Source of the DNA: Nitrospirota bacterium
Lineage (GTDB): Bacteria; Nitrospirota; Leptospirillia; Leptospirillales; Leptospirillaceae
Length of the DNA stretch: 64,000 bases
Direction of reading: 5' to 3'
Assembly (NCBI GenBank): GCA_021810805.1
Contig: JAJZHW010000001.1
Span: 62,001 to 126,000, forward strand
Part shown: piece after piece, positions 1 through 64,000 of the stretch
Numbering within the stretch: the stretch's first letter is position 1
Layout: each line of letters begins with the position of its first letter
Made by a program: the position numbers and the translations under genes
Notes under the pieces: generated by a model
Database searches by the model: none
What the model saw: the letters and a program-made list of their open reading frames with translations, nothing else
Told to the model about the DNA's origin: nothing

Positions 1-2
1 TC

Positions 3-1964
3 GTGGAGAACATCTATCGACACTTCCACTTTCTGGGGGGCCATCGGGATCGCCAGACCCTTATCGACCGTGCCATCGTGGCCGTCTCCGAGGTCGGCAA
101 TCCGACCATTCTGGCCACCTTCACGGTGATCGGGGCGCTCCTTCCCATGGCCTTTGTCAGCGGGCTGATGGGGCCCTACATGCGCCCCATTCCCGTCAAC
201 GCCTCCCTGGCCATGATCGGATCCCTTCTGGTGGCACTGATCGTGACCCCCTACATGGCCGTTCGCCTGATCCGGCCAGGAGTCCACGCGGCGAAGGCCA
301 CCGGGAAGCTCGAACTCAGGATTCGCCATTTCTATCGACTGCTCATGGAGCCCCTCATCGATTCCGGGAAAAAGCGGATGCTCTTTCTGGGAGGGGTCGT
401 GGTGTTGACGGTAGGGTCGATGCTGTTCTTCTATTCCCGGACGATCCTGCTCAAGATGCTCCCCTTCGACAACAAGAGCGAGATCGATGTCGTGGTGGAC
501 ATGCCGGCGGGAACGACCCTCGAGCGCACGGCCGCCGTGGTGCGCGATCTGGAGAGGATTGCTCGGGAGAATCCTTCCGTCCAGGGTTATGAGGCCTATG
601 TGGGCACGGCCGCCCCCTTCGACTTTAACGGGTTGGTCCGCCATTACTATCTGCGGGCAGGGAAGAACGTGGGAGAGCTTCACCTCGATCTCCTCCCCAA
701 GTCCCGAAGAGAGAAGGGGAGCCATGCCATTGCCATGGAGGTCGAACGGAGTCTGGCCGTCCCCTCCCGGCAGCTGGGAGCCCGGATCAAGGTGGTTGAG
801 GTTCCCCCGGGTCCCCCGGTTTACGCTCCCATCACCGCAGAGATCTATGGCTCCGACTATGGGCGCCTCACTGCGGAAGGTCTTCACATGGCCGATCTCT
901 TCCGTAAAACGCCGGGAATCATTGATGTCGACACCTCGGTGCGCGATCCCCAGACCCGATATCGGGTGGTCGTCGATCAGGAAAAGGCGGCCCTCTCCGG
1001 GGTGAGTGCCGTAGAGATCGGCCAGGCCCTCTCCCTGGCCCTGCACGGAGAGAGCGGGACCCTCCATACGACCACCGGGAAGGGGCACGTGCCCATTCTG
1101 CTCGAGTATCCCGAGCGGGACCGTTCGAGCATTCGTGACCTTGCCACGGTCTTTGTGCGCGGAGGAACCGGACGCCTCGTTCCTGTGCGCTCCCTTGTCC
1201 ATGTGGAAAAGGTTCCCACGGAGCAGCCCATTAACCGTAAAAATCTTCGCCCGGTCGTCTATGTCACCGGGAATACCATTGGTTCATCGAGAAGTCCTGT
1301 CTATGCGGCGGTGGACCTCTCGCGGGTCGTCGCGGCAGATGCCCGCTCCCGAGGGGTGGAGCTCCGACAGATCTTCACCGGATATCCCTGGTCCACCGAC
1401 CACATGACGGTGCGGTGGGGAGGGGAGTGGCAGGTGACCTTTGTCACCTTCCGGGACATGGGGATCGCCTTCGGGGCGGCGATCATTCTCATTTACCTTC
1501 TCATTGTCGCCGAGTTCGAGAGCTTCATCACGCCCCTTGTGATCATGAGCCCCATCCCCCTGGCCCTTATCGGAGTCATTCCGGGCCACATTCTTCTGGG
1601 GTCGAACTTCACGGCGACCTCGATGATCGGATTCATCGCGCTGGCCGGAATCATGGTGCGGAACTCGATTCTTCTCGTGGATTTTCTTCATGCGAAAAAG
1701 GCGGAGGGGGTGCCGATTCGCCAGGCCATCCTCGAAACCGGCGCCGTGAGGACCCGTCCCATCCTGCTGACGGCTGCGGCCCTCATTGCAGGCTCCTTCG
1801 TCATTCTCTCCGATCCGATTTTTCGGGGTATGGCCATTGCCCTGCTCTACGGATCGGTGGTCTCGACGCTTCTGACACTCTTCGTCGTCCCTCTTCTGAT
1901 CCTGATGGTGGAAGGGCGCAGCTGGCCAAACCGGAGCCATGAATCCGGACAACGATCATCCTGA
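3..1964 (+). CDS. RND efflux permease, 3' part (5' end outside window)
   Basis: This is the C-terminal two thirds of an AcrB-like resistance-nodulation-division permease, an inner-membrane proton-driven pump that works with a periplasmic adaptor and outer-membrane channel. The frame is already open at the window edge, where the opening residues V-E-N-I-Y match the family's transmembrane-4 charged region, so the GTG at 3 is not a start. Visible parts are a helix bundle at about residues 30-90, a central helix at about 125-145, a large periplasmic porter/docking segment (about 150-470) and five closing hydrophobic helices (about 485-635). Substrate cannot be told from this half. A small DUF2892 membrane gene follows closely. 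Confident for family, not for substrate. Confidence 0.9.
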   Translation: MENIYRHFHFLGGHRDRQTLIDRAIVAVSEVGNPTILATFTVIGALLPMAFVSGLMGPYMRPIPVNASLAMIGSLLVALIVTPYMAVRLIRPGVHAAKATGKLELRIRHFYRLLMEPLIDSGKKRMLFLGGVVVLTVGSMLFFYSRTILLKMLPFDNKSEIDVVVDMPAGTTLERTAAVVRDLERIARENPSVQGYEAYVGTAAPFDFNGLVRHYYLRAGKNVGELHLDLLPKSRREKGSHAIAMEVERSLAVPSRQLGARIKVVEVPPGPPVYAPITAEIYGSDYGRLTAEGLHMADLFRKTPGIIDVDTSVRDPQTRYRVVVDQEKAALSGVSAVEIGQALSLALHGESGTLHTTTGKGHVPILLEYPERDRSSIRDLATVFVRGGTGRLVPVRSLVHVEKVPTEQPINRKNLRPVVYVTGNTIGSSRSPVYAAVDLSRVVAADARSRGVELRQIFTGYPWSTDHMTVRWGGEWQVTFVTFRDMGIAFGAAIILIYLLIVAEFESFITPLVIMSPIPLALIGVIPGHILLGSNFTATSMIGFIALAGIMVRNSILLVDFLHAKKAEGVPIRQAILETGAVRTRPILLTAAALIAGSFVILSDPIFRGMAIALLYGSVVSTLLTLFVVPLLILMVEGRSWPNRSHESGQRSS

Positions 1965-2037
1965 TTCTTCGGGGGAAGCCTTATCGGATTCCCCCACCGA
2001 CCCTCTCGACGCGAGAGAAAACTCCCAAGGAGGTACC

Positions 2038-2253
2038 ATGAGTATCGAACGCATGATTCGGGCACTGGCTGGAACTCTTGTTCTGACCAGCCTTCTTTTG
2101 TCGGTCTATGTGTCAAAGTATTGGCTTTGGCTTGCCGCCTTCGTCGGAGCCAACCTTCTTCAGTCCTCGCTGACACGCTGGTGCCTGGCAGAAAACATTC
2201 TCCGGAAGGTCTTGAATCGACCGGCCCGGGATGGGGAAGGCTGCGGTGTCTAA
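2038..2253 (+). CDS. DUF2892 (YgaP-like) small inner-membrane protein
   Basis: A 71-residue protein with two hydrophobic helices (about residues 8-25 and 28-45) and the DUF2892 pattern: an N-terminal S-I-E-R-M-I-R-A-L-A-G stretch, then a C-L-A-E-N-I-L segment. The ATG at 2038 is preceded by a strong ribosome site, AAGGAGG, at the right spacing. A longer in-frame reading from 1939 lacks such a site and overlaps the permease, so it is rejected. Members of this family occur alone or fused to rhodanese domains, and their role is poorly known. Position directly after an RND pump suggests co-transcription. Confidence 0.8.
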   Translation: MSIERMIRALAGTLVLTSLLLSVYVSKYWLWLAAFVGANLLQSSLTRWCLAENILRKVLNRPARDGEGCGV

Positions 2254-2266
2254 CCTGCCTTCCTCC

Positions 2267-3274
2267 ATGAAGGCCTTTGTGGTCCGTCGCCACGGGCCTG
2301 TAGGGGAGGGATCACTCGAGCTCGTCTCCCGTCCCCTCCCGGAGCCGGGGCCGGGTGAGATTCTGGTCAGGGTCCTGGCCTGCGGCGTCTGCCGTACCGA
2401 TTTGCATGTGGTGGAGGGAGATCTTCCTGTTCTTCCCGGGGAGACCATCCCGGGACACGAGGTTGTGGGGGAGGTGGTCGCCCGGGGAGATCATGCCGGC
2501 GGCCGCTTTCGTCCGGGAGACCGGGTGGGGGTGGCGTGGCTCTATCGCTCCTGCGGTCGCTGCCCCTATTGCCTTCGCGGGGACGAAAACCTTTGTTCGG
2601 AGCCCCTTTTCACCGGCTATCATCGCCCCGGGGGCTATGCCGAGTATCTGGTGGCGGAGGAATCATTTTGCTATCCGCTCTCCTCCGCTGAAGACCCCCT
2701 GCTTCAGGCCCCCCTGCTGTGTGCCGGCATTATCGGCTATCGGGCCTTTGCCCAGTCGGGGCTGGGGGCGGGCCAGCGGCTGGGGCTCTACGGCTTCGGA
2801 TCCTCGGCCCATCTCGTCCTGAAGCTCGCCAAATCCCAGGGTCTCCGGGTCTTTGTGGTGACGCGGGGGGAGAGACACCGTGAGTGGGCTCGCGATGCCG
2901 GAGCCGACTGGGTGGGAGAGGAGGCCCTCTCCCGCCCCCCCGTTCCCCTCGACGGGGCCATTCTCTTTGCGCCTGCCGGCGATCTTGTTCCGGGAATCCT
3001 GTCGAGCCTTGACCGGGGAGGGATTCTGCTCACAGCGGGGATCCATGTGACGGATATTCCCCCGATCAACTACCAGCGGGAGCTGTTCTATGAGAAGCGG
3101 CTGCGTTCTGTGACGGCCAACACGAGACAAGACGGAATGGCCTGGCTCTCGCTGGCTTCCGCGCGCTCGATTCTTCCCGAAGTCACCGTCTACGACTTCC
3201 CCCGGGCCTTGGAGGCCCTCGTCGACCTGTCCGCCGACCGGCTTCGGGGCGTGGCGGTCTTGCGCTTTCCCTGA
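2267..3274 (+). CDS. Zinc-dependent alcohol dehydrogenase (MDR family)
   Basis: Medium-chain NAD(P)-dependent alcohol dehydrogenase of about 335 residues. Catalytic-zinc residues appear as C-G-V-C-R-T-D near the N terminus and the G-H-E-V-V-G-E-V motif. A structural-zinc lobe with four cysteines follows (C-G-R-C-P-Y-C and a later C near 100 residues). The Rossmann half carries a glycine-rich G-L-Y-G-F-G-S-S turn. The family normally begins M-K-A-F-V, so the ATG at 2267 is chosen; an ATG at 2231 would add 12 residues and overlap the DUF2892 gene. Neither has a clear ribosome site. Substrate unknown. Confidence 0.85.
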   Translation: MKAFVVRRHGPVGEGSLELVSRPLPEPGPGEILVRVLACGVCRTDLHVVEGDLPVLPGETIPGHEVVGEVVARGDHAGGRFRPGDRVGVAWLYRSCGRCPYCLRGDENLCSEPLFTGYHRPGGYAEYLVAEESFCYPLSSAEDPLLQAPLLCAGIIGYRAFAQSGLGAGQRLGLYGFGSSAHLVLKLAKSQGLRVFVVTRGERHREWARDAGADWVGEEALSRPPVPLDGAILFAPAGDLVPGILSSLDRGGILLTAGIHVTDIPPINYQRELFYEKRLRSVTANTRQDGMAWLSLASARSILPEVTVYDFPRALEALVDLSADRLRGVAVLRFP

Positions 3275-3339
3275 AGAGATGTCTCGTCGTGCGAAGAAGG
3301 CCAAGACTCCAAACCAAACGGAGGGCTTCTGCGAAAAAA

Positions 3340-3407
3340 AAAAGGCGGGAGAGTCTTCCCCGGCGCCCGATGGGTCCGGAGAAGATCTACCGCCTTTGTC
3401 GTTTTTT
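3340..3407. terminator. Bidirectional terminator between convergent genes
   Basis: A run of A residues, then AAAGGCGG (3341-3348), a long imperfectly paired stem, CCGCCTTT (3390-3397) and a T-rich tail (3399-3407). The A-run on one side and T-run on the other let it serve both the alcohol dehydrogenase and the opposing gene ending at 3457. Confidence 0.75.
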
Positions 3408-3456
3408 CGATGCCAGTGGGGGGCAATGGTCCCGGGCCCCCCGCGAAGTTCCGCAG

Positions 3457-3840
3457 CTATTTGACCAAAACGTCGACCTTGGCCGTGGCATCGAGGAGAT
3501 CATGATGGGCGGTGGCGGCCTGAAGAAGAATTGTGTGTTTGCCCGAGGGGAGCGTGACCTTGACGGGGCTCTTGCGGGAGACCATGAGAAATTGTCCGTC
3601 CACCATCACATGGATGTGATTCGCCTTCCCCTCCTTGTGATAGCGGTATTGAACGGTGACCGGACTCTGGACAGACGCATCCTCTTTGGGGGAGAGAATC
3701 TTGATGGTGGTGTCGGCCCAGGCGGGGAGGGCGGAAAGGAGAAGGCTTCCGGCCAGAAGGGTGGATGCGAACCACCGCGAGGGGGAGTGTCTTAAGTGAC
3801 GTGGGCGTGCCGAAGTGGCGAGAATGGAATGTGCCTGCAT
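3457..3840 (-). CDS. Exported Ig-like hypothetical protein
   Basis: A 127-residue protein with a long N-terminal signal: arginines, then a hydrophobic stretch (about residues 25-41) ending A-W-A before D-T-T, a good signal-peptidase site. The mature part (about 85 residues) looks like one beta-sandwich repeat: I-K-I-L-S-P-K-E-D-A-S-V at its start, an H-I-H-V-M-V-D-G strand and L-P-S-G-K-H-T-I later. This layout resembles DUF4399-type periplasmic domains, but I do not assign a function. The start has an AAGGAGG ribosome site. It is read away from the barrel-protein gene across a 381-bp gap. Confidence 0.65.
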   Translation of the reverse strand: MQAHSILATSARPRHLRHSPSRWFASTLLAGSLLLSALPAWADTTIKILSPKEDASVQSPVTVQYRYHKEGKANHIHVMVDGQFLMVSRKSPVKVTLPSGKHTILLQAATAHHDLLDATAKVDVLVK

Positions 3841-4221
3841 GTCGGACCTCCTTGTTCGATCGGTTGATGATGACTCTCGTTTTCGTCTCCTCTACGCTCT
3901 GAGGGTCGCGTCGAACCCCTGCGGGCTCCCTCCCGGAGAAAAATCACAGAAAAGACTCCACGTTTCGGAAGGGGGCGGAGAGCTTCCTGGAAAAAACTTT
4001 CTTGTTGAGGTGAGAATAAGTTAACCTTACCATCCGTCCGGAGGTTCGTAAAGGGATTTTCCCCGGGACCTCCGGAGCCTTCAGGGAAAAGGGCGGCAAT
4101 ATTCTCATTCGATTGATTGGCCCTTTCTGCGCCTCTCTATGATCGTTATCATGGACGGGGGGAAGAATGTGCGGGATTATTGAAGTCGGGTAAAACATTT
4201 TTTCTTGGAGAGCGGGGTCGG
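3841..4221. other. Intergenic region between divergent genes
   Basis: No gene recognised. It holds a ribosome site for the leftward gene, a hairpin with an 8-bp perfect stem (CCGGAGGT at 4038-4045 pairing with ACCTCCGG at 4068-4075) and no T-run, and a palindrome at 4139-4152. An in-frame ATG at 4117 would extend the downstream barrel protein by 35 residues, but that extension does not look like a signal peptide. Confidence 0.5.
4139..4152. promoter_or_regulatory. Palindromic operator-like site (possibly Fur-like)
   Basis: ATGAT-CGTT-ATCAT is a perfect 5-bp inverted repeat with a 4-bp centre, 70 bp upstream of the barrel-protein start and overlapping a TATGAT hexamer that could be a -10 element. 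Its sequence resembles half of a Fur box (TGATAAT/ATTATCA), but the match is partial. Confidence 0.25.
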
Positions 4222-5391
4222 GTGAGTGGACGGGGAGTTTTTGTCATTGTGGGGGCGCTCTTTCCCCTTTTCTTCGGGGGCTTTTCGCACCTTCTTCTGG
4301 GGGCCCCTCTTCCGTCGTCCTTGTCGCTTTCGCCTGTTTCTCCCGGGGCTTCGCCTCCTTCGAAAGCCTCCGCTCTCCCTCCCGTCTCAAAGCCTCCGAC
4401 CGCGTTGGCGCCCTCTCAGGCCTTAAGCTCTCCTCCGCTCTCCCTCAACGGTCCCGATGCCCTCTCGGCCTACCGAAAGTCTTGGAATCCCTTGACCTCA
4501 GGACCGGACCTCATGCCCCAGGCGGATACCCTCCCCGAGGGCGAGTTCAATGTCCGGTTTTTCATGTATGGCCGCCTTACCCAGGCCCAGTATTCGGATT
4601 CGGGGGGGATCACCGGGTTGCCTCCGGGCTTTTCCCAGACCCAGCTGCTGGACCTTTTTGCCATGTTCTACGGCCTCGAGCAGAACACCGAGCTGGTCTT
4701 TCTTCCTTCGGTGGTGACCACCTTCTCCACGGATAACGGGAGCTCCCTTAACGGGGTGGGGCTTAACGACCTGTCCCTGGGGATCAAGCACCGATGGGTG
4801 ATCCAGGACCCCGACGGCCCCCGCCCCAGCTTTTCCACAGCCCTTCTAGCCACCCTTCCCCTGACCTCCTGGCTGGGAACGCCGGTTCCGCCGGGGGGAC
4901 TTCCCCCCATCAACGTGGTTCCCTCGACCCACTTCGGAAGCCCCTCCCTCACCGCCATCTCGATGGTCAGGAAGAATCTCAAGCCTCTTCGACTGATCGG
5001 GGACCTGTACTACACCTTTTCCTTTCCTAGCTCCCTTTCCGCCTCCCCCGGGGCCACCCCGGCTTACTCCCAGTTTGGCGACCTGGTCCAGTACCGACTG
5101 GGGATCGAGGACGTTGTCGACGACAAGAGCGGGCTGGGGTTCATCCTGGAGGTGGCGGGGCTTTCGGGTCTGCCATTTTCCGTCGACGGGCTGGCCGTCA
5201 ATACCCGCCCTTCCACCTTCAATCTCGTCGGGGTCCAGCCCACGATCGAATACAATCTCACCCCCCGCCTGGCCGCCTCCTTCGGAGTGCTCCTTCCTGC
5301 CTTTGGCAACAACGAATACCTCGCCACGACCCCGAACTTCTCCCTTTGGTACTATTTTCAGGGGGGCCAGAAGAGCCTCCTTCCCCGCTAG
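4222..5391 (+). CDS. Putative outer-membrane beta-barrel protein
   Basis: A protein of about 389 residues. From the GTG at 4222 it begins with a signal-like segment (V-S-G-R-G followed by a hydrophobic stretch to about residue 25). A proline/serine/alanine-rich linker (about 26-90) follows, then roughly 290 residues of alternating polar/aromatic strands typical of an outer-membrane barrel. It ends near F-S-L-W-Y-Y-F, close to the usual aromatic C-terminal strand. The layout recalls transporter-like barrels of the MetA/phenol-degradation type, but this is by appearance only. A GGAG lies upstream of the GTG. An alternative ATG is at 4117. Confidence 0.6.
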   Translation: MSGRGVFVIVGALFPLFFGGFSHLLLGAPLPSSLSLSPVSPGASPPSKASALPPVSKPPTALAPSQALSSPPLSLNGPDALSAYRKSWNPLTSGPDLMPQADTLPEGEFNVRFFMYGRLTQAQYSDSGGITGLPPGFSQTQLLDLFAMFYGLEQNTELVFLPSVVTTFSTDNGSSLNGVGLNDLSLGIKHRWVIQDPDGPRPSFSTALLATLPLTSWLGTPVPPGGLPPINVVPSTHFGSPSLTAISMVRKNLKPLRLIGDLYYTFSFPSSLSASPGATPAYSQFGDLVQYRLGIEDVVDDKSGLGFILEVAGLSGLPFSVDGLAVNTRPSTFNLVGVQPTIEYNLTPRLAASFGVLLPAFGNNEYLATTPNFSLWYYFQGGQKSLLPR

Positions 5392-5556
5392 CCGGCCCCC
5401 TTTGTTCCGGGAGGCCCCCTTTCTTGACGCGGGTCGCTTCTTCGTGGTGTAGAATAAGAATACGGATACAGGCGATGCCACCGGACGAATGGGGACAGCT
5501 CCCTGGGAGGGCGAGCCTCTGGTCCGGGATTGTCCGTCCTAAGGGAGGAGTGTTCC

Positions 5557-6150
5557 ATGGATCTTCGCGACACCGTCTCGGAAAGACGGTTCCGACCGCT
5601 CGCCGTCGCCGCGCTTCTGGCGCTCGGGAGCCTGCTTTCATCGTGTCAGACATCTCCGGCCGTCCCCTATGTCCCCCCCTCTCCCGGTCCTGCGACCCTG
5701 CAGGGGGTTCCGGTAAGGGCGATCGTCGCCGATCTCGACCCGGCATTGCAGGGGCTTGCCAGAGGACGAGGCAAGCCCCTGCGGGTGGCGGTCATCCGCT
5801 ACACCACCCCATCGGGACTCTCCCGAACCTTTGGCCGCTATCTTTCGCTGAAGGTGGGAGAGGGGCTCTCCCGGACGCCGGGTCTCGCCCTCATCGATCC
5901 CGGACAGGTCTATGAGGCCCTCCACCGGATGGGAATCGAGCAGGGCCTTCTCGATACCCGAACCCTTCTCGATGTCGGGGAGAAGGTCGGGGCCCAGGTC
6001 CTGGTCGTGGGCACCTACACCGATCTTGGACAGACAATTGATGTGGAATCGCGGGTTTTGACGATTCCCGGGGGAAAGCAGCGAGGGATTTTTTCCCGAA
6101 CGATTCCCAAAACGCCGGCCGTGCTGAGCCTGATCAAGGTCGGACCCTAA
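5557..6150 (+). CDS. FlgO-like outer-membrane lipoprotein
   Basis: A 197-residue protein starting at ATG 5557 behind GGGAGG. The signal ends in a lipobox, L-L-S-S-C, near residue 30, so it should be lipid-anchored. A proline-rich spacer follows, then a FlgO-type domain: V-A-V-I-R-Y strand, R-T-F-G-R-Y-L-S-L-K-V-G-E-G-L helix, a segment on a predicted base/lipid side and V-G-A-Q-V-L-V-V-G-T-Y strand. FlgO proteins sit at the outer membrane and are linked to flagellar or surface assembly; no flagellar genes are nearby, so the role here is open. The SPFH lipoprotein follows 34 bp later, probably in the same operon. Confidence 0.65.
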   Translation: MDLRDTVSERRFRPLAVAALLALGSLLSSCQTSPAVPYVPPSPGPATLQGVPVRAIVADLDPALQGLARGRGKPLRVAVIRYTTPSGLSRTFGRYLSLKVGEGLSRTPGLALIDPGQVYEALHRMGIEQGLLDTRTLLDVGEKVGAQVLVVGTYTDLGQTIDVESRVLTIPGGKQRGIFSRTIPKTPAVLSLIKVGP

Positions 6151-6184
6151 GAAGACAACCGCTTCAGAGACCAAGGAGAGAGAG

Positions 6185-7042
6185 ATGACTGGCAACAAAG
6201 AAGTGTCTACGAATGTGATCCGGCGGGGAGCCAGAGGGCGAACAGGGGCCTTTTTGGCCGCTCTCTCCGCCCTTTCGCTCCTCACCGGATGCGTGGAATC
6301 CATCGACCCCGGCAAGGCGGCCGTCTTGTGGACCATCAGCCAGGGCACGGACACAAAGACGATCTATCGCGAAGGCGTCCAGGTCATCGCCCCGTGGAAC
6401 GAGCTCTATATCTATGACCTCAGGACCCAGGAGTCCCGCCTCTCCCTTCACGTCCTGTCGGTGAACGGCCTGGCGATCGAGATGGATTCCTCCATCCTCT
6501 ACAAGGTGCAGGGCGATGCGCTGCCGACCCTTCATGAAAAGGTGGGGCCGGACTATTATCATGTTCTGATCGCTCCCTACGTCATGAGTGAGGCCAGAAA
6601 GATCGTCGGCCGATTTACCCCCTCAGAAATCTACTCAAGCCAAAGGGAAACGATCGAACGTCTGATTCTGGGGGGGCTTCGGGAGAAGCTCCGGGACTAT
6701 CCCATCACGGTGGAGGGCTTTCTGATCCGGGACGTTCGTCTTCCCCGGATCATTCGGGTGGCCATCGAACGCAAACTCACCGAGGAGCAGAACTACCAGC
6801 GCATGGAATATGTGCTTGATGTGGCCCGAAAGACCGCCCAGAAGAGGCGGATCGAGGCCGAGGGAATCGAGGCCTTTCAGAAGATCGTTCAGGAAAATCT
6901 GACCCGGAGCTATCTGACATGGAAGGGAATCGAGGCCACCGAGAAGCTGGCCAAGAGCCCCAATGCGAAGATCATCATCATCGGGGGAGGAAAGAATGGA
7001 CTCCCGGTGATCCTCAATGCCGACCCAGGGTCAGGACATTAG
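6185..7042 (+). CDS. SPFH/prohibitin-family lipoprotein
   Basis: A 285-residue protein whose N terminus is an arginine-rich signal ending in L-L-T-G-C (Cys near residue 36), a lipobox. The rest is a prohibitin/band-7 domain: an early G-V-Q-V-I-A-P-W turn, the S-S-I-L-Y-K-V strand, a helix with Y-V-M-S-E-A-R-K-I-V-G-R-F-T, and a coiled R-K-T-A-Q-K-R-R-I-E-A-E-G-I-E-A segment. SPFH proteins usually form oligomers at membranes and are anchored by a helix. Lipid anchoring is less common. Start supported by AAGGAGAGAG. Confidence 0.75.
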   Translation: MTGNKEVSTNVIRRGARGRTGAFLAALSALSLLTGCVESIDPGKAAVLWTISQGTDTKTIYREGVQVIAPWNELYIYDLRTQESRLSLHVLSVNGLAIEMDSSILYKVQGDALPTLHEKVGPDYYHVLIAPYVMSEARKIVGRFTPSEIYSSQRETIERLILGGLREKLRDYPITVEGFLIRDVRLPRIIRVAIERKLTEEQNYQRMEYVLDVARKTAQKRRIEAEGIEAFQKIVQENLTRSYLTWKGIEATEKLAKSPNAKIIIIGGGKNGLPVILNADPGSGH

Positions 7043-7141
7043 GCCACGTCATGGGGGGCTGTCGCCCACGGAGGGCGATCGCCTCCTCCCTAATGGCTCC
7101 ATCACCCTCGTCATCCACGAATTTGCCAAAGGAGAAAAGCT

Positions 7142-7657
7142 GTGGCCAAGGAAAAAAGCGCGGAGTCTGCCGGGGCAGGGCCCTCGGAGGGAGATGCGGC
7201 ACCGGACTTTCGTGAGGTAATGGCTTCGGGGGCCACCACCCCTACCGTTTCCCTGTCCGATTTCGCAGGAAAGACGGTCGTTCTTTATTTTTACCCCAAG
7301 GACGACACTCCCGGATGCACCACCGAGGCCTGTGACTTCCGGGACAACATGGGTCTCCTCGCCAAGCGCGGGATTGTTGTTCTCGGCGTCTCAAAGGACG
7401 CTCCCTCAAGCCATGACAAGTTCAGGAGCAAGTATCAGCTCCCCTTCCCCCTCATTTCCGACAGCGATGGAGCCCTCTGTTCCGCCTATGGGGTCTTCAA
7501 GGAGAAGAGCATGTATGGGGTCAAGCGCATGGGCATCGAGCGCAGCACCTTTGTGATCGGCCCCGACGGCAAGATCCTTCGGGCCCTTCGGGGGGTGAAG
7601 GCGACCGGCCATGTGGCCGCCCTTTTGGCCGACCCGGCGCTCTCCGGAAAGAAATGA
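7142..7657 (+). CDS. bcp: Bcp/PrxQ-type peroxiredoxin
   Basis: Thiol peroxidase of 171 residues that reduces hydrogen and organic peroxides. The signature D-D-T-P-G-C-T-T-E-A-C-D-F is present, giving both the peroxidatic cysteine and the second cysteine five residues on, as in atypical two-cysteine Bcp enzymes. An F-Y-P-K strand precedes it and R-S-T-F-V-I-G-P-D-G-K-I follows near the end. The start is GTG at 7142 with an AAGGAG site. Its stop overlaps the ATG of the next gene (ATGA), so the two are probably translated together in an oxidative-stress or redox unit. Confidence 0.92.
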   Translation: MAKEKSAESAGAGPSEGDAAPDFREVMASGATTPTVSLSDFAGKTVVLYFYPKDDTPGCTTEACDFRDNMGLLAKRGIVVLGVSKDAPSSHDKFRSKYQLPFPLISDSDGALCSAYGVFKEKSMYGVKRMGIERSTFVIGPDGKILRALRGVKATGHVAALLADPALSGKK

Positions 7658-8715
7658 GCCGGCTTTTTTCCCCCTGGTCCCTCCGGAAGGTCGTTCTCCG
7701 AAACAGGATCGTCGTCTCCCCCATGTGCCAGTACATGGCAACGGAGGGGGTCGCCGGGGAATGGCACCGGGTTCATCTGGGCAGCCGGGCCGTTGGGGGC
7801 GCGGGAATGGTGATTGTGGAGGCGTCGGCCGTCAGTCCGGAAGGACGGATCTCCCCGGGGGATCTGGGGCTCTGGAACGAGGAGCAGGAGGCGGCACTGA
7901 AGCCGATTGCCGCCTTCATGCGCTCCCAGGGGGCGGTTCCCGGGATCCAGATTGCCCACGCCGGAAGAAAGGCTTCAACCGCGGCCCCCTTTCTCGGAGG
8001 AAAATTTCTTCCCCCCGGGGCGGGGGGATGGCAGACGGTGGCCCCCAGCGCTGTTCCCTTTGCCGGGTACGGTGTCCCGGCGGAGCTTGACCTAGTCCAG
8101 ATGACCCGGCTGCGGGAGGCCTTTACCCATTCCGCTGTGCGGGCGGCCTCCGCCGGATTTGAATTTCTCGAGATCCACATGGCTCACGGCTATCTCCTTC
8201 ACAGCTTTCTCTCTCCGCTCTCGAACCGACGCACCGACAGTTATGGAGGACCTTTAAGCCATCGCATGCGCTTTCCCCTGGAGGTCGTCGACTCCGTTCG
8301 GAAGGTCTGGCCGGATGATCTCCCTCTGGGAGTGAGAATCTCCACTGTCGACTGGGTGGAAGGAGGGTGGGATCTTCCCTCCTCCATCGCCCTGTCTCAA
8401 GAGCTGGCGGCCCGAGGAGTCGACTTGGTCGACTGTTCCAGCGGCGGGATTGTCCCCGATGCCAAGATACCCCTGGGACCGGGCTATCAGACGGCCTTTG
8501 CCGAGAGGATACGAAAGGAGTCAAAAATTGCGACGCTGGCGGTGGGGATGATTACCGATCCGGTCCAGGCGGAGCATATCCTTGTGACCGGCCAGGCCGA
8601 CGGGGTCGCCTTGGCCCGGGAGATGCTGCGGGATCCCTACTGGCCGATCCATGCGGCCGCACGACTGGGAGCCGAACCTCCCTGGCCCGCTCCCTATTCA
8701 AGGGCCAAGGGCTGA
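7654..8715 (+). CDS. NADH:flavin oxidoreductase, old yellow enzyme (YqjM-like)
   Basis: FMN-dependent ene-reductase of 353 residues. Visible markers are the N-terminal R-N-R-I-V-V-S-P-M-C-Q-Y-M (the YqjM-type cysteine), Q-I-A-H-A-G-R-K-A-S, the F-L-E-I-H-M-A-H-G-Y-L-L strand with the substrate-binding histidine region, L-S-N-R-R-T-D-S-Y-G-G, and a late G-Q-A-D-G-V-A-L-A-R phosphate-binding loop. It lowers activated C=C bonds using NAD(P)H; the physiological substrate is unknown. It overlaps the peroxiredoxin by 4 bp. Its 3' end overlaps the opposing ArdC gene by 22 bp. Confidence 0.92.
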   Translation: MSRLFSPWSLRKVVLRNRIVVSPMCQYMATEGVAGEWHRVHLGSRAVGGAGMVIVEASAVSPEGRISPGDLGLWNEEQEAALKPIAAFMRSQGAVPGIQIAHAGRKASTAAPFLGGKFLPPGAGGWQTVAPSAVPFAGYGVPAELDLVQMTRLREAFTHSAVRAASAGFEFLEIHMAHGYLLHSFLSPLSNRRTDSYGGPLSHRMRFPLEVVDSVRKVWPDDLPLGVRISTVDWVEGGWDLPSSIALSQELAARGVDLVDCSSGGIVPDAKIPLGPGYQTAFAERIRKESKIATLAVGMITDPVQAEHILVTGQADGVALAREMLRDPYWPIHAAARLGAEPPWPAPYSRAKG

Positions 8716-9719
8716 TACTCCTCTCCGGGGAGCTTTTCCTTCGGAGAGGGGGTTAGGGTTGTCAGGAGGAGATCGCAGGAGCTTTGGGCAAGGGTTGCGG
8801 CCCGGACAAGAGCTTTTCGGTCATTTCTGAGGGTTTGGGTCCAATGTCCGACATAGGCGGCGTGGTTTTCAAAATGGCGCTCGTCGGGGCTGATCCCTGT
8901 TCTCATGCCGACGAAGAGGCTCGAAATCTCGGCCACAAGCTCTTCAAAGGCATAGCTCTCCTCTCCCCACCGTCCAAAGACCCGATTCAGCCGTTTTTCA
9001 TGGCCGGTGGCGTGGGCAAACTCGTGAAAAAGCGTTCCCAGATACCCCCCGCAATCCTCGAAGATCTCTTCGGGAGGCAGGGTGACCTCATCGCGCTCCC
9101 GGTTGTAGAAGGCCCGATGGCCTTCATGGTGAACGGCAACGCCCATCCCCTCCGAAAGCCGGGTTCGAACCTTCTCCGTTCTCTCACGCTCTCCCCAAAG
9201 CGTCTCCCTGGGCAACTCGGATTCCTTGCCGGGGGAGAAGGGAGGGATCCCCACCATGTCCGCCGAAGAAAAGACATAGTAGATGCGGGGAATCAGGCGC
9301 TCGAACCTCTTGGAGCCTTCTTTGATCGGCTCTTTCCCTTCAATCTCTTCTCCCTCACCCCCATTGTGAGAGGCCTCGTGGAGATCCCCTCTCGAGGCAG
9401 CGCTCACAGCGGCGAAGGGGCGCGGGGAGACGAGCTTGATGACCGGCAGGCCGCTGGCCCCCCGGCGGATCCCCCATCCCTTTTCCTTGGCCTGCTTGAA
9501 GGTGGCGAAGCGCATGTCCGTCGTCCCCAGGGACAGGGTATGAAGGGCGAGGGTGAGGGCATTGACTCCCTGGTAGGGGCGTCCCGTAACCGCATTGACG
9601 GGCTGTGAGGGGCCCTCCTGTTCCGGTGTCCTCCACGGGCGGGTCCAGGGTGCTGTGCCCCGTTCCAACGCCTTAATGACCCGCTCCGTCACTCGTTGGT
9701 AAAACTCTGTCGCCTCCAT
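8694..9719 (-). CDS. ArdC-type antirestriction / zincin metallopeptidase protein
   Basis: A 341-residue protein with an ArdC N-terminal single-strand-DNA-binding domain (about 1-110; note A-P-W-T-R-P-W, the N-A-V-T-G-R-P-Y-Q-G-V-N-A-L motif and T-F-K-Q-A) and a C-terminal zincin domain. The metal site is H-E-F-A-H at 232-236 with H240 and a distal glutamate near 264. The ATG at 9719 follows AAGGAGG; a longer reading to 9896 is not supported. Such proteins protect incoming plasmid or conjugative DNA from restriction, so a lone copy next to chromosomal housekeeping genes suggests a relic of a mobile element. No integrase or plasmid genes are seen here. Confidence 0.85.
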   Translation of the reverse strand: MEATEFYQRVTERVIKALERGTAPWTRPWRTPEQEGPSQPVNAVTGRPYQGVNALTLALHTLSLGTTDMRFATFKQAKEKGWGIRRGASGLPVIKLVSPRPFAAVSAASRGDLHEASHNGGEGEEIEGKEPIKEGSKRFERLIPRIYYVFSSADMVGIPPFSPGKESELPRETLWGERERTEKVRTRLSEGMGVAVHHEGHRAFYNRERDEVTLPPEEIFEDCGGYLGTLFHEFAHATGHEKRLNRVFGRWGEESYAFEELVAEISSLFVGMRTGISPDERHFENHAAYVGHWTQTLRNDRKALVRAATLAQSSCDLLLTTLTPSPKEKLPGEEYQPLALE

Positions 9720-10362
9720 CTTCCCTCCTTTTGGCTCCCCACTCGGGAAGCCCCTGTGATCTTGTTCGATGCGGATCAATGACGTTTGTCTTTCGAAAGG
9801 ACGAGCCGAAGTCCCGAGGTGCCGGGTGTCGCTGTCGGAGGGGCCTTCAGCAACTTTTTTGCCAAAGGGGAGCGAGCTCGGGAGGGTTGGCGCCAAGGTG
9901 TCTTCAGGGAGAGATATTTGTCGATCCTCTTCATGAAGCGGCGGAATGGTTTTGGGAGGAGCCTCTTCCGTCCCTGGGAGACATCTGGGGGAGGGGATGT
10001 TTTAAAAACAAAGAGTCGTATGAAGTTATTGTGTATTCTTTGTGGTGGGGTTCGAGAATGAAAGTTGATCTCGGTCTGTCGCTTTTGGAGGGGGGGAGCG
10101 TGTGAGGGAAAATGTCGAAAAAGTATTTTTCCTGAATATGTTTGAGAGTTTTTCCTGACGGGGTTGGTTTGACCATGATTTTTAGGGGGTGATATACTTT
10201 GAACTCGGGGGAGACGCTCGGCTTTCTTGGCGCCCCCCCGCGACGACCCACCTGTTCGAAGGCATTCCGAGGGCTTCTGCCCGGAATGTTTCGCTGGACC
10301 GCTCCCGAGCAGACAAAGCGCTCCGGATCGGTGTGGACCTCTCGCGGAAAAGGAGACTCAAG
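9720..10362. other. Long intergenic region upstream of the proteasome cluster
   Basis: About 640 bp with no convincing gene. Short open frames exist (for example 9731-10105) but lack good starts and recognisable protein pattern. The left part is GC-rich, and the right part (about 10000-10200) is clearly more AT-rich and carries the promoter described separately. The leader between promoter and arc start is about 160 nt. Confidence 0.6.
10169..10198 (+). promoter_or_regulatory. Predicted sigma70-type promoter of the proteasome operon
   Basis: TTGACC at 10169-10174, an 18-bp spacer and TATACT at 10193-10198. It lies in an AT-rich patch, is correctly oriented and precedes six tightly linked genes. 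Its position inside the longer arc reading frame argues that translation starts further down, at 10363. Confidence 0.6.
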
Positions 10363-12144
10363 ATGAAGGAACCGGCCGGAGGCGAAGAGCCCTGGAAGGA
10401 GATCGCTCCCCCCCGAACGACCTCCTCCCGGAGCGATGAGATCGGAGATCCCGGAGAGACGGAGATCCTTCGTCTCCGGAGACGCATCGACTATCTCGAG
10501 AGGATCGAGCGGGCTCAGGAAGAGACCCGTGAGATGCTTGAAAGCTCTTCGGAAATGAACCGGAAGCTTGAAGAGACCCTCAAAAAGGCCCGAAAGGAAA
10601 TCCAGTCCCTTCGGGACGAGCTGATCCGCCTTACCACCCCCCCCTCAAGTTATGCCGTTGTCCTTGCCGTCAACATTCCCCTGCCCGGGGCCCTGACCCC
10701 CCGAGGGACCCCGGTAGAACCCTCCATCGACATTGTGGTGGCCGGCCGCAAGATGCGGGTGATGGCCGACCGGGGCATCGATCCCGAAACGTTGAGATCG
10801 GGAGATGCCGTCCTGCTCAACGAGGCCTTCAATGTCGTGGGGATCGCCCCCGATGAGCGCATGGGAGAGATCATGGTGCTCAAGGAGACGCTCTCCTCCG
10901 ACCGGATTCTTGTCACCGGGGAGGGGGGTGTCGACCGAGTGGTCCTCCTCTCTCCCGCTCTGGTTGGGGAGGCACTCTCTGCAGGGGATCCCTTGCTGAT
11001 CGATCTCAGATCCGGCTTTGCCCTGGAGAGGCTTCCCAAGAGCGAAGTGGGGCAGGTGGTCATCGAAGAGATCCCGGATGTGACCTTCGAAGAAATCGGG
11101 GGCCTCGATCTTGAGCTGGAAATGGTTCGGGATGCGGTGGAGCTTCCGGTGCTCCATCCCGAGCTCTATGCCCGCTATCGGCTGGCTCCCCCCAAGGGCG
11201 TTCTCCTTTATGGCCCCCCCGGATGCGGAAAGACCCTCATCGCCAAGGCGGTGGCCAACTCCATCGGACGACGGATGGCCGAGCGGGGAGGCGACGCCCG
11301 CTCCTTCTTTCTCCACGTCAAAGGGCCGGAGCTTCTGAACAAGTATGTGGGCGAATCGGAGCGCCAGATTCGGGAGGTCTTCTCCCGGGCTCGGGAAAAG
11401 GCTCGGGAAGGCTATCCCGTCATCGTCTTTTTCGACGAGATGGACTCCCTTTTTCGCACCCGGGGCAGCGGCGTCTCCTCTGACATGGAGAGCACCATCG
11501 TTCCCCAGTTTCTCGCCGAGATCGACGGGGTCGAGCGCCTGAAAAATGTGATTGTGATCGGTGCCTCCAACCGGCAGGACCTTATTGACCCCGCCATCCT
11601 GCGACCTGGCCGTCTCGACGTCAAGATTCGTATCGATCGACCCGACCGTAAGAAGGCCCAGGCCATCTTCCGGCGCTACCTCACAGGGGAGCTTCCCCTC
11701 TCCCCCTCGCTCCTGGCCGACCACGCGGGTATGTCTGAGGCCCTCGGTGCCCTCATCGATCGCGTGGTCGACGAGATGTATGCCGATACCCCCGATAACC
11801 GATTTTTGGAGGTCACCTACGCCAGCGGGGAAAAGGAGGTCCTTTTTTTCAAGGACTTTGCCAGCGGGGCAATGATTGCGGGGATCGTGGCCCGGGCGAA
11901 GCAGACGGCCATCAAGAGAAGCCTCTCTGGCTCCGGCGAAGAGGGTCTGACCCTCGATGACTTTTTGAAGGCGGTGCGCCGGGAGTTCCAGGAAAACGAA
12001 GACCTCCCGAACACCACCAACCCCGACGACTGGGCCCGGATCTCCGGGCGCAAGGACGAACGGATCGCCAGCGTCAAGACGCTCTCCTCTCGGGAGGCCA
12101 GGGAGCGCCCGGTGGAAACACTTCCGGTGGGACATTACCTGTGA
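10363..12144 (+). CDS. arc: Proteasome-associated AAA ATPase (Arc/Mpa)
   Basis: Unfoldase ring that recognises Pup-tagged proteins and threads them into the 20S core. From ATG 10363 (AGGAG upstream) it is 593 residues, the usual family length. Order: a coiled coil for Pup binding (about 34-90), OB-fold interdomain (about 95-240) and an AAA domain with Walker A G-P-P-G-C-G-K-T at 284-291 and Walker B with D358-E359. An N-R-Q-D-L-I-D-P-A-I-L-R-P-G-R-L second region of homology follows. The C terminus is G-H-Y-L, resembling the tyrosine-containing tail that docks into the alpha ring. It overlaps dop by 4 bp. Confidence 0.95.
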   Translation: MKEPAGGEEPWKEIAPPRTTSSRSDEIGDPGETEILRLRRRIDYLERIERAQEETREMLESSSEMNRKLEETLKKARKEIQSLRDELIRLTTPPSSYAVVLAVNIPLPGALTPRGTPVEPSIDIVVAGRKMRVMADRGIDPETLRSGDAVLLNEAFNVVGIAPDERMGEIMVLKETLSSDRILVTGEGGVDRVVLLSPALVGEALSAGDPLLIDLRSGFALERLPKSEVGQVVIEEIPDVTFEEIGGLDLELEMVRDAVELPVLHPELYARYRLAPPKGVLLYGPPGCGKTLIAKAVANSIGRRMAERGGDARSFFLHVKGPELLNKYVGESERQIREVFSRAREKAREGYPVIVFFDEMDSLFRTRGSGVSSDMESTIVPQFLAEIDGVERLKNVIVIGASNRQDLIDPAILRPGRLDVKIRIDRPDRKKAQAIFRRYLTGELPLSPSLLADHAGMSEALGALIDRVVDEMYADTPDNRFLEVTYASGEKEVLFFKDFASGAMIAGIVARAKQTAIKRSLSGSGEEGLTLDDFLKAVRREFQENEDLPNTTNPDDWARISGRKDERIASVKTLSSREARERPVETLPVGHYL

Positions 12145-13748
12145 GCCTTTCCAACCCCTCCTCGGGTGAGGAGTTCTCTCCGGGGAGACCCTCCTGCCGG
12201 GTCGCCGGAACGGAGGTCGAGTACGGAATCGCCTTTTCCACAGGAGAGATCGGCGATCTTTCCGCTCAGATTTCCCACGAGCTGGTGGGCAGTCTTCCCG
12301 AGACCTACTCCGGAGAGGCGCTGTGGGACTATGAGCCGGAGGATCCCTTTCACGACGCCCGGGGGTTTTATGTCGACGGGCAGAGGGAGCGTCCCGACCG
12401 GGGGGAAAACCGCCGGACAAACCGGGCCCTCTATAATGGGGGACGTTTCTACGTTGACGGGGGCCATCCCGAGTACTCGGCCCCCGAATGCCGGAGCCTG
12501 AGAGATATCCTGCGCTTTGAACGGGCGGGGGATCGTCTGGTGGAGTCGGCCATGGTCCGCTGGGAGAGGCAGGATCCCAAAGGCCGCTCTCTCCGAATTT
12601 TTCGAAACAATGCCGACGGTTTCGGAAATTCCTGGGGCTACCACGAGAACTACCTGGTGGACCGGGCGATCCCCTTTGAGAGGATCGTTTCTGGGCTGAC
12701 CGCCCATCTCGTGAGTCGTCCGGTCTTCTGCGGTGCCGGCAAGGTCGCCTCCGACCGGGGAAGAAATGGGGGATTCCAGATCTCCCAGCGGGCAGAGTTC
12801 TTCGAGATTCCTGTGGGCCTTTCGACCACCGCCCGGCGGGGGATCATCAATACCCGCGACGAGCCCCATTCGACCCGTGAGCGCTACCGAAGGCTTCACG
12901 TCATCACGGGCGACTCCAACTGCTCGGAGGTCTCGACCGCCCTCAAGGTCGGAACCACGATGCTGCTCCTGGCCGCACTGGAGGGGAGCACCGACCAAGA
13001 CCAACGGGCGGGACTTCCCCTTCTGGAGGATCCGGTCTCCGCCTTCCATGCCGTCAGCGGAGATCTCACATTGAAGGGTCCACTGGCCCTGTCGGACGGC
13101 CGAACGATGGGAGTCCTGGATCTGGCAGGGGAGATCTTCCGGTTTGTTCAAGGATTTTATCTGCGGGAGGGGATGGGGTCCGAGACCCGGGAGCTCCTCG
13201 ACCGATGGGACTCGGTTCTGCGGCGCCTTGGGCAGATGGCAGACGGGCAGGGAGAGACTTATGGGCTCGAATGCGAGATCGACTGGGTGATCAAGAAGGG
13301 GCTTCTCGACAAATATGCCGAGAGTCGCTCCCTCGACTCCGGGGATGGACGCCTCCGGATGATCGACCTCCAGTACCATGACATTCGGAGCGACCGGGGC
13401 CTTTTTCGTCTTCTGGAGTCCCGGGGTGAGGTGGCTCGCATCCTTGACCCCCAGGAGATCGAGGAGGCCCTTCTTTCCCCTCCGGCCGACACCCGGGCGT
13501 TTTTCAGGGGGACACTGATGAAGCGTTTTCCCCGGGAGGTGGTGGCGGTTTCTTGGAGCAGCGTGGTGGTGGACGACGGATCCTTTTCCCTCAAGAGAAT
13601 TCCCCTGGAGGATCCGTGTCGGGGGACCCAGAAAATCGCCGGCGCCCTCATTGAACGCCATGCTTCGGCGACGGAACTTCTCAGCGAACTCGTCTCCGGA
13701 CAGGCTCCGAAGGCGGGTCCGGTTCATGATGGAGGAAAGACACGATGA
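12141..13748 (+). CDS. dop: Depupylase/deamidase Dop
   Basis: Carboxylate-amine-ligase-fold enzyme of 535 residues that removes Pup from substrates and, in lineages with Pup-GGQ, deamidates Pup. The fold's signatures are G-T-E-V-E-Y-G-I near the N terminus, Y-N-G-G-R-F-Y-V-D followed by H-P-E-Y-S-A-P-E, F-R-N-N-A-D-G-F-G-N-S-W-G-Y-H-E-N-Y, and R-D-E-P-H-S-T. It is longer than the neighbouring PafA (443 residues) and has the extra segment near residues 45-90 expected of Dop, which separates the two. GTG start overlapping the arc stop. Because Pup here ends in Glu, only the depupylase role seems needed. Confidence 0.92.
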   Translation: MSLSNPSSGEEFSPGRPSCRVAGTEVEYGIAFSTGEIGDLSAQISHELVGSLPETYSGEALWDYEPEDPFHDARGFYVDGQRERPDRGENRRTNRALYNGGRFYVDGGHPEYSAPECRSLRDILRFERAGDRLVESAMVRWERQDPKGRSLRIFRNNADGFGNSWGYHENYLVDRAIPFERIVSGLTAHLVSRPVFCGAGKVASDRGRNGGFQISQRAEFFEIPVGLSTTARRGIINTRDEPHSTRERYRRLHVITGDSNCSEVSTALKVGTTMLLLAALEGSTDQDQRAGLPLLEDPVSAFHAVSGDLTLKGPLALSDGRTMGVLDLAGEIFRFVQGFYLREGMGSETRELLDRWDSVLRRLGQMADGQGETYGLECEIDWVIKKGLLDKYAESRSLDSGDGRLRMIDLQYHDIRSDRGLFRLLESRGEVARILDPQEIEEALLSPPADTRAFFRGTLMKRFPREVVAVSWSSVVVDDGSFSLKRIPLEDPCRGTQKIAGALIERHASATELLSELVSGQAPKAGPVHDGGKTR

Positions 13749-13942
13749 GTCAGAGGACAAAGCATACGCCCAAGAGGGAGGAGACCTCTCCGGAGCCGGA
13801 AGAAAAAGGGGGCGAGGCTGCCACGGAGCGCGCAAAGAAAGTGCGTGAAGAGGCCGACGACATCCTCGACAAGATTGACGAGGTCCTCGAGAAGAATGCG
13901 GCAGGTTTCGTGAAGTCCTTCATCCAGAAAGGCGGGGAATAG
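13745..13942 (+). CDS. pup: Prokaryotic ubiquitin-like protein Pup
   Basis: A 65-residue, highly charged, disordered protein that is joined by its C-terminal glutamate to lysines of target proteins. The N-terminal half is rich in K, E, P and T; a helix-prone stretch (about 28-52, with D-D-I-L-D-K-I-D-E-V-L-E) is the part that binds the ATPase coiled coil; the C terminus is F-I-Q-K-G-G-E. The final residue is Glu rather than Gln, so it is ready for ligation without deamidation. ATG overlaps the dop stop and prcB begins 3 bp after its stop. Confidence 0.95.
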   Translation: MSQRTKHTPKREETSPEPEEKGGEAATERAKKVREEADDILDKIDEVLEKNAAGFVKSFIQKGGE

Positions 13943-13944
13943 GA

Positions 13945-14742
13945 GTGGACAGAACCTCTATGCGTGCCGTATCTCCTCCCTTCGACTCTTCGTCCTTTGT
14001 CGACTGTCTCAGAGCCTCCGGACGACTCCCGGAGGCTCTTTCGTATGATTCTGCCGCCATGGGCGGCGTGCCCCATGCCACCACGGTGCTGGCCCTGCGC
14101 TTCGAGGGAGGAGTCGTGATGGCTGGGGACCGCCAGGCCTCCGAAGGCTATCAGGTGGCCAGCCGTGCGATCTCCAAGGTCCTTCCCGTGGACCGTTACT
14201 CCTGCGTCGCCATTGCCGGCGCCGCGGGGCCGGCCATCGAGATGGCCCGTCTTTTTCGTGTGGAGATCGAACACTACGAGAAGCTTGAAGGCGTGATGCT
14301 GTCCACCTCCGGAAAGGCGAACAAGCTGGCTCAGATGGTGAGAGAGGCTCTTCCCATGGCCATGCAGGGTCTGGTCGTGGTCCCCCTCTTTGCCGCCTAC
14401 GACCCGGAGGCGCGGAGGGGTCGCATCTACAAGTATGATCCGGCAGGGGGACGCTATGAAGAGGAGACCTACCATGCCAATGGGTCGGGCGGTCTCTTCG
14501 CCCGGAATGCCCTCAAGATGCTCTACCGCGAGGGCATGAGCCGGGACGAGGCGGTGGAGGCCGCCCTCCGCGCCCTCTACGAGGCGGCGGACGAAGACCT
14601 GGGGACGGGGGGACCCGACTTCGTCCGGGAGATTTACCCCACCGTCTTCACGATGGATGCCGACGGAGTCCGGGAGAAGACCCAGGATGATGTGGCTGCC
14701 TACTACCGCGCCTTTGTCGCGGGTCTCAGGAAAAAGGAGTAG
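13945..14742 (+). CDS. prcB: 20S proteasome beta subunit PrcB
   Basis: Catalytic subunit of the proteasome core, 265 residues, made with a propeptide. The predicted cleavage is before T46 in the sequence P-H-A-T-T-V-L-A-L-R-F, leaving T46 as N-terminal nucleophile; the family lysine appears in R-A-I-S-K-V-L-P. The residue just before the nucleophile is Ala, where actinobacterial proteins have Gly. The S-G-G-L-F-A-R-N-A-L-K motif and G-M-S-R-D-E-A helix are typical. Start is GTG at 13945 behind GGAATAGGAG. Just 3 bp separate it from prcA. Confidence 0.94.
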   Translation: MDRTSMRAVSPPFDSSSFVDCLRASGRLPEALSYDSAAMGGVPHATTVLALRFEGGVVMAGDRQASEGYQVASRAISKVLPVDRYSCVAIAGAAGPAIEMARLFRVEIEHYEKLEGVMLSTSGKANKLAQMVREALPMAMQGLVVVPLFAAYDPEARRGRIYKYDPAGGRYEEETYHANGSGGLFARNALKMLYREGMSRDEAVEAALRALYEAADEDLGTGGPDFVREIYPTVFTMDADGVREKTQDDVAAYYRAFVAGLRKKE

Positions 14743-14745
14743 ACG

Positions 14746-15438
14746 TTGGCCGCACTTCCCTTTTACGTCTCGCCCGAACAGATCATGCAGGACAAGGCGG
14801 AGTATGCCCGGAAGGGGATTGCCCGGGGCCGGTCGGCCGTCGTCTTGCGCGTTCGGGAGGGGATTCTGCTGGCTGCCGACAACCCCTCGGCAGGGCTCCA
14901 CAAGATCTCGGAGGTCTACGACAGGATAGCCTTTGCCGGAGTGGGCAAGTACAGCGAATTTGAAAACCTCAGGAAGGCGGGGATCCGCCATGCCGACCTC
15001 AAGGGGTATACCTACAGCCGGGAGGACGTGACGGCAAGGTCTCTGGCCAATGCCTACTCCCAGCTTCTGGGGACCGCCTTCAGCCAGGAGATGAAGCCCC
15101 TTGAGGTGGAGATTGTCCTGGCGGAGGTGGGGGACAACGGCCGCTCCGACGAGATCTATCGGGTCAGCTACGATGGCTCGATCTTCGACGAACCGCTCTT
15201 TGCCGCGGTGGGGGGGAAGGCCGAGCCCCTCGCAGGACTCCTGAAGGACCGCCTCCCGGAAATTCCCCCGCTTGCCCGGGCGGTAACCCTTTTGCGAGAG
15301 GCCTTCGCCGAGATCTCGGGGGCGGCAATGCCCCTGTCTCAGATGGAGGTGGGGTTCCTCGATCGGGCGGGGAAGGGGAGAGTTTTCCGGAGGATGGGGG
15401 CCGACGAGATGGCGGCACTCTCCGGGGGGCCATCCTAG
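14746..15438 (+). CDS. prcA: 20S proteasome alpha subunit PrcA
   Basis: Structural subunit (230 residues) of the outer rings, which gates the core and binds the ATPase tail. The N-terminal F-Y-V-S-P-E-Q-I-M-Q-D-K-A-E-Y-A-R-K-G-I-A-R-G segment matches the alpha-subunit gate and first helix. Next come V-V-L-R-V-R-E-G-I-L-L-A-A-D-N-P-S and F-A-G-V-G-K-Y-S-E-F. There is no N-terminal threonine nucleophile. TTG start at 14746 with AAGGAG upstream. pafA follows after 21 bp. Confidence 0.93.
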   Translation: MAALPFYVSPEQIMQDKAEYARKGIARGRSAVVLRVREGILLAADNPSAGLHKISEVYDRIAFAGVGKYSEFENLRKAGIRHADLKGYTYSREDVTARSLANAYSQLLGTAFSQEMKPLEVEIVLAEVGDNGRSDEIYRVSYDGSIFDEPLFAAVGGKAEPLAGLLKDRLPEIPPLARAVTLLREAFAEISGAAMPLSQMEVGFLDRAGKGRVFRRMGADEMAALSGGPS

Positions 15439-15459
15439 ACCAAAGTCCTGGAGGACTTT

Positions 15460-16791
15460 ATGCACAGGCGGATCATTGGGCTTGAGAGCGAGTACGGCTT
15501 CCTGTTCATCAACCGGGGGGAGAGGATCTTCCCTTCGGAGAGAGCCCTGGAATATCTTTTCCAGGGGATCATGCCCAACAGCTGGTCGCGGGACGCCTTC
15601 CTTCCGAACGGGGCCCGGATCTATCAGGATACCGGGAGCCACCCCGAGTACTCGACGCCAGAATGCGACAGCGTTCGCGATGTCGTTCTCTTCGACAAGG
15701 CCGGGGAGAGGATCCTCTCCAAGGCGGCGGAGAGGGTCGACCGACTCCTCCTCCGGGAAGGGATCGAGGGCGAAGTCCATGTTCTGAAGAACAATACGGA
15801 CTCTGCGGGGAACTCCTACGGCTGCCACGAAAACTATCTGATCGACCGGAACGTCACCTTCTGGCGTCTCTCCCGGAGCCTCATCCCCTTCTTTGTCACG
15901 CGCCAGATCGTTTCCGGGGCGGGAGGTCTCGTCCGGGATTCCGAAGACCATGTCCGCTTCGTCATCTCCCCCCGGGCCCTCCACATCCGGGAGAAGATCT
16001 CCTGCTCCACCACCTCGAGCCGTCCGATCATCAATACCCGGGATGAGCCCCACTCCGACCCCCAAAAATACCGGCGGCTCCATATCATTGTGGGGGACTC
16101 GAACATGAGCGAGGTGAGCGACCTTCTCAAGGTGGCCACAACGTCCCTGGTCCTTGAGGTCGTCGAGGCCGGCGGGATCTCCGACAGGCTGAGCCTCGAG
16201 GATCCCATCGCCGCCATTCGGACGATTTCCGAGGATCCCTCCCTCTCGGCCCGTGTGAGGCTCGAGTCGGGCAAGGAGATGACGGCCATTGAAATCCAGA
16301 GGGCCTATCTCGAGGCCTGTCAGGAGTACTTTGTCCGGGAGAAGACGGAAGACTCCGTCCGTGATATCCTGAATCTGTGGGAAAAGATCCTAGGAGAGCT
16401 CTCCCGGGATGACGAGTCCCTGGGACGGGAGATCGACTGGGTCATCAAGCGCCGGCTTCTGGAGCGCTACATGAAGGGCCGCCACCATGGCTTGGACGAC
16501 CCGGAAACGGCCATGCTCGACTACCAGTACCACGATGTTGACGAGAAGCGGGGGCTTTACAACCTTCTTCTCCGGCAAGGTGAGGTGGCCCGTATCGCCA
16601 GCGACCGGGAGATCGATGCAGCCATGGTCTCTCCCCCCCGGACCACCCGGGCCCGACTGCGAGGAGAGCATATCCGGGCGGCGCTTGCCGACCATCGGTC
16701 CTTTACTGCGGACTGGACGTACATGAGACTCAACGATACCCCCCAGGAGACTTTTTTCTGGATGGATCCCTTTTGCGCCACGGAGCCCTGA
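15460..16791 (+). CDS. pafA: Pup-protein ligase PafA
   Basis: ATP-dependent ligase of 443 residues that phosphorylates the C-terminal Glu of Pup and attaches it to substrate lysines. It shares the glutamine-synthetase-like fold with Dop: G-L-E-S-E-Y-G-F at the N terminus, a P-N-G-A-R-I-Y-Q-D strand with H-P-E-Y-S-T-P-E, L-K-N-N-T-D-S-A-G-N-S-Y-G-C-H-E-N-Y, and N-T-R-D-E-P-H-S. Shorter than Dop and without the inserted loop near the N terminus. Last core gene of the proteasome operon; its TGA overlaps the ATG of the following gene. Confidence 0.94.
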   Translation: MHRRIIGLESEYGFLFINRGERIFPSERALEYLFQGIMPNSWSRDAFLPNGARIYQDTGSHPEYSTPECDSVRDVVLFDKAGERILSKAAERVDRLLLREGIEGEVHVLKNNTDSAGNSYGCHENYLIDRNVTFWRLSRSLIPFFVTRQIVSGAGGLVRDSEDHVRFVISPRALHIREKISCSTTSSRPIINTRDEPHSDPQKYRRLHIIVGDSNMSEVSDLLKVATTSLVLEVVEAGGISDRLSLEDPIAAIRTISEDPSLSARVRLESGKEMTAIEIQRAYLEACQEYFVREKTEDSVRDILNLWEKILGELSRDDESLGREIDWVIKRRLLERYMKGRHHGLDDPETAMLDYQYHDVDEKRGLYNLLLRQGEVARIASDREIDAAMVSPPRTTRARLRGEHIRAALADHRSFTADWTYMRLNDTPQETFFWMDPFCATEP

Positions 16792-17486
16792 TGAAGCGGA
16801 CCTCCCCCTTTGATATCTTCCTGCTGGTCCTCTGGGCCCTTCTTCTCGTGCTTGCCTCGGGACGACCCGGGGGACTTCTCGGGATGGGCGGAGGGGATCC
16901 TGCCGGAGGCGATCCGCATTCTTCGCCGGGGGGAGCCTTTCATCATCCGAAGCAGCATGTGCCCCTGCACCCTCAATTTACTCCCATCGCCCAGCCATTT
17001 ACGGTGGCCCCCATTGGAGCTCCGCCTCTGGGGTCGGTCTCCCTTCCCTCTGCCCCGAACCTCCCGGGAGCCTTCGGTCAGGGGTCGGCGGCCTTTGCCC
17101 CGCCTCCCCCCGCGAATGTGGGGGTGGCTCCTCCCACGGTTCTCCTGATTCCCCAGGTCGGGTTGGGTGTTTCCAGTACCAATGCCTTTATTCCTCCCAG
17201 CCCACAGATGCCACCCCTCTCGGTGGCGGGCAATGCTCCCCAGGCCGCACCGGGTCAGGCGCCCTATTTTGTTCCCTTTGCCTTGGGTCCCACGGCGATC
17301 CTCAACCAGTTCGTGCAGCCTCCCCTGGTGCCCTTCGGGCAGGTGGGTGTTCCTGCCCAGAACTATCTTCCGGGATTCTTTACGGGCAACTCCAACCCCT
17401 TCAACCGCTCCTGCAACTACTACTTCTTTGCCGGCTGCGGGAGCTCCGGCGGCGCGGTGGCCGACTTCAACTTCTCCACGCGCTAG
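16791..17486 (+). CDS. Proline/glycine-rich exported protein coupled to pafA
   Basis: A 231-residue protein starting in the TGATG overlap with pafA. A basic start (M-K-R-T) and one hydrophobic stretch (about residues 8-24) suggest a signal peptide or anchor. Most of the chain is low-complexity, rich in Pro, Gly, Ala, Phe and Val, with repeated P-x-x-x-P segments. The end holds two cysteines in N-R-S-C-N-Y-Y-F-F-A-G-C-G, which could form a disulfide. I do not recognise a family. Close coupling to the Pup ligase may be chance read-through transcription rather than shared function. Confidence 0.6.
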   Translation: MKRTSPFDIFLLVLWALLLVLASGRPGGLLGMGGGDPAGGDPHSSPGGAFHHPKQHVPLHPQFTPIAQPFTVAPIGAPPLGSVSLPSAPNLPGAFGQGSAAFAPPPPANVGVAPPTVLLIPQVGLGVSSTNAFIPPSPQMPPLSVAGNAPQAAPGQAPYFVPFALGPTAILNQFVQPPLVPFGQVGVPAQNYLPGFFTGNSNPFNRSCNYYFFAGCGSSGGAVADFNFSTR

Positions 17487-17699
17487 CCTGCCCTATGGGG
17501 AGCCGCGCTTCCCCTTTCTTCACTCTCCTCCCCGATCCCATCATCGCCCTTTTGTCTCCCGCCGCTGTCGGAGCCTTCTCCGCCAAAGTCTTTTCGGTCG
17601 CAAGTTTCTGCATCATCCCGAACCTGGAGCCTTGTCTGCTTAGGACGCTTTCTTTGGCGAGTCCGATGGCATTCTTGTCCATAAACCAGGAGAGACTTG

Positions 17700-18911
17700 C
17701 TAGGGATGGGGCGATTCGGACTTTCGTTCGAGGGCAAGGACAAGTCCCCCGGATGCCGCCATGAGCCCCACAAGCCCCATCCCGATGGGGGCTTCTCCCG
17801 TATTCCACAGGTGGGCCTCGATTGGCCAGAGGAGCAGGGAAAACAGTGCGGCCATCATTTCGAAAAGGGCAAATCCCCGGCTTCTCGTCGGGGAAGGCCA
17901 GAGGGCCGCTCCCCGCACCTTGAGAGCCACGGTCGCAAAGGCCTCTCCCAGCCCCCACAGTGCCATCGCCGCCATGTAGCCTGCCGGCAGGATGTGGTCG
18001 GGGGCCAGAAGAAGGGCCGACAGGGGGAGAAGAAGGGCAGAAAGGAAGAAGAGGGGGCCGGGAGATCCAGCGAGGATCTTTCTTGCGATCAGGAGATTGC
18101 CGCAAATGGTCGCCACGCTCGAGAGAAGAAACCCTGTGGCGGTGATGGAAAATCGTCCATCGGTGGCGGCAAAGCGGAACATGAGAAGTGTGGCGGGAAG
18201 AAGTCCGGCTCGAAGAAGAAGTCCTCCCAGAAGATAGCGTCGGACTGAGCCAGTGGCCAGCCGCTCCTTCATGGCGGGAGAGAAAAAGCCTCCCTCCGAG
18301 GGCGGGGGAGGGGAGGAAAGAATGGCAACCTGCCGGGCCTGAGAGGTGGCGCCGATGGAAAAGGCGATGCACAGAATGCCCGGGATGGCGGAGAGGGCCA
18401 GGAGGGAGGGAATGGAGAGGGAGCCCGCCAGGACGAGGGCCGCCATGGGTCCCAGGAATCCTCCGGTCTGGTCCAGGGCCCGGACGGTCCCGAAGGCGCT
18501 GGCGTGGAGGGAGGATGGCAAGGCCCCGGTAAGGAGGGCATCCCGAGCCGGTCCCCGGAGCCCCTTGCCGAACCAGGAGAGACCTTTGAGAAAGACGATC
18601 TCCCAGCTCGCCGCAGCCAGGGAAAAAAGGACTGTAGCGACTATGGTGGTCGCGTATCCCACCCTGACAAGACGGGATTGGCTCTCTGGCGATGTACCGC
18701 TTCGTCCCGCGATGAAGAAGCCTCCGATGCGGGCCAGATCGGCGAGCGACTCCATCATGGCCGCCGAGACGGCGGTTCCCCCCAGGGCCAGAAGAAGTCC
18801 TGGTAAAAGAACATGGGCCAGCTCGTAGGTCATGTCGGCAAAAAGGCTGGTCATCCCGAAGAGCCAAGGAATCGATCGTTCGGGGCGAGAGGGGGTGTTC
18901 GGAAGAGTCAT
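17700..18911 (-). CDS. MFS transporter
   Basis: A 403-residue inner-membrane carrier with about 11-12 hydrophobic helices in two halves. The first loop region carries the S-L-F-A-D-M-T-Y-E motif, seen in MFS proteins of the group annotated as multidrug or unknown carriers, and G-L-R-G-P-A-R-D-A-L-L follows the fourth helix. The ATG at 18911 gives a 4-bp ATGA overlap with the exchanger gene upstream; a longer reading from 19088 would overlap that gene by 181 bp and is rejected. Substrate unknown. Confidence 0.8.
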   Translation of the reverse strand: MTLPNTPSRPERSIPWLFGMTSLFADMTYELAHVLLPGLLLALGGTAVSAAMMESLADLARIGGFFIAGRSGTSPESQSRLVRVGYATTIVATVLFSLAAASWEIVFLKGLSWFGKGLRGPARDALLTGALPSSLHASAFGTVRALDQTGGFLGPMAALVLAGSLSIPSLLALSAIPGILCIAFSIGATSQARQVAILSSPPPPSEGGFFSPAMKERLATGSVRRYLLGGLLLRAGLLPATLLMFRFAATDGRFSITATGFLLSSVATICGNLLIARKILAGSPGPLFFLSALLLPLSALLLAPDHILPAGYMAAMALWGLGEAFATVALKVRGAALWPSPTRSRGFALFEMMAALFSLLLWPIEAHLWNTGEAPIGMGLVGLMAASGGLVLALERKSESPHP

Positions 18912-19795
18912 GGGCGGGACGGGGTTTTCGGGAGGGATCGCCCCCGCTTCCAGGAGAGGAGAAGAAGCGCTCCAAGAAGGAGAAGGAGCGTCTCCCCGGC
19001 GCTTCTGGCCGCCTGGGATCCCCTCCAAGGCGAGGCTACCAGCCCCATGGCGATCGACAGGGTGGTCTGGAGGTGAATCGACCCCCACAGGATGGCCAGG
19101 CCTTCTGACATGCTTCGTCTCTTGAGAAAGTGCAGGAGGGTGAGAAGCTCGGGTGCCTCCGTGGCCAGTGGGGCCAAGATAAGGGCAGACCAGAAAGGAG
19201 AGATCCCATGGGAGGACCGGAGATGGTCGATTCCCACCAAAAAGAGCTGGCTGCCTCCTCCCATCAGAAGGGATCCCCCTGCCACGGAAAGGGCATCGAG
19301 AATGCCCCAGGGAGATCCGCTTTCCTCCTCCTGGACCTCTTCATGGTCCACCGTCGAGAAAAGTCCCCAAAGGTAGAGGCCTGCCAGAAAGAGTGAGAGG
19401 ATAAGGCGCAAGATCAGGGAGTGGTCAAAGAGGAGAAGTCCCAGGGCCACTCCCCCGAGAAGAAGGGGAAGCTCCCTGGCGAGACTTTGGCTTTCCCTCT
19501 GCGTCAGAAAAAAGGCCAGGGGGAAGAGAAAAAGAAGGAGAAAGAGCGGCGGGCCAAAGATTGCTCCGGTTCCTGCCTCGACCCGGGATGTTCCGGCGCC
19601 CGGAGCGAGAAAGGCAATGAGCGGCAACAGCAGTTCGGGAAGGGAGAGGGAGATGTTGCCGAGAATCCTGAGGCCCCGATTCTTGTTGTTGAAGAATCGG
19701 AGGACGGTCCTCTCGAGGGATCGGGTGAACAGGGAGGAGCCCGCCACGATCAGTGCAAATCCCCCGGAAAGCAAAAGGAGCGGGCTTAGTGCCAT
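18908..19795 (-). CDS. CaCA-type (sodium/calcium exchanger-like) membrane protein
   Basis: A 295-residue membrane protein with about ten helices arranged as two inverted halves. The alpha-repeat-like motifs are N-terminal G-N-I-S-L-S-L-P-E-L-L-L-P and C-terminal L-A-P-L-A-T-E-A-P-E-L-L-T, each with the acidic residue inside the membrane that binds cation in this family. It is shorter than typical exchangers (about 320-350 residues). The ion is not predictable. It is first in a two-gene unit with the MFS carrier. Confidence 0.75.
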   Translation of the reverse strand: MALSPLLLLSGGFALIVAGSSLFTRSLERTVLRFFNNKNRGLRILGNISLSLPELLLPLIAFLAPGAGTSRVEAGTGAIFGPPLFLLLFLFPLAFFLTQRESQSLARELPLLLGGVALGLLLFDHSLILRLILSLFLAGLYLWGLFSTVDHEEVQEEESGSPWGILDALSVAGGSLLMGGGSQLFLVGIDHLRSSHGISPFWSALILAPLATEAPELLTLLHFLKRRSMSEGLAILWGSIHLQTTLSIAMGLVASPWRGSQAARSAGETLLLLLGALLLLSWKRGRSLPKTPSRP

Positions 19796-19973
19796 GTGGT
19801 CAGGGGCCTGAAGGAGGGTGGAATTTCAAGGGAAACTTGCCGGGTCGGAAGGGCTCTGAGGGGTCCATGGCGGTATTCTAGACGATGGGCTCCCATTTTT
19901 CCATAAATATGGTCTGAAAGAAGAAAACATCAAGGTTTTTTGCTCTTGTCCCAAGATTCTGGGGGTCTGCCTG

Positions 19974-20588
19974 TTACTCTCCCGCCTCTTTCGGATTTTT
20001 TCTGACCTCCTCTCGGAGCCGTTCAAGCTCATTCCGGTAGCGCTCTCCGTCACCAAAATCAAAGAAATCGCGGTATCTGTCGTGAGTCCCCAGAATCTTC
20101 CGTGCATGTTTGATGGGGCAAAAATACTGCTCTGTCCGGGATGCGACCTCCCGGGCATAGGCCATAAGGCCGTTGGCGTACCCACAATAGTTGCAGTTGA
20201 ACTGTTCGATAAAATTGAGATAGGGCAATCCTCCCCGGTCGAGAACGATAAAATCCGAACGACGGACTCGCGGTATGTTGTAGGCCCTGAAGCATACGGC
20301 CTGATAGAGGGTGATCCACAAATCGAGGAGGGCCAGCGGAATGTAGAGAGAGTAGATGACGGGGGCCACAAGAAGGCTGGTGATCGGAGTCGAGATCAAA
20401 AAGGAGACGATCCCTTGCCGGATTTGTCGGTTGACCCGCTTCACATTCTCTTCGAAAAGGACCTTCTTCTTTTCAATGCGGTATTGAAAGTCTCTTTGTT
20501 TGTCCTTTACCTCTGATGCCAGTGCCGCTTCGAGCTCCTGTTCTATCCGGGCCAGTTTTTCCATCAATCCGCTAATGTGCGCATTCAT
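19974..20588 (-). CDS. Conserved membrane protein with Cys motif
   Basis: A 204-residue protein: N-terminal coiled-coil-like charged segment (about 1-55), two hydrophobic helices (about 60-80 and 82-100), then a soluble tail. The tail has N-C-N-Y-C-G-Y-A-N-G (C132, C135) and Y-F-C-P-I-K-H-A (C157, H161), together a plausible zinc site. I have the impression that this C-x-x-C plus C-P-I-K-H pattern recurs in uncharacterised bacterial proteins; no function is known to me. Its ATG overlaps the stop of a small upstream frame by 4 bp. Confidence 0.65.
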   Translation of the reverse strand: MNAHISGLMEKLARIEQELEAALASEVKDKQRDFQYRIEKKKVLFEENVKRVNRQIRQGIVSFLISTPITSLLVAPVIYSLYIPLALLDLWITLYQAVCFRAYNIPRVRRSDFIVLDRGGLPYLNFIEQFNCNYCGYANGLMAYAREVASRTEQYFCPIKHARKILGTHDRYRDFFDFGDGERYRNELERLREEVRKNPKEAGE

Positions 20589-20755
20589 GCAAACTCCTCC
20601 TGCTTTACGATGGGGTTATCCGGAGAAGCCTCGGAAATTTCGAAAGGGCAACCATGTCCGGATCCTTGACTGATTGAATCATGGGTGTGTTCTTTGATCT
20701 CTCTGATCAGATCCTTCGGAGAATCGCGAAAGGCTCCGGCCAGAGGAGAAATCAA
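20585..20755 (-). CDS. Possible small gene or 3' remnant next to tRNA-Cys
   Basis: An open frame ending in an ATGA overlap with the following gene. No ATG or GTG start exists between the tRNA 3' end and the stop; the coordinates use a TTG at 20755 (56 residues). The frame stays open further up to the tRNA 3' end. The residues (for example A-F-R-D-S-P-K-D-L-I-R-E-I-K-E) look protein-like. It may be the tail of a gene cut off at the tRNA. I recognise no family. Confidence 0.35.
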   Translation of the reverse strand: MISPLAGAFRDSPKDLIREIKEHTHDSISQGSGHGCPFEISEASPDNPIVKQEEFA

Positions 20756-20839
20756 AAGAACGGAGATGGGGGGAGAGTGAACCGCTTCGATGACATTTTC
20801 CTGCCATGATGGCCAGAGAAGATTGGGAGATGGAGGGAA

Positions 20840-20914
20840 TGGAGGCGGCGGGCGGGATTGAACCGCCGTATAAAGGTTTTGCAGACCTCTGCCTTACCGC
20901 TTGGCTACGCCGCC
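20840..20914 (-). tRNA. tRNA-Cys (GCA)
   Basis: On the minus strand the sequence folds as a full cloverleaf. The acceptor GGCGGCG pairs with CGCCGCC, the D-arm holds AGCGGTAAGGC, the anticodon loop CTGCAAA gives anticodon GCA, and the T-arm is GGCGG-TTCAATC-CCGCC. The discriminator is U, the usual cysteine identity base, and the CCA end is encoded (20840-20842). Confidence 0.96.
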
Positions 20915-21002
20915 GAGGAGGGATTCGAAAGCCACATTCTAGCAGAGGCTCTCTGATTCGGCAAGGGTTCGAAAAATCTCGGAAACTCCCTGAAAAGGGT
21001 GA

Positions 21003-21635
21003 TCAGACAGGTTCTTCGCCTGCCCCCTCTGTGAAGAGGGAGGTTCCACGTAAGCCACTCAAGACCCTGAAACAAAACTCCATAAGCTCGATATGGCGAA
21101 GGGCATCCTCGAGAGTGGCCCCCCAAACGGTGGTGCCGTGATGGCGGATGAGAAGGGCGGGGAGAGGTGCGGAGAGATTGCGAAGACGGTTCTCGATGCA
21201 TGCGGCAATCCGTTCGACGGCGGGATCGTTTTCAAAGATGGGAATTGGAGGGGCCTCTTCCGGGTGAGGAACCCCCATCCCCTTGAGAACTTCCAGGGGA
21301 GGAAGGCGAAGATCATCTTTTGCCAGAAGAGAGGCCAAAATGGCGTCGGGAGTGTGCACGTGGATGACGGCATGCGCCTCGGAAAAGACGCGATAGATGG
21401 CGCGATGGATGGATGTTTCTGCCGAGGGATTTCGTGTTCCTCCTCCGATGGGAACTCCCGATTCATTAATCTCAAGGATGTCGTCTGCTCGGATTAAACC
21501 CTTGTGGGCTCCGCTGGGGGTAATCAGGATCTGCTTCCCGACCCGAATGGAGAGGTTCCCGCCGGTGCCCTCCATCCAGCCCTTCCGGTACAGGAGGCGG
21601 GAAAGACGGGCAAGAGCCCTCTTTTTATCTGTCAT
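21003..21635 (-). CDS. mtnB: Methylthioribulose-1-phosphate dehydratase MtnB
   Basis: Class II aldolase-fold, zinc-dependent enzyme (210 residues) that dehydrates 5-methylthioribulose-1-phosphate to the diketo compound used by MtnW. The family signs are G-W-M-E-G-T-G-G-N-L-S-I, I-T-P-S-G-A-H-K-G, N-P-S-A-E-T-S-I-H and the zinc pair H-V-H-T-P-D-A, with a later I-R-H-H-G-T-T-V-W-G. It is the last gene of the mtnD-W-X-B unit and overlaps mtnX by 4 bp. Confidence 0.92.
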   Translation of the reverse strand: MTDKKRALARLSRLLYRKGWMEGTGGNLSIRVGKQILITPSGAHKGLIRADDILEINESGVPIGGGTRNPSAETSIHRAIYRVFSEAHAVIHVHTPDAILASLLAKDDLRLPPLEVLKGMGVPHPEEAPPIPIFENDPAVERIAACIENRLRNLSAPLPALLIRHHGTTVWGATLEDALRHIELMEFCFRVLSGLRGTSLFTEGAGEEPV

Positions 21636-22303
21636 CGTCGAGATTCCTTGAAGGTTTTTTTATTTAATTCGAGATAATTCGAAATTTCGAAAAATGTCTC
21701 AAACGGTCTGTAATCTCTCCCCTCTTCCTGAAGTTTCCTGGCAAGCAGGCTTCGGGCAAAGACAATGTCTCCCATGCGAGCCATGGAGAAATCCGTCACG
21801 GAATCCCCCACGACGATCCTTGTGGGGACATCGAAAGAAAGAAGAATCCCTGGCTTGTAGACAAGCTCGTCCCGGTCCGCATACGGCGAGGTGATCTTGA
21901 GAAAAGGACCGGAAAGGTCAACCTTCGCGGCCACGATGCGGGCGATCCGGTTCCTGTAGGGGCGGAGTGCCGCCATGATAAGGGGCTCGATGCTCCCGGA
22001 CAGGACGACCAGGGGGATCCCCAGACGGTCGAGGGTGTTCAGGAACTCCTCAAATCCCGCCCGAAGGGGGGCTTCCTCCATCCGTTTCTCCATGGCGGGA
22101 AAAACGGAGGAGGAAATGGTTTCAAGTACGGCCGGGACGCCGTCCCGGAGGGTGACCTCGCCGGAGAGAAGGCGGGGGACCATTCTTTCGGAGGCCTCCG
22201 GAGCAAACTCCCTCATCAAAAGGGAAAACGTCTCCTCCTGAGTGATGGTTCCGTCGAAGTCGGAGAAGACGACCGCAGGGGGAGAGGTGTTCATGTTCCC
22301 CAT
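21632..22303 (-). CDS. mtnX: HK-MTPenyl-1-P phosphatase MtnX (HAD family)
   Basis: HAD-family phosphatase of 223 residues that removes phosphate from 2-hydroxy-3-keto-5-methylthiopentenyl-1-phosphate. Motif I is F-S-D-F-D-G-T-I-T at the N terminus, motif II is V-V-L-S-G-S, and motif III/IV is V-V-G-D-S-V-T-D-F. The R-D-G-V-P-A-V-L region fits MtnX. Placed between mtnW and mtnB with overlaps of 13 bp and 4 bp. Separate MtnW and MtnX mean the fused-function MtnC route is not used. Confidence 0.9.
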   Translation of the reverse strand: MGNMNTSPPAVVFSDFDGTITQEETFSLLMREFAPEASERMVPRLLSGEVTLRDGVPAVLETISSSVFPAMEKRMEEAPLRAGFEEFLNTLDRLGIPLVVLSGSIEPLIMAALRPYRNRIARIVAAKVDLSGPFLKITSPYADRDELVYKPGILLSFDVPTRIVVGDSVTDFSMARMGDIVFARSLLARKLQEEGRDYRPFETFFEISNYLELNKKTFKESRR

Positions 22304-23469
22304 TTGAGAACCGCCGCCTTGAGGGGGCCTTCGGGAAGGGCGTCCGGAGAGAAGGATTCTTGGTTTTGCCAGCGGGCCCAGGCTTCGTGGAAGGCCTTCA
22401 CGCCGGCAGCGGGGCCTTGAGGGTGATCCATGATTCCGGTTCCGGCATTGAGGATGATTCGGGTATTTCTGTCGGGAAGGAATCGGGGAAGGGCGCCGGG
22501 ATGAACGCCGGCTGAGGGGACCGGAGCCAATCCCCCGTGGAGGAGGGTGTTACGAATGTCGGATTCCGTGTCGGCGGAGATCGGAAGGTTTCCGGCACTG
22601 GTGGGGTAGAGTACGGCGTCGGCTCCTCCGTGAACCATCAATGTGCCGAGAAGGACGCTCATGTCGAAGCCGTAGTCGGGGGACCCGCCGAGAGCCCCGG
22701 CCATGGCCGGATGGGCAAAGATCGGGAGATTGGTGTCGGGATGGGAGGCGAGGGCCTCCATGACGGAAAGCCCGTAGGCAAAGGGGGAGAGAAGGTAGGC
22801 ATTGGCTCCGGCCTCCCGAAGCCTTCGGGCCGAATCGAGAAGCTTGTCGGCCCTGCCGGAGAGGGTCACGGCATAGAGCATCGTTCTCTTTTGGGTCCGT
22901 TCGATCTCTTCGAGGATGGGACGACAGGCCCTGATCCGGGAGAGGGCCGTCGATGCGGGAGTATCGGGGAGAATCTCGTCGTCCTTGATCAGGTCGAGTC
23001 CCGCTTCGCCCACCTCGCGAAGAATGCGTGCCAGGTCATCGGGAGAGAGCCCCAACGCCGGTTTGAAGATGCCCATGAAGAGAGGGCGACCGGAGACCCG
23101 AGCCAGGCGGGCGATCCCGTCAAAACCCCAACGTCCCCGGGCTCCATAGTCCGAGGGCAATTCCAGTCTCCGAATCTTGGCCGGACCGGCCAGAGAGTAT
23201 TTTCCCAGAATCATTACGAGAAGAGATCCCAAATCGCCCGAGACATTATGGGAAGGATATCGGACCCACGCCTGTCCCCGTCCGTCGGAGAGAACATCGG
23301 ACGACTCCAGTGTTCCCTGATAGGAGGCAATCTGTGCCGCCATGCCGGGAACAAGGGAGCCAACTGTTTGGCCCAGGGCGAGATTCTGGCCCTGCCGTTT
23401 GGGGTCTACCCCCGGGGGAAATTCGTAGAGGACGCGGACGACCGATTCCTGGCGGGACTGGATCATCAT
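22291..23469 (-). CDS. mtnW: RuBisCO-like protein, DK-MTP-1-P enolase MtnW
   Basis: RuBisCO form IV protein of 392 residues that enolises 2,3-diketo-5-methylthiopentyl-1-phosphate. The magnesium/carbamate site is kept as D-L-I-K-D-D-E with the carbamylated lysine at K162, and the loop is G-I-F-K-P-A-L-G-L. In true RuBisCO this loop is K-P-K, so the second lysine is replaced by Ala, as in enolase-type relatives. Later loops include H-P-A-M-A-G-A and the phosphate-binding N-A-G-T-G-I-M-D-H-P. With mtnX, mtnB and mtnD alongside, the role in methionine salvage, not carbon fixation, is well supported. Confidence 0.92.
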   Translation of the reverse strand: MMIQSRQESVVRVLYEFPPGVDPKRQGQNLALGQTVGSLVPGMAAQIASYQGTLESSDVLSDGRGQAWVRYPSHNVSGDLGSLLVMILGKYSLAGPAKIRRLELPSDYGARGRWGFDGIARLARVSGRPLFMGIFKPALGLSPDDLARILREVGEAGLDLIKDDEILPDTPASTALSRIRACRPILEEIERTQKRTMLYAVTLSGRADKLLDSARRLREAGANAYLLSPFAYGLSVMEALASHPDTNLPIFAHPAMAGALGGSPDYGFDMSVLLGTLMVHGGADAVLYPTSAGNLPISADTESDIRNTLLHGGLAPVPSAGVHPGALPRFLPDRNTRIILNAGTGIMDHPQGPAAGVKAFHEAWARWQNQESFSPDALPEGPLKAAVLKWGT

Positions 23470-24011
23470 GCGAAGGCGGGAGAAAGCGGGCGCCCCGTAT
23501 AGAGAGGAACCCAGCCTTCCCGGGAGGTGAAATATCGGACGGCTTTGATGCGTTTCGGGGCAGTGAGGCGAAACCAGTGTTCGGCTCCCCTTGGGACGTT
23601 GATGTAGTCTCCGCTTTCGACAAGAAGCTCCACCTGATCGCCGTCCGGCAGGACAAAGCCAAAGATTCCCTCGCCTTCCACGATGTAACGGATCTCATCG
23701 TCGTCATGGGTATGGATGGCCCGGAACTTGTCCTCGAGAGCCCCAAGTCCGGGAAGGTCAGGATCGAGAACCACGAGATCCTGGGTCTGGTAGCCCAGAG
23801 TCTTCCTGAGGTGCTCGAATCGAGGAAGAAAGGCATGGAGAACTTTTTCATGTTCCGTGGGGTCGAGTCGGGCCTTTCCCAAAAGATTTTCAAGGTCTGT
23901 GTTCCCGGGAATTGGCCAGGATTCGAGCGTGACTCCGATGGGAGTGAGAAGGGCGGAGATCAGAGGCAACTCTTTTAGTTGGGTCTTGTCGGTACGAAAA
24001 AGTATGGCCAT
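23466..24011 (-). CDS. mtnD: Acireductone dioxygenase MtnD
   Basis: Cupin metalloenzyme of 181 residues that oxidises acireductone to the keto acid of methionine and formate (iron form). The metal ligands appear in H-T-H-D-D-D-E-I-R-Y and the later R-G-A-E-H-W-F. The cupin strands G-D-Y-I-N-V-P and V-R-Y-F-T-S-R-E-G-W-V match the family. It is the first mtn gene and overlaps mtnW by 4 bp; a membrane-protein gene ends 21 bp upstream. Confidence 0.93.
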   Translation of the reverse strand: MAILFRTDKTQLKELPLISALLTPIGVTLESWPIPGNTDLENLLGKARLDPTEHEKVLHAFLPRFEHLRKTLGYQTQDLVVLDPDLPGLGALEDKFRAIHTHDDDEIRYIVEGEGIFGFVLPDGDQVELLVESGDYINVPRGAEHWFRLTAPKRIKAVRYFTSREGWVPLYTGRPLSPAFA

Positions 24012-24032
24012 GGGCAGTGTCCTTGCTGAGAG

Positions 24033-24488
24033 CTAGAAGACTCGGTAGAACCAGCCTGAAATGGAGCTCGAGAGCCAGATGACGAGAAAGACGGGACCCA
24101 GCTTGGAGTGGAATCGGCCCAAAGGATGTCCTTTTTTTCTGAGAAATCCCAGGATGCCAAGAAGGACAAAGAGCCAGAGTGCCCCCTGGGCGGTGATGAG
24201 GTGAAACCAGTCCAGGGCGGGGGGCACGGGGTGAAATCGGATCCGCCCCTGAATCCTCTCATACTCCATGATTGCCGTTCCCGTCACGTCGCAGGTGAAC
24301 CCTGCCAGCCCGGCAAAGATATGTCCCCGCCGGATGCGAATGAAGTCGGGGGTGTTGGCGTTGGAAAAGAAGGATCCGAGCCAGCGCCCGGCAGGAGCTC
24401 CGTAGCGGGTCCGGATGAAAAGCGCGGTCAGGTACCCTGTAAGGGCCAAATAAATGAGAAGAGACATGGAAATGACATAGGGATTCAC
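24033..24488 (-). CDS. Four-helix membrane protein at head of mtn operon
   Basis: A 151-residue protein with four hydrophobic segments (about 4-26, 58-78, 98-118 and 128-148). Histidines sit near the membrane borders (R-R-G-H, F-H-P, W-F-H, K-G-H-P, R-F-H-S-K-L-G), which recalls heme-binding four-helix proteins such as the b561 or DUF4079 type, but I cannot prove this. GTG start at 24488 behind GAGG. Only 21 bp separate it from mtnD, so it is probably co-transcribed with the salvage genes. Confidence 0.6.
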   Translation of the reverse strand: MNPYVISMSLLIYLALTGYLTALFIRTRYGAPAGRWLGSFFSNANTPDFIRIRRGHIFAGLAGFTCDVTGTAIMEYERIQGRIRFHPVPPALDWFHLITAQGALWLFVLLGILGFLRKKGHPLGRFHSKLGPVFLVIWLSSSISGWFYRVF

Positions 24489-24554
24489 GGGAGCCTCAAA
24501 CGGGTTGGAGTGAATATTCCTTCCGGGTAGTCTATCAGCCTCCTCCCGCTGAAG

Positions 24555-26144
24555 TCATCCTGTGGAGGGAGGAGCGGAGGGAGATCCAGTTCCGGAGGGG
24601 CGCTCAAAGAGCAAAATGGGCCCCAGAAGAATGAGCGCAGCTACCGCCACCGCGGTATAGACATCGGAAAAGGAGAGAAAGAGGGCTTGGGAGGAGACCT
24701 CTTTCTCAATGAGTCCAACGGCTAGTCGGGAGGCCTCCCCTGGGGGAATCCCGATGGAGGAGAGGTGGTCGATAATTGTTTGCTGGGCCTGTTCCGTCTG
24801 AACTCTGTTGGCTGTGAGATTGGCGGTGGTGAGATAGGCATGGTGGATCTGCTGGGATCGTTGAAGAAGTGTGGCAAGAAGGGCGATTCCGATGGATCCT
24901 CCCAGTTGGCCGATCATCCCCGAAACGGCAGCTCCAGTGGCGAGCATCCGGCGAGGAAGCGTGGCCAGTGACATGGTCATGAGAGGGGGAAAGAGAAGGG
25001 CAAGTCCAATGCCCCGAAAAATATTTGGCCAGAGAAATGAATGAGGGTTTGCCGTGGGTCCAATGTGGCCATATCCCCAAAGAGCAATCTCGATCACGGC
25101 AACGCCGGGAACCATAATCATCCATATCGGCACCTTGCCCATCAGAGATCCGGAGATCATGGTGGCAAAAGTAAAAGAGATGATGCTCTGAAGGAGGACA
25201 AAACCTGTTTCGAGGGGGTCCCAGGAGAAGAGTTCCTCTCCCATCAGGGGAATGGTAAAGAGTGTCCCGAAGTAGACGGATCCCAGCAAGGCATAACCGG
25301 CCGACCCTGCCCAGAGGGAGCGGTTTCTGAGTACCCTCAGGTCAAGAAGGGGGTGCCTGGCAGTAAGCTCCCGAACCACAAAGAGGATCAGAAAGAGAGC
25401 CCCGGAAAATGCCGCGATTCGAATGGCCGGAGAGGAAAACCAGTCGTAGCGTTGACCGTTTTCCAAGGCAAACTGGATTCCGGGGATGGCGCCCACAAGA
25501 AGAAGAACCCCGGGAAGATCAAGAGGTTCGTCCAAAACGGAATGGTGGGAGTCGGGAACATAGCGGTAGGAAAGATAGGTAAGAAAGATTCCTGTGGGAA
25601 TGTTGATAAAAAAAATCCATGGCCATGAATGGGTATAGATGAGATAGCCCCCGACGACCGGGCCAAGGGCCGGTCCCAAGCTCACGCCGATTCCAAAGAT
25701 GGCATTGGCCATGGCGACCTTCTCCGGAGGGAAGGCGTCGATAATGAGGGTTTGGCTTGTGGCAAAAAAGGCGGCTCCCGACATTCCCTGGAGAAGGCGG
25801 AAAATGACGAGGGGAAGAAGATCTCTTGAGAGTCCGCACAGAAGCGAAAAGAGGGTAAAGAGGACGATGGATAGAGTGAAGTAACGCCTTCGTCCGAGTC
25901 GATCCGAGAGATACCGGGTCATGGGGATCATGAGGACATTGCCGATGGTGTAGGCGGTAATGACCCAGGCGATTCCGTCGATGGTGGTGTCGAGACCTCC
26001 CATCATGTTGGGCAGACCCACGTTAACGACTGTGGAGTCCAGTGTCTCCAGAACGGTTGCCCCCACTGCGGCCGTGACGACCAGTCGGGGATTGGTTAAG
26101 GGAGGAATGTCGCCGCTTCGCTCTACAGGAGCACCGGGTTCCAT
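24555..26144 (-). CDS. EmrB-like MFS drug transporter (DHA2, 14 helices)
   Basis: Inner-membrane proton antiporter of 529 residues with about 14 helices. Motifs include L-D-S-T-V-V-N-V near helix 1, the loop-2 motif S-D-R-L-G-R-R-R-Y and the G-P-A-L-G-P-V-V-G-G-Y-L antiporter motif in helix 5. With the HlyD-type adaptor 3 bp upstream it forms an EmrAB-like tripartite pump; the outer-membrane channel is not in this window. Substrates unknown, probably hydrophobic or uncoupling compounds. Confidence 0.93.
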   Translation of the reverse strand: MEPGAPVERSGDIPPLTNPRLVVTAAVGATVLETLDSTVVNVGLPNMMGGLDTTIDGIAWVITAYTIGNVLMIPMTRYLSDRLGRRRYFTLSIVLFTLFSLLCGLSRDLLPLVIFRLLQGMSGAAFFATSQTLIIDAFPPEKVAMANAIFGIGVSLGPALGPVVGGYLIYTHSWPWIFFINIPTGIFLTYLSYRYVPDSHHSVLDEPLDLPGVLLLVGAIPGIQFALENGQRYDWFSSPAIRIAAFSGALFLILFVVRELTARHPLLDLRVLRNRSLWAGSAGYALLGSVYFGTLFTIPLMGEELFSWDPLETGFVLLQSIISFTFATMISGSLMGKVPIWMIMVPGVAVIEIALWGYGHIGPTANPHSFLWPNIFRGIGLALLFPPLMTMSLATLPRRMLATGAAVSGMIGQLGGSIGIALLATLLQRSQQIHHAYLTTANLTANRVQTEQAQQTIIDHLSSIGIPPGEASRLAVGLIEKEVSSQALFLSFSDVYTAVAVAALILLGPILLFERPSGTGSPSAPPSTG

Positions 26145-26147
26145 CGT

Positions 26148-27086
26148 CTATCGGGTCTTGTGGGCGAGAACGACGGGAATTGCCGACATTCCGATTCGCA
26201 GACGATGGTCCGGGTCGGATCCGGGGTCGATCAGGATCTTGACCGGAACGCGCTGGACCACCTTTGTAAAGTTGCCGGTGGCATTTTCGGGGGGGAGAAG
26301 CGAGAGGACGGCTCCCGTGGATTGGGCAATGCTGTCGACATGTCCATGAAAGGTCTCTCCGGGAAGGGCGTCGACCTTGATGTTGACGGGGTCCCCTTGC
26401 CGAATGCCTCGAAGATCGGTTTCCTTGTAGTTGGCGACAACCCACATACTGAAGGGAACGACATACCCGACAATCTGGCCGGGGGTCAGAAAAGTTCCCA
26501 TTTCGATCGTTTTCCCCGTGACTCGGCCATCGACAGGGGCGAGGACCTTGGTATAGCGGATGTTGAGGGTGTCGATGGCGATTACTGCTTCATCGCGATG
26601 GATCGTCTCCTTCAGGACCTTCATGGCTTCCGTATCGGCCTTGGTTTGAGCCTGGGCCATGCGGTAAGCCGACATGTCCCTGTCGAGCCGGGAGGCCGTT
26701 GCAAATGACTTTTTTGAAAGATTGAGTGTGCGGCGGCTCTCTCTCTTTGCGAGGTCTTCATTCGCCTGGTCCCTCTCGATTGTGGCGGAGAGGACTTTCA
26801 GTTGGGCCATGTCTCGGGCAAGGGAGGCCTTGTCTTTTTCATAGGTTGACTGGAAAAGTCGGGAATCGATTTCCATGAGAACATCGCCACGATGAACAAT
26901 CTGGTTGTCCTTCATGAGAACACTGACAACCGGTCCGGCAATTCGTGGGGTAATAGGGTCGAGATGTCCTGTGATCTGGGCGTCATCGGTGCTGACATGA
27001 GTCCGGATGTATTGCGCATAGATGAGAGAGGCTGCCCCTACGGCGATCAGGGTTGCCGATATGGCGATGGCTGCGGTTTTTTTCAT
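26148..27086 (-). CDS. EmrA/HlyD-type membrane fusion protein
   Basis: Periplasmic adaptor of 312 residues with an N-terminal anchor (about 3-24), a lipoyl-like half (V-S-T-D-D-A-Q-I-T-G-H), a coiled-coil hairpin (about 85-170) and a second lipoyl half (A-P-V-D-G-R-V-T-G-K-T-I-E-M-G), then barrel strands with G-D-P-V-N-I-K-V-D-A. Upstream of it is an AT-rich palindromic region suited to a regulator. First gene of the emrAB-like pair; gap to emrB is 3 bp. Confidence 0.92.
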   Translation of the reverse strand: MKKTAAIAISATLIAVGAASLIYAQYIRTHVSTDDAQITGHLDPITPRIAGPVVSVLMKDNQIVHRGDVLMEIDSRLFQSTYEKDKASLARDMAQLKVLSATIERDQANEDLAKRESRRTLNLSKKSFATASRLDRDMSAYRMAQAQTKADTEAMKVLKETIHRDEAVIAIDTLNIRYTKVLAPVDGRVTGKTIEMGTFLTPGQIVGYVVPFSMWVVANYKETDLRGIRQGDPVNIKVDALPGETFHGHVDSIAQSTGAVLSLLPPENATGNFTKVVQRVPVKILIDPGSDPDHRLRIGMSAIPVVLAHKTR

Positions 27087-27132
27087 AAGGAGGGGATATC
27101 CTCAGTATCTGGTGTCTGTGGGTGATTTTGCG

Positions 27133-27154
27133 ATTAATTAATTAATAAATTAAT
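27133..27154. promoter_or_regulatory. AT-rich palindromic operator candidate upstream of the pump
   Basis: ATTAATTAATTAAT at 27133-27146 is a perfect 14-bp palindrome, directly followed by an overlapping imperfect one (27141-27154). It lies 46 bp upstream of the emrA-like start. Palindromes like this are typical targets of MarR or TetR repressors of efflux genes. No regulator gene is adjacent. Confidence 0.35.
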
Positions 27155-27281
27155 GGACAAAATGGCCGGGGTCAAGAGCCACCGGTGGGATCATGCCCTT
27201 GGTTTCGCCAAGAAAAGAGAGAAACGGGATCTGGCGAGTTTTGTCGTCACACTGTATTCTTGCAGAATTCAAGGAATTTTT

Positions 27282-27312
27282 GGCTATTTGCAAAATCTGG
27301 CGGGAACCAACC
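27282..27312. repeat. Left terminal inverted repeat of the TA element
   Basis: Thirty-one bases beginning GGCTATTTGC. Matches the reverse complement of 27914-27944 at 28 positions; mismatches are at 27301, 27302 and 27307. Confidence 0.85.
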
Positions 27313-27323
27313 GGGTAATCCCA

Positions 27324-27602
27324 TCACCTTTTCAGTGCTCGATAGAGGTTTTCGTGGGTGCCCACTAGAAGCAGAACTCGCGTTGAAGGGGCAAACTCGT
27401 AAGCCAGAAGATAGAGTTGGTTCACGCAATCAAACTTGTATATGAATACGCCAGAGAGGTCACCCTTCTTTTCCTCTCCGAGATTGGGATTCTGAATGAT
27501 TAATGCAACTGCCTTATCAACAGCATCCTTTTGGTTTGAGCGAAGTTTCTTATATGCACGGGCAAAAACATTCGTTTGAAGAACTTTCACTTCTTTAGTC
27601 AC
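27324..27602 (-). CDS. RelE/ParE-family toxin
   Basis: A 92-residue toxin-like protein: F-A-R-A-Y-K-K-L near the N terminus, a helical pair (about 18-40), then strands with G-V-F-I-Y-K-F, Q-L-Y-L-L-A-Y-E and V-L-L-L-V-G-T-H-E-N-L-Y-R-A-L-K-R at the end. The ending G-x-H-E-N-x-Y-R matches the ParE-like RelE subgroup of type II toxins. It lies downstream of and overlaps the antitoxin by 8 bp, the usual order. The whole pair is inside a small inverted-repeat element. Confidence 0.85.
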   Translation of the reverse strand: MTKEVKVLQTNVFARAYKKLRSNQKDAVDKAVALIIQNPNLGEEKKGDLSGVFIYKFDCVNQLYLLAYEFAPSTRVLLLVGTHENLYRALKR

Positions 27603-27822
27603 GGAATTGGCCCGGCTTGAAAGAGGAAAGGCTGCTGCGATCTTCTTTCTTCGCCACCAACAGTTCGCTTACGAACTCAATTGGAAGATCTGGATTATCC
27701 AATGCGGCCTTCCCAACTTTGGCCCAAAACTCAAGTTGTCCGGCAATTGTGCGACATTCTCCCTGCGATGCGGCCTTCGCTTGCTGATACAGATCATCTT
27801 CAATTCTTACAGGCATACTCAT
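27595..27822 (-). CDS. ParD-like antitoxin
   Basis: A 75-residue antitoxin starting at ATG 27822 behind AAAGGAG. The M-P-V-R-I-E-D-D-L-Y-Q-Q-A-K ribbon-helix-helix start, the E-C-R-T-I-A-G-Q-L-E-F-W-A-K-V-G-K helix and the acidic middle fit the ParD-like family (PF11903). The C-terminal part (about 50-75) should wrap the toxin. A longer reading from 27864 is not supported by a ribosome site. Likely autoregulates the pair. Confidence 0.85.
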   Translation of the reverse strand: MSMPVRIEDDLYQQAKAASQGECRTIAGQLEFWAKVGKAALDNPDLPIEFVSELLVAKKEDRSSLSSFKPGQFRD

Positions 27823-27913
27823 TTTTTCTCCTTTGCTACATTTGTAGTAAGCAGGGTATTGCATAATTATGTTCGCGTCAATAGCCCTAACCGCTCTGTT
27901 CTGTGCAATTTAG

Positions 27914-27944
27914 GGTTGATTCCAACCAGATTTTGCAAATAGCC
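27914..27944. repeat. Right terminal inverted repeat of the TA element
   Basis: The reverse complement begins GGCTATTTGC. Pairs with the left repeat at 28 of 31 positions and is followed directly by the second GAATTTTT copy. Confidence 0.85.
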
Positions 27945-27982
27945 GAATTTTTGGACTTCGCCGGGGACAAGGAGAGATCAGA

Positions 27983-29230
27983 GTGAAAAAATGGCCGGTT
28001 CCGATCGAGGTGTCATTTCGGACATTCGTCGCGATCACCTTTGCTGGTTCGATATTTTTTCATGTCATTGGCTTGGGGATACACTCCTATCTCAATGGGC
28101 AGAAAAGAACGCTGATCGGGAAGATTGAATCCTTGGCGGAGGCCGAGAGCCAGGTGTCGGAAATTGACGCGAGCCTGTCGGCCTTTCATGAAGAGCTTCT
28201 GCAGAGCATAACCTTGGGGGAATCTCAGGGAGAAGGGGCGAGAAGGCTTCTGATTCAGGCTCGCCTGATCAGGATTCTTATTCAGAATCTCGATCATCTC
28301 GATGCCCGGAATCATGGCATTCTCCCCTCGGGCTGGGTCGCCATCGAAAAAAGTGAAAGCTCCTGCCTAAAGAATCCGGCGGTTCAGGGAAGAATGTGTG
28401 TGCAGAGGCTACTCTCTCAGGTGGGAGATTTTCAGCACCGCGTCACCCTTTCCCGACGGGATGAGGTCCGGCGACTCTCTCTTGTGGAGCGTCGTCAGAT
28501 GCACCTCGAACATCTCGATACCTGGCTCTATTGGGGGACGACCGTTCTCGGACTTCTTTTTATGGCCATGGGCTGGAGGAATGTGGTCCTCCAGGTGGGA
28601 GAGCCGATCAAGGATGTCGCCGGATATCTCCAAACCTTTGAGGAGAATAAACCCAAGAAGTCTCCCCCCCTCATTCCGCCGCTCTTTTCCATCAGCGAGC
28701 TCGCAATTTTGCTGAAAAACATGTCCAGAATCTATCGGGATCCCCTGACGGGGGCCTTGGTGCGACGCGCTATCATCAAGATCCTGGCCAGGGAAATAGT
28801 GCGTTCGAAAGAGGAGGGGTTTGCATTGGCCGTGGGGGTTTTTGACATCGATGGCTTGCAGAGATTCAACCATGAGTATGGACATCTTGCTGGAGATGAG
28901 ATCCTTCGTCAGGTGGCCTCCCGGATTCAGGAGTCTCTCGGGGAGGGAGAGTTTTTCGGACGATTCGGCGGAGAAGAGTTTCTCGTCGTTTCTCCTCGGA
29001 TCAAAGAAGACCGTGCGTCTGACCATTTCGAGCAACTCCGACGCATAGTCGCCCAACCCGTCCGTCTGGATTCAGTGGAAGATGTCCCCGTGGCCGTGTC
29101 GGTCGGCATCGCCATTTTAGTGGCTGGGCAGAGCGAGGATGACCTTCTCAGGCTCGCCGAGAGTTCACTGCTTCGTGCGAAAGAGGCGGGGGGAGAGGGC
29201 CACTTCTTGGCAACTCGGCTTGGCCAATGA
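27983..29230 (+). CDS. Membrane-bound diguanylate cyclase (GGDEF)
   Basis: A 415-residue protein predicted to make cyclic di-GMP. Transmembrane helices lie at about 12-35 and 178-198, enclosing a periplasmic sensor-like helical region. A C-terminal GGDEF domain (about 250-405) has D-P-L-T-G-A at its start, V-F-D-I-D-G-L-Q-R-F-N and the active G-G-E-E-F. No R-x-x-D inhibitory site is seen five residues before that motif. GTG start at 27983 behind AAGGAG. The TA element sits 31 bp upstream and separates the gene from its old upstream region. Confidence 0.9.
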   Translation: MKKWPVPIEVSFRTFVAITFAGSIFFHVIGLGIHSYLNGQKRTLIGKIESLAEAESQVSEIDASLSAFHEELLQSITLGESQGEGARRLLIQARLIRILIQNLDHLDARNHGILPSGWVAIEKSESSCLKNPAVQGRMCVQRLLSQVGDFQHRVTLSRRDEVRRLSLVERRQMHLEHLDTWLYWGTTVLGLLFMAMGWRNVVLQVGEPIKDVAGYLQTFEENKPKKSPPLIPPLFSISELAILLKNMSRIYRDPLTGALVRRAIIKILAREIVRSKEEGFALAVGVFDIDGLQRFNHEYGHLAGDEILRQVASRIQESLGEGEFFGRFGGEEFLVVSPRIKEDRASDHFEQLRRIVAQPVRLDSVEDVPVAVSVGIAILVAGQSEDDLLRLAESSLLRAKEAGGEGHFLATRLGQ

Positions 29231-29426
29231 GACGATCGTTTCCAAAATGATAAGGGGTGGGAGCCTGACCTGAAGTTCTTGGCTTCAGAAAATCGCAAGA
29301 CGGCCTTTCGGAAATGGCCCGTCTCAAGCGCTAAGAGCCTTCGGTCGAGGCTGTGCCCCTTCTTCCGTCTGTTTTTTGGGGGATGAACGCTTTTGGGCTC
29401 GGTTCTCCTGCTTTTTCCAAGATGTG

Positions 29427-29455
29427 TTGACTGTTTTTGTTATTTTTAATATATT
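29427..29455 (+). promoter_or_regulatory. Predicted promoter of arsM
   Basis: TTGACT at 29427-29432, a 17-bp spacer and TATATT at 29450-29455, in an AT-rich patch 56 bp before the arsM start. A TTTGAATAGTTGAAG segment right behind the -10 could be an ArsR-type operator, but no regulator gene is adjacent. Confidence 0.6.
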
Positions 29456-29510
29456 TGAATAGTTGAAGTGTTTCTGGAGGCAAGGACAAAAATGCTGAGG
29501 AGGATGAAAA

Positions 29511-30317
29511 ATGGGGAATGATAAGGGCCTCAAGGGAGATATCCGAGAGGTTGTGAGAGAGCGATATGGAAAAATTGCACAGGAGGGAGGGAACGGGAGC
29601 TGCTGCTCTTCCCAGAGCGCCTGTTGCCTATCGGAGGAGAGTGAAGGTTTGAGCTCTCTTAAGCTTGGGTATTCGGCCGAGGAGCTCGACTCTCTTCCGG
29701 AAGGGGCAGATCTTGGGCTGGGGTGCGGCGCTCCATTGCGTGAGGCTCGCGTGGAGAAGGGGATGACTGTTCTTGACCTGGGATCCGGGGCCGGAATCGA
29801 TGTCTTTATGGCCTCCCGCCTTGTCGGCGAGAAGGGACGTGTGATCGGTGTCGACATGACCCCTGAAATGGTAAGTCGGGCCCGAAGTGGTGCGCGAAAT
29901 GCCAGAATTGCCAATGTGGAGTTTCGTCTTGGGGAGATCGAAAATCTCCCGGTGGAAAACTCTGCGGTCGATGTGGTCATTTCCAATTGCGTCGTGAATC
30001 TCTCGCCCGACAAGCCGCGCGTATTTTCTGAGGTTTTTCGCGTTCTCCGGCCGGGGGGGAGAATGGTCATTTCTGACGTTGTTGCCCGATTTGAACTTCC
30101 GGAAGAGGTCAGACAAAACCCCGATCTCTATTCGGGGTGCATGGCGGGCGCACAGGTCCCGGCTGTTATCGAAGCCTTCCTGAGGGCGGCAGGATTTGAG
30201 GATGTGGCAATTGAGTTGAGAGAGGAGAGTCGAAACTTTATTACCAGTTGGGCTCCAGGGACGGATATGGCCGACTGTGTCGTCTCGGCAGTCATTTCTG
30301 GCAAAAAGCCCCATTGA
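29511..30317 (+). CDS. arsM: Arsenite S-adenosylmethionine methyltransferase ArsM
   Basis: Cytoplasmic methyltransferase of 268 residues that methylates As(III) to less toxic or volatile species. The SAM site is V-L-D-L-G-S-G-A-G-I-D-V with a G-V-D-M-T-P-E-M strand. The three arsenic-binding cysteines of the family are present: C72 (L-G-C-G-A-P), C160 (S-N-C-V-V-N-L) and C210 (S-G-C-M-A-G-A). An extra cysteine-rich N terminus (S-C-C-S-S-Q-S-A-C-C) is typical of some ArsM proteins. Arsenic defence fits an acid mine-drainage style habitat. Confidence 0.93.
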   Translation: MGNDKGLKGDIREVVRERYGKIAQEGGNGSCCSSQSACCLSEESEGLSSLKLGYSAEELDSLPEGADLGLGCGAPLREARVEKGMTVLDLGSGAGIDVFMASRLVGEKGRVIGVDMTPEMVSRARSGARNARIANVEFRLGEIENLPVENSAVDVVISNCVVNLSPDKPRVFSEVFRVLRPGGRMVISDVVARFELPEEVRQNPDLYSGCMAGAQVPAVIEAFLRAAGFEDVAIELREESRNFITSWAPGTDMADCVVSAVISGKKPH

Positions 30318-30335
30318 GAAAAGGTGTTTGGAACA

Positions 30336-30809
30336 TTATTCCTGTTGGTCGGATTCTTCTGCCCGCAAAATATATCGACAGATCTTTTCTAGGTAACGAA
30401 CGTCGTCAAGCAATTTTTTGGCGTCTTCGGGGGTCGATGGAGGAGCGCTCCCACTTGTAAATGGCTCACCAAATGTCATGAAGTCTCCTCCCCCAAAAGG
30501 CGAGGACGCCTGATCGGTTGGGGTTTCATCGAGAAGGCCTTCAAGACGTCGCCAGTCGGTGTTTTCCGGAAAGGGGATTCTCTCCCGCAAGGAAAGGATC
30601 ATGGGTCCCGGAGGCTGAAATCTGTTTCTTTCTATGCCTGAGAAGAAGAGGAGTGCCTGGGAGATAAAATCGATCGCCTCTTTCCCTTCCCGTATGGCAT
30701 CGCTCCAGTCTTTCTGAGAGAAAAAGATTTCTGCGGAGCGAATTCGTGTGCCCGCATTCCAAAAATTTCTCGTCGCAAGGCTGATTCGTCGCTTTTCCTG
30801 GCGGCTCAT
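30336..30809 (-). CDS. HEPN-like helical protein
   Basis: A 157-residue, mostly helical protein whose start W-S-D-A-I-R-E-G-K-E-A-I-D-F-I-S-Q-A-L-L-F-F resembles the HEPN core helices. The R-x4-6-H motif of catalytic HEPN RNases is not visible, so an RNase role is not supported. A Pro/Ser/Gly-rich segment (about 95-130) precedes a final helix. It is translated after the methyltransferase (TGATG overlap), so the two probably work or are regulated together. Function unknown. Confidence 0.5.
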   Translation of the reverse strand: MSRQEKRRISLATRNFWNAGTRIRSAEIFFSQKDWSDAIREGKEAIDFISQALLFFSGIERNRFQPPGPMILSLRERIPFPENTDWRRLEGLLDETPTDQASSPFGGGDFMTFGEPFTSGSAPPSTPEDAKKLLDDVRYLEKICRYILRAEESDQQE

Positions 30810-31849
30810 CAGGGAAATGTCCCCACGACCACTGCCTCAGCGCCCTCTCCAAAAAGGTGGACCTCAGAGGCCATTCCCACCGCATGGAAGGCGTCTGCAA
30901 TTTCTTCGGGGCGAAGAAGGTGGTTCCCCTGGACATGTTCCCCCAAATTTTGAACGGCCAGTGGGCGTCGGCGAACCTCTCTCAATTCCTGAATGCTTTT
31001 CGGCCAGGCGGGCTCCCAAATGACCACCGCACCGTTGGGCTTTAGGTGGTTTTTAAGAATGTTGAAGACGACTTCTTTTTCATCCCAGACATGGTGGAGC
31101 GCCCGGTTCATGGCGATTATATCTGCTGGTCCTGCATGGGAAAAAGATTTAATGTCCCCGACCTGAAAGCTTAGTCGGTTTGTGAGCCCTTCTTTTTGTG
31201 CAAGATTCTTTGCCCGCCGGACATTTTCGTCAAATCCGTCCCATCCAATCCCTTGAATTTTCTGGCATCTGCGTGCAAGAGAGCGAAGGTACCATCCATT
31301 TCCGCAGCCAAGGTCGACCACCGTACCTCCCCGTCGATCAACCTCTGAAAAAATGTTGATGGCAGGACAGATCTCCTTTTCAAAGATTCCTGAAAAGCTG
31401 GCTTCAAGCATTGCGCCAAACCAGGGGAGAATATTCTTTCGTTCGGCCAGGACCTTTTCTCCGGGACGCTCACCGGTCAGCATCAGCTCGGCCGCCCTGT
31501 CGGCCATATGTGTGGACAGAAATGATCCGATCGGGATGTTGAATTGGGTTTCCGGATGGGTAGGGCGCATCAGGTCACCCAAGAGGGTCAGCTTAAAGCG
31601 ATTGTCTGTGATGTCCAGGTAGCCAAAGGCAAAGGCTGCTTCTGCCCAGCGGCGGACATAGAGCGAATCCATCCCAGATTCGCTTGACAGTGCTTCAACA
31701 GTCCCTTCAGCAAGAAGATGGAGAGCCTCAAAGAGGTTGCTCACAATTCCTATAAAGGCAACATTGAGGCTCATTGCGCCTTGGGATTGCATGCGAAGTT
31801 GACGGGCGATATCTTTCGTTGAGTTTTCAATGGAGGGGGATTCAGTCAT
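30809..31849 (-). CDS. SAM-dependent methyltransferase with winged-helix N domain
   Basis: A 346-residue enzyme. An N-terminal helical region (about 1-110) looks like the dimerisation/winged-helix part of O-methyltransferases, with E-A-L-H-L-L-A-E and S-L-Y-V-R-R-W-A-E. The C-terminal Rossmann domain has V-V-D-L-G-C-G-N-G-W-Y-L as SAM motif I, a G-W-D-G-F-D acidic strand end, V-G-D-I-K-S and A-L-H-H-V-W-D as later motifs. Substrate unknown. First gene of a two-gene unit, divergent from ccsA. Confidence 0.8.
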   Translation of the reverse strand: MTESPSIENSTKDIARQLRMQSQGAMSLNVAFIGIVSNLFEALHLLAEGTVEALSSESGMDSLYVRRWAEAAFAFGYLDITDNRFKLTLLGDLMRPTHPETQFNIPIGSFLSTHMADRAAELMLTGERPGEKVLAERKNILPWFGAMLEASFSGIFEKEICPAINIFSEVDRRGGTVVDLGCGNGWYLRSLARRCQKIQGIGWDGFDENVRRAKNLAQKEGLTNRLSFQVGDIKSFSHAGPADIIAMNRALHHVWDEKEVVFNILKNHLKPNGAVVIWEPAWPKSIQELREVRRRPLAVQNLGEHVQGNHLLRPEEIADAFHAVGMASEVHLFGEGAEAVVVGTFP

Positions 31850-31948
31850 GCCGTGTGGTCTCCTTCACGGGTTTTTGGAATTGAGGATTTAAGTTTAGCA
31901 TGTCGGGTGTTCGTCCGTCAGTTGCCGATCCCGACCACACAAAAAAGT

Positions 31949-31978
31949 TTGACTCTCGATGGAATGTTTGAGTATGAT
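31949..31978 (+). promoter_or_regulatory. Predicted promoter of ccsA
   Basis: TTGACT at 31949-31954, 18-bp spacer and TATGAT at 31973-31978, 84 bp before the ccsA ATG. It lies in the 213-bp gap between the divergent methyltransferase and ccsA. Confidence 0.6.
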
Positions 31979-32062
31979 ACTGCGAAATTTGTGTGACAGT
32001 ATCCGGAATCACCTTCGCCCGGAAAATCTCCCTAAAAGACCCCCAAAAGGAGTCAGACGAGA

Positions 32063-33313
32063 ATGAAGCTTTACGAGCACGAGGCCCTAGGAGCAATCTT
32101 CAAAAAATACAAGATTCCGGTCCCCCGTTATATCTTTGCCACAGAAATGAATGAGGCTGTCTCTCAGTTTGTCGAGAAGGAACCCGGCGTTGTTGTGAAG
32201 TCGATGGTTCTTGTGGGCAAGAGGGGAAAAGCGGGTGCGGTGAAGGTTGTCTCTGACAAGGCGAAGGTGGCGGAGGTCGTCAAGGATCTCGCGACACGGG
32301 ATGTCTACGGAGAAAAGTCCATCGGCGCCCTCGTCGAGGAAAAACTGGACATCGAAAAAGAGTTTTATCTTTCAGTGACATATTCCACGAAGGATCGTGC
32401 GCCGGCCATTATCTTCAGTGAACATGGCGGTATGGATGTTGAAGAGATCGATCCCAAACTCATTCACACCCATGTCATTGCCGACGTTCGCTCTGTCTAT
32501 CCTTACCAGATCCGCCAATTTCTGACCAATATCGGATTCTCTGACAAGGATCTTCTTCGTCCGCTGTCTGAGGTGATTGTCAATGTTTATAATGCCTTTG
32601 TGGGTGCTGAGTGTCGCCTTCTTGAAATCAATCCGCTGGTCGTTGCCCGATCGGGCGACAAGCGAAAGATTGTTGCGGCCGACGCTGTGGTCATTCTCGA
32701 TGATGACGCGTCTGTGAACCCCGCCATTGCGTATGGGGCGAGAAGCGCTCAGGGCCGTCCTATGACTCAGCGGGAGCAGGATGCCATCCTGATCGATCAG
32801 GGTGACCACCGCGGAAAGGCGGGGTCCTATGTCGAGCTTGAGGGTGATATTGCCATGATGACCTTTGGTGGTGGCGGTTCGACGGTGACGGCCGAGACGG
32901 CGATCGAAGCGGGTCTAAGAATTGCCAACCTGACCGATATCGGAGGCAACCCTCCTGCGGAAAAGATGTACCGTATTTCCCGCATCATTCTCTCCAAGCC
33001 TGGACTCAAAGGAGTTCTTGTTTGCGGGGGAACTGCGAGCAACACAAGAATTGATGTGACTCTCGGAGAGGGACTCGCCAAAGCCCTTGACGACATGAAT
33101 GCCGAAGGAAAGCTAGACAAGAATCTGGTTTGGGTTGTCCGCCGATCCGGTCCCGAGTATGTTAAAGGCTTAAAGATGTTGCACGAGTGTTTTGAGCGGA
33201 ATGGGATCCGGGGTGAGATCTATGATTCCCAACTCCCCATTACGGAAGCGCCGATCCGCTTGAAGGAACTTTTGATCAAGCATACAGGATATAAGCCTGA
33301 GCAGGTTGTATAG
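32063..33313 (+). CDS. ccsA: Citryl-CoA synthetase large subunit CcsA
   Basis: ATP-grasp protein of 416 residues, similar to the succinyl-CoA synthetase beta chain, which with CcsB activates citrate to citryl-CoA using ATP and CoA. Seen are the N-terminal K-L-Y-E-H-E-A ATP-grasp start, G-K-R-G-K-A-G-A-V-K-V, the C-R-L-L-E-I-N-P-L-V-V metal-binding strand, and a CoA-ligase half with F-G-G-G-G-S-T-V-T-A. I call it CcsA rather than a second SucC because a dedicated sucCD pair, a citrate-synthase-like lyase and aconitase are in the same cluster. SD AAAGGAG. Confidence 0.8.
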   Translation: MKLYEHEALGAIFKKYKIPVPRYIFATEMNEAVSQFVEKEPGVVVKSMVLVGKRGKAGAVKVVSDKAKVAEVVKDLATRDVYGEKSIGALVEEKLDIEKEFYLSVTYSTKDRAPAIIFSEHGGMDVEEIDPKLIHTHVIADVRSVYPYQIRQFLTNIGFSDKDLLRPLSEVIVNVYNAFVGAECRLLEINPLVVARSGDKRKIVAADAVVILDDDASVNPAIAYGARSAQGRPMTQREQDAILIDQGDHRGKAGSYVELEGDIAMMTFGGGGSTVTAETAIEAGLRIANLTDIGGNPPAEKMYRISRIILSKPGLKGVLVCGGTASNTRIDVTLGEGLAKALDDMNAEGKLDKNLVWVVRRSGPEYVKGLKMLHECFERNGIRGEIYDSQLPITEAPIRLKELLIKHTGYKPEQVV

Positions 33314-33340
33314 AACTGTCCCCAAACTGGAGGAACACAC

Positions 33341-34330
33341 TTGAAAGGTACCGTTTATCTGAACGACAAAACTGGTGTTGTGGTGATCGGCGCAACCGGA
33401 CGAGAGGCATCCCAGGTCATCAAGGAGTCTGAAGCGCTCTATCCGGGAATTGTCAAAGCCGGAATCACCCCGGGAAAAGGTGGAAGTACTGAGCTTCCCG
33501 TTCCTGTCTTTGATACTCTGGCCGAAGCGGTGAAGGATCCTAAGGTGGGAAAGCTTCTCAATACTGCCCTGATTTATGTTCCCCCCGTTTCAGTTCTTGA
33601 TGCAGTGATGGAGTGTCTCGACAACGGTATCAAGGTCCTGTATATTATCACCGAGCATGTTCCAATTCGTGACTCCGAGATCATTTTTCAGGAAAAAGAA
33701 CGCCGTGGCGCCATTATCGTTGGTGGCACAAGCCTCGGGTGTTTTGTTCCCTCGGTGGGTCGAATTGGAGCAATCGGAGGAAAAGATCCTTCTGTCGCAT
33801 TCAAGGATGGCGGGATTGTCGTCATTTCCAAGAGTGGAGGTCTCACCGTTACCACGGCAGAGATGTTCAAGCGCCGTGGGTGGGGGACCTATATGGCTTT
33901 GGCCATTGGCGGCGATATCATCTCGAATACGACCTACTCTGATGTGCTAAAGCAGATCAAGGGCGACCCGAAGGTGAAAGCGGTTGTCATGCTAGGAGAG
34001 CCGGGCGGGGCGTACGAGGAGCAGGTTGCTGATCTGATTACCTCCGGCGGATTTGATAAGCCTGTTGCTGCATTTATCTCAGGTCGTTTCCAGGAAAGAA
34101 TGCCCGAAGGCGTGGCCTTTGGACATGCTGGAGCCATTGTTGAGCGGGGGATGGGGAAGGCGACCGATAAGATTTCCCGTCTCGAAGCTGCCGGAAAGAA
34201 ACATCCGGTAAAGGTCGCCTTCTATTACCATGACTTGGTGAAGGCGATCGAGTCGCTCGGGGTTCCTCGGGATTTCGAGGACAGCACGGCCGAGCACGTT
34301 AAGCCTCTGTATTCAACAATCCAGAGGTAA
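33341..34330 (+). CDS. ccsB: Citryl-CoA synthetase small subunit CcsB
   Basis: SucD-like subunit of 329 residues. The CoA-binding N half has V-V-I-G-A-T-G-R-E-A-S-Q-V and G-K-G-G-S-T-E-L-P-V, and the phospho-histidine loop is F-G-H-A-G-A-I-V-E-R-G, the histidine being the relay residue for ATP-derived phosphate. TTG start at 33341 behind GGAGG. It follows ccsA by 27 bp. Divergent from the SucD in the same window, as expected for a protein adapted to citrate. Confidence 0.8.
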   Translation: MKGTVYLNDKTGVVVIGATGREASQVIKESEALYPGIVKAGITPGKGGSTELPVPVFDTLAEAVKDPKVGKLLNTALIYVPPVSVLDAVMECLDNGIKVLYIITEHVPIRDSEIIFQEKERRGAIIVGGTSLGCFVPSVGRIGAIGGKDPSVAFKDGGIVVISKSGGLTVTTAEMFKRRGWGTYMALAIGGDIISNTTYSDVLKQIKGDPKVKAVVMLGEPGGAYEEQVADLITSGGFDKPVAAFISGRFQERMPEGVAFGHAGAIVERGMGKATDKISRLEAAGKKHPVKVAFYYHDLVKAIESLGVPRDFEDSTAEHVKPLYSTIQR

Positions 34331-34361
34331 GTACGTCACAACTGAAGGGGGGTGAAGGCAA

Positions 34362-34526
34362 ATGGCAGAAGAAAGAGCGCAGATGGCAACTGGTCCCGCA
34401 ATCATTGGTGGTATTGCGATTCTTGCAGGGCTTCTCTTTTTCATCATCTTCCTCGGACAGGGCGCCGAGAGTGCCAACCACATGAAGGGATGGCTTCCTG
34501 GATCCTCCACGCACCTTTGGCCGTAA
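34362..34526 (+). CDS. Small single-span membrane protein between ccsB and acn
   Basis: A 54-residue protein: charged start (M-A-E-E-R-A-Q), one hydrophobic helix (about residues 10-33, rich in I, G, L and F), and a short hydrophilic tail ending W-P. A GGGGGGTGAAGG stretch precedes the ATG. A clear terminator lies 38 bp beyond its stop, so it is the last gene of a ccsA-ccsB transcript. No family recognised. Confidence 0.6.
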   Translation: MAEERAQMATGPAIIGGIAILAGLLFFIIFLGQGAESANHMKGWLPGSSTHLWP

Positions 34527-34563
34527 AGCACTAATTCCCAATTTCTTATTCCGGATTTTATTT

Positions 34564-34614
34564 GCCCCTTTCCTCCCCACACGATCGATGGTGGAGGCAA
34601 GGGGCTTTTTTTTT
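34564..34614 (+). terminator. Rho-independent terminator after the ccs genes
   Basis: GCCCCTTTCCTCC (34564-34576) pairs with GGAGGCAAGGGGC (34593-34605) at 12 of 13 positions, followed by nine T residues. Confidence 0.9.
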
Positions 34615-34624
34615 AGTAAATCCA

Positions 34625-34633
34625 TGCTATAGT
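34625..34633 (+). promoter_or_regulatory. Extended -10 promoter candidate for acn
   Basis: TG-C-TATAGT, an extended -10, in the 245-bp gap before the aconitase gene and just after the terminator. The -35 region is a T-rich stretch without a good TTGACA match. Leader about 140 nt. Confidence 0.4.
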
Positions 34634-34771
34634 ATTAGAACGCAAATCCTTGATGTGTGAATTTTCCGATTTTGCGGAGATCCCAGAGGATTTCCGGGAC
34701 GACTCATAGTGTGAGCCGAACTCCCTCCCGGAGAAATCAGACCCAATTCCCCCCCCTAAGGAGATTAAGCA

Positions 34772-36694
34772 ATGGCGCTTAACCTGACCCAGAAAATCTT
34801 CAAGAATCACTTGGTTTCCGGAGAAATGGTTGCCGGCAAGGAAGTGGCAATCCGCATCGATCAGACCCTGACCCAGGATGCGACCGGCACCATGTCCTAT
34901 CTTCAGTTTGAAGCCCTTGGACTCGATCGCGTAAAGACGGAACTTTCGGTCTCCTATGTCGATCATAATATGCTTCAGACCGGTTTTGAAAATGCCGATG
35001 ACCATCGGTATCTTCAGACGGTTGCGGCGCGCTACGGCATCGTTTTCTCCCGCCCCGGCAACGGAATCTGCCATCAGGTTCATCTTGAGCGTTTTGGTAA
35101 GCCCGGAAAGACGCTTCTCGGATCTGACAGCCACACCCCCACTAATGGTGGACTGGGCATGATTGCCATCGGTGCAGGAGGTCTCGACGTGGCTCTTGCC
35201 ATGGGCGGAGAGCCTTTTTACACGGCCATGCCAAAAGTTGTCTTGGTCAAGTTGACCGGTAAGCTTCAGCCATTTGTCTCCGCCAAGGATGTCATCCTTG
35301 AACTGCTTCGTCGGCTTACTGTCAAAGGTGGCGTTGGCCGGATCTTTGAATATGGCGGAGAGGGTGTGGCGAGCCTTTCTGTGCCTGAACGCTCAACCAT
35401 TACCAATATGGGCGCTGAGCTTGGTGCAACAACCTCCATCTTCCCCTCGGACGATCAGACTCGGAAGTATCTGAAGGCCCAGGGACGGGAAGGCGACTAT
35501 GTTGCGATGGCGGCAGATCCCGGTGCCACCTACGATGAGACAGTGGAAATCGATCTGAACACCCTTGAGCCGTTGATTGCCCAACCGCACTCCCCGGATA
35601 ACGTGGTTAAGGTTCGGGAGATTGCCGGAATCCCAGTCAGCCAGGTGGCGATTGGCTCCTGCACGAATTCTTCTTACAAGGATCTTTTGGGAATTGCGGC
35701 CATCATGAAGGGGAAGACCGTTCATCCCTCTGTGAGCCTGGGCTTTTCGCCAGGATCCCGGCAGACGCTGGAAATGATTTCCCAGAATGGTGTTCTGGGC
35801 GATCTGATCACATCGGGAGCCCGCCTCCTCGAATCGGCCTGCGGACCCTGCATTGGAATGGGTTTCGCGCCCCCTTCCGGTGGCGTCTCCGTCCGGACCT
35901 TTAACCGGAATTTCGAGGGCCGGTCCGGGACCAAGGATGCCAAGGTTTATCTTGCCAGCCCTGAAGTGGCGGCAGCGTGTGCCATTACCGGTGTGATCAC
36001 CGATCCCAGAGACTTGGGGGTCGCTCCCAAATCAGTCGATCTTCCGGAAAAGTATGTCCTTGATGATCGCATGATGATTTTCCCCCCGAAGGAGGGGACC
36101 GGAATCGAAGTTCTTCGCGGGCCCAACATCAAGCCGCTTCCGACGCGGGACCGAATCTCCGAGACGGTTACTGGCTCGGTTCTGCTGAAGGTTGGGGACA
36201 ATATCACAACTGATCACATCATGCCTGCTGGTGCGAAAGTTCTCCCACTTCGCTCGAATGTGCCGGCTATCTCTCAGTATGTTTTCGAGTCTGTTGATCC
36301 CACCTTTCCAAAGAGAGCCAAAGAAGCCGGTGGAGGTTTCATCGTTGGTGGCACAAACTACGGTCAGGGATCGAGCCGTGAACATGCGGCGCTCGCCCCG
36401 ATGTACTTGGGCGTCAAGGCTGTCATCGTGAAGGGGTTTGCCCGTATTCACCTTGCCAACCTGATCAATTTCGGCATTCTCCCTCTGACCTTCGTCAATG
36501 AGGCAGACTACGACAAAATCGATCGGGACGACCAGCTTGAGTTCAGCACCGCTGGCATGGAAAAGGGATCACTCGTTCTGAAGAATCTGACAAAGAAGCT
36601 CGAGATCCCCGTCAAGCACGCCCTTACCACCCGCGACCTTGAAATTGTCCGGGCAGGGGGAACGTTGGCTTATGTCAAGGGCCGCAGCCGTTAG
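34772..36694 (+). CDS. acn: Aconitate hydratase
   Basis: Iron-sulfur enzyme of 640 residues interconverting citrate and isocitrate. The cluster cysteines are C297 in G-S-C-T-N-S-S, then C357 and C360 in A-C-G-P-C-I-G-M-G. Other signs are S-D-S-H-T-P-T-N-G-G near residue 125 and the C-terminal swivel domain with N-Y-G-Q-G-S-S-R-E-H-A. The length and motif spacing resemble mitochondrial-type aconitase rather than AcnB. In the reductive cycle it delivers citrate to CcsAB. Confidence 0.95.
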   Translation: MALNLTQKIFKNHLVSGEMVAGKEVAIRIDQTLTQDATGTMSYLQFEALGLDRVKTELSVSYVDHNMLQTGFENADDHRYLQTVAARYGIVFSRPGNGICHQVHLERFGKPGKTLLGSDSHTPTNGGLGMIAIGAGGLDVALAMGGEPFYTAMPKVVLVKLTGKLQPFVSAKDVILELLRRLTVKGGVGRIFEYGGEGVASLSVPERSTITNMGAELGATTSIFPSDDQTRKYLKAQGREGDYVAMAADPGATYDETVEIDLNTLEPLIAQPHSPDNVVKVREIAGIPVSQVAIGSCTNSSYKDLLGIAAIMKGKTVHPSVSLGFSPGSRQTLEMISQNGVLGDLITSGARLLESACGPCIGMGFAPPSGGVSVRTFNRNFEGRSGTKDAKVYLASPEVAAACAITGVITDPRDLGVAPKSVDLPEKYVLDDRMMIFPPKEGTGIEVLRGPNIKPLPTRDRISETVTGSVLLKVGDNITTDHIMPAGAKVLPLRSNVPAISQYVFESVDPTFPKRAKEAGGGFIVGGTNYGQGSSREHAALAPMYLGVKAVIVKGFARIHLANLINFGILPLTFVNEADYDKIDRDDQLEFSTAGMEKGSLVLKNLTKKLEIPVKHALTTRDLEIVRAGGTLAYVKGRSR

Positions 36695-36712
36695 GATTTT
36701 ATCGTCACACTT

Positions 36713-36742
36713 GGGGGACCGTGAAAGCGGTCCCCTTTTTTT
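36713..36742 (+). terminator. Rho-independent terminator after acn
   Basis: GGGGACC (36714-36720), loop GTGAAAGC, GGTCCCC (36729-36735), seven T residues. Perfect 7-bp stem. Confidence 0.93.
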
Positions 36743-36778
36743 GCCTTTTTCCCGATAACCTTAGAGAAAGGATTCCGG

Positions 36779-37576
36779 ATGAGCAAGGAGCCTCAAGGAA
36801 AAGAATTGAACTGGAAGACCCGTGTGGGAGGTCAGGTCGATGGAAAGCCTGTCGTTCGGGGATATCCTCTCGACGATCTGGTGGGGAGAGTCTCCTTTGC
36901 CGAAGCCATTTTTCTGATTCTCAAGGGAGAACTTCCCTCCGAGCGTGAGAAAAAGATGATGGAAGCGATGCTCGTGGCCTGTATCGATAACGGGATTGGT
37001 CCTCCGTCGGTGGTGGCGGCAAGAACGGTCTTTTCTGGCGGGAACCCCCTGAATGCCGCCGTTGGAGCGGGTGTTCTGACCCTGGGGGATTCCCACGGGG
37101 GAGCCATCGAGCAATGTGCCCGGATCTACCAGGAAAACTTTCCTGCCGATGTTGTGGACGTCCGCGCCCATGCGAAGGCTGTGGTGGAAGATTTCGACAA
37201 AAAGAAAAAGAGGCTTCCCGGATACGGCCATAAGCTCTACAAGCGTGACCCTCGGACTCTTCGCCTTCTTGAACTTGCCAAAGAGTATGGGTACATGGGG
37301 CGTTTTGTCGAGTTTGCCGTGGCTGTCCAGGATGAACTGGAAGCCAAGAGCGGAAAGAATCTTCCTCTGAATGTGGACGGGATGATTGCCGCCGTGATCT
37401 CCGAGATGGGGCTGTCATGGAAAAACGGAAAGGGACTGTTCATTATTGGCCGCATTCCGGGGCTTGTCGCTCATGTCGTTGAGGAATGGGAGCGAGAAAA
37501 GCCATTTCGACGTCTCGAAGAGGGGACCTATGCCTACGATGGCACCCCTGTTCGTCCCGTTCCGGGAGCGCGCTAA
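36779..37576 (+). CDS. ccl: Citryl-CoA lyase (citrate synthase family)
   Basis: A 265-residue protein of the citrate-synthase superfamily, shorter than true citrate synthase (about 370-430 residues), as expected for Ccl, which cleaves citryl-CoA to acetyl-CoA and oxaloacetate. The three catalytic regions are present: D-S-H-G-G-A-I-E, P-G-Y-G-H-K-L-Y-K-R-D-P-R and N-V-D-G-M-I-A-A-V. Located behind the acn terminator and before a PsiE-like gene. With CcsAB it forms the two-step replacement of ATP-citrate lyase. Confidence 0.85.
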   Translation: MSKEPQGKELNWKTRVGGQVDGKPVVRGYPLDDLVGRVSFAEAIFLILKGELPSEREKKMMEAMLVACIDNGIGPPSVVAARTVFSGGNPLNAAVGAGVLTLGDSHGGAIEQCARIYQENFPADVVDVRAHAKAVVEDFDKKKKRLPGYGHKLYKRDPRTLRLLELAKEYGYMGRFVEFAVAVQDELEAKSGKNLPLNVDGMIAAVISEMGLSWKNGKGLFIIGRIPGLVAHVVEEWEREKPFRRLEEGTYAYDGTPVRPVPGAR

Positions 37577-37721
37577 ACTTTCTCCTCTGGAGGGGACGCT
37601 CGTCCCCTCCATTTTTGCGATCCTGAGCTTCCCGAAACAGGCCCATGTCATCCTATCAGCATGGTTCCTGTCTTTCTCTTTGTCTTTTCCCGATAATCCC
37701 TGTAAATGAAGGAGCTTCGCC

Positions 37722-38279
37722 TTGTCCGAAGAGCCCTCTCCCAATCCCGCACTCCCCCCTCAGCTGGAAGAAATTGAGCAGAAATTTCCCTCATGGTACC
37801 TCGGAGGCGTCAAACTCGTTCTTCTGACGCTTCTCCTCATCCAGTTCCTTGCCATGGTCTGGGGGATTTGGGAGACGATCGAGCAGGCGTTCATCCATGC
37901 CCAGAGAGGCCTTCTCTCCCTCCTTAAGTCAATGATCGTGAATATCCTTCTTCTTCTGGCACTTCTTGAGGTTTCGCGAACGATCCTGACCTATTTCACT
38001 TTAGGACGAGTGAAGGTGACCTACATCGTCGACTCGGTGCTGGCGGTTCTCCTTTCCGAAACCCTTGTGACATGGTTTTCCAATGAACCTCTGTCAAGGT
38101 ATGTCGAACTTGTCATGGTGCTCCTTGCCCTGACGATCCTCCGGGTGATTGCCATTCGCTACCATCCCTCCAGCGGGACCAAGGAAAAGAAACCCTTTCT
38201 CGATCCGACACTTCCAGGAGGCTGGTACCGTAGACGCAAGGATGACGGGGGAAAACGTACAGGAAAGTCTTCGACATAA
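37722..38279 (+). CDS. PsiE-like four-helix membrane protein
   Basis: A 185-residue protein with four hydrophobic segments (about 28-50, 65-87, 102-120 and 126-146). The L-L-E-V-S-R-T-I-L-T-Y-F-T-L-G-R-V-K-V-T-Y segment matches the PsiE (phosphate-starvation-inducible) family. The C-terminal tail is soluble and basic. TTG start behind AAGGAG. Role unknown; lies between ccl and frdB. Confidence 0.65.
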   Translation: MSEEPSPNPALPPQLEEIEQKFPSWYLGGVKLVLLTLLLIQFLAMVWGIWETIEQAFIHAQRGLLSLLKSMIVNILLLLALLEVSRTILTYFTLGRVKVTYIVDSVLAVLLSETLVTWFSNEPLSRYVELVMVLLALTILRVIAIRYHPSSGTKEKKPFLDPTLPGGWYRRRKDDGGKRTGKSST

Positions 38280-38325
38280 AGAGTTTACCTTGTCAGGAAA
38301 TTCCTTCTCGACACGGGTTTTCTCA

Positions 38326-38355
38326 TTGAATTGTCCCGGGATACTTTGGTAATAT
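38326..38355 (+). promoter_or_regulatory. Possible promoter upstream of frdB
   Basis: TTGAAT at 38326-38331, 18-bp spacer and TAATAT at 38350-38355, in the 217-bp gap before frdB. The hexamers are fair rather than strong. Confidence 0.4.
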
Positions 38356-38496
38356 TGACCATCAACCTCCTTTCACAAGTGATTGCAAGATCCATCGAGG
38401 ATATCGGGAGAAGAGGTTTTTCCGCGAGACATACCTTCCGGCGTTAAGAATTTGGGGAAAAAGGTCCAGTAATTCAGGTGTTTTTTGGAGGCAGCC

Positions 38497-39183
38497 ATGG
38501 AGAGTCGGATAGAAGGACCTGAAACAATGGTTCGGGTCTCGATCAACGGGCGAGAATATAGCGTTCATCAAGGGTCCACCATGGTCCAGGCAATGTGGTA
38601 CACCGGCCATGAGGTGATTCATGGGGTGGGCTGTTTGGGCGGAGTGTGCGGCGCCTGTGCGACAGTGTATCGCATAGAAGGTGACTTTCGACTGAGAAAT
38701 GCCCTGGCGTGCCAGACGCTTGTCTCGGAAGGCATGAGCTTTTCCATGCTGGACTCCTATCCGATTCAGCGCGCCCATTATGATGTGGCGGCCCTGACAG
38801 ATCCGAAGGAAGAACTCTTTAATTACTACCCCGAGTCTGCCACATGCCGAAACTGTAATGCCTGCACGGAGGTCTGCCCCCAGGGAATTGATGTGCGGGA
38901 TTCGGTCTGGCGGGCAAACTTTGGAGACTTCAAAGCAGTCGCTGACATGACCTTTAGCTGTGTCATGTGTGGTCTTTGCGTCTCTCGTTGCATCGCCGAA
39001 ATGGCCCCCCACGAAATTGCCCTCTATGCCCGTCGTTCTTATGGTGCGAAGGAGCTTCCATTTCCTCCCAATCTTCGCCACAGGCTTGATGAAATCCATT
39101 CCGGAACATTTACGGGAGATCTCAAGCGCCTTGAATCCCTCTCTCCTGACGAACTCAAAAAAGAATGCGAGGTCCGTTCCTAG
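38497..39183 (+). CDS. frdB: Fumarate reductase iron-sulfur subunit FrdB
   Basis: Electron-transfer subunit of 228 residues. The [2Fe-2S] ligands are C46, C51, C54 and C72. Two further motifs follow: C117-x2-C120-x2-C123-x3-C127-P and C155-x2-C158-x2-C161-x3-C165. In classical SdhB/FrdB the second motif lacks the C158 equivalent and builds a [3Fe-4S] cluster; here the extra cysteine predicts [4Fe-4S]. The ATG at 38497 has GGAGG upstream (a TTG at 38485 is rejected). frdA starts at the next base after its stop; no membrane-anchor genes are near. Confidence 0.85.
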   Translation: MESRIEGPETMVRVSINGREYSVHQGSTMVQAMWYTGHEVIHGVGCLGGVCGACATVYRIEGDFRLRNALACQTLVSEGMSFSMLDSYPIQRAHYDVAALTDPKEELFNYYPESATCRNCNACTEVCPQGIDVRDSVWRANFGDFKAVADMTFSCVMCGLCVSRCIAEMAPHEIALYARRSYGAKELPFPPNLRHRLDEIHSGTFTGDLKRLESLSPDELKKECEVRS

Positions 39184-40779
39184 ATGGCTGATCTAGTGGA
39201 ATCCTTCTACGCCAATACCCCAGCCTTCGATGATTCTCCTCCCTCTTCACTTTCACCGGAGGACCGCTCTCGCCTTCTTTCCTCTTATTATCCTGACTAC
39301 CGCCCCGAAGGGAAGGCGACATTAAAAGTCGGTCCGAATAAGGGAACGGTTGTTCCTCAGGAGCTGGCCGATGTTCTAGAGTCCAGAAGCCGACTTCCTT
39401 CTCCCCGCCACCTTCCCGATCACCCGGACCACGATGTCGATATCCTGATTCTTGGAGGCGGAGGCGCGGGAATCACTGCGGCCTTGTTTGCCGCGAAAGA
39501 AGGGCGAAGCGTCCTTCTGGCCACCAAGCTTCGTGTGGGTGATTCGAATACGGTGATGGCCGAAGGAGGGATCCAGACGGCCCTCGGAGAGGACGATAGC
39601 CCCGTTGTCCATTTTCGGGATACCTTCCGAGGTGGCCATGGGGCAAACGATCCCTCCCTCCTTTCCGTGCTGGTCTCCGAAGGGCCAGAGATGATTGAGT
39701 GGCTCGTGTCCCGGGGAATCCTCTTCGATCGTGATCCTCAAGGGGGCCTTTCTCTGAGAAAGGGGGGAGGAACCTCCAAACCCCGTCTCATTTCGGCGAA
39801 GGACTATACCGGCCTTGAGCTGATTCGGGTCCTCAAGGAAGACGTGGTCAATGCCCCGGTGGAAATTCTTGAGTTCTCCCCAGCCATTGAACTCATTGCT
39901 GGTCCGGAGGGGAGCTGCGCCGGGGCGGTTCTCTACGACCTTGACAGCCGGCGATATATTTATGTAAAGGCCAAATCGGTCATCCTGGCGACGGGCGGAG
40001 CCGGAAGACTTCACTTGGCGGGATTTGCCACATCGAATCACTTTGGTGCCACGGCTGATGGTTTGACAATGGCCTATCGCATGGGAATCCCTCTTGTTCA
40101 TCCGGAGAGCTTCCAGTTCCACCCCACCGGGGTGCTCTTTCCCTCCGAAATGGCCGGGATGCTCATCACCGAGGCGGTCAGGGGAGCGGGTGCCCGCATG
40201 TATAACCGCCTCGGCAAGCGGTTTGTCAATGAACTTGAAACCCGCGATGTGGTGGCGTCGGCCATTATTCGGGAGTGTGCGGAGGGCCGCGGGGTGAAGA
40301 CGCCTCAGGGGGCCTCAGGCGTCTACCTTGACCTTGTCTCCATTGACCGGGATTCCGGAGAGGGAACGGTGGAGCGGCGCTTTCCGAACATTGTCAAGCT
40401 TATGAAACGCCACCATGTGGATCCGACAAAGAAGCCGATTCTTGTCTATCCCACACTTCATTATCAAAACGGGGGGATCCGGATTGATGCCCGCACCCGG
40501 ACGACTGTCTCCCATCTGCTCGTGGCCGGCGAAGCCTCGGGAGGTCTCCACGGCACCAACCGCCTTATGGGGAACTCGTTGCTCGAGCTCTTTGTTTTTG
40601 GACGCCGTGCGGGATTGGAGGCGGCGGAACAGTCACTCCATCGCCCGGCCTTCTCCTGGAAGGAGACGAGCCTGTCGCACCTCGACCGCTTCGAGAAAGA
40701 GCTGACCTCTGCCTTTCCCGCCACAGAACGTCCCATGGCGCCGGTTCTCTTTCCCGACTACCGTCGCAAGGAATCCTGA
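39184..40779 (+). CDS. frdA: Fumarate reductase flavoprotein subunit FrdA
   Basis: FAD subunit of 531 residues reducing fumarate to succinate in the reductive cycle. An N-terminal extension of about 80 residues (with V-G-P-N-K-G-T-V-V-P-Q-E-L) precedes the FAD motif G-G-G-G-A-G-I-T-A-A near 91-100. Where E. coli FrdA has the FAD-linked histidine before T-V-A-A-E-G-G, this protein has N122 (D-S-N-T-V-M-A-E-G-G), so FAD should be non-covalent. H-P-T-G-V-L, R-G-A-G-A-R-M-Y and G-T-N-R-L-M-G-N-S active-site segments are kept. No anchor subunits, so a soluble enzyme is likely. Confidence 0.88.
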   Translation: MADLVESFYANTPAFDDSPPSSLSPEDRSRLLSSYYPDYRPEGKATLKVGPNKGTVVPQELADVLESRSRLPSPRHLPDHPDHDVDILILGGGGAGITAALFAAKEGRSVLLATKLRVGDSNTVMAEGGIQTALGEDDSPVVHFRDTFRGGHGANDPSLLSVLVSEGPEMIEWLVSRGILFDRDPQGGLSLRKGGGTSKPRLISAKDYTGLELIRVLKEDVVNAPVEILEFSPAIELIAGPEGSCAGAVLYDLDSRRYIYVKAKSVILATGGAGRLHLAGFATSNHFGATADGLTMAYRMGIPLVHPESFQFHPTGVLFPSEMAGMLITEAVRGAGARMYNRLGKRFVNELETRDVVASAIIRECAEGRGVKTPQGASGVYLDLVSIDRDSGEGTVERRFPNIVKLMKRHHVDPTKKPILVYPTLHYQNGGIRIDARTRTTVSHLLVAGEASGGLHGTNRLMGNSLLELFVFGRRAGLEAAEQSLHRPAFSWKETSLSHLDRFEKELTSAFPATERPMAPVLFPDYRRKES

Positions 40780-40817
40780 AGGGAAGACTTCATTCACTTT
40801 AACGCCAGGAGAATCGT

Positions 40818-42005
40818 TTGAACATCCATGAGTATCAGGCCAAGGAGCTTTTCAGAAGCTATGGCGTGGCCGTTCCTTCGGGGGTCGTCGTCGACTCCCC
40901 TGAAGAGGCGCGCCGTTTGATTTCCGAAAAATCAGGGATTTTCTCTGGAAATTCCTCCGTCTATGCCGTCAAGGCGCAGATTCATGCGGGAGGACGGGGA
41001 AAGGCGGGGGGAGTCAAGATCGCGAAAAACGTCTCGGACATTCCCGGCTTTGTCGAGTCGCTTTTGGGAAAGACCCTGGTCACGCATCAAACCGGACCGG
41101 AAGGACGTCTTGTGCGAAAGGTCTGGATCGAAGAGGGTGCCCAGATCGCTCGCGAGTACTATTTGAGCCTTGTTCTTGACCGCTCCAGCCGCAGGATTTC
41201 CATTCTTGCCAGCACCGAGGGGGGGATGGAGATTGAAGAGGTCTCCGCCGCTCATCCCGAAAAGATCCTGACCCTTGCCGTCGATCCGGAGATGGGTTGC
41301 AAATCCTTTGTGGGTCGGCGAGTGGCCTCTTTTCTGGGCCTCCCGGTGACACTCTTTGGACAATTTTCGACCCTTTTGGCCAACCTTTACCGCTTTTTCG
41401 TCGAAACTGACTGCATGATGGTCGAGATCAACCCCCTGATCCAGACGGGAGATGGCCGGCTCTTGGCTCTCGACGGGAAAGTGTCCTTCGACGACAACGC
41501 CCTCTATCGTCAGGAAAAGGTGCTGGCTCTCCGGGATCTCTTCGAGGAGAATGAGCTTGAGATCGAGGCCTCGAAACATCGTCTGAATTATGTGAAGCTC
41601 GACGGATCGATCGCCTGTATGGTCAATGGGGCAGGTTTGGCAATGGCCACGATGGATGTGATTGCTTTGGCCGGAGGCACTCCCGCGAACTTCCTGGACG
41701 TGGGAGGAGGCGCCAGCAAGGAAACTGTTGAGCAGGCCTTCCGGATCCTTCTGGGAGACCCCGAAGTCAAAGGGATTTTTGTCAATATCTTTGGCGGAAT
41801 TGTCCGCTGCGAACGCATTGCGGGAGGCATTATCGCCGCAGCCAAAGACGTGAAACTCCATGTGCCCCTCGTGGTTCGTCTCCAGGGCACCAATGCCAAG
41901 GAAGGACGGGAGATGCTTCGGGAGTCCGGCCTTGATCTCCAGGTGGCGGAAGAGCTCTTCGAGGGCGCCCAGAAAATTGTCCAGGCTGTGAAAGGAGCCA
42001 AATGA
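40818..42005 (+). CDS. sucC: Succinyl-CoA synthetase beta subunit
   Basis: ATP-grasp subunit of 395 residues that with SucD makes succinyl-CoA from succinate, ATP and CoA. Family signs: [10 protein letters not shown] start, [21 protein letters not shown] and the C-half [22 protein letters not shown] start behind CCAGGAG. Overlaps sucD by 4 bp. Follows frdA by 38 bp. Confidence 0.95.
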
Positions 42006-42919
42006 GCATTCTTGTCGACCGATCGACGCGGGTCATCGTCCAGGGAATCACCGGCAAGGAGGGGAGTTACCACGCCACTGCCTGCCGGGAATATGGAACC
42101 AGGGTTTTGGGAGGCGTGACTCCGGGAAAGGGCGGAACTGTCCATGAGGGCTTTCCCGTCTGGGATTCCGTGAGGGATGCCGTTGATGCCGTTCATCCGG
42201 ATGTTTCCCTGATCTTTGTTCCTCCGGCCTTTGCCGCGGATGCGATCCTTGAGGCCGCGGATGCCGGAATCGAACTCATCGTTTGCATCACCGAGGGAAT
42301 TCCGGTTCAGGACATGATGAGAGTCCGCCGCATCCTCGATATCCGCAACGAAGAGGGGGAAACGGTCCGTCTCATCGGACCGAACTGTCCTGGCATCATT
42401 ACTCCGGATGGGGCGAAAATCGGGATCATGCCGGGGTATATCCACAAGCGGGGAAAAGTGGGCGTCGTCTCCCGCAGCGGAACCCTGACCTATGAGGCCG
42501 TTTGGCAACTGACCCAGTTGGGGTTGGGGGAATCCACCTGCGTCGGGATCGGCGGCGATCCTGTGCGGGGCCTCAACTTCCTCGATGTGCTTGCCCTTTT
42601 CGAAAAGGATCCCGAGACCGAGGCCATTGTCATGATCGGTGAGATCGGCGGGGATGACGAAGAGCGTGCGGCCGCCTTTGCCCGCGCCCACATGACAAAG
42701 CCGGTGATCGGCTTCATTGCTGGATTGACGGCCCCTCCAGGCCGCCGCATGGGCCATGCCGGAGCCATTGTCTCCGGAGGCAAGGGATCGGCCCGGGACA
42801 AGATGAAGGCGCTTGAGTCCTATGGCATCATCGTGGTGGACAATCCTTCGGTGATTGGGAAGACAGTGGCCGAAACCCTGTCGAAGGGCGACTATCGGCG
42901 CGTGCCCAGCTGTCACTAA
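42002..42919 (+). CDS. sucD: Succinyl-CoA synthetase alpha subunit
   Basis: CoA-binding subunit of 305 residues. [11 protein letters not shown] is the CoA-site start, G-P-N-C-P-G-I-I follows, and [10 protein letters not shown] carries the phospho-histidine. Longer and more canonical at its CoA site than CcsB. Co-translated with sucC. Confidence 0.95.
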
Positions 42920-43001
42920 CCTGCCTTTCTGCAGGGACGTGCCAACAATGTGATGAATGACGGAATGCTCGCTAAGTAGAAGAACGAAAAAGGAGGATAC
43001 G

Positions 43002-43463
43002 ATGGCATCTGAGATCAAGGTGGGAGAGAAGGCGCCGGACTTTACCCTGGAGGATCAGGACAAGAACCCCGTCACGCTCTCCTCGTTTCGTGGAAAAAAG
43101 AACGTGGTTCTGGCCTTTTATCCTCTGGACTGGAGCCCGATCTGTACCAATGAGAATACCTGTTTTTCCAACGACCTTCCGCGGTTCGACGATTCGAACG
43201 CCGTTGTCTTTGGAATCAGCACCGACAGCACCTTCTGCCACAAGGCCTGGAAGGAGGCCCTGAAGCTCAAGCAAACCCTCCTGTCCGACATCAAGAGAAC
43301 CGTTTGCAAGGCCTACGGCCTTTATATCGAAGAGGCCAACATCAACAAGAGAGCGACGGTGATTGTGGACCGGGAAGGCATTGTCCGTTACGTCAAGGTT
43401 CAGGAAATCCTTACGGCTCGCGATGACCAGGAGATCCTGGCGGCCTTGAAAAAGATCGCCTAA
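43002..43463 (+). CDS. Peroxiredoxin (AhpE-like)
   Basis: Thiol peroxidase of 153 residues from the ATG at 43002 behind AAAGGAGG; an upstream ATG at 42957 lacks such a site. D-F-T-L-E-D-Q-D begins the fold, and the active-site segment is [11 protein letters not shown], giving a peroxidatic and a nearby second cysteine. [14 protein letters not shown] is the usual late strand. It may protect the oxygen-sensitive enzymes of the neighbouring cycle, though this is inference. Confidence 0.85.
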
Positions 43464-43509
43464 ACAAGAAGGCGGCGCGGGATTCCTCTCCGCCATCTCG
43501 ACATGTGAC

Positions 43510-43540
43510 AAAAAAGCCTCCCCATGGGGAGGCTTTTTTT
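43510..43540. terminator. Bidirectional terminator
   Basis: GCCTCCCCATGGGGAGGC (43516-43533) is a perfect 18-bp palindrome flanked by six A residues before and seven T residues after. It ends both the peroxiredoxin transcript and the opposing lipoprotein gene. Confidence 0.93.
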
Positions 43541-43585
43541 ATTCCTTTTTTATTTCTGCAATCAGGGGAGGCCAAGGGTTTTGTC

Positions 43586-44155
43586 TTAGTCCCCGGAGGA
43601 GGAGTAGTGATTGGTGGGCTGGGCGCCACCGGGAAGGGGAACGATCAGTCGAAGCTCGTCGAAGGTCGCAGTCTGGGGGTAGGAGTAGGAAAGGTGAAGA
43701 ATCAGCTTTCGGGGTGAAGGTGGCGGACCGGGTAGGACGAAGAGAAGGGGCACCACCTTTTTGGAGATGGCGGGAACGATCCAGTCCTGATGGGACATAT
43801 AGTGGTCGGTCCAGCCGCTTTGCCATCCCGGGGGGTAGATGTCCTTCCAGGGCTTGTTGGCATTCTGGAGGATGAATGTATAGCTCTTCTTTCCCCGAAG
43901 CCGAAAGTGCTGATCATTGGCCGTGAGGTCAAGGATGTTCTCCCGAAGATGGATGCGAAGCGTTCGGGAGCCTTTGTCCTCGATCTCAATGGGCAGATAG
44001 ATATAGGTGATTCCGTTTTTGGATTCAATGATGGGGGCCTGCGGATTGAATTTCAGCGGAGAGTGAGTCCGAATGGTGCAGGCCGAGAGAAGAGCAAGAC
44101 CGAAAAAGGCAAAGAAAAAGGCGTATCTAGTCTTTTGAGGCAATACCCTGAGCAT
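43586..44155 (-). CDS. Lipoprotein of unknown function
   Basis: A 189-residue protein with a signal ending L-L-S-A-C (Cys near residue 26), so lipid-anchored. The mature part has strand-rich segments such as I-T-Y-I-Y-L-P-I-E-I and K-L-I-L-H-L-S-Y-S-Y. I do not recognise a family. It is followed (upstream on the same strand) by an FmdB gene 33 bp away. Confidence 0.6.
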   Translation of the reverse strand: MLRVLPQKTRYAFFFAFFGLALLSACTIRTHSPLKFNPQAPIIESKNGITYIYLPIEIEDKGSRTLRIHLRENILDLTANDQHFRLRGKKSYTFILQNANKPWKDIYPPGWQSGWTDHYMSHQDWIVPAISKKVVPLLFVLPGPPPSPRKLILHLSYSYPQTATFDELRLIVPLPGGAQPTNHYSSSGD

Positions 44156-44188
44156 CAGTCTACTTTCGTTAAATGAGAACGAGGAAAA

Positions 44189-44428
44189 TCAACCGCAGCC
44201 GCAACCGCCTCCGCAGCATCCTCCTCCGCCTCCCGATGGGGATGTGGCAGGAGCTGCAAACTCGGAGCCAGGGGCCCCGACCACTGCACTGGCAAAAGAG
44301 GAGGGAAGCTTTCTCAGGTCGAGGCTCTGGCATTTGGGACAGGCTGTCTCTCCCGGGCCCGTTCGGATCGACTGAAGCATGGAAAAGACGTTTCCACAGG
44401 TATGACAAGAATATTCATAGATCGGCAT
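44189..44428 (-). CDS. FmdB-type zinc ribbon protein
   Basis: A 79-residue protein starting M-P-I-Y-E-Y-S-C-H-T-C-G, with a second pair C-P-K-C about 25 residues later: the FmdB zinc ribbon. The C terminus is a glycine/cysteine-rich tail. The start has GGGAGGTG upstream; a start five codons earlier is not supported. The family is often called a putative regulatory protein; its role is not known. Confidence 0.85.
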   Translation of the reverse strand: MPIYEYSCHTCGNVFSMLQSIRTGPGETACPKCQSLDLRKLPSSFASAVVGAPGSEFAAPATSPSGGGGGCCGGGCGCG

Positions 44429-44555
44429 AAACACCTCCCGCATTGTTCAAAGGTTCTCTCATCATTTTCCCACAGCCTCCTGACTAGTTCAAGCTTTCCT
44501 TCCTCTTCTCAATGAGTCTCCTGTTTGAATTTCAGAGTGAGCGAGTGGGGAAGGA

Positions 44556-44583
44556 TTGACAGATCGGATTGTCTCTCTATAAT
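44556..44583 (+). promoter_or_regulatory. Promoter of the dcw cluster
   Basis: TTGACA at 44556-44561, a 16-bp spacer and TATAAT at 44578-44583: near-perfect consensus hexamers, 37 bp before mraZ. Likely the main promoter for division and wall genes. Confidence 0.85.
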
Positions 44584-44595
44584 GAGGGGTGATTC

Positions 44596-44621
44596 GTGGG
44601 GAAAAGTGGGGGAATGTGGAT
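44596..44621 (+). promoter_or_regulatory. MraZ-box-like direct repeats
   Basis: TGGGG at 44597-44601, TGGGG at 44607-44611 and TGGAT at 44617-44621 recur with a 10-bp period. This matches the T-G-G-G-N direct repeats spaced by 5 bp known as MraZ-binding sites. A further TGGGG lies at 44546-44550 before the -35. Autoregulation by MraZ is the natural reading. Confidence 0.55.
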
Positions 44622-45063
44622 GTCATTTTTTCGGGGTCGATACCTTCATAGTCTGGATGCCAAGGGCCGGGTTGCCATCCCTCAACGCTTTCGCGAAGCG
44701 CTGGGGGGCGGAGAGGAGGCTTTGCGTCTTGTGATGACGGTGGATCCCGAGGGATGTCTCGTCGTCTACCCCGAAGCCGTGTGGCGAGATCTCGAACGAA
44801 AGTGGGAATCGCTTCCCCAGATGAACGATGAGCTTAAAACCTACTTGCGATTCATGGTGGGGTGGGCCTCCGACGGGGCTCTCGATCGACAGGGGAGGAT
44901 TCTTGTCCCCCCACCGCTTCGAGACTATGCGGGGCTTGAGCATGAGGTCTGGTTTGTTGGGGTACTCCAGAATTTTGAGATCTGGAATGGGGAGCGCCTC
45001 GAAAAGGCAACGGGAAGAGACCGGGTCCAATCCGTGACGCAGAAGCTCTCGGGGCTCTTTTGA
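44620..45063 (+). CDS. mraZ: Transcriptional regulator MraZ
   Basis: DNA-binding protein of 147 residues with two MraZ repeats: S-L-D-A-K-G-R-V-A-I-P near the start and D-R-Q-G-R-I-L-V-P-P in the second half. MraZ regulates its own dcw operon. ATG 44620 is chosen over 44614 and a GTG at 44596 because of ribosome-site spacing. It overlaps rsmH by 4 bp. Confidence 0.92.
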   Translation: MSFFRGRYLHSLDAKGRVAIPQRFREALGGGEEALRLVMTVDPEGCLVVYPEAVWRDLERKWESLPQMNDELKTYLRFMVGWASDGALDRQGRILVPPPLRDYAGLEHEVWFVGVLQNFEIWNGERLEKATGRDRVQSVTQKLSGLF

Positions 45064-45974
45064 ATGGTTTTGCGGAGAGTGGGGAGACAGGACATCTCCC
45101 TGTCATGCTCTCTGAAACCATGGCATGGCTGGATGTTCGCCCGGGACAATGGTATGTGGATGCGAATCTGGGCGGAGGGGGGCACACACGGGAAATTCTC
45201 GAGCGAGGTGGCTCCGTCATTGCCATCGATCGAGACAGAGAGGCGGTGCACCAGGCAGAGGAGCATCTGCTTCCGCACCATCCCGGTCGCCTTCTGATCC
45301 TTCACGGAAACAATCGCAATATCGATGAGCTCATACGTCAGACCGGCCATTCTGTGGCAGGGATCCTCTTTGATCTCGGATGGTCGACGAATCAGGGCGA
45401 AGATATGGAGCGTGGCCTCTCCTTTTCCGGGGAGGGCCCTCTCGACATGCGGCTCGACCAGAGCCAGGAAGAGACGGCCGAAAGCCTTCTGGAGTCGCTA
45501 ACGGAAGACGAGCTCGAGCGGGTGTTTACCGAGGGGGACGAGCCCCTGGCAGCGCCCATAGCCCGGGCGATCGTCCAGGCCCGACGAGAGGGTCGACTCC
45601 CCCGCACCACCACGGCACTTGCGGCATTTGTCTCCGGTGTCTATTACCGCAAAGGATTCCGGAGAAGTCGGCGCCACCCGGCGACCCGGGCCTTTATGGC
45701 TCTTCGAATCCGGGTCAATCGGGAATACGAAAATCTCGAGGAGTCGTTAAGGGGCTCCCGAGATCTTTTGAAGGAATCTGGCGGTCGTCTGATTGTCCTG
45801 AGCTTTCATTCGGGGGAAGACCGGATTGTGAAGCGAGCCCTTCGGCTGTGGGTCTCTGAGGGTGAGGCCCAATTTCTCTTTCGTCGATCGCTCGTCCCGG
45901 GAGAGGCAGAAGTTCGGAACAATCCTCGATCACGCAGTGCCCGCATGAGAGGAGTCCTCTTTGTCGCATCCTGA
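45060..45974 (+). CDS. rsmH: 16S rRNA m4C1402 methyltransferase RsmH
   Basis: SAM-dependent enzyme of 304 residues that methylates C1402 of 16S rRNA. Seen are G-H-L-P-V-M-L-S-E-T-M, D-A-N-L-G-G-G-G-H-T (SAM motif), G-I-L-F-D-L-G-W-S and the late L-I-V-L-S-F-H-S-G-E-D-R. TTG start inside the mraZ stop; overlaps ftsL by 14 bp. Confidence 0.95.
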   Translation: MNGFAESGETGHLPVMLSETMAWLDVRPGQWYVDANLGGGGHTREILERGGSVIAIDRDREAVHQAEEHLLPHHPGRLLILHGNNRNIDELIRQTGHSVAGILFDLGWSTNQGEDMERGLSFSGEGPLDMRLDQSQEETAESLLESLTEDELERVFTEGDEPLAAPIARAIVQARREGRLPRTTTALAAFVSGVYYRKGFRRSRRHPATRAFMALRIRVNREYENLEESLRGSRDLLKESGGRLIVLSFHSGEDRIVKRALRLWVSEGEAQFLFRRSLVPGEAEVRNNPRSRSARMRGVLFVAS

Positions 45975-46251
45975 CGAGTCCCTTCCCCTCTGGCGACGAC
46001 GCCATGTGGCCTTTCTCTTTTTTCTGGGTGGCATTGTGGTGTTGATTCTCGCCATGTCCATCTCGATCGGGACGGTGAGAATCAAGCGGCATGTGACGGG
46101 GCTTAACGCCATGATTCAGGGTGAAGAGTCCAGGGAAAAATCTCTCGAAGAGACGCTGATCAGCCTTGGTCGGGAGTCTCGGCTCAGGTCCTATGCCCGG
46201 GCCAACCATCTCGAAAGGGCACTTCCGGCCGACGTTCTTTACGTTCCTTAA
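45961..46251 (+). CDS. ftsL: Cell-division protein FtsL-like
   Basis: A 96-residue bitopic protein: basic R-R-R-H segment, one membrane helix (about 17-37) and a periplasmic coiled coil (about 40-80). Sequence is poorly conserved in this family, so the call rests on size, topology and position between rsmH and ftsI. TTG start overlapping rsmH. Confidence 0.75.
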   Translation: MSHPDESLPLWRRRHVAFLFFLGGIVVLILAMSISIGTVRIKRHVTGLNAMIQGEESREKSLEETLISLGRESRLRSYARANHLERALPADVLYVP

Positions 46252-46294
46252 AACAATAAGTGGGAGCTACCAGAGGACTCTCCGAGGCATGGCG

Positions 46295-48013
46295 ATGAAA
46301 TCCCGGACAACTGTTGTAATAGCCTGTGTGTTGATCGGATTCGCCGTTGTGATGGGGCGACTCTTTACACTTCAGGTTCTCGATTATCCGCTCTACCAGA
46401 AGCTCTCCCTGTCGGAGAGGGAGAGGCTCTCTCCCATCGAGGGAGCCAGAGGGATGATCCTGTCGGCCGACGGGAAGCCCCTGGCGGATAACAGGGTTGT
46501 GACCAGCTTGGCCGCCGACCCCGAGCAGGTTCAGAAGACAGGCGGAGCCCGACTGCTTTCTGAGCGTCTCGCCCCGATTCTTGGTGAATCTTCCGGGCAT
46601 TTGCGACAACTCCTGAGTCTTCATCGCCGTTTTGTGTGGCTGGCCCATGATCTTGATAAACGGAAGCGACATCTGATCGGATCCCGGGTCAGGGGGCTCT
46701 ACCTGATTCAGGAAAAGCGACGAATTTATCCTTATGGCTCGATCTTCCGCTCCGTGGTGGGAGTTGTTCGCCCGGACGGTTCAGCCGTCTATGGCATCGA
46801 AAAGGGATACGACAAGTTTCTCGCCGGCCATCGGGGACAGTTGATCCGAGAGGTTTCGGCTCGGGGACGTTCATACTTCCAGGTGCAGACGCAGAGCCTC
46901 GAAGGGCTCTCCGGTGATACGGTGCAGACGACCCTGATCTCGAGCCTCCAATCCTATGCCCAGGATGCCCTTGATGAAGAAGTTGATGCCACCAAGGCGC
47001 AGGGGGGGATCGTCCTCGTCATGGATCCCCGGAGTGGAGCGATCCTGGCAATGGCCAGCCGGGGCGAGGGGCGATGGTCGGGGTCAAGCCCCGGAGTCTC
47101 GATCGTCTATGAGCCCGGCTCCATTTTTAAGCTGGTGACGGCCAGTGCTGCCCTGAACGAACATCGGGTCAATACCGACGAGACCTTCTTTTGCTACAAC
47201 GGGTCGATGCACATTCCCGGGGGGATCCTTCACGATGCCGAACCCCTGGGAGATCTGACTCTGGGCGGCATTCTGTCGCATTCGAGCAATATCGGGATCT
47301 CTCAGGTGGCCCTTCGTCTGGGACCGCCGAGTTTTGAACGGTATATTCGGGCGTTTGGCTTCGGAGAACGGACGGGTATCGACTTTCCCGGGGAGTCCCG
47401 GGGCTTTTTCCGCCCTGCCCGGCAGTGGTCGAAACGATCCATCTACACGATCGCCATGGGACAAGAGATCGGGGTGACCCCCATTCAGCTCGCCACGGCC
47501 GTTAGCGCCATCGCGAACGGCGGGGTGCTTATGCGCCCCTATATTGTCTCCCAGGTTATCAATGCCTCAGGCAAGGTGGTGGAGCAGCACCATCCGGTCC
47601 CGGTCAGACGGGTCATCTCACCGGAAACCTCCCGCACCCTGCTCTCTCTCCTGACCGGGGTCGTCTCCCATGGAGGAACCGGGGAGAATGCTGCCATCAC
47701 TGGCTTTGACGTGGCAGGAAAGACCGGGACGGCCGAAGTCTACGATCCACTCCTCCACCGCTATTCCCGGACCCGAACGGTGGACTCCTTTGTGGGTATC
47801 CTTCCGGCCTCCCATCCGACCTTGGTTGTTTTGGCCGTCGTGATCCAACCCAAGGGGATTTCCTGGGGGGGAACCGTCGCGGCCCCGCTTTTCAGAAAGG
47901 TCGCCGAAATGGCTCTGGTTCACTTTAGGATCCCTGCCGAAACGACCCTCCCGCCGCCTTCCCTGGCCAGGGCGGATCTTCCCGACGGGACAAAGATGGA
48001 GACGGGCAAGTGA
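46295..48013 (+). CDS. ftsI: Peptidoglycan transpeptidase FtsI (PBP3)
   Basis: Division-specific transpeptidase of 572 residues from the ATG at 46295. An N-terminal membrane anchor (about 5-25) is followed by the dimerisation domain and penicillin-binding domain. Active motifs are S-x-x-K in P-G-S-I-F-K, S-x-N in S-S-N, and K-T-G-T-A-E. A longer reading from 46166 overlaps ftsL and lacks a ribosome site. Works with FtsW. Confidence 0.95.
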   Translation: MKSRTTVVIACVLIGFAVVMGRLFTLQVLDYPLYQKLSLSERERLSPIEGARGMILSADGKPLADNRVVTSLAADPEQVQKTGGARLLSERLAPILGESSGHLRQLLSLHRRFVWLAHDLDKRKRHLIGSRVRGLYLIQEKRRIYPYGSIFRSVVGVVRPDGSAVYGIEKGYDKFLAGHRGQLIREVSARGRSYFQVQTQSLEGLSGDTVQTTLISSLQSYAQDALDEEVDATKAQGGIVLVMDPRSGAILAMASRGEGRWSGSSPGVSIVYEPGSIFKLVTASAALNEHRVNTDETFFCYNGSMHIPGGILHDAEPLGDLTLGGILSHSSNIGISQVALRLGPPSFERYIRAFGFGERTGIDFPGESRGFFRPARQWSKRSIYTIAMGQEIGVTPIQLATAVSAIANGGVLMRPYIVSQVINASGKVVEQHHPVPVRRVISPETSRTLLSLLTGVVSHGGTGENAAITGFDVAGKTGTAEVYDPLLHRYSRTRTVDSFVGILPASHPTLVVLAVVIQPKGISWGGTVAAPLFRKVAEMALVHFRIPAETTLPPPSLARADLPDGTKMETGK

Positions 48014-48056
48014 GATCTTGGGTTGAAGGTGGCCGTGGCTGGAAGGGGCGCCGCAG

Positions 48057-49595
48057 ATGAGTCGGGGGGGTGAGATCGAGAGTCGACGGGGCCAGGAATG
48101 GATGGCGCGCTATCTTCCTCCACCCGTGGAAGGGGAGTGGCCCGAGAGCCTTTCCGGACTCTCAGACGACAGTCGGAGCGTCGCTCCGGGGAATATCTTT
48201 CTGCTGCGCACCGATGGGGTCGTCCAGGAGAAGTTTCTCGATGAGGCGATCGAGCGGGGGGCGGCCCTTTTGCTTGTTCCCCGAAAACATCTGCCGATCG
48301 TTCTGGAGAGACGGGCGGCTTCGGGAAAAAAACTTCCCCTGTGCGTCGTCGACAACATTCAGGAGGCCGCGGGGGTTATCGCCTCCGCCTGGTGGGGCGA
48401 GCCCAGCCGGTCCATGAAGGTCGTGGGGGTCACCGGGACGAATGGAAAGACGACCTCGAGCTTTCTGGTTCGCAGCATTCTTGAGGCCAGCCATATCCGG
48501 ACGGGGCTCATCGGAACGGTGTGGTTCGACCTGGGGGATGGGCTTGCGGAAGCTCCCCAGACGACCCCCGGGGCCCTCTTTCTTCAGAAATCCTTTCGGG
48601 AGGCCATGATCCATGGGCTTTCTGCCGTTTCCATGGAGGTCTCCTCCCATGCCCTCGCCCAGGATCGGGTCGCCGGGACCTTTTTCTCCGCGGTCCATTT
48701 TACCAATCTGACCCGGGACCACCTCGATTACCACAAAACCTTCGAAGACTACTTTGCCGCCAAGTCCCGCCTGATTCACTGGGTGAACCCCGATGGATCC
48801 CTTCCCCCTGCCGTCATCAATGCGGACGACCCCTATGGAAAGGTTCTGGCCGCGGAGGTTGGCCGACAAAACGATCGTCGCCTGTTGACCTATGGCCATG
48901 CGGGAGTTCTCTCGATCCGGCCGTTGGAAATCGCCATGTCGCTCGACGGAATCCAGGGGGAGATCGTCGTGGAGGGGCGACGGATTAAGGTGGACTCTCG
49001 GCTTCCGGGAGACTTCAATCTCCAGAACATCATGGGGGCGGTGGGGTGTGCCCTGGCTCTGGGGCTCCCTCCTGAGGCGATCGAGGCGGGAATCCGCTCC
49101 CTTTCCGGTGTCCCGGGGAGATTTGAACGGGCGAATCCGGGAGGACGATTTGCGGTGATTGTCGACTATGCCCACACCGATGACGCCCTCAAGAACATTC
49201 TCTCGGCCCTTCGACCTCTGACCCCCGGCCGGGTGATTACGGTCTTCGGATGCGGGGGGGATCGAGACCGAGGGAAGCGTCCTCGCATGGGAAAGGTGGC
49301 GGGGGAACTCTCCGACATGGTGGTCGTCACCTCGGATAATCCCCGAACCGAGGATCCTGAATTCATTATCGACGAAATCGAGCCGGGGCTGAAATCAAGC
49401 GGGCGATCCTATGTGCGGGAAGTGGACCGTAAAAAGGCGATTGCTCAGGCCTTATCCATGGCCCGTCCCGGAGACGCGGTTCTCATTGCCGGCAAGGGCC
49501 ACGAACCCTATCAGATCGTCGGCCACCAGAAAAGCCACTTCGATGATCGGGAGACGGCCCGAGAGATTCTTCAGTCCATGGGGGAGACACTGTGA
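48057..49595 (+). CDS. murE: UDP-MurNAc-tripeptide synthetase MurE
   Basis: Mur ligase of 512 residues adding the third amino acid. ATP site G-T-N-G-K-T-T-S, then the D-N-P-R-T-E-D-P segment, the D-N-P-R motif marking use of meso-diaminopimelate rather than lysine. Overlaps murF by 4 bp. Confidence 0.95.
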   Translation: MSRGGEIESRRGQEWMARYLPPPVEGEWPESLSGLSDDSRSVAPGNIFLLRTDGVVQEKFLDEAIERGAALLLVPRKHLPIVLERRAASGKKLPLCVVDNIQEAAGVIASAWWGEPSRSMKVVGVTGTNGKTTSSFLVRSILEASHIRTGLIGTVWFDLGDGLAEAPQTTPGALFLQKSFREAMIHGLSAVSMEVSSHALAQDRVAGTFFSAVHFTNLTRDHLDYHKTFEDYFAAKSRLIHWVNPDGSLPPAVINADDPYGKVLAAEVGRQNDRRLLTYGHAGVLSIRPLEIAMSLDGIQGEIVVEGRRIKVDSRLPGDFNLQNIMGAVGCALALGLPPEAIEAGIRSLSGVPGRFERANPGGRFAVIVDYAHTDDALKNILSALRPLTPGRVITVFGCGGDRDRGKRPRMGKVAGELSDMVVVTSDNPRTEDPEFIIDEIEPGLKSSGRSYVREVDRKKAIAQALSMARPGDAVLIAGKGHEPYQIVGHQKSHFDDRETAREILQSMGETL

Positions 49596-50995
49596 CGCCG
49601 ATGTTGTCGGCACAGGAGCTGTGTCAGGCCCTGGATGGGCGATGGCACGCGGCCCCCACAGGAGAGGGGCCATTCTGGATCAATGCCGGGACAGATTCGA
49701 GAAAAATCGAATCTGGGCAGGTTTTTGTCGCTTTGAAGGGCGTTCGAACCGATGGCCACGATCATCTTCCGCAGGCGGAAGGCAAGGGAGCCGTTTTGGC
49801 AGTGGTGGAGCGTGCGGTTCCCGAAGCGCGCTGTCCCCAGATCATTGTCCATGACACACACCGGGCCCTTCGACAGATGGGGGCACTGGCCCTCAAGGCG
49901 CATCGGAGGGCTGGCCATCGACTGATTGCACTGACAGGGTCCGTGGGAAAGACGACCACTCGGGAGCTCATCCGGGCGGGACTTCCTCCGGGAGAAAGCC
50001 ATGGGAGTGCCGGAAACGAAAACAATGAGATCGGAGTTCCGCTAACACTCCTCTCTTGGCCGGCATCCACACGTTGGTGTGTGCTTGAGGCGGGGATAAG
50101 ACAGTTCGGGGATATGGATGTCCTCACCCCACTTTTGGAGGCAGACACCGGGATCGTGACATCAATTGCCCCCGTCCATCTTGAGACCCTCGGAACCCTG
50201 GGGGGGGTTTGGAAGGAGAAGTCCAAGCTCCTTCGGGCTGTCGTGGCAGGGGGGTGCCGAATTTTTCCTGAGGAGGTCCGGGCCCGGGAGGACGGGGACC
50301 CTCTCTTTGCCGATGGGTCCCGTCGCCTTCGCAGTGTCGCTCTCGACAGCGATCGGCCGGCGGATGTGTCAGGTGTGCTTTTGGTGGAAGCGGGGAAAAT
50401 GATCCTTTCGATTCCCCCCCTCTCCCTTCGCCTGCCTCTTCCCTGGCCCTCCCGGGCGCTCGGATGGTGTGCCCTGATGGCCCTTGCGGCATTGCTTGAC
50501 GAGGACGTGTCTCTCGCGGAGGCTGTCGGCCGGATCTCGGAGTACCGGGGGTATTCGGGGCGGATGGAAAGGCGAATCCATTCCTCCGGGATGCTCCTTT
50601 TGCTCGACCATTACAACGCCAATCCGGCCTCGATGGGCGAGGCCCTCCAATGGCTTGCGCGAGAGAGGTCCCTTCGTCCGGGAGCCCGAGGGTATGCCGT
50701 GTTGGGAGACATGCTGGAGCTGGGGGCAGACGGCCCTCGTTTTCACCGGGAGATGGGCGAGCGGGCCGCTGCCGCGGGAATTACGGACATCTGGTACCGG
50801 GGAGAGCAACGGCCCCAGTTTGTCGAGGGCTTTTTGAACGGCGGTGGTCGGGAGTCCCAGATCCATGAGGCCTCCTCATTCGAGCGTGACCTGAAGGAGG
50901 GGAGAGGACCAGGCAAGGACGACATTCTTCTGGTCAAGGGATCACGGGGCATGAAGCTTGAAGAGGTGGTTGCCACCATTCTGGAAGGGGCCTAG
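49592..50995 (+). CDS. murF: UDP-MurNAc-pentapeptide synthetase MurF
   Basis: Mur ligase of 467 residues that adds D-Ala-D-Ala. ATP loop G-S-V-G-K-T-T-T-R-E, N-E-N-N-E-I-G-V-P and the D-H-Y-N-A-N-P-A-S-M segment fit MurF. GTG start overlapping murE; mraY begins 3 bp after its stop. Confidence 0.95.
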   Translation: MTPMLSAQELCQALDGRWHAAPTGEGPFWINAGTDSRKIESGQVFVALKGVRTDGHDHLPQAEGKGAVLAVVERAVPEARCPQIIVHDTHRALRQMGALALKAHRRAGHRLIALTGSVGKTTTRELIRAGLPPGESHGSAGNENNEIGVPLTLLSWPASTRWCVLEAGIRQFGDMDVLTPLLEADTGIVTSIAPVHLETLGTLGGVWKEKSKLLRAVVAGGCRIFPEEVRAREDGDPLFADGSRRLRSVALDSDRPADVSGVLLVEAGKMILSIPPLSLRLPLPWPSRALGWCALMALAALLDEDVSLAEAVGRISEYRGYSGRMERRIHSSGMLLLLDHYNANPASMGEALQWLARERSLRPGARGYAVLGDMLELGADGPRFHREMGERAAAAGITDIWYRGEQRPQFVEGFLNGGGRESQIHEASSFERDLKEGRGPGKDDILLVKGSRGMKLEEVVATILEGA

Positions 50996-50998
50996 CCG

Positions 50999-52072
50999 AT
51001 GCTCTATGAGCTCTTTTATCTTCATCACTCCCTTCCCCTCCTGAATGTCTTCCGATACATCACCTTCCGATCGATCTATGCCACCTTGACTGCCCTGGCG
51101 CTGGTCTTGCTCCTGGGACCGTCACTGATTGCCACCCTGCGCCGAATGCAGATCGGTCAGGAGGTCCGTGATGATGGCCCCCAAAGCCATTTTTCCAAGA
51201 AGGGAACACCGACAATGGGCGGGATCCTGATCGTGGGAGCCCTTCTCATCTCGGTGCTTCTCTGGGCCGATCTCTCCAACCGCTATGTCTGGATGGTTCT
51301 CCTGTCGTTGCTGGCCAACGGGGGGATCGGATTCATCGATGACTATCTCAAGGTCATAAAAAAGAGGTCCAAGGGGCTCTCGGCGCGCCAGAAGTTCCTT
51401 CTGCAGCTAGGGGTGGGAACCGCCCTGGCCTTGTGGTACGTCGGGATGAACGGGGGGGACGGGAGGATCGGGGTTCCCTTCATGAAGAGCCTCAACCCTG
51501 ATCTGGGAATCCTTTTTCTTCCCTTTCTTGTCTCGGTGATCGTGGGCTCCGCCAACGCCGTGAACCTGACCGACGGGCTGGACGGCCTGGCCGTAGGACC
51601 GACGATCGTCGTGGGGTTGACCTTTGTGGTGATCAGCTATCTCGTGGGACATCATGTCTTTGCCTCCTATCTGAAGGTGATGGAGGTGCCAGGGGCCGGC
51701 GAGCTCGCCGTCGTCATGGGCGCCCTGGTGGGGGCGGCGCTTGGGTTTTTATGGTTCAACACCTATCCGGCTCAGATGTTCATGGGGGATACCGGATCGC
51801 TCGCCATCGGGGGAGTGATCGGGATGACCGCCATCGTCACCCGGCAGGAGCTGCTTCTCCTGCTTGTGGGCGGGATCTTTGTGGCTGAGGCGGTCTCCGT
51901 CATCCTCCAGGTGGGCTCTTACAAGCTCAGAAAGAAGAGAATCTTTCGCATGGCCCCCCTCCACCACCATTTCGAGCTGGGGGGGCTGACGGAGCCCAAA
52001 GTTATTGTCCGGTTCTGGATTGTTTCGGTGGTTCTGGCACTCATTGCACTGTCCACATTCAAGCTGAGATAG
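50999..52072 (+). CDS. mraY: Phospho-MurNAc-pentapeptide transferase MraY
   Basis: Inner-membrane enzyme of 357 residues and about ten helices that forms lipid I. Seen are G-T-P-T-M-G-G, F-I-D-D-Y-L-K, the catalytic N-L-T-D-G-L-D-G-L and M-A-P-L-H-H-H-F-E-L-G-G near the end. Confidence 0.97.
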   Translation: MLYELFYLHHSLPLLNVFRYITFRSIYATLTALALVLLLGPSLIATLRRMQIGQEVRDDGPQSHFSKKGTPTMGGILIVGALLISVLLWADLSNRYVWMVLLSLLANGGIGFIDDYLKVIKKRSKGLSARQKFLLQLGVGTALALWYVGMNGGDGRIGVPFMKSLNPDLGILFLPFLVSVIVGSANAVNLTDGLDGLAVGPTIVVGLTFVVISYLVGHHVFASYLKVMEVPGAGELAVVMGALVGAALGFLWFNTYPAQMFMGDTGSLAIGGVIGMTAIVTRQELLLLLVGGIFVAEAVSVILQVGSYKLRKKRIFRMAPLHHHFELGGLTEPKVIVRFWIVSVVLALIALSTFKLR

Positions 52073-52086
52073 CAGGGTAGGGGGCG

Positions 52087-53556
52087 ATGAAGGACAGCTT
52101 TATTCAGCAGGGAGCCGAGGTCCTGATTGTGGGAGGAGGCCGTTCGGGCCTCCATGCCGCCCTTCTTGCCGGAGAGCTCGGGGGCAAACCCGTTCTGGTC
52201 GACGATGATCCGTCCGCCTTCGAAGGGCCCCGGTGGGAGGCGGTCATGGCGTTGGGGGCTCGGGTCATGACGGGAGTCCGGATCGGTCCCTGGATCCGAA
52301 GCTGGAAGGGACCGGTCATCATGAGTCCGGGAGTTCCCCCAATATCCTGGTGTGGACAGGCTGTGGCCCCTCCATTTTCCAACATTCGGGGAGAGCTCGA
52401 GTGGGCGGCATCCTTGTGGGAGCGTCCGATCGTCGCCATCGCCGGGACCAACGGGAAGTCCACGACGACGGCTCTTGTGGCACACCTTCTCAAAAATGCC
52501 GGCTTTTCTCCCTTTGTCGGCGGAAACTTCGGAACGCCATTTTCCGAAGGGGTGAGGCTTATGAGGCGGTCCCGGCAGGAGGGACAAACGGAGCCCTTTG
52601 ATGTCGGGGTCATCGAAGTCTCGAGCTTTCAGACCGAGTCGATGCAGTCCTTTTCTCCGGAGATTTATCTCCTCCTCAACATCACTCCCGACCATCTCGA
52701 TCGATATGATTCCCTCCCTCAATACCGTATGGCGAAGCTTCATCTGGCAACTCTCTTTTCCCCTTCGACCACGATCGTCTGGAACTCGGCCCAGGAAGAT
52801 TGGCGAGAGTGGATCTCGAGAACTAAGGCCCATTCCGTCTTTGTGGGCTCGGATCGTGAACTCCCAGGTCCGGGGATCATCATCGGAGAGGGCACTCTCC
52901 GAAGCGAAGGACTGGAGGAGCCGTTCTCCGTCTCCACCCGGAATTACCCCCTGATCGGAGGAGGGAATCTTCAAAATCTCGCCTTTTCGGTTCTGGCCAC
53001 AGTCCTCTTTTGCAAAAAGCATCACCGGCCCCTCGACATCACGGAGATCGAAGAGGGGATCGCGTCGTTTTCCGGTCTTCCCCATCGCATGGAGCGAGTC
53101 AATACCGTTCGGGGAGTGACCTTCGTCAATGATTCCAAGGCGACGAATGTGGGCGCCGTCGAGGCGGCCCTGTCCGGCCTTCCCGAGACGGGACATCCCC
53201 ATGTTGTGCTGATTATGGGGGGGCGCGACAAGGGAGGGTCCTACCGGCCACTGATTCCCTGGCTGAAAAAACACGTCCGGGAGGTTGTCGTGATTGGAGA
53301 AGCCCGGGAAAAGATTCGGGAAGAGCTCGGGGGAGCGGTCCCCATGGAAGAGGCCCAGGACCTTTTTGAAGCCGTGGCGCGAGCCTTTTCCGTGGCCGAT
53401 TCGGGGGAGATGGTCCTTCTCTCTCCCGCCTGCTCAAGCTACGACATGTTCCATGGATATGAAGAACGGGGAGAGCGTTTCCGGGAAGCGGTCCGGCGGC
53501 TGTCGGCGAAATTCGGAGGAGAAGGGAGAAGCCATGGCGCAGCCACAAGCCATTGA
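52087..53556 (+). CDS. murD: UDP-MurNAc-Ala-D-Glu ligase MurD
   Basis: Mur ligase of 489 residues adding D-Glu. ATP loop G-T-N-G-K-S-T-T-T, then V-N-D-S-K-A-T-N and G-G-R-D-K-G-G, both typical of MurD. It overlaps ftsW by 23 bp, unusually long but consistent with the ftsW start chosen. Confidence 0.95.
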   Translation: MKDSFIQQGAEVLIVGGGRSGLHAALLAGELGGKPVLVDDDPSAFEGPRWEAVMALGARVMTGVRIGPWIRSWKGPVIMSPGVPPISWCGQAVAPPFSNIRGELEWAASLWERPIVAIAGTNGKSTTTALVAHLLKNAGFSPFVGGNFGTPFSEGVRLMRRSRQEGQTEPFDVGVIEVSSFQTESMQSFSPEIYLLLNITPDHLDRYDSLPQYRMAKLHLATLFSPSTTIVWNSAQEDWREWISRTKAHSVFVGSDRELPGPGIIIGEGTLRSEGLEEPFSVSTRNYPLIGGGNLQNLAFSVLATVLFCKKHHRPLDITEIEEGIASFSGLPHRMERVNTVRGVTFVNDSKATNVGAVEAALSGLPETGHPHVVLIMGGRDKGGSYRPLIPWLKKHVREVVVIGEAREKIREELGGAVPMEEAQDLFEAVARAFSVADSGEMVLLSPACSSYDMFHGYEERGERFREAVRRLSAKFGGEGRSHGAATSH

Positions 53557-54760
53557 AGATCGAACAGTCTCCGAGGAGGCCTGGAAAGAAAATGCGGAGA
53601 TTCGACCCATCAATGGAACCTTGGCGGTGGTGGTCTTTCTTCTCATGATGTTGGGAACGACCCTGGTGATGTCCGCCCGCCTGGCCATGCATTCTCCCTA
53701 CCAACTCTTCTGGCGACAGATTGTCTCAACGGTCATCGCCCTCTTCGTCATGCTTGCCGTCAGTCGCGTTGACTACCATCTTTGGGTGAAAAAAAGAGCC
53801 CTTCTCTGGGGGGGAGGGCTCTTTTCCCTTCTCCTTCTGCTGGTTCCTCATATCGGGGTGACCCTTAATGGGGCACGCCGGTGGGTCCACCTCGGCGTCT
53901 TTACGCTGCAGCCTTCGGAGGTGGCCCGGGTCATTCTGGTGATTCTCATGGCGGCCCTTCTGGCCAGAGAGAAGAATGTCCAGTCCTTCGGAACGGGGGA
54001 GGTCTTCAGGATCCGGCCGGACAAGGCCATCGGGTTCGCCCTCCTGATGATCCCCTATCTGGCGCTCATTCTCCATGAACCGGACTTCGGGTCGGATCTC
54101 TTTATCGTGATCGTGATGCTCGCCATGCTCTTTCTCTCCGGGGTCAGCTTCCGGCAAATCGGGGTCGTGCTGGGTGTTCTCGGGGTGAGTGCCTCCCTCT
54201 TTCTGCTGCATCACGCCTATGCCATTGCCCGATTCCATAATTTTGCCCGTACCCACAACGCCACCCAAACCTTGGGCACACAGCTGGGGCAGAGCCTGGT
54301 GGCGATTGGGTCGGGAGGGATCTGGGGGCAGGGGCTGGGCCACGATTGGGTCGGGGGAGGGGTCCTTCCCGAGCCAGGGACCGACTTCATCTTTGCCCTC
54401 GTGGGGGAGGAGCTGGGGTTCTTCTGGTCGGTGGCGGTGGTGGTGGTCTTTCTTGTCATCTTCCTTGTGGGAATGAAGACGGCGGCCCAGGCTCCGGATT
54501 TTTTGGGACGAATTCTCGTTCAGGGGCTCACGATGTCGATCGCCCTTGAAGCCTTGATGAATCTTGGGGTCGTGACGGGCCTCTTCCCGACGAAGGGGAT
54601 CCCTCTGCCGTTCATGAGCTTCGGGGGCTCCTCCCTGATGTCCAATGCCTGGGGGGTGGGAATGATCCTTTCCGTCTCGCGGTATCGCAAGCGGACCTCT
54701 CCGGCGCCTTCAGAAGGCAATGAAGAGGGAAGGGAGACGGCGGTTGTCCCCTCTCTATGA
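53534..54760 (+). CDS. ftsW: Lipid II polymerase FtsW
   Basis: SEDS-family glycosyltransferase of 408 residues with about ten helices, working with FtsI at the septum. G-A-R-R-W, Q-P-S-E-V-A-R, the H-E-P-D-F-G-S-D segment and F-M-S-F-G-G-S-S-L are all present. The start at 53534 begins a hydrophilic N tail; a longer reading from 53294 lies inside murD. Confidence 0.95.
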   Translation: MAQPQAIEDRTVSEEAWKENAEIRPINGTLAVVVFLLMMLGTTLVMSARLAMHSPYQLFWRQIVSTVIALFVMLAVSRVDYHLWVKKRALLWGGGLFSLLLLLVPHIGVTLNGARRWVHLGVFTLQPSEVARVILVILMAALLAREKNVQSFGTGEVFRIRPDKAIGFALLMIPYLALILHEPDFGSDLFIVIVMLAMLFLSGVSFRQIGVVLGVLGVSASLFLLHHAYAIARFHNFARTHNATQTLGTQLGQSLVAIGSGGIWGQGLGHDWVGGGVLPEPGTDFIFALVGEELGFFWSVAVVVVFLVIFLVGMKTAAQAPDFLGRILVQGLTMSIALEALMNLGVVTGLFPTKGIPLPFMSFGGSSLMSNAWGVGMILSVSRYRKRTSPAPSEGNEEGRETAVVPSL

Positions 54761-55805
54761 TCCCGGAAAGAGCCTTGTGGTCACCGGCGGGGGGACGGGG
54801 GGACATGTCATTCCGGCGATAGAAATTGCCCGGGCCCATCAACGATTGTCCTCTAGCCCCGTTCTCTATGTGGGAACTCCGGGGAGCCTTGAGGAGCGTC
54901 TGGCTGCTCGGGCCAATCTTCCGTTTGCGGCCGTGAGGGCCGGAGGGGTTGTGGGAAAGTCCCTTCTCGGCAAGCTGGCGGGGGGAGCCTCTATCCTCCA
55001 GGGGGTCGGGGGAGCCATTCGCATGCTGCGAAGGTTTCGTCCGGGGCTGGTGGTCGGGACGGGAGGATATGTTCAGGTTCCCGTGATCGTCGCCGCCGGG
55101 CTTTTGAGGATTCCTGCCCTTCTTGTGGAGCCGAACCGGGTGGCGGGGCTGGCCAACAAGGTGCTGGCCCCCTTTGTTTCGAGGGTTGTATACGGATGGG
55201 AGCGGGGAGGGGGGATTCCCCTGGCCCCTGACGTCAGGGGCCCTGAGCCTGACGCAAACAGATTCGAGCGGATGCCGCTTCGTCTCCTGATTATGGGGGG
55301 AAGTCAGGGGGCTCGAATGCTGAACGAACGTCTTCCGGAGGTCGTTGCTTTGGCCGTGCGACGTCTGGAGGGGCGGCCGGTTGAGATCATCCACCAGTGT
55401 GGAGAGCGCTGGTTGGATGCCACCAAGAATCGGTATCAGCAGCTGGGGCTTGCGGCGCGGGTGGAGGGATTCCTTCCCGAGATCTCCAAACTCTTCCGAG
55501 AACAGTCTCTTGTCATTGCTCGTGCAGGAGCCATGACTGTGGCCGAAATCACGGCCTCGGGAACCCCGGCCATCTACATTCCCTTTCCCCACTCTGCCGG
55601 AGGCCACCAGCAGGAAAATGCCCGGGAGGTCGAAAGGACGGGGGGAGGGTGGTGCTGGGAGGAGTCGAGCCTTATGGAGAAAGAGAATCGGGGCCAGGAA
55701 CTTGCGGGGCTACTTTCGGCGGGGACATACCTGTACGAAAGGGGTCAAAAGGCATGGGAGCATTCTCCTGGTATTTCCGCATCGGAGTGGTTGACAAGAC
55801 AGTGA
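54720..55805 (+). CDS. murG: MurNAc-pentapeptide GlcNAc transferase MurG
   Basis: Membrane-associated GT28 enzyme of 361 residues forming lipid II. V-T-G-G-G-T-G-G-H-V-I-P near the start, G-G-S-Q-G-A-R-M-L-N in the middle, and S-G-T-P-A-I-Y-I-P-F-P, then G-H-Q-Q-E-N-A-R-E near the end. Overlaps ftsW by 41 bp. The coding sequence contains an exact 20-bp palindrome at 55223-55242. Confidence 0.95.
   Translation: MKREGRRRLSPLYDPGKSLVVTGGGTGGHVIPAIEIARAHQRLSSSPVLYVGTPGSLEERLAARANLPFAAVRAGGVVGKSLLGKLAGGASILQGVGGAIRMLRRFRPGLVVGTGGYVQVPVIVAAGLLRIPALLVEPNRVAGLANKVLAPFVSRVVYGWERGGGIPLAPDVRGPEPDANRFERMPLRLLIMGGSQGARMLNERLPEVVALAVRRLEGRPVEIIHQCGERWLDATKNRYQQLGLAARVEGFLPEISKLFREQSLVIARAGAMTVAEITASGTPAIYIPFPHSAGGHQQENAREVERTGGGWCWEESSLMEKENRGQELAGLLSAGTYLYERGQKAWEHSPGISASEWLTRQ
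55223..55242. repeat. Exact 20-bp palindrome inside murG
   Basis: GGCCCCTGACGTCAGGGGCC reads the same on both strands. It is not followed by T residues, so it is no ordinary terminator, and it falls in a variable linker of MurG. Confidence 0.6.
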
Positions 55806-55860
55806 AAAGCGATAGCGTGATAAAAATTTTGAAGCGTTGATTTCTGTCACACGGAAAACC

Positions 55861-55889
55861 TTGGAAAATTCGAGGAGATCCGCTACAAT
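55861..55889 (+). promoter_or_regulatory. Predicted internal promoter before murC
   Basis: TTGGAA at 55861-55866, 17-bp spacer and TACAAT at 55884-55889, in the 108-bp gap between murG and murC, the widest gap in this part of the cluster. Confidence 0.6.
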
Positions 55890-55913
55890 GAACCCGAAAC
55901 ACTGGAGGACCGG

Positions 55914-57329
55914 ATGAGGAAGGCAAAGGGGGCCATGGTTCATTTTATCGGGATCGGCGGAGCGGGCATGGCTCCGATTGCGGAGATTTTGCTCGAAAGA
56001 GGTGTTCCTGTCTCGGGATCGGATCTGGGGTCGAACGATTGTACCCGTCGTCTTGCGGAGAAGGGGGCCACCATCCTCACCGGCCACGCAGCGGCGAACA
56101 TTTCCGAGTCGGTGGGAAAGCTCGTGATCTCCTCGGCCATCCGCCACAACAACCCGGAATGGATTGCGGCCGTGACCCGTGGAATCCCTGTGCTCCACCG
56201 CGGAGAGATGCTGGCCTCCCTTGTGAATCCCGCCTATGGTATCGCCGTTACAGGATCCCACGGAAAGACCACCACCACCTCGATGGTGGCCTCTCTTCTT
56301 GTCTCTGCCGGCCTTGATCCCACCTGTGTGGTGGGAGGTCGGGTGGCAAGCTTCCCGGGATGTGCCTTGGTCGGTCGTTCCCGCTACTTCGTGACGGAGG
56401 CCGACGAAAGCGATGGCTCCTTCATGAAACTTGAGCCCCGTCTCCGGATCGTGACCAACATCGATCGGGAGCACATGGACTTTTACGGGACCTTTGACAA
56501 TCTGATCCAGGCCTTCTCGACCTACCTCGATGCCGGAGAGGAGGGGGGGATAGGAATTCTCTGCATCGACGATCCCGGCGTCGCCTCCCTGCTTGATCGG
56601 ATCACAACCGTTCCCCTGACATATGGTCTTTCCCCCGATGCCCGCGTCCGGGCCGAAAACATTGCTCATGAAGGCATCGGCTCCTCCTTTGATGTGCGCG
56701 TGGATGGAGCTCTCTGGGGCCGATTTTCCCTTCAGGTTCCTGGAATGCACAATATTCTCAACGCCCTCGCGGCCATTTGTGCGGGAATCTGTCTTGAGAT
56801 TTCCCCGGAGACCATGCGTCAGTCGCTTTCCCGCTTCGAAAGCGTGGGACGTCGCTTCACCCTGCTGGGCGAGAGGGATGGGGTGGTTGTGGTGGACGAT
56901 TACGGCCACCATCCCACCGAAATTCGTGCCACGTTGGCCGCCGCACGGCTGGCCTACCCGAACCGCCGGATCGTGGCGGTCTTTCAGCCGCATCGCTTTA
57001 CCCGGGTCAGGGATCTCCAGAATGCCTTCATCGAGTCCTTTTCCGACGCGGACAAGATTCTGGTCACAGAGATCTACTCGGCGGGAGAGGATCCGATCCC
57101 GGGAATTGGCAGTGAGGGCCTCTATAAAAAGATGCGGGATCGCTGGAGTGACCGTGTGGACTACGAGCCTCGCCGTGACCGGTGGGTTGAGCGTCTCAAC
57201 GGGATGCTCAAGCCGGGAGATCTCCTTCTGACCTTAGGAGCCGGTGACATTACTCGACTTGGAAAGGATTATCTTCTGTGGCAACCGCGGTCCGTCTCCG
57301 CCCACGCCTCCGAATCCGTGAGCGCCTGA
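55914..57329 (+). CDS. murC: UDP-MurNAc-L-alanine ligase MurC
   Basis: Mur ligase of 471 residues adding the first L-Ala. N-terminal G-I-G-G-A-G-M-A-P-I-A, ATP loop G-S-H-G-K-T-T-T-T-S-M, T-E-A-D-E-S-D-G-S-F and D-D-Y-G-H-H-P-T-E. SD GGAGG. The last 52 bp overlap murB. Confidence 0.96.
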   Translation: MRKAKGAMVHFIGIGGAGMAPIAEILLERGVPVSGSDLGSNDCTRRLAEKGATILTGHAAANISESVGKLVISSAIRHNNPEWIAAVTRGIPVLHRGEMLASLVNPAYGIAVTGSHGKTTTTSMVASLLVSAGLDPTCVVGGRVASFPGCALVGRSRYFVTEADESDGSFMKLEPRLRIVTNIDREHMDFYGTFDNLIQAFSTYLDAGEEGGIGILCIDDPGVASLLDRITTVPLTYGLSPDARVRAENIAHEGIGSSFDVRVDGALWGRFSLQVPGMHNILNALAAICAGICLEISPETMRQSLSRFESVGRRFTLLGERDGVVVVDDYGHHPTEIRATLAAARLAYPNRRIVAVFQPHRFTRVRDLQNAFIESFSDADKILVTEIYSAGEDPIPGIGSEGLYKKMRDRWSDRVDYEPRRDRWVERLNGMLKPGDLLLTLGAGDITRLGKDYLLWQPRSVSAHASESVSA

Positions 57330-58237
57330 GCCGCTTCTCCTCGATCCGTATCGGGGGAGCGGTCGAGGCGGTTGTCTCCCTCTCCTCGAGCGAGGTCTTT
57401 GGTGACGTTCTCGACATGTATCACCGGGGGGAAATCCCTGGGCCCCTTGCCTTTGTCGGTCGGGGAAGCAACATCCTCTTTCCCGACGCTGGGTTGGGGG
57501 GGACTCTCGTCCGATTTGAGCACGGGGACGGAGGGGCCGGATGTCGCTGGCTTTCCGATGGACAGGTGGAGGTCGACGCCGGACTCTCCCTGCCTGCCCT
57601 GGCGAGGGATGCTGCCCGCCGCGGGGTGGCGGGCTTCGAGTTTTTCTCGGGGATCCCCGGAACGGTGGGGGGGGCAGCGGTGATGAATGCCGGCGCCGGG
57701 AGCGGACAATGGTCCGATCTCTGCGAGAGCGTTCTTGTCGCCACGGGAGGAGGGGGCCATGAGATTCTTCTTCCCCAAGACCTCAAGTATGGCTACCGGA
57801 CCTCGGCTCTTCTGGAAAACCGGGACAGGATTTCCCACGCTTCCGAGAAAAACCTCCCGCTAACCCGGGCCGTTGTGCTTTCTGCCCGCCTCCGGGGAGA
57901 GCGAGGGGATCCGGCAGAATGCCTTGCCAGACTTGCCTCGCATCTCGATTATCGCCGGTCGACCCAGCCCCTTGATGAGCCCAGTCTGGGGTCGGTCTTC
58001 CGAAACCCTTCGGGGGGCCCTCCGGGCTACTCCGCCGGTCGACTGATCGAAGAGTCGGGGATGAAGGGACGAAGTACGGGAGGGGTGATGGTTTCTCCCC
58101 GCCATGCCAACTTTTTTGTGAATACGGGCGGAGGCAAGGCCAGTGAATTTCTTGAGCTAATGGCCACTGTGGCGGATGCTGTCCAGAGGACGTGGGGAGT
58201 GATTCTTGAACCTGAGGTGAGAGTATGGAACGCGTAA
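57278..58237 (+). CDS. murB: UDP-N-acetylenolpyruvoylglucosamine reductase MurB
   Basis: FAD enzyme of 319 residues making UDP-MurNAc. FAD-binding G-R-G-S-N-I-L-F, F-S-G-I-P-G-T-V-G-G and the catalytic-serine segment G-S-V-F-R-N-P. GTG start with GGAAAGGA upstream. Overlaps murC by 52 bp and ddl by 13 bp. Confidence 0.95.
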   Translation: MATAVRLRPRLRIRERLSRFSSIRIGGAVEAVVSLSSSEVFGDVLDMYHRGEIPGPLAFVGRGSNILFPDAGLGGTLVRFEHGDGGAGCRWLSDGQVEVDAGLSLPALARDAARRGVAGFEFFSGIPGTVGGAAVMNAGAGSGQWSDLCESVLVATGGGGHEILLPQDLKYGYRTSALLENRDRISHASEKNLPLTRAVVLSARLRGERGDPAECLARLASHLDYRRSTQPLDEPSLGSVFRNPSGGPPGYSAGRLIEESGMKGRSTGGVMVSPRHANFFVNTGGGKASEFLELMATVADAVQRTWGVILEPEVRVWNA

Positions 58238-59205
58238 GCCGGGAGTCGTTGGCCGCTAGAGGAATCAACCGGATTGCCGTTCTTTCGGGAGGAGATTCGG
58301 ACGAGGCCGAGATCTCGCGTGTCTCGGGAAAGTCCGTGGCGGAGTCACTGCGCAAGGCGGGTTTCGAGGTCGGTGAGTTCGAGGCCGATCGGACACTTGC
58401 CGAGACCCTTGGGGCATTTTCTCCCGATGTGGCCTTTTTGGCCACCCATGGAGGGGGCGGCGAGAACGGAACCCTGCAGGGATTTCTGGAGACGATGAAG
58501 ATCCCCTATACCGGCTCCGGAGTGCTGGCGTCAGCCATCGGTATGTCCAAGATGAGATCCAGGGCCCTGTTTCGGGAGAGAGGATTGGCTGTGCCCCTGA
58601 CCTATGCCCACAGGACAGAGGAGACCTTCAATCCCGGAATGATTTCCTTCGACCCCCCCTACATGGTCAAGCCTGAAGCTGCGGGCTCGTCGATCGGGGT
58701 TAAAAGGGTTTTGCGTCGGGAAGATCTGAGGGATGCCGTCACCGAAGCAGGACGCTATTCCCATTGGGTGCTGGTGGAGCAGCTGATCCCCGGACGAGAG
58801 GTCCAGTCAGCGATTCTCTCCGGTCGCTACCTTGGCGCCATCGAAATCATCCCCGACAAGGCCGAGCCTTTCTACACCTACAATTCAAAATATGTGCCGG
58901 GAGGCTCCCGCCACATCAGCCCCGCTCCTTTGTCGGGGGAGGAGTCATCCGAACTCGCGCGGATTACCACTGAAGCCTGCCGGGTCCTTGATGTCCGGGG
59001 GGCCTGTCGGCTCGATACCATCCTTAATGATGAAGGGGTCTTCGTCATTCTGGAGATCAATACTCTTCCGGGTCTGACTCCCACCTCACTTCTGCCTGAA
59101 ATTGCGTCCCATGAGGGCCTTTCCTTCACCGATCTGATCATCGAGCTTATCGCGACGGCGTCCCTTGATGAAAAGAGGGAGTTCCCCGCCGTTTCTGGAC
59201 ATTGA
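58225..59205 (+). CDS. ddl: D-alanine-D-alanine ligase
   Basis: ATP-grasp enzyme of 326 residues. H-G-G-G-G-E-N-G-T-L-Q-G, Y-T-G-S-G-V-L-A-S-A, K-P-E-A-A-G-S-S-I-G-V and E-I-N-T-L-P-G-L-T are the standard motifs. Supplies D-Ala-D-Ala to MurF. Stop overlaps the ftsQ start. Confidence 0.96.
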   Translation: MERVSRESLAARGINRIAVLSGGDSDEAEISRVSGKSVAESLRKAGFEVGEFEADRTLAETLGAFSPDVAFLATHGGGGENGTLQGFLETMKIPYTGSGVLASAIGMSKMRSRALFRERGLAVPLTYAHRTEETFNPGMISFDPPYMVKPEAAGSSIGVKRVLRREDLRDAVTEAGRYSHWVLVEQLIPGREVQSAILSGRYLGAIEIIPDKAEPFYTYNSKYVPGGSRHISPAPLSGEESSELARITTEACRVLDVRGACRLDTILNDEGVFVILEINTLPGLTPTSLLPEIASHEGLSFTDLIIELIATASLDEKREFPAVSGH

Positions 59206-60062
59206 TGGACAGTCCGGCTTCGGAAGCCACCCCTTCGCCGGGCCCGAAGGTTCGAAAGATTCCTCCAAAAACCGGTCGTTACGTCATCTTTCTGTTTTTC
59301 TGGATCGCCTGGGGTGGAATCGTCATTCTGGGTCTTTCCCGAAAACAGCACACGCCGTTGCGCATTGTTGTGTCGGGTCCGCCTGTGGTCTCTCAGGACG
59401 CAGTCAAGGGGTGGGTGACCCCTTTGGCCTTCAAGACATTGCCCTCTTCCAATCGCGACATTCTGGAATCTCTCGTGATGGAGCATCCGTGGATCATGGC
59501 CGCCAGCATAAAGCTGGTTCCCGGAGAGGGGCGGATCGTCAGGGTTCTTCTCAAGACTCCGGTAGCGGTGCTCCTCCCTTCTTATGGGCTCATGGCCTTT
59601 CAGTCACAAAAGGCCCAGGCTGCTCCAGTCTTCTCCTCCTTCCTTGTGGACGGAGGGGGAGTGCTGTCGGGGGAGACCCTGTCGGGAGCCGGGACTCTCC
59701 CTCAGGTTATCGTCCGCTCCCCTCTGACCCATGACGTAGGTCGAAGGCTTGTTCGGACGATCCATACGGTTCAGCAGTGCCGGAAAGACATTGCGTCCCA
59801 GGGGAGCTGGTATAGCTTGAACTCTCCCCACGAAATTCGATACTACCCAGGCCATGGGGACCCCGTTCTCCTTCTGGGAACAGATCTTGGATGCAAGCCC
59901 TTCCGTCTCTATGAGTCCTTCATGAAGTACCAGAAAGGGCGTGCATCCGGAACAATTCCCGAGGGAGTCGACCTTCGATTTTCCGGGATGCTCATCCTCC
60001 GCCCCGTGCTTGATCCCCCCGCCAAGCCCCCGGCCCACGCACCCCGGTCTGTGAGGTCTTAG
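59205..60062 (+). CDS. ftsQ: Cell-division protein FtsQ
   Basis: Bitopic division protein of 285 residues. A cytoplasmic N tail, one membrane helix (about 27-46) and a POTRA-like domain (about 50-120; seen in the I-M-A-A-S-I-K-L-V-P and V-R-V-L-L-K-T-P-V-A-V-L strands). A TTG three bases earlier is an alternative start. Position between ddl and ftsA supports the call. Confidence 0.85.
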   Translation: MDSPASEATPSPGPKVRKIPPKTGRYVIFLFFWIAWGGIVILGLSRKQHTPLRIVVSGPPVVSQDAVKGWVTPLAFKTLPSSNRDILESLVMEHPWIMAASIKLVPGEGRIVRVLLKTPVAVLLPSYGLMAFQSQKAQAAPVFSSFLVDGGGVLSGETLSGAGTLPQVIVRSPLTHDVGRRLVRTIHTVQQCRKDIASQGSWYSLNSPHEIRYYPGHGDPVLLLGTDLGCKPFRLYESFMKYQKGRASGTIPEGVDLRFSGMLILRPVLDPPAKPPAHAPRSVRS

Positions 60063-60260
60063 GGAACTCCAATCTCCCCCTGGCCTTCGATCTTCTCCAT
60101 TGTTCGAACAAACCGCTTGTCCATGCATCAGGCCGGTTTTTTCCCTCTGTGCAAAGGGGAATGATGCTGTTGAGGCGGGCATCGGATTGTGCGAAAATGG
60201 GCACGCGCAAACGATGCATTCATCTTCCCAATACAGTCAAAAATGATTTGAGGATTTCCC

Positions 60261-61553
60261 ATGTCGGACCAACAGGTTTTTGCTGCAATCGATCTCGGGT
60301 CCACGAAGGTGTGCGCCCTGGTGGGCCATGCCCTTGAGGATGACAGGTTCGAGATTGTCGGGATAGGAACGGCCTCCACCCACCATGGCATCAGAAATGG
60401 AACCATCGTGGATGTCCAGCAGACAGTGGCGGCCATACGCAAGGCTGTGGAAATAGCCGGACGAAAGGCGAGCCACCCTCTGACCCGGGTCGTCGTGGGA
60501 TTTGCCGGGGGGGAGATCGAGGGGCAGGACCAGCGCGTGATGATTGCCCTTAAGGACCGGGAGGTTCAGGAATCCGACATCGAGCGGATCCTGCAGGAGT
60601 CCCGGACAATGATGGGCTGCTCCTCGTCGGAGCTTCTTCATACCATTCCCAAGAGTTACCGCATTGACGAGCAGGGGGGGATTCTCAATCCAGTGGGCAT
60701 GGTGGGGGCGAGGCTTGAGGCTCAGGTCCATGTCATCCGGGGCTCCGACATGGTCCTGGCCAACCTGAAGCGAAGCGTCGAGCGGGCCGGACTCACCGTC
60801 CGGGAGGGCGATCTCATCCTCCAGCCGCTTGCCAGTGCCCGGGCGGTGCTGACCGAGGACGACAAGGAGCTGGGTGTCTGTGTGGTCGACATCGGAGGGG
60901 GAACGACGGGAATGGTCGTCTTCCAGAACGGAGCCCTCTCCGGCGTTGGGGTGGTGCATATGGGTGGGTCGGCCATGACCAAGGATCTTGCGGCCGTCCT
61001 CCGGATTTCCCAGGCCGAAGCCGAAAGGCTCAAGCGGGAGGTCTTCAGCACTCCGGGCCATAGCGAACCGGTCGTCCCAGAGGATGAAGAGGCTGTTCCC
61101 CTGTCAGATGAGGCGATGACGGGAGCCGGTCGGCGGGTTCAGGTCCGGGAGGTGGTGGAGGCCCGTCTCGAGGAGATACTCCGGAAGGTCAAGGCCGACC
61201 TCGATCGTCTCCGTCAGGGAGCTTATCTGGCCCGGGGGGTGGTTCTCACTGGTGGGGTGGCCCGAATGCCGAACATTGTCTCCTTTGCGGAGAAGATCTT
61301 CGACATGCCTATTTCGGTGGGGCACCCGGGAGATCGTGTTCAAGGGCTTGTGGATCAAACCTCTGGTCCCGAATTCGCTTCTGCGGTGGGGCTTTTGTAC
61401 TTTGCCCGCGACCAATGGAGCCCGGCGGACGTCCCCGTTCGGGAGCCCGTCGCCTCCGCGCCCGTCTCTCAGGAGCCGGTGACAAAAGAGAAGGAGCGGG
61501 AAGGTCCTCCCGCCGGAGTCCGACTCTGGAATTGGCTCAGGGAAATCATCTAG
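60261..61553 (+). CDS. ftsA: Cell-division protein FtsA
   Basis: Actin-like membrane tether for FtsZ, 430 residues. F-A-A-I-D-L-G-S-T-K-V, the 1C-domain segment with G-F-A-G-G-E-I, V-V-D-I-G-G-G-T-T and L-T-G-G-V-A-R-M-P-N are present. The C terminus L-W-N-W-L-R-E-I-I is the amphipathic membrane-targeting helix. A 198-bp gap upstream shows no strong promoter. Confidence 0.96.
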   Translation: MSDQQVFAAIDLGSTKVCALVGHALEDDRFEIVGIGTASTHHGIRNGTIVDVQQTVAAIRKAVEIAGRKASHPLTRVVVGFAGGEIEGQDQRVMIALKDREVQESDIERILQESRTMMGCSSSELLHTIPKSYRIDEQGGILNPVGMVGARLEAQVHVIRGSDMVLANLKRSVERAGLTVREGDLILQPLASARAVLTEDDKELGVCVVDIGGGTTGMVVFQNGALSGVGVVHMGGSAMTKDLAAVLRISQAEAERLKREVFSTPGHSEPVVPEDEEAVPLSDEAMTGAGRRVQVREVVEARLEEILRKVKADLDRLRQGAYLARGVVLTGGVARMPNIVSFAEKIFDMPISVGHPGDRVQGLVDQTSGPEFASAVGLLYFARDQWSPADVPVREPVASAPVSQEPVTKEKEREGPPAGVRLWNWLREII

Positions 61554-61599
61554 GAGAAGTCGCCCCGGGAGAGTTCATCCGGGAGGGGGGAGAGGCGTC

Positions 61600-62787
61600 A
61601 TGGAGTCTGAGTGGGGCGAAGAGCCCATCATCGATTACAAGCAGTCGGGGATCCTGGGAGCCCGTATCCTCGTCATTGGGGTGGGGGGCGGCGGCTGCAA
61701 TGCCATCCGGTCGATGATCCAGTCCGACCTCAAAGGGGTCGAATTTGTCGCGGTGAATACCGATGTTCAGGCCCTCAACAGGATCGATGCCCAGCGGATC
61801 CAGATCGGGAGCGCGGTGAGCCGTGGCTTGGGGGCCGGCGCCAACCCCGACGTGGGACGGCGTTCGGCGATCGAGGACATGGACAAAATCCGCAGTGTCG
61901 TCGTAGGGGCGGACATGGTCTTCGTGACGGCCGGCATGGGGGGGGGAACGGGTACGGGAGCGGCTCCCGTCATTGCCCAGGTGGCCCGGGAGGCCGGGAT
62001 CCTGACGGTGGCGGTCGTCACCACCCCCTTTGGCTTTGAGGGGCCCAAGCGGGGGCGCAATGCCGAGGAGGGACTCCGGGAGCTCCGGCGTTACACGGAC
62101 ACGCTCATTGTGATTCCCAATGACCGACTCGAATCCGTGGTGGACCGGGGGACGCCCCTGATCGATGCCTTCAAGAAGGCCGACGATGTCCTTCGCCAGG
62201 GTGTGCAGGGGATCTCCGACATCATTACGCGGCCGGGTCTGATCAACCTCGACTTTGCCGATGTCCGGACCACCATGGCCAACATGGGACGCGCCGTCAT
62301 GGGCATCGGGATAGCGTCGGGCCCGGATCGCGCCCTCGTGGCGGCGCGGGCCGCCATCAACAGCCCCCTCCTCGAGGACAGCTCCATCCGGGGAGCCAAG
62401 GGCATTCTGGTGAACTTCCGGGGGGGCTCCAACATGACCCTAAACGAGATTACCGAGGCCTCACGGCTTATCGAGGAAGAGGCTGAGAAGGGGTCGGCCA
62501 ACCTGATCTTCGGGACGGTGGTCGAGGACCATCCCATGGAAGAGATCCACATCACCGTGATCGCCACCGGATTTGACCGTCCGGCGGAGCCGGATGAGTC
62601 GCCGGCGGTCGATGAGACATTGGCCACAGCCGAAGGTCAGGAGGAGATGCCGGCTTACCTTCGGCGTCAGTCTCTCCAGCCCGGACGCCTTCCTCTGAGA
62701 GAGGTGCCACCGGCTCCCCCGGTTTCCGGGGAAGGGGAGGGGCTCACCGAACGACCCGCAATTTGGCGCAAGCGGGGCGAACCCTGA
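61600..62787 (+). CDS. ftsZ: Cell-division GTPase FtsZ
   Basis: Tubulin-like protein of 395 residues. G-V-G-G-G-G-C-N-A, V-N-T-D-V-Q-A-L, and the tubulin signature G-G-G-T-G-T-G-A-A-P, then N-L-D-F-A-D-V. A FtsA-binding type peptide (E-M-P-A-Y-L-R-R-Q) lies about 40 residues before the end rather than at the end. SD GGAGGGGGGAGAGG. Stop overlaps the pgeF start. Confidence 0.97.
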   Translation: MESEWGEEPIIDYKQSGILGARILVIGVGGGGCNAIRSMIQSDLKGVEFVAVNTDVQALNRIDAQRIQIGSAVSRGLGAGANPDVGRRSAIEDMDKIRSVVVGADMVFVTAGMGGGTGTGAAPVIAQVAREAGILTVAVVTTPFGFEGPKRGRNAEEGLRELRRYTDTLIVIPNDRLESVVDRGTPLIDAFKKADDVLRQGVQGISDIITRPGLINLDFADVRTTMANMGRAVMGIGIASGPDRALVAARAAINSPLLEDSSIRGAKGILVNFRGGSNMTLNEITEASRLIEEEAEKGSANLIFGTVVEDHPMEEIHITVIATGFDRPAEPDESPAVDETLATAEGQEEMPAYLRRQSLQPGRLPLREVPPAPPVSGEGEGLTERPAIWRKRGEP

Positions 62788-63443
62788 TGGATCTTCTCCA
62801 TCCGCTCCTTGTGTGTCGGGGGGTGGAGCATGGATTCGGGACGCGAGTCCCGGATCGCGACGGGGGAAGATCCCCTGAAGTCGTCACCCTCTCCCAGGTT
62901 CACAAGACGGCCGTTCTCGATGAAAAGGACAGCAAAAGCGGATCCCCCCCTCCTGCCGGCGACGGGGTCTACTCCGGACCCGGGGGACGACATATCGGCG
63001 TCTGGACCGCCGACTGCATGCCTGTGCTGCTGGCCTCCCCCTCGGGGGAGCATGTCGCCGCTTTGCATGCCGGCTGGAGAGGCGCAGCGGCCGGGATCAT
63101 CCGGGAAGGGGTTCGCCATCTCTCCCGGAAGGGAGGATGTCTCCCACGGGAGATTCTGGCGGTGATGGGACCTTCCATCGGTCCCTGTTGCTACGAGGTC
63201 GGCCCGGACGTCTGGTCTGCCGTGGCAGAGGGAACCCCCGAGTATCGACCTCGCGCCACCCGAACCTTTGACATTCGGGAGCTGATCTCCTTTCAGCTTG
63301 AGATGGCGGGGCTTTCTCCCGAAAATGTCGGGAGCCTTCCTCTCTGCACGCGATGCCATTCGGAGCTCTTTTATTCCCATCGGGGAATGGGGAGCGATCG
63401 GAAGGGGCGCTCCATGCTCAACCACATTCGTCCCCGGTCTTAA
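62787..63443 (+). CDS. pgeF: PgeF/YfiH-family protein (peptidoglycan editing factor)
   Basis: A 218-residue protein of the YfiH/LACC1 family. Markers are H-G-F-G-T-R near the start, Q-V-H-K-T, W-T-A-D-C-M-P-V-L and L-H-A-G-W-R-G with copper/zinc-site His and Cys, then G-P-S-I-G-P-C-C-Y-E-V. Members are described as purine nucleoside phosphorylases or as peptidoglycan-editing factors that hydrolyse wrongly built L-Ser muropeptides; the second fits the dcw setting. TGATG overlap with ftsZ. Confidence 0.9.
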   Translation: MDLLHPLLVCRGVEHGFGTRVPDRDGGRSPEVVTLSQVHKTAVLDEKDSKSGSPPPAGDGVYSGPGGRHIGVWTADCMPVLLASPSGEHVAALHAGWRGAAAGIIREGVRHLSRKGGCLPREILAVMGPSIGPCCYEVGPDVWSAVAEGTPEYRPRATRTFDIRELISFQLEMAGLSPENVGSLPLCTRCHSELFYSHRGMGSDRKGRSMLNHIRPRS

Positions 63444-63446
63444 GCC

Positions 63447-64000
63447 TTGTCCACCATCGCAGAGAATGTTGCTGCCATTTTGGAAGATCTCAGGTCGGTG
63501 TCCCGGAGCTCGGGGCGCTCCGATGTCCCCCGGCTGGTGGGGGTGACAAAGATGCGATCCCTTGATGAGGTCCGCTCCCTGATCGCGGCGGGAGTTGACC
63601 ATCTGGCAGAAAACCGATGGGAGAGCTGGCACGAGAGGCTCGCGTCCCTGCCCCAAGAGCCCAGTGACTCACTGTTTTGGCATTTCATCGGTCCGATCCA
63701 GGGGCGGGCCCTCAAGAAATATTACCGACCGCTCTACTGTCTCGAGACCCTTGACTCATACTCCCATGGGAGGACCCTCTCCCGCCTTGCCGTCGAAGCC
63801 GGAGACCCTCAGAAGGTCCTTCTTGAGGTCAACGTCTGCCGGGACCCCGGGCGAACCGGAGTGTTGCCGGAGAGTCTTTTGGCCGAAGCTGAGAGGCTCG
63901 CCGCCCTTCCGGGGCTTCAACTTGAGGGGCTGATGGTGATGGGGCCAATCCCGGGGAATCCACAGGGCCCCACCACTTCAGAGGTCTTTCAGGAAGCGGG
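63447..64000 (+). CDS. yggS: YggS-family PLP-binding protein (cut by window end)
   Basis: The first about 184 residues of a pyridoxal-phosphate homeostasis protein with alanine-racemase-like barrel. V-G-V-T-K carries the PLP lysine, A-E-N-R-W and W-H-F-I-G are family strands, and L-L-E-V-N-V follows. TTG start at 63447, 3 bp after the pgeF stop. Family members bind PLP without known catalysis. Confidence 0.88.
   Translation, partial: MSTIAENVAAILEDLRSVSRSSGRSDVPRLVGVTKMRSLDEVRSLIAAGVDHLAENRWESWHERLASLPQEPSDSLFWHFIGPIQGRALKKYYRPLYCLETLDSYSHGRTLSRLAVEAGDPQKVLLEVNVCRDPGRTGVLPESLLAEAERLAALPGLQLEGLMVMGPIPGNPQGPTTSEVFQEA

Follow-up and report, generated by a model that had tools for sequence, protein, structure and literature searches.

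Cargo genes enclosed by IS inverted repeats, flanked by a target duplication and unaccompanied by a transposase, have been described before. For example, MIC231 of Bacillus cereus and the qnrS2 and qnrD mic elements have this structure, and MIC231A1 is mobilised in trans by IS231A (PMC3913671); their cargo is adp, fosfomycin-resistance or qnr genes, and they are not described as ISL3. Addiction modules have also been found inside transposons. In the Tn3 family, whose elements are replicative, the toxin-antitoxin (TA) pair sits beside the resolution site and may stabilise the element (PMC7157771), and the Tn3-derived inverted-repeat miniature elements (TIMEs) are non-autonomous and transposase-less, occupy AT-rich targets, and have Tn3 ends and 5-6 bp duplications (PMC4133298). 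Among ISL3 elements, ISKpn25 is 8154 bp long and carries restriction-modification genes (PMC8796155), and in experiments that captured its insertions the 8-bp target duplications were AT-rich, for example CATTTTTC, CTTTTTTG and AAAAAAAG (PMC8768599).

Here we describe a 663-bp element in a 64,000-nucleotide stretch of Nitrospirota DNA (the whole of which is called the window). Gene content, and an element family in common with Acidithiobacillus, suggest that the source is a Leptospirillum-like bacterium from an acid mine. With ISKpn25 and ISSm4 the element shares GGCTATTTGCA...GGTTGGAA termini, an 8-bp AT-rich duplication of the same sort as the captured ISKpn25 targets, and a cargo of the self-preservation kind, restriction-modification in those two; it differs in that they are autonomous and 8-9 kb long, whereas it is transposase-less and carries a TA pair. 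It is built like the mobile insertion cassettes (MICs) named above, with ISL3 ends and TA genes in place of their ends and cargo. As in the Tn3-family transposons, an addiction module lies inside the element, but there is neither transposase nor resolvase and the TA pair is the entire cargo. Unlike the TIMEs, which it resembles in being non-autonomous and transposase-less with an AT-rich target, it has ISL3-type ends and an 8-bp duplication. In the open-licence literature that we searched, no published TA pair was found as the sole cargo of an ISL3 cassette. TA pairs are ubiquitous in chromosomes and their route of movement is often unclear, and the element provides a tangible vehicle, defined to the base: the cassette is small, its ends are those of a known active IS family, an empty site is present in relatives, and its sisters hold unrelated toxin or defence modules.

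Anatomy of the element

The element and its parts lie in the window as follows.

27274..27281: left target-site duplication (TSD), GAATTTTT
27282..27944: whole element, 663 bp, a probable transposase-less ISL3-type mobile insertion cassette with the TA pair inside
27282..27312, plus strand: left terminal inverted repeat (IRL), 31 bp, GGCTATTTGCAAAATCTGGCGGGAACCAACC, an ISKpn25-type ISL3 end (GGCTATTTGCA...)
27324..27602, minus strand: toxin, 92 aa, GTG start, PF15781 ParE-like_toxin (RelE/ParE superfamily), E 2.6e-35
27595..27822, minus strand: antitoxin, 75 aa, first gene of the operon, PF11903 ParD_like, E 2.5e-20
27836..27847: palindrome-like CTACATTTGTAG, immediately upstream of the antitoxin start (from sequence and alignment)
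27914..27944, minus strand: right terminal inverted repeat (IRR), 31 bp, reverse complement GGCTATTTGCAAAATCTGGTTGGAATCAACC
27945..27952: right TSD, GAATTTTT

IRL and IRR are identical at 28 of 31 positions, and a perfect 8-bp GAATTTTT stands outside both ends. A scan of the window with the 22-bp end gave matches above 15 of 22 at the element's own two ends and nowhere else, the best chance match being 15/22. The TA pair, both genes of which are on the minus strand, makes up the whole gene content of the cassette, with no transposase between the ends. The neighbours, named by inspecting their translations, are a HlyD-type gene (26148-27086, minus strand) and a GGDEF gene (27983-29230, plus strand). 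The initial annotation had reported these inverted repeats and the direct repeat, which are borne out to the base, and had placed a RelE/ParE-type toxin and a ParD-like antitoxin without a transposase between them, a gene assignment with which the PF15781 and PF11903 matches agree.

The start of the toxin gene overlaps the stop of the antitoxin gene (GTGACTAA), and this overlap, together with PF11903 and PF15781 matches that are both above their cut-offs, gives the gene layout of a type II TA system (ParDE/RelBE superfamily). Both reading frames are intact in all four copies of the element that we describe below, and the antitoxin protein is identical in three species, namely in the window's genome (G000), G013 and G001. 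Between G000 and G016, codon changes in the antitoxin are 8 synonymous and 1 non-synonymous, as compared with 11 and 11 in the toxin. This pattern suggests that the antitoxin is under purifying selection and that constraint on it is stronger than on the toxin, which fits a working pair. Upstream of the operon, CTACATTTGTAG (with CTACATATGTAG as its counterpart in the G016 copy) is a candidate operator for TA autoregulation, a function that we infer from its sequence and position. A promoter and terminator scan of the element gave no match, and none of the toxin's relatives by sequence among solved structures was informative.

Empty sites and further copies

An empty site is present in three congeners (G007, G005 and G011), in which flanks 76-77% identical to those of the window run uninterrupted across the junction; in G011 the site holds a single GAATTTTT. 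The window's own genome has one copy of the element. In G013, which is another species, a 96%-identical copy of 663 bp has a perfect duplication of its own, GATTTTTC, and its flanks have no meaningful homology to those of the window, which places it at a different locus. G001 holds a further copy at 96% identity, and a copy in a second genus (G016) is 91% identical and has one decayed end. The duplications GAATTTTT and GATTTTTC are both AT-rich and 8 bp long; that of the G001 copy is not clean (CTTTTTTT / CTTTTGAC). G000 and G013 hold same-length copies at unrelated loci, both bounded by a perfect TSD, from which it follows that insertion of the transposase-less form has taken place at least twice, independently in at least two species.

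The Nitrospirota genomes searched were mostly incomplete assemblies (64-99% within the family). The exact 19-nt end had 11 matches in the genome contigs, most of them lacking a second end, where about 2 would be expected by chance. Searches with the 663-bp element against plasmids and of viral contigs found nothing.

These copies bear directly on whether the element could be a dead remnant, that is, an ISL3 transposon that was inserted whole, with transposase and TA pair, and whose transposase was afterwards deleted where it stood. In the fuller members of the subgroup, cargo does lie beside a transposase, most of the Acidithiobacillus ends described below are one-sided remnants, and three further genomes have only truncated TA pieces without ends. 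Against such decay, however, the 663-bp copies of G000 and G013 are identical in layout although their loci differ and each has a perfect TSD, and the antitoxin protein has remained unchanged in three species. We therefore regard loss of the transposase in place as improbable.

ISL3 ends and a candidate transposase

A PF01610 search of the window's own genome, an 88.7%-complete MAG, found no ISL3 transposase. Congeners encode ISL3 transposases whose ends, where definable, are different (GGGTAT.. or GGC(A/T)C..); when these congener elements were checked as possible helpers, no matching ends were found at the loci examined. An end-pattern search in the order of Acidithiobacillus sulfuriphilus returned 36 sites, spread over 11 of the 31 genomes, as compared with 0 for the reversed control pattern, and a search at the level of the class returned more sites in Gammaproteobacteria. 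Elements with GGCTATNTGCA...GGTTG ends are thus found in Acidithiobacillus and in other Gammaproteobacteria.

One of these, in G203, is an ISKpn25-like autonomous ISL3 transposon; its fullest copy (contig C13, 1974-10002) is 8029 bp long and contains hsdM, hsdS and hsdR (the latter two identified by inspection) and an ISL3 transposase of 455 aa (PF01610, 5.9e-56), in which the zinc ribbon and HTH of ISL3 are also present. The outer flanks show no clean duplication, and the contig stops 5 bp past the element; several contigs of G203 have this end at their termini, which is a sign of a multicopy element. In the 8029-bp copy, hsdR overlaps at its end with the transposase gene. The transposase has 57-58% identity to its counterparts in ISKpn25 and ISSm4, two elements that were found via protein similarity and not via their ends. 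The ends of ISKpn25 (GGCTATTTGCATTCTGAGGTAGG / GGCTATTTGCATTCTAGGGTTGGAATTC, flanking 8154 bp, TSD GAAATTAG) and of ISSm4 (GGCTATTTGCATCCTAGGG / GGCTATTTGCAATCTATGG) both match. Over 22 positions, the right end of the window element shares 16-19 with the ISKpn25 and ISSm4 ends and 15-16 with G203, versus 9-13 with those ISL3 elements of the genus that belong to other subgroups. The window element thus has the GGCTATTTGCA...GGTTG inverted repeats of the ISKpn25-type subgroup, while the DDE_Tnp_ISL3 transposase gene of an autonomous ISL3 IS is absent from it. In the ISL3 tree the three GGCTAT-type transposases group (81/99), a result that is only supportive, row L027 being probably in the wrong frame and distorting the root.

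Neither the 8-bp duplication nor the initial GG is peculiar to ISL3: duplications of this length are also made by IS6 and IS1595, which can likewise begin with GG. The ends might, then, come from another family with 8-bp duplications (IS6, IS1595 or IS66), and their TTGCAAA core indeed resembles the ends of IS26 (IS6). However, an ISL3 transposase is encoded within the G203 element that bears these ends, and ISKpn25 and ISSm4, reached independently through protein, have matching ends, so that we consider an origin outside ISL3 very unlikely. Still further from credible is an ordinary chromosomal or plasmid-derived module between chance repeats: TA pairs are common and relatives of the toxin are also present on plasmids, but by a base-composition estimate only about 7e-10 pairs of inverted repeats and TSDs this good within 10 kb are expected window-wide, a second copy is flanked by a TSD, and the empty sites refute it.

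A probable cassette, proposed to be moved in trans

We conclude that the element probably belongs to the ISKpn25-type ISL3 subgroup as a mobile insertion cassette, which carries a ParD-like/ParE-like operon and would be moved in trans. Transposase loss in place, another IS family and chance all explain less than does a cassette, and the structure of a MIC, with IS-type inverted repeats around cargo, a target duplication and no transposase, is what the locus displays. The initial annotation had read it as a transposase-less unit with the TA pair as sole cargo, and the empty sites and the second insertion with its own TSD uphold that reading; its guess of ISL3, made from TSD length and GG ends, finds support in the 8029-bp G203 element and the ends of ISKpn25 and ISSm4. 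It had also pointed to a fuller element with same-type ends and a transposase, copies with other 8-bp duplications, and empty sites as things to look for, and these are now at hand in G203, in G013 with GATTTTTC, and in G007, G005 and G011. MITEs are about 30-300 bp long and multicopy, and an element of 663 bp with two genes and a single copy in its own genome is more aptly called a mobile insertion cassette than 'MITE-like'.

Since the element has inserted repeatedly while encoding no transposase, we infer that an ISKpn25-type transposase acts on the cassette in trans. An ISKpn25-like transposase would be present in the same cell, for instance from an incoming plasmid or a fuller element, and would recognise the GGCTATNTGCA...GGTTG ends of the cassette; the cassette would then be inserted into an AT-rich 8-bp target, which would be duplicated. 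After insertion, cells that lost the cassette would be penalised by its TA pair. The nature of the cargo suggests that addiction stabilises the cassette in this way, and the restriction-modification cargo of the full-length relatives follows the same self-preserving logic. The element makes two ideas testable, namely that many cassettes lacking a transposase are served by a single ISL3 enzyme, and that a transposable element is better retained when it carries an addiction module.

Sister cassettes

Several further elements have both ends and no ISL3 transposase, with a TSD of 8/8 unless stated. Most of them were found by end pattern, so that the likeness of their ends is by construction, unlike the duplications and the cargo.

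G009, contig C111, 4303-8146: 3844 bp; Fic protein and a nested IS21 (istA/istB); perfect TSD GAAAATTC
G066 and G069: 756 and 762 bp; ribbon-helix-helix protein and a 71-aa protein; TSDs ATACAAAC and GAAATTTC
G447, contig C1, 9959-10849: 891 bp; PIN toxin and Phd/YefM-type antitoxin (VapBC-like); TSD 7/8
G061, contig C58, 9776-10541: 766 bp; VapD-like and DUF5397 genes; one A end and one B end (see below); TSD 6/8
G324: 2612 bp; protein without assigned function; TSD CTAACATG
G117: 4342 bp; IS91-like insertion (by inspection); TSD GATAAATG
Plasmid pHCM1 (NC_003384.1), 77105-81205: 4101 bp; 328-aa protein and a UvrD-type, GajB-like helicase; TSD AAAAAAAG

The VapD-like assignment in G061 is tentative, Pfam giving only a weak Cas2 match. 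The istA/istB genes of G009 raised IS21 as a mobilising family, which was rejected, the IS21 being nested and having its own ends and CCTTAC repeats. The pHCM1 element has ISKpn25-type ends and is sited between conjugation genes of IncHI plasmids, and most of it is present in 586 plasmid records, with the helicase pair on more than 500 enterobacterial plasmids; its 328-aa protein and UvrD/GajB-like helicase are possibly an undescribed defence pair. Acidithiobacillus is among the hosts of the sister cassettes, together with further Gammaproteobacteria and IncHI plasmids of enterobacteria.

It is tempting to speculate that cassettes with ISKpn25-type ISL3 ends make up a system mobilised in trans, and that across phyla this system is biased towards spreading self-preserving modules, among them TA pairs, Fic, VapD, restriction-modification and helicase pairs, as transposase-less units; persistence would then depend on addiction, which would compensate for the lack of a transposase. 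We put this broader proposal forward tentatively, as one that may well prove wrong. The sister elements also yield a search rule, as GGCTATNTGCA ends with an 8-bp duplication should identify cassettes that transposase-based IS annotation would overlook.

The Acidithiobacillus ends fall into two conserved classes of about 230 bp, A (GGTTGGAAACCTATGG) and B (GGTTGACTAGCGATCATGA), which have spaced inner repeats, are mostly one-sided, and both stop at a common inner motif, GCGGTCATTCA. The ends often adjoin defence-like genes, including HNH/PtuB-like, GmrSD_N, AbiLi-like ATPase with DUF4276, and type I restriction-modification genes. On the megaplasmid of A. caldus SM-1 (NC_015851.1), a type B end lies directly downstream of tnsE in a Tn7-like tnsABCDE cluster. 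This position and the repeated inner motifs were the reasons for considering Tn7-like transposition, which was rejected on the grounds that 8-bp duplications and ISL3-linked ends are at odds with it. In A. sulfuriphilus (NZ_RIZI01000166.1, about 2780-3453), one end, for which no second end was found, is located inside a parC-like gene and adjoins proteins that are, by inspection, of the DUF4926/DUF6883 type.

Follow-up and report, generated by a model that had tools for sequence, protein, structure and literature searches.

Whether a fumarate reductase that serves CO2 fixation draws its electrons from the membrane or from a soluble carrier is the question raised by two abutting genes, frdB and frdA, in the DNA of a Leptospirillum-like iron oxidiser. 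The pair probably specifies a fumarate reductase of two subunits without membrane anchor, used in CO2 fixation, and this enzyme, FrdBA, belongs to a little-described family whose members are often found beside heterodisulfide-reductase (Hdr) genes. The window, as we call the whole stretch of 64,000 nucleotides that was analysed, is part of a 1.87 Mb assembly of 88.7% completeness, which bounds all assembly-wide negative results given below.

The cluster runs in the order ccsA-ccsB-aconitase-ccl-orf1-frdB-frdA-sucC-sucD (Table 1), followed by an ORF that is peroxiredoxin-like by eye, and the frdB ATG at 38497 has GGAGG just 5' of it. By synteny it corresponds to cluster 1 of Leptospirillum ferriphilum DSM 17947, which according to the accessible text of PMC2607301 has been in print as a reductive-TCA cluster since 2008; expression of reductive-TCA gene products was shown in L. 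ferriphilum (PMC5772234). This synteny makes Leptospirillum the very probable source of the DNA. Our additions to the published locus are its placement in a clade, the Hdr-linked relatives and the evidence that FrdBA is distinct from type E. The accessible text of PMC2607301 treats neither the cofactor residues nor the clade nor the Hdr-linked relatives, and the cofactor residues are likewise not treated in the accessible parts of PMC3578206, PMC8407350, PMC3917532, PMC5596200, PMC7282089, PMC7325909, PMC12542636, PMC10553843, PMC8691401, PMC2702500, PMC9802188 and PMC5772234, a statement limited to these papers.

Table 1. Features of the gene cluster and of FrdB and FrdA, in window coordinates.
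Feature	Position	Strand	Basis
ccsA, citryl-CoA synthetase large subunit	32063..33313	+	name from published synteny
ccsB, citryl-CoA synthetase small subunit	33341..34330	+	name from published synteny
aconitase	34772..36694	+	profile score over cut-off
ccl, citryl-CoA lyase	36779..37576	+	profile score over cut-off
orf1, PsiE-family-like, four hydrophobic segments; published anchor candidate	37722..38279	+	seen here only in Leptospirillum-family loci
frdB, 228 aa: [2Fe-2S] domain (N-terminal) and predicted HdrC-like dicluster domain (C-terminal)	38497..39183	+	ORF, fold, 12 invariant Cys
[2Fe-2S] ligands C46, C51, C54, C72	38632..38712	+	correspond to E. coli FrdB C58/63/66/78 counting Met
CxxCxxCxxxCP motif: C117, C120, C123, C127	38845..38877	+	alignments
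CxxCxxCxxxC motif: C155, C158, C161, C165	38959..38991	+	alignments
C158 codon, "extra" cysteine	38968..38970	+	opposite E. coli V207 (V208 counting Met)
frdA, 531 aa flavoprotein	39184..40779	+	ORF, E. coli alignment, fold; PF02910 C-terminal domain not detected
FrdA N-terminal extension, ~82 aa	39184..39429	+	throughout clade; absent from E. coli FrdA
conserved stretch of the N-terminal extension	39289-39345	+	clade alignments
N122 codon	39547..39549	+	opposite E. coli H44 (H45 counting Met), covalent FAD site
catalytic residues H313, E330, R354, H426, R460	within 40120..40563	+	E. coli alignment
sucC, succinyl-CoA synthetase beta	40818..42005	+	profile score over cut-off
sucD, succinyl-CoA synthetase alpha	42002..42919	+	profile score over cut-off

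Cofactor sites and predicted folds

All 11 cysteines of E. coli K-12 FrdB coincide with cysteines of the window FrdB in the family alignment. The original prediction had singled out an additional cysteine, C158, at a position that is not Cys in the classical protein, and this reading of the alignment was confirmed: C158 lies opposite E. coli V207 and is invariant together with the 11 others in 48/48 FrdB-like ORFs, as well as in a separate 30-row FrdB alignment, giving the third cluster four cysteines and FrdB 12 in total. What this residue means had to be revised, however. In the AlphaFold models (mean pLDDT 85.8 for FrdB and 87.8 for FrdA), the C-terminal half of FrdB is predicted to fold like HdrC, its best structural match (8rvu_c, Z 11.5, rmsd 2.0, 86 aligned), followed by CODH alpha and RnfC ferredoxin domains, and the N-terminal half matches the [2Fe-2S] domains of NuoG and hydrogenases. 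HdrC-like dicluster domains bind two [4Fe-4S] clusters. With such a predicted fold, C158 would be a regular position of the dicluster domain rather than an isolated substitution in a FrdB of the classical type. A sequence search of the PDB with FrdB gave four weak matches, three CODH alpha chains and one RnfC; classical SdhB chains are absent from the best 50 VIA-align rows, which is no evidence against kinship, and Foldseek finds the complex-II chains 9fq7_2N and 2h89_B at TM ~0.3. As the four-Cys motif is also visible in type-E SdhB (loci L194 and L196), it tells little about direction or potential, so that C158 does not serve as the sign of either for which it had been taken; to call the enzyme low-potential was an overstatement, since the sequence gives no potential.

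Foldseek matches the FrdA model best to E. coli FrdA, whose H233, E246, R288, H356 and R391, which we take to be the catalytic residues, are kept as H313, E330, R354, H426 and R460 in the window. The predicted replacement of the FAD-linking His by N122 holds as well: N122 aligns with E. coli H44 and is kept in 38/38 FrdAs of the Nitrospirota clade (of the 40 FrdA-like rows aligned, two paralogues with S and N, respectively, in this column were set aside), and Asn occupies the flavin column in 74/76 FrdAs of the GTDB-scan loci, the other two being gaps. Judged from these alignments, the FAD of FrdA is probably non-covalent. The N-terminal extension, which precedes the Rossmann motif, gave BLAST matches (E 0.01) to 37 ORFs in the Nitrospirota set and to 77 in that from GTDB, and a [HY]PD[YFH] pattern lies within it in 60/66 FrdAs of at least 500 aa. 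The part that starts at the last catalytic Arg is 212 residues long in E. coli FrdA, 76-86 in its counterparts among the relatives and 72 in the window FrdA, and the PF02910 domain was not found in FrdA by Pfam. By hydropathy, FrdB has no segment above 1.6 and FrdA a single one (1.73), located at the first Rossmann strand, so that a transmembrane segment is unlikely in either subunit.

Related loci and the distinction from type E

A scan of GTDB yielded 416 relatives, of which 80 loci were kept. They come from Thermodesulfobacteriota, Deltaproteobacteria, Planctomycetota, Chloroflexota, Acidobacteriota and other phyla, and lean to the branch of L058 because the query led with the L058 FrdB; the one Nitrospirota locus among them, L079, is the same locus as L058. 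An FrdA ORF is present in 76/80 loci and adjoins frdB in nearly all of them. Within 7 kb on the same strand, we found HdrB-like CCG proteins in 46 loci (downstream in L085 and L090), HdrC-like in 36, FrhB-like in 21, HdrA-cluster proteins in 14 and FlpD/MvhD in 12, neighbour clusters being named from one or two profiled members each. HdrB ends at most 600 bases upstream of frdB in 33/80 loci, with 9/80 having less than 1.5 kb before frdB. In a second group, comprising Geobacter argillaceus and its kin, genes for fumarase and for a cytochrome-b561/ferredoxin protein accompany frdA-frdB, joined in some members by citrate lyase genes. In nine Leptospirillum-family loci compared, there were no HdrB/HdrC genes near frdBA.

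FrdA identity to the window is 45-50% in nine rows of the GTDB scan. In the FrdA tree, 69 rows form one clade of three subclades, with the window in the Nitrospirota subclade (95/99). A branch of 2.2 (100/99) separates this clade from the outgroups, which include NadB, E. coli FrdA and, clustering with E. coli FrdA, two type-E SdhAs; there are five outgroup rows, several of them on long branches. The FrdB tree, which has no outgroups, divides into a side of 45 rows including the window and one of 82 rows with the GTDB relatives. By its N-terminal extension, its Asn at the flavin site, its short FrdA C-terminus and its 12-Cys FrdB, the window FrdBA belongs to the clade with N-extended FrdA.

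Within the phylum, FrdB homologues (E 1e-10) were found in 139/295 sampled Nitrospirota genomes and in 120/253 of the better ones. A further stretch, L075 in genome G029 (C1), contained no frd gene. The Leptospirillum family has FrdB in 19/21 genomes, Fer2_3 in 0/21 (E 0.001) and HdrB/SdhE in 0/21 (E 1e-30). Among the other FrdB-bearing Nitrospirota, Fer2_3 occurs in 115/120 and HdrB/SdhE in 82, the HdrB/SdhE matches exceeding the family's own cut-off in 0/295; in eleven hand-picked genomes the HdrB/SdhE match starts 612-888 bases after Fer2_3, as in the type-E operon. Two loci, L192 in genome G081 and L194 in G130, encode an SdhA with His in an RSHS motif followed by a CCG protein. As both genomes hold this His-type SdhA besides an Asn-type FrdA, the type-E succinate:quinone reductase (SQR) and FrdBA are different enzymes. 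The His motif is known from these two loci, the SdhA pattern being unmatched in five other regions, except for a 1040-aa ORF of L195 with P at the column, which we presumed to be a false pick and kept out of the tree; locus L199 was likewise left out. Type-B and type-E SQRs were described side by side for Nitrospina gracilis, with the second [4Fe-4S] cluster as a type-E trait (PMC3578206), and both frd and sdh operons were named for Nitrospira (PMC5596200).

In the window's assembly, neither a Fer2_3 SdhB nor Sdh_cyt (PF01127, the anchor family searched, found in 7/14 control genomes) was detected at E 0.001, nor were FlpD and Sdh5, two absences that are weak because each occurs in just 2/14 control genomes. 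An SdhE-type subunit was also not found in the assembly, whose CCG matches are confined to one ORF of 941 aa that looks, by eye, like a fused glycolate/lactate oxidase (GlcD/GlcF-like). Together with the hydropathy result, these negatives support the predicted solubility of FrdBA. A second classical SDH was considered and rejected, since the other long FrdA-like ORFs are AprA (732 bits, cut-off 557) and an L-aspartate-oxidase-like protein (434.7 bits, just under its cut-off of 452.75), and the rest of the nine FrdA-like matches are short FAD-motif ones. An Hdr partner encoded in the genome was likewise discarded, as HdrB-like and FlpD proteins were not found. FrdBA is the only complex-II-type enzyme found in this assembly.

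It is thus hardly credible that FrdBA is a type-E SQR (Sdh/Mfr-like), as published. The four-Cys motif of its third cluster is indeed that of type E, yet no SdhE-type partner was found, FrdB has no Fer2_3 match and scores 22 bits on the dhsB profile against a cut-off of 88, FrdA falls apart from the two type-E SdhAs (in the tree with few and partly long outgroups), and type-E-like SQRs exist separately in other Nitrospirota. We therefore rejected this filing.

Electron supply, direction and the anchor question

The proposed reductive use of FrdBA agrees with its neighbourhood: in 10/10 Leptospirillum-family loci, some of them cut by contig ends, ccs/ccl, aconitase and suc genes make up a reductive-TCA cluster with the pair, and citrate-cleaving genes, weak ccs/ccl matches that are probably ATP-citrate lyase, are close by in 20/29 other FrdB-bearing Nitrospirota loci. 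We consider it fairly probable that FrdBA is a cytoplasmic, anchorless fumarate reductase of the reductive TCA cycle in a Leptospirillum-like iron oxidiser and is fed by a soluble carrier, a reading in which we infer cluster types, non-covalent flavin, solubility, direction and donor. Electrons would enter FrdB via the HdrC-like dicluster domain with its two putative [4Fe-4S] clusters and cross the [2Fe-2S] cluster to the probably non-covalent FAD of FrdA, which would reduce fumarate to succinate for the cycle by means of the standard catalytic residues; the dimer would need neither quinone nor membrane anchor. The donor would be a soluble low-potential carrier, with reduced ferredoxin, which POR and OGOR of the same cycle would also require, as first choice and NAD(P)H via an unlinked partner as second. 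Where Hdr genes are present, HdrB/HdrC would be the natural donor; with no HdrB-like or FlpD protein found in Leptospirillum, the donor there would have to differ from that of the Hdr-linked relatives.

No donor gene was found inside the cluster in the Leptospirillum-family loci. Six Nitrospirota loci have a gene of one and the same family between aconitase and frdB; considered as a donor gene, it was rejected, the profiled member being a monomeric isocitrate dehydrogenase. With ferredoxin or NADH as donor, an iron oxidiser short of energy would waste much of it on reducing fumarate, which counts against the carrier-fed enzyme, as do the cluster's lack of a donor gene and the conservation and reported co-transcription of orf1. 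It is conceivable, though we doubt it, that FrdBA is active only as part of a larger complex whose further subunits, an NADH module for example, have their genes at other loci, a reading that overlaps with the soluble carrier-fed enzyme. The soluble NADH-dependent fumarate reductase of Hydrogenobacter thermophilus, with five subunits and scattered genes, offers a model, and relatives of FrdBA adjoin HdrABC/MvhD/FrhB-like genes; against it, no conserved extra electron-transfer gene was seen in the Leptospirillum-family loci, and the genome search for HdrB-like and FlpD proteins was negative.

That no membrane-anchor gene lies near, as was stated originally, calls for a reservation, since orf1, with four hydrophobic segments by hydropathy, ends 217 bases upstream of frdB and is a published anchor candidate. 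According to the accessible text of PMC2607301, only frdAB without a known anchor were found in L. ferriphilum, orf1 is co-transcribed and was proposed as the anchor, and the enzyme was classed as type E. A lineage-specific anchor role of orf1, though not a clade-wide one, is possible; the proposal as a whole, by which FrdBA would be a quinol:fumarate reductase, appears unlikely to us. The position of orf1 before frdB in 10/10 family loci (the window and nine others), its hydrophobic segments and the reported co-transcription speak in its favour, and no further complex-II gene was found in the family that bears orf1. Yet orf1 matches the PsiE family (E 7e-6), ten aligned copies lack a conserved His for haem, 0/29 other FrdB-bearing Nitrospirota loci show it at E 1e-8, and 53-316 bases separate it from frdB in eight pairs (mechanical ORF ends) and 217 in the window, whose frdB and frdA abut. 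It is even less plausible that FrdBA is bidirectional and doubles as succinate dehydrogenase in a respiratory TCA cycle. It is the sole candidate found in the assembly, and its catalytic residues are those common to SDH and FRD. Mutants of E. coli H44 retain fumarate reduction and lose succinate oxidation, however, and the Asn at the flavin site thus argues against succinate oxidation, as does the reductive-TCA context.

Going beyond the soluble carrier-fed enzyme, we tentatively suggest that Leptospirillum lacks a quinone-linked complex II and that its FrdBA stems from an Hdr-coupled, possibly bifurcating module, which would have lost its Hdr partners on capture into the reductive TCA cluster and may now be fed by ferredoxin via the HdrC-like wire. 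If this were true, the fumarate step of CO2 fixation in Nitrospirales would be independent of the quinone pool; the metabolic model of Nitrospira moscoviensis has fumarate reduced by quinol through succinate dehydrogenase (PMC8407350). A soluble donor for the reductive-TCA FrdBA would alter how much energy CO2 fixation costs the Nitrospirota that oxidise nitrite or iron. The Leptospirillum family is a clean place for such a test because no second complex-II enzyme was found there, and a connection between Hdr and fumarate reduction could be tested in the sulfate reducers and other organisms that carry this clade.

Comparison with known systems

In L. ferriphilum DSM 17947, the legend of PMC2607301 places frdA before frdB, whereas frdB comes first in the window. 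Fumarate reductases without membrane subunits have been described elsewhere, with frdAB in an actinobacterium (PMC7325909) and a cytoplasmic enzyme proposed for Syntrophobacter (PMC8691401). For the 'succinate operon' of Pseudoclostridium thermosuccinogenes, it was proposed that Flx-Hdr supplies a fumarate reductase with electrons while also reducing ferredoxin (PMC7282089); we liken this enzyme to FrdBA by description, with an Hdr partner there and none found in Leptospirillum.

Classical complex II of types A-D differs in that its covalent-FAD His and its three-Cys [3Fe-4S] site are both absent from FrdBA. E. coli FrdABCD shares the catalytic residues and the FrdA fold with the window, but has membrane anchors, and His-FAD and [3Fe-4S] where the window has N122 and C158. 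Methanogen TfrA gives the best NCBIfam score of FrdA (348 bits), below the cut-off of 718 bits, and the 228-aa FrdB reaches 20 of 385 bits for TfrB, with no CCG match for the fused HdrB-like domain of the TfrB type. FrdA is also not assigned to the flavocytochrome c fumarate reductases (199.5 bits on TIGR01813, cut-off 285.45). The NADH-dependent enzyme of H. thermophilus, likened by description, is a soluble reductive-TCA enzyme too, but has five subunits. The Hdr-linked FrdBA of Thermodesulfobacteriota and other phyla has HdrB/HdrC and sometimes HdrA, FlpD/MvhD and FrhB-like genes nearby, none of which was seen in the Leptospirillum-family loci, but shares the N-terminal extension, the Asn, the short FrdA C-terminus and the 12-Cys FrdB with the window.

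Duplicated and unusual FrdB homologues

Several other Nitrospirota lineages (loci L051, L053, L055, L056 and L063-L067) carry two frdB genes in tandem 5' of frdA. In the FrdB alignment all 12 cysteines are present in both copies, and the second copy forms a separate branch in the FrdB tree. A wire made of two FrdBs is possible in these lineages. The Nitrospirota genome G006 encodes two FrdBA pairs (loci L061 and L062). One belongs to the window's branch; the other, from the Hdr-linked branch, shares its locus with HdrC, HdrB, HdrA and MvhD-like ORFs.

In locus L121, FrdB lies at the end of a 504-aa open frame, which may be a fusion or just a long open frame. The FrdB homologue of L054 is followed by a radical SAM/BATS protein ORF, and no FrdA match was found within this 13-kb locus.

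Features and their coordinates (L-numbers, comparison loci with local coordinates)
Feature	Location	Strand	Score
Tandem frdB pair	L051 8446-9872
Tandem frdB pair	L053 8270-9660
FrdB in 504-aa frame	L121 7206-8720
FrdB homologue	L054 4434-5123
Adenylylsulfate reductase alpha subunit	L003 485-2649 (G000:C9)	minus	732 bits (cut-off 557)
Bacterial proteasome cluster	window 10189-16791
RuBisCO-like protein and neighbours	window 21003-24011	minus

Other genes of the window and its assembly

The assembly of this presumed iron oxidiser also encodes an adenylylsulfate reductase alpha subunit, adjoined by a small cysteine-rich ORF. The proteasome cluster comprises a proteasomal ATPase, two Pup-ligase family proteins and two proteasome subunits.

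The RuBisCO-like protein adjoins an MtnB-like class II aldolase, an MtnX-like HAD phosphatase and an ARD-family protein, a group that looks like methionine salvage, with MtnW and MtnX scores under the NCBIfam cut-offs. This could be relevant to the RubisCO that PMC5772234 notes for Leptospirillum ferriphilum, with its role given as unknown.
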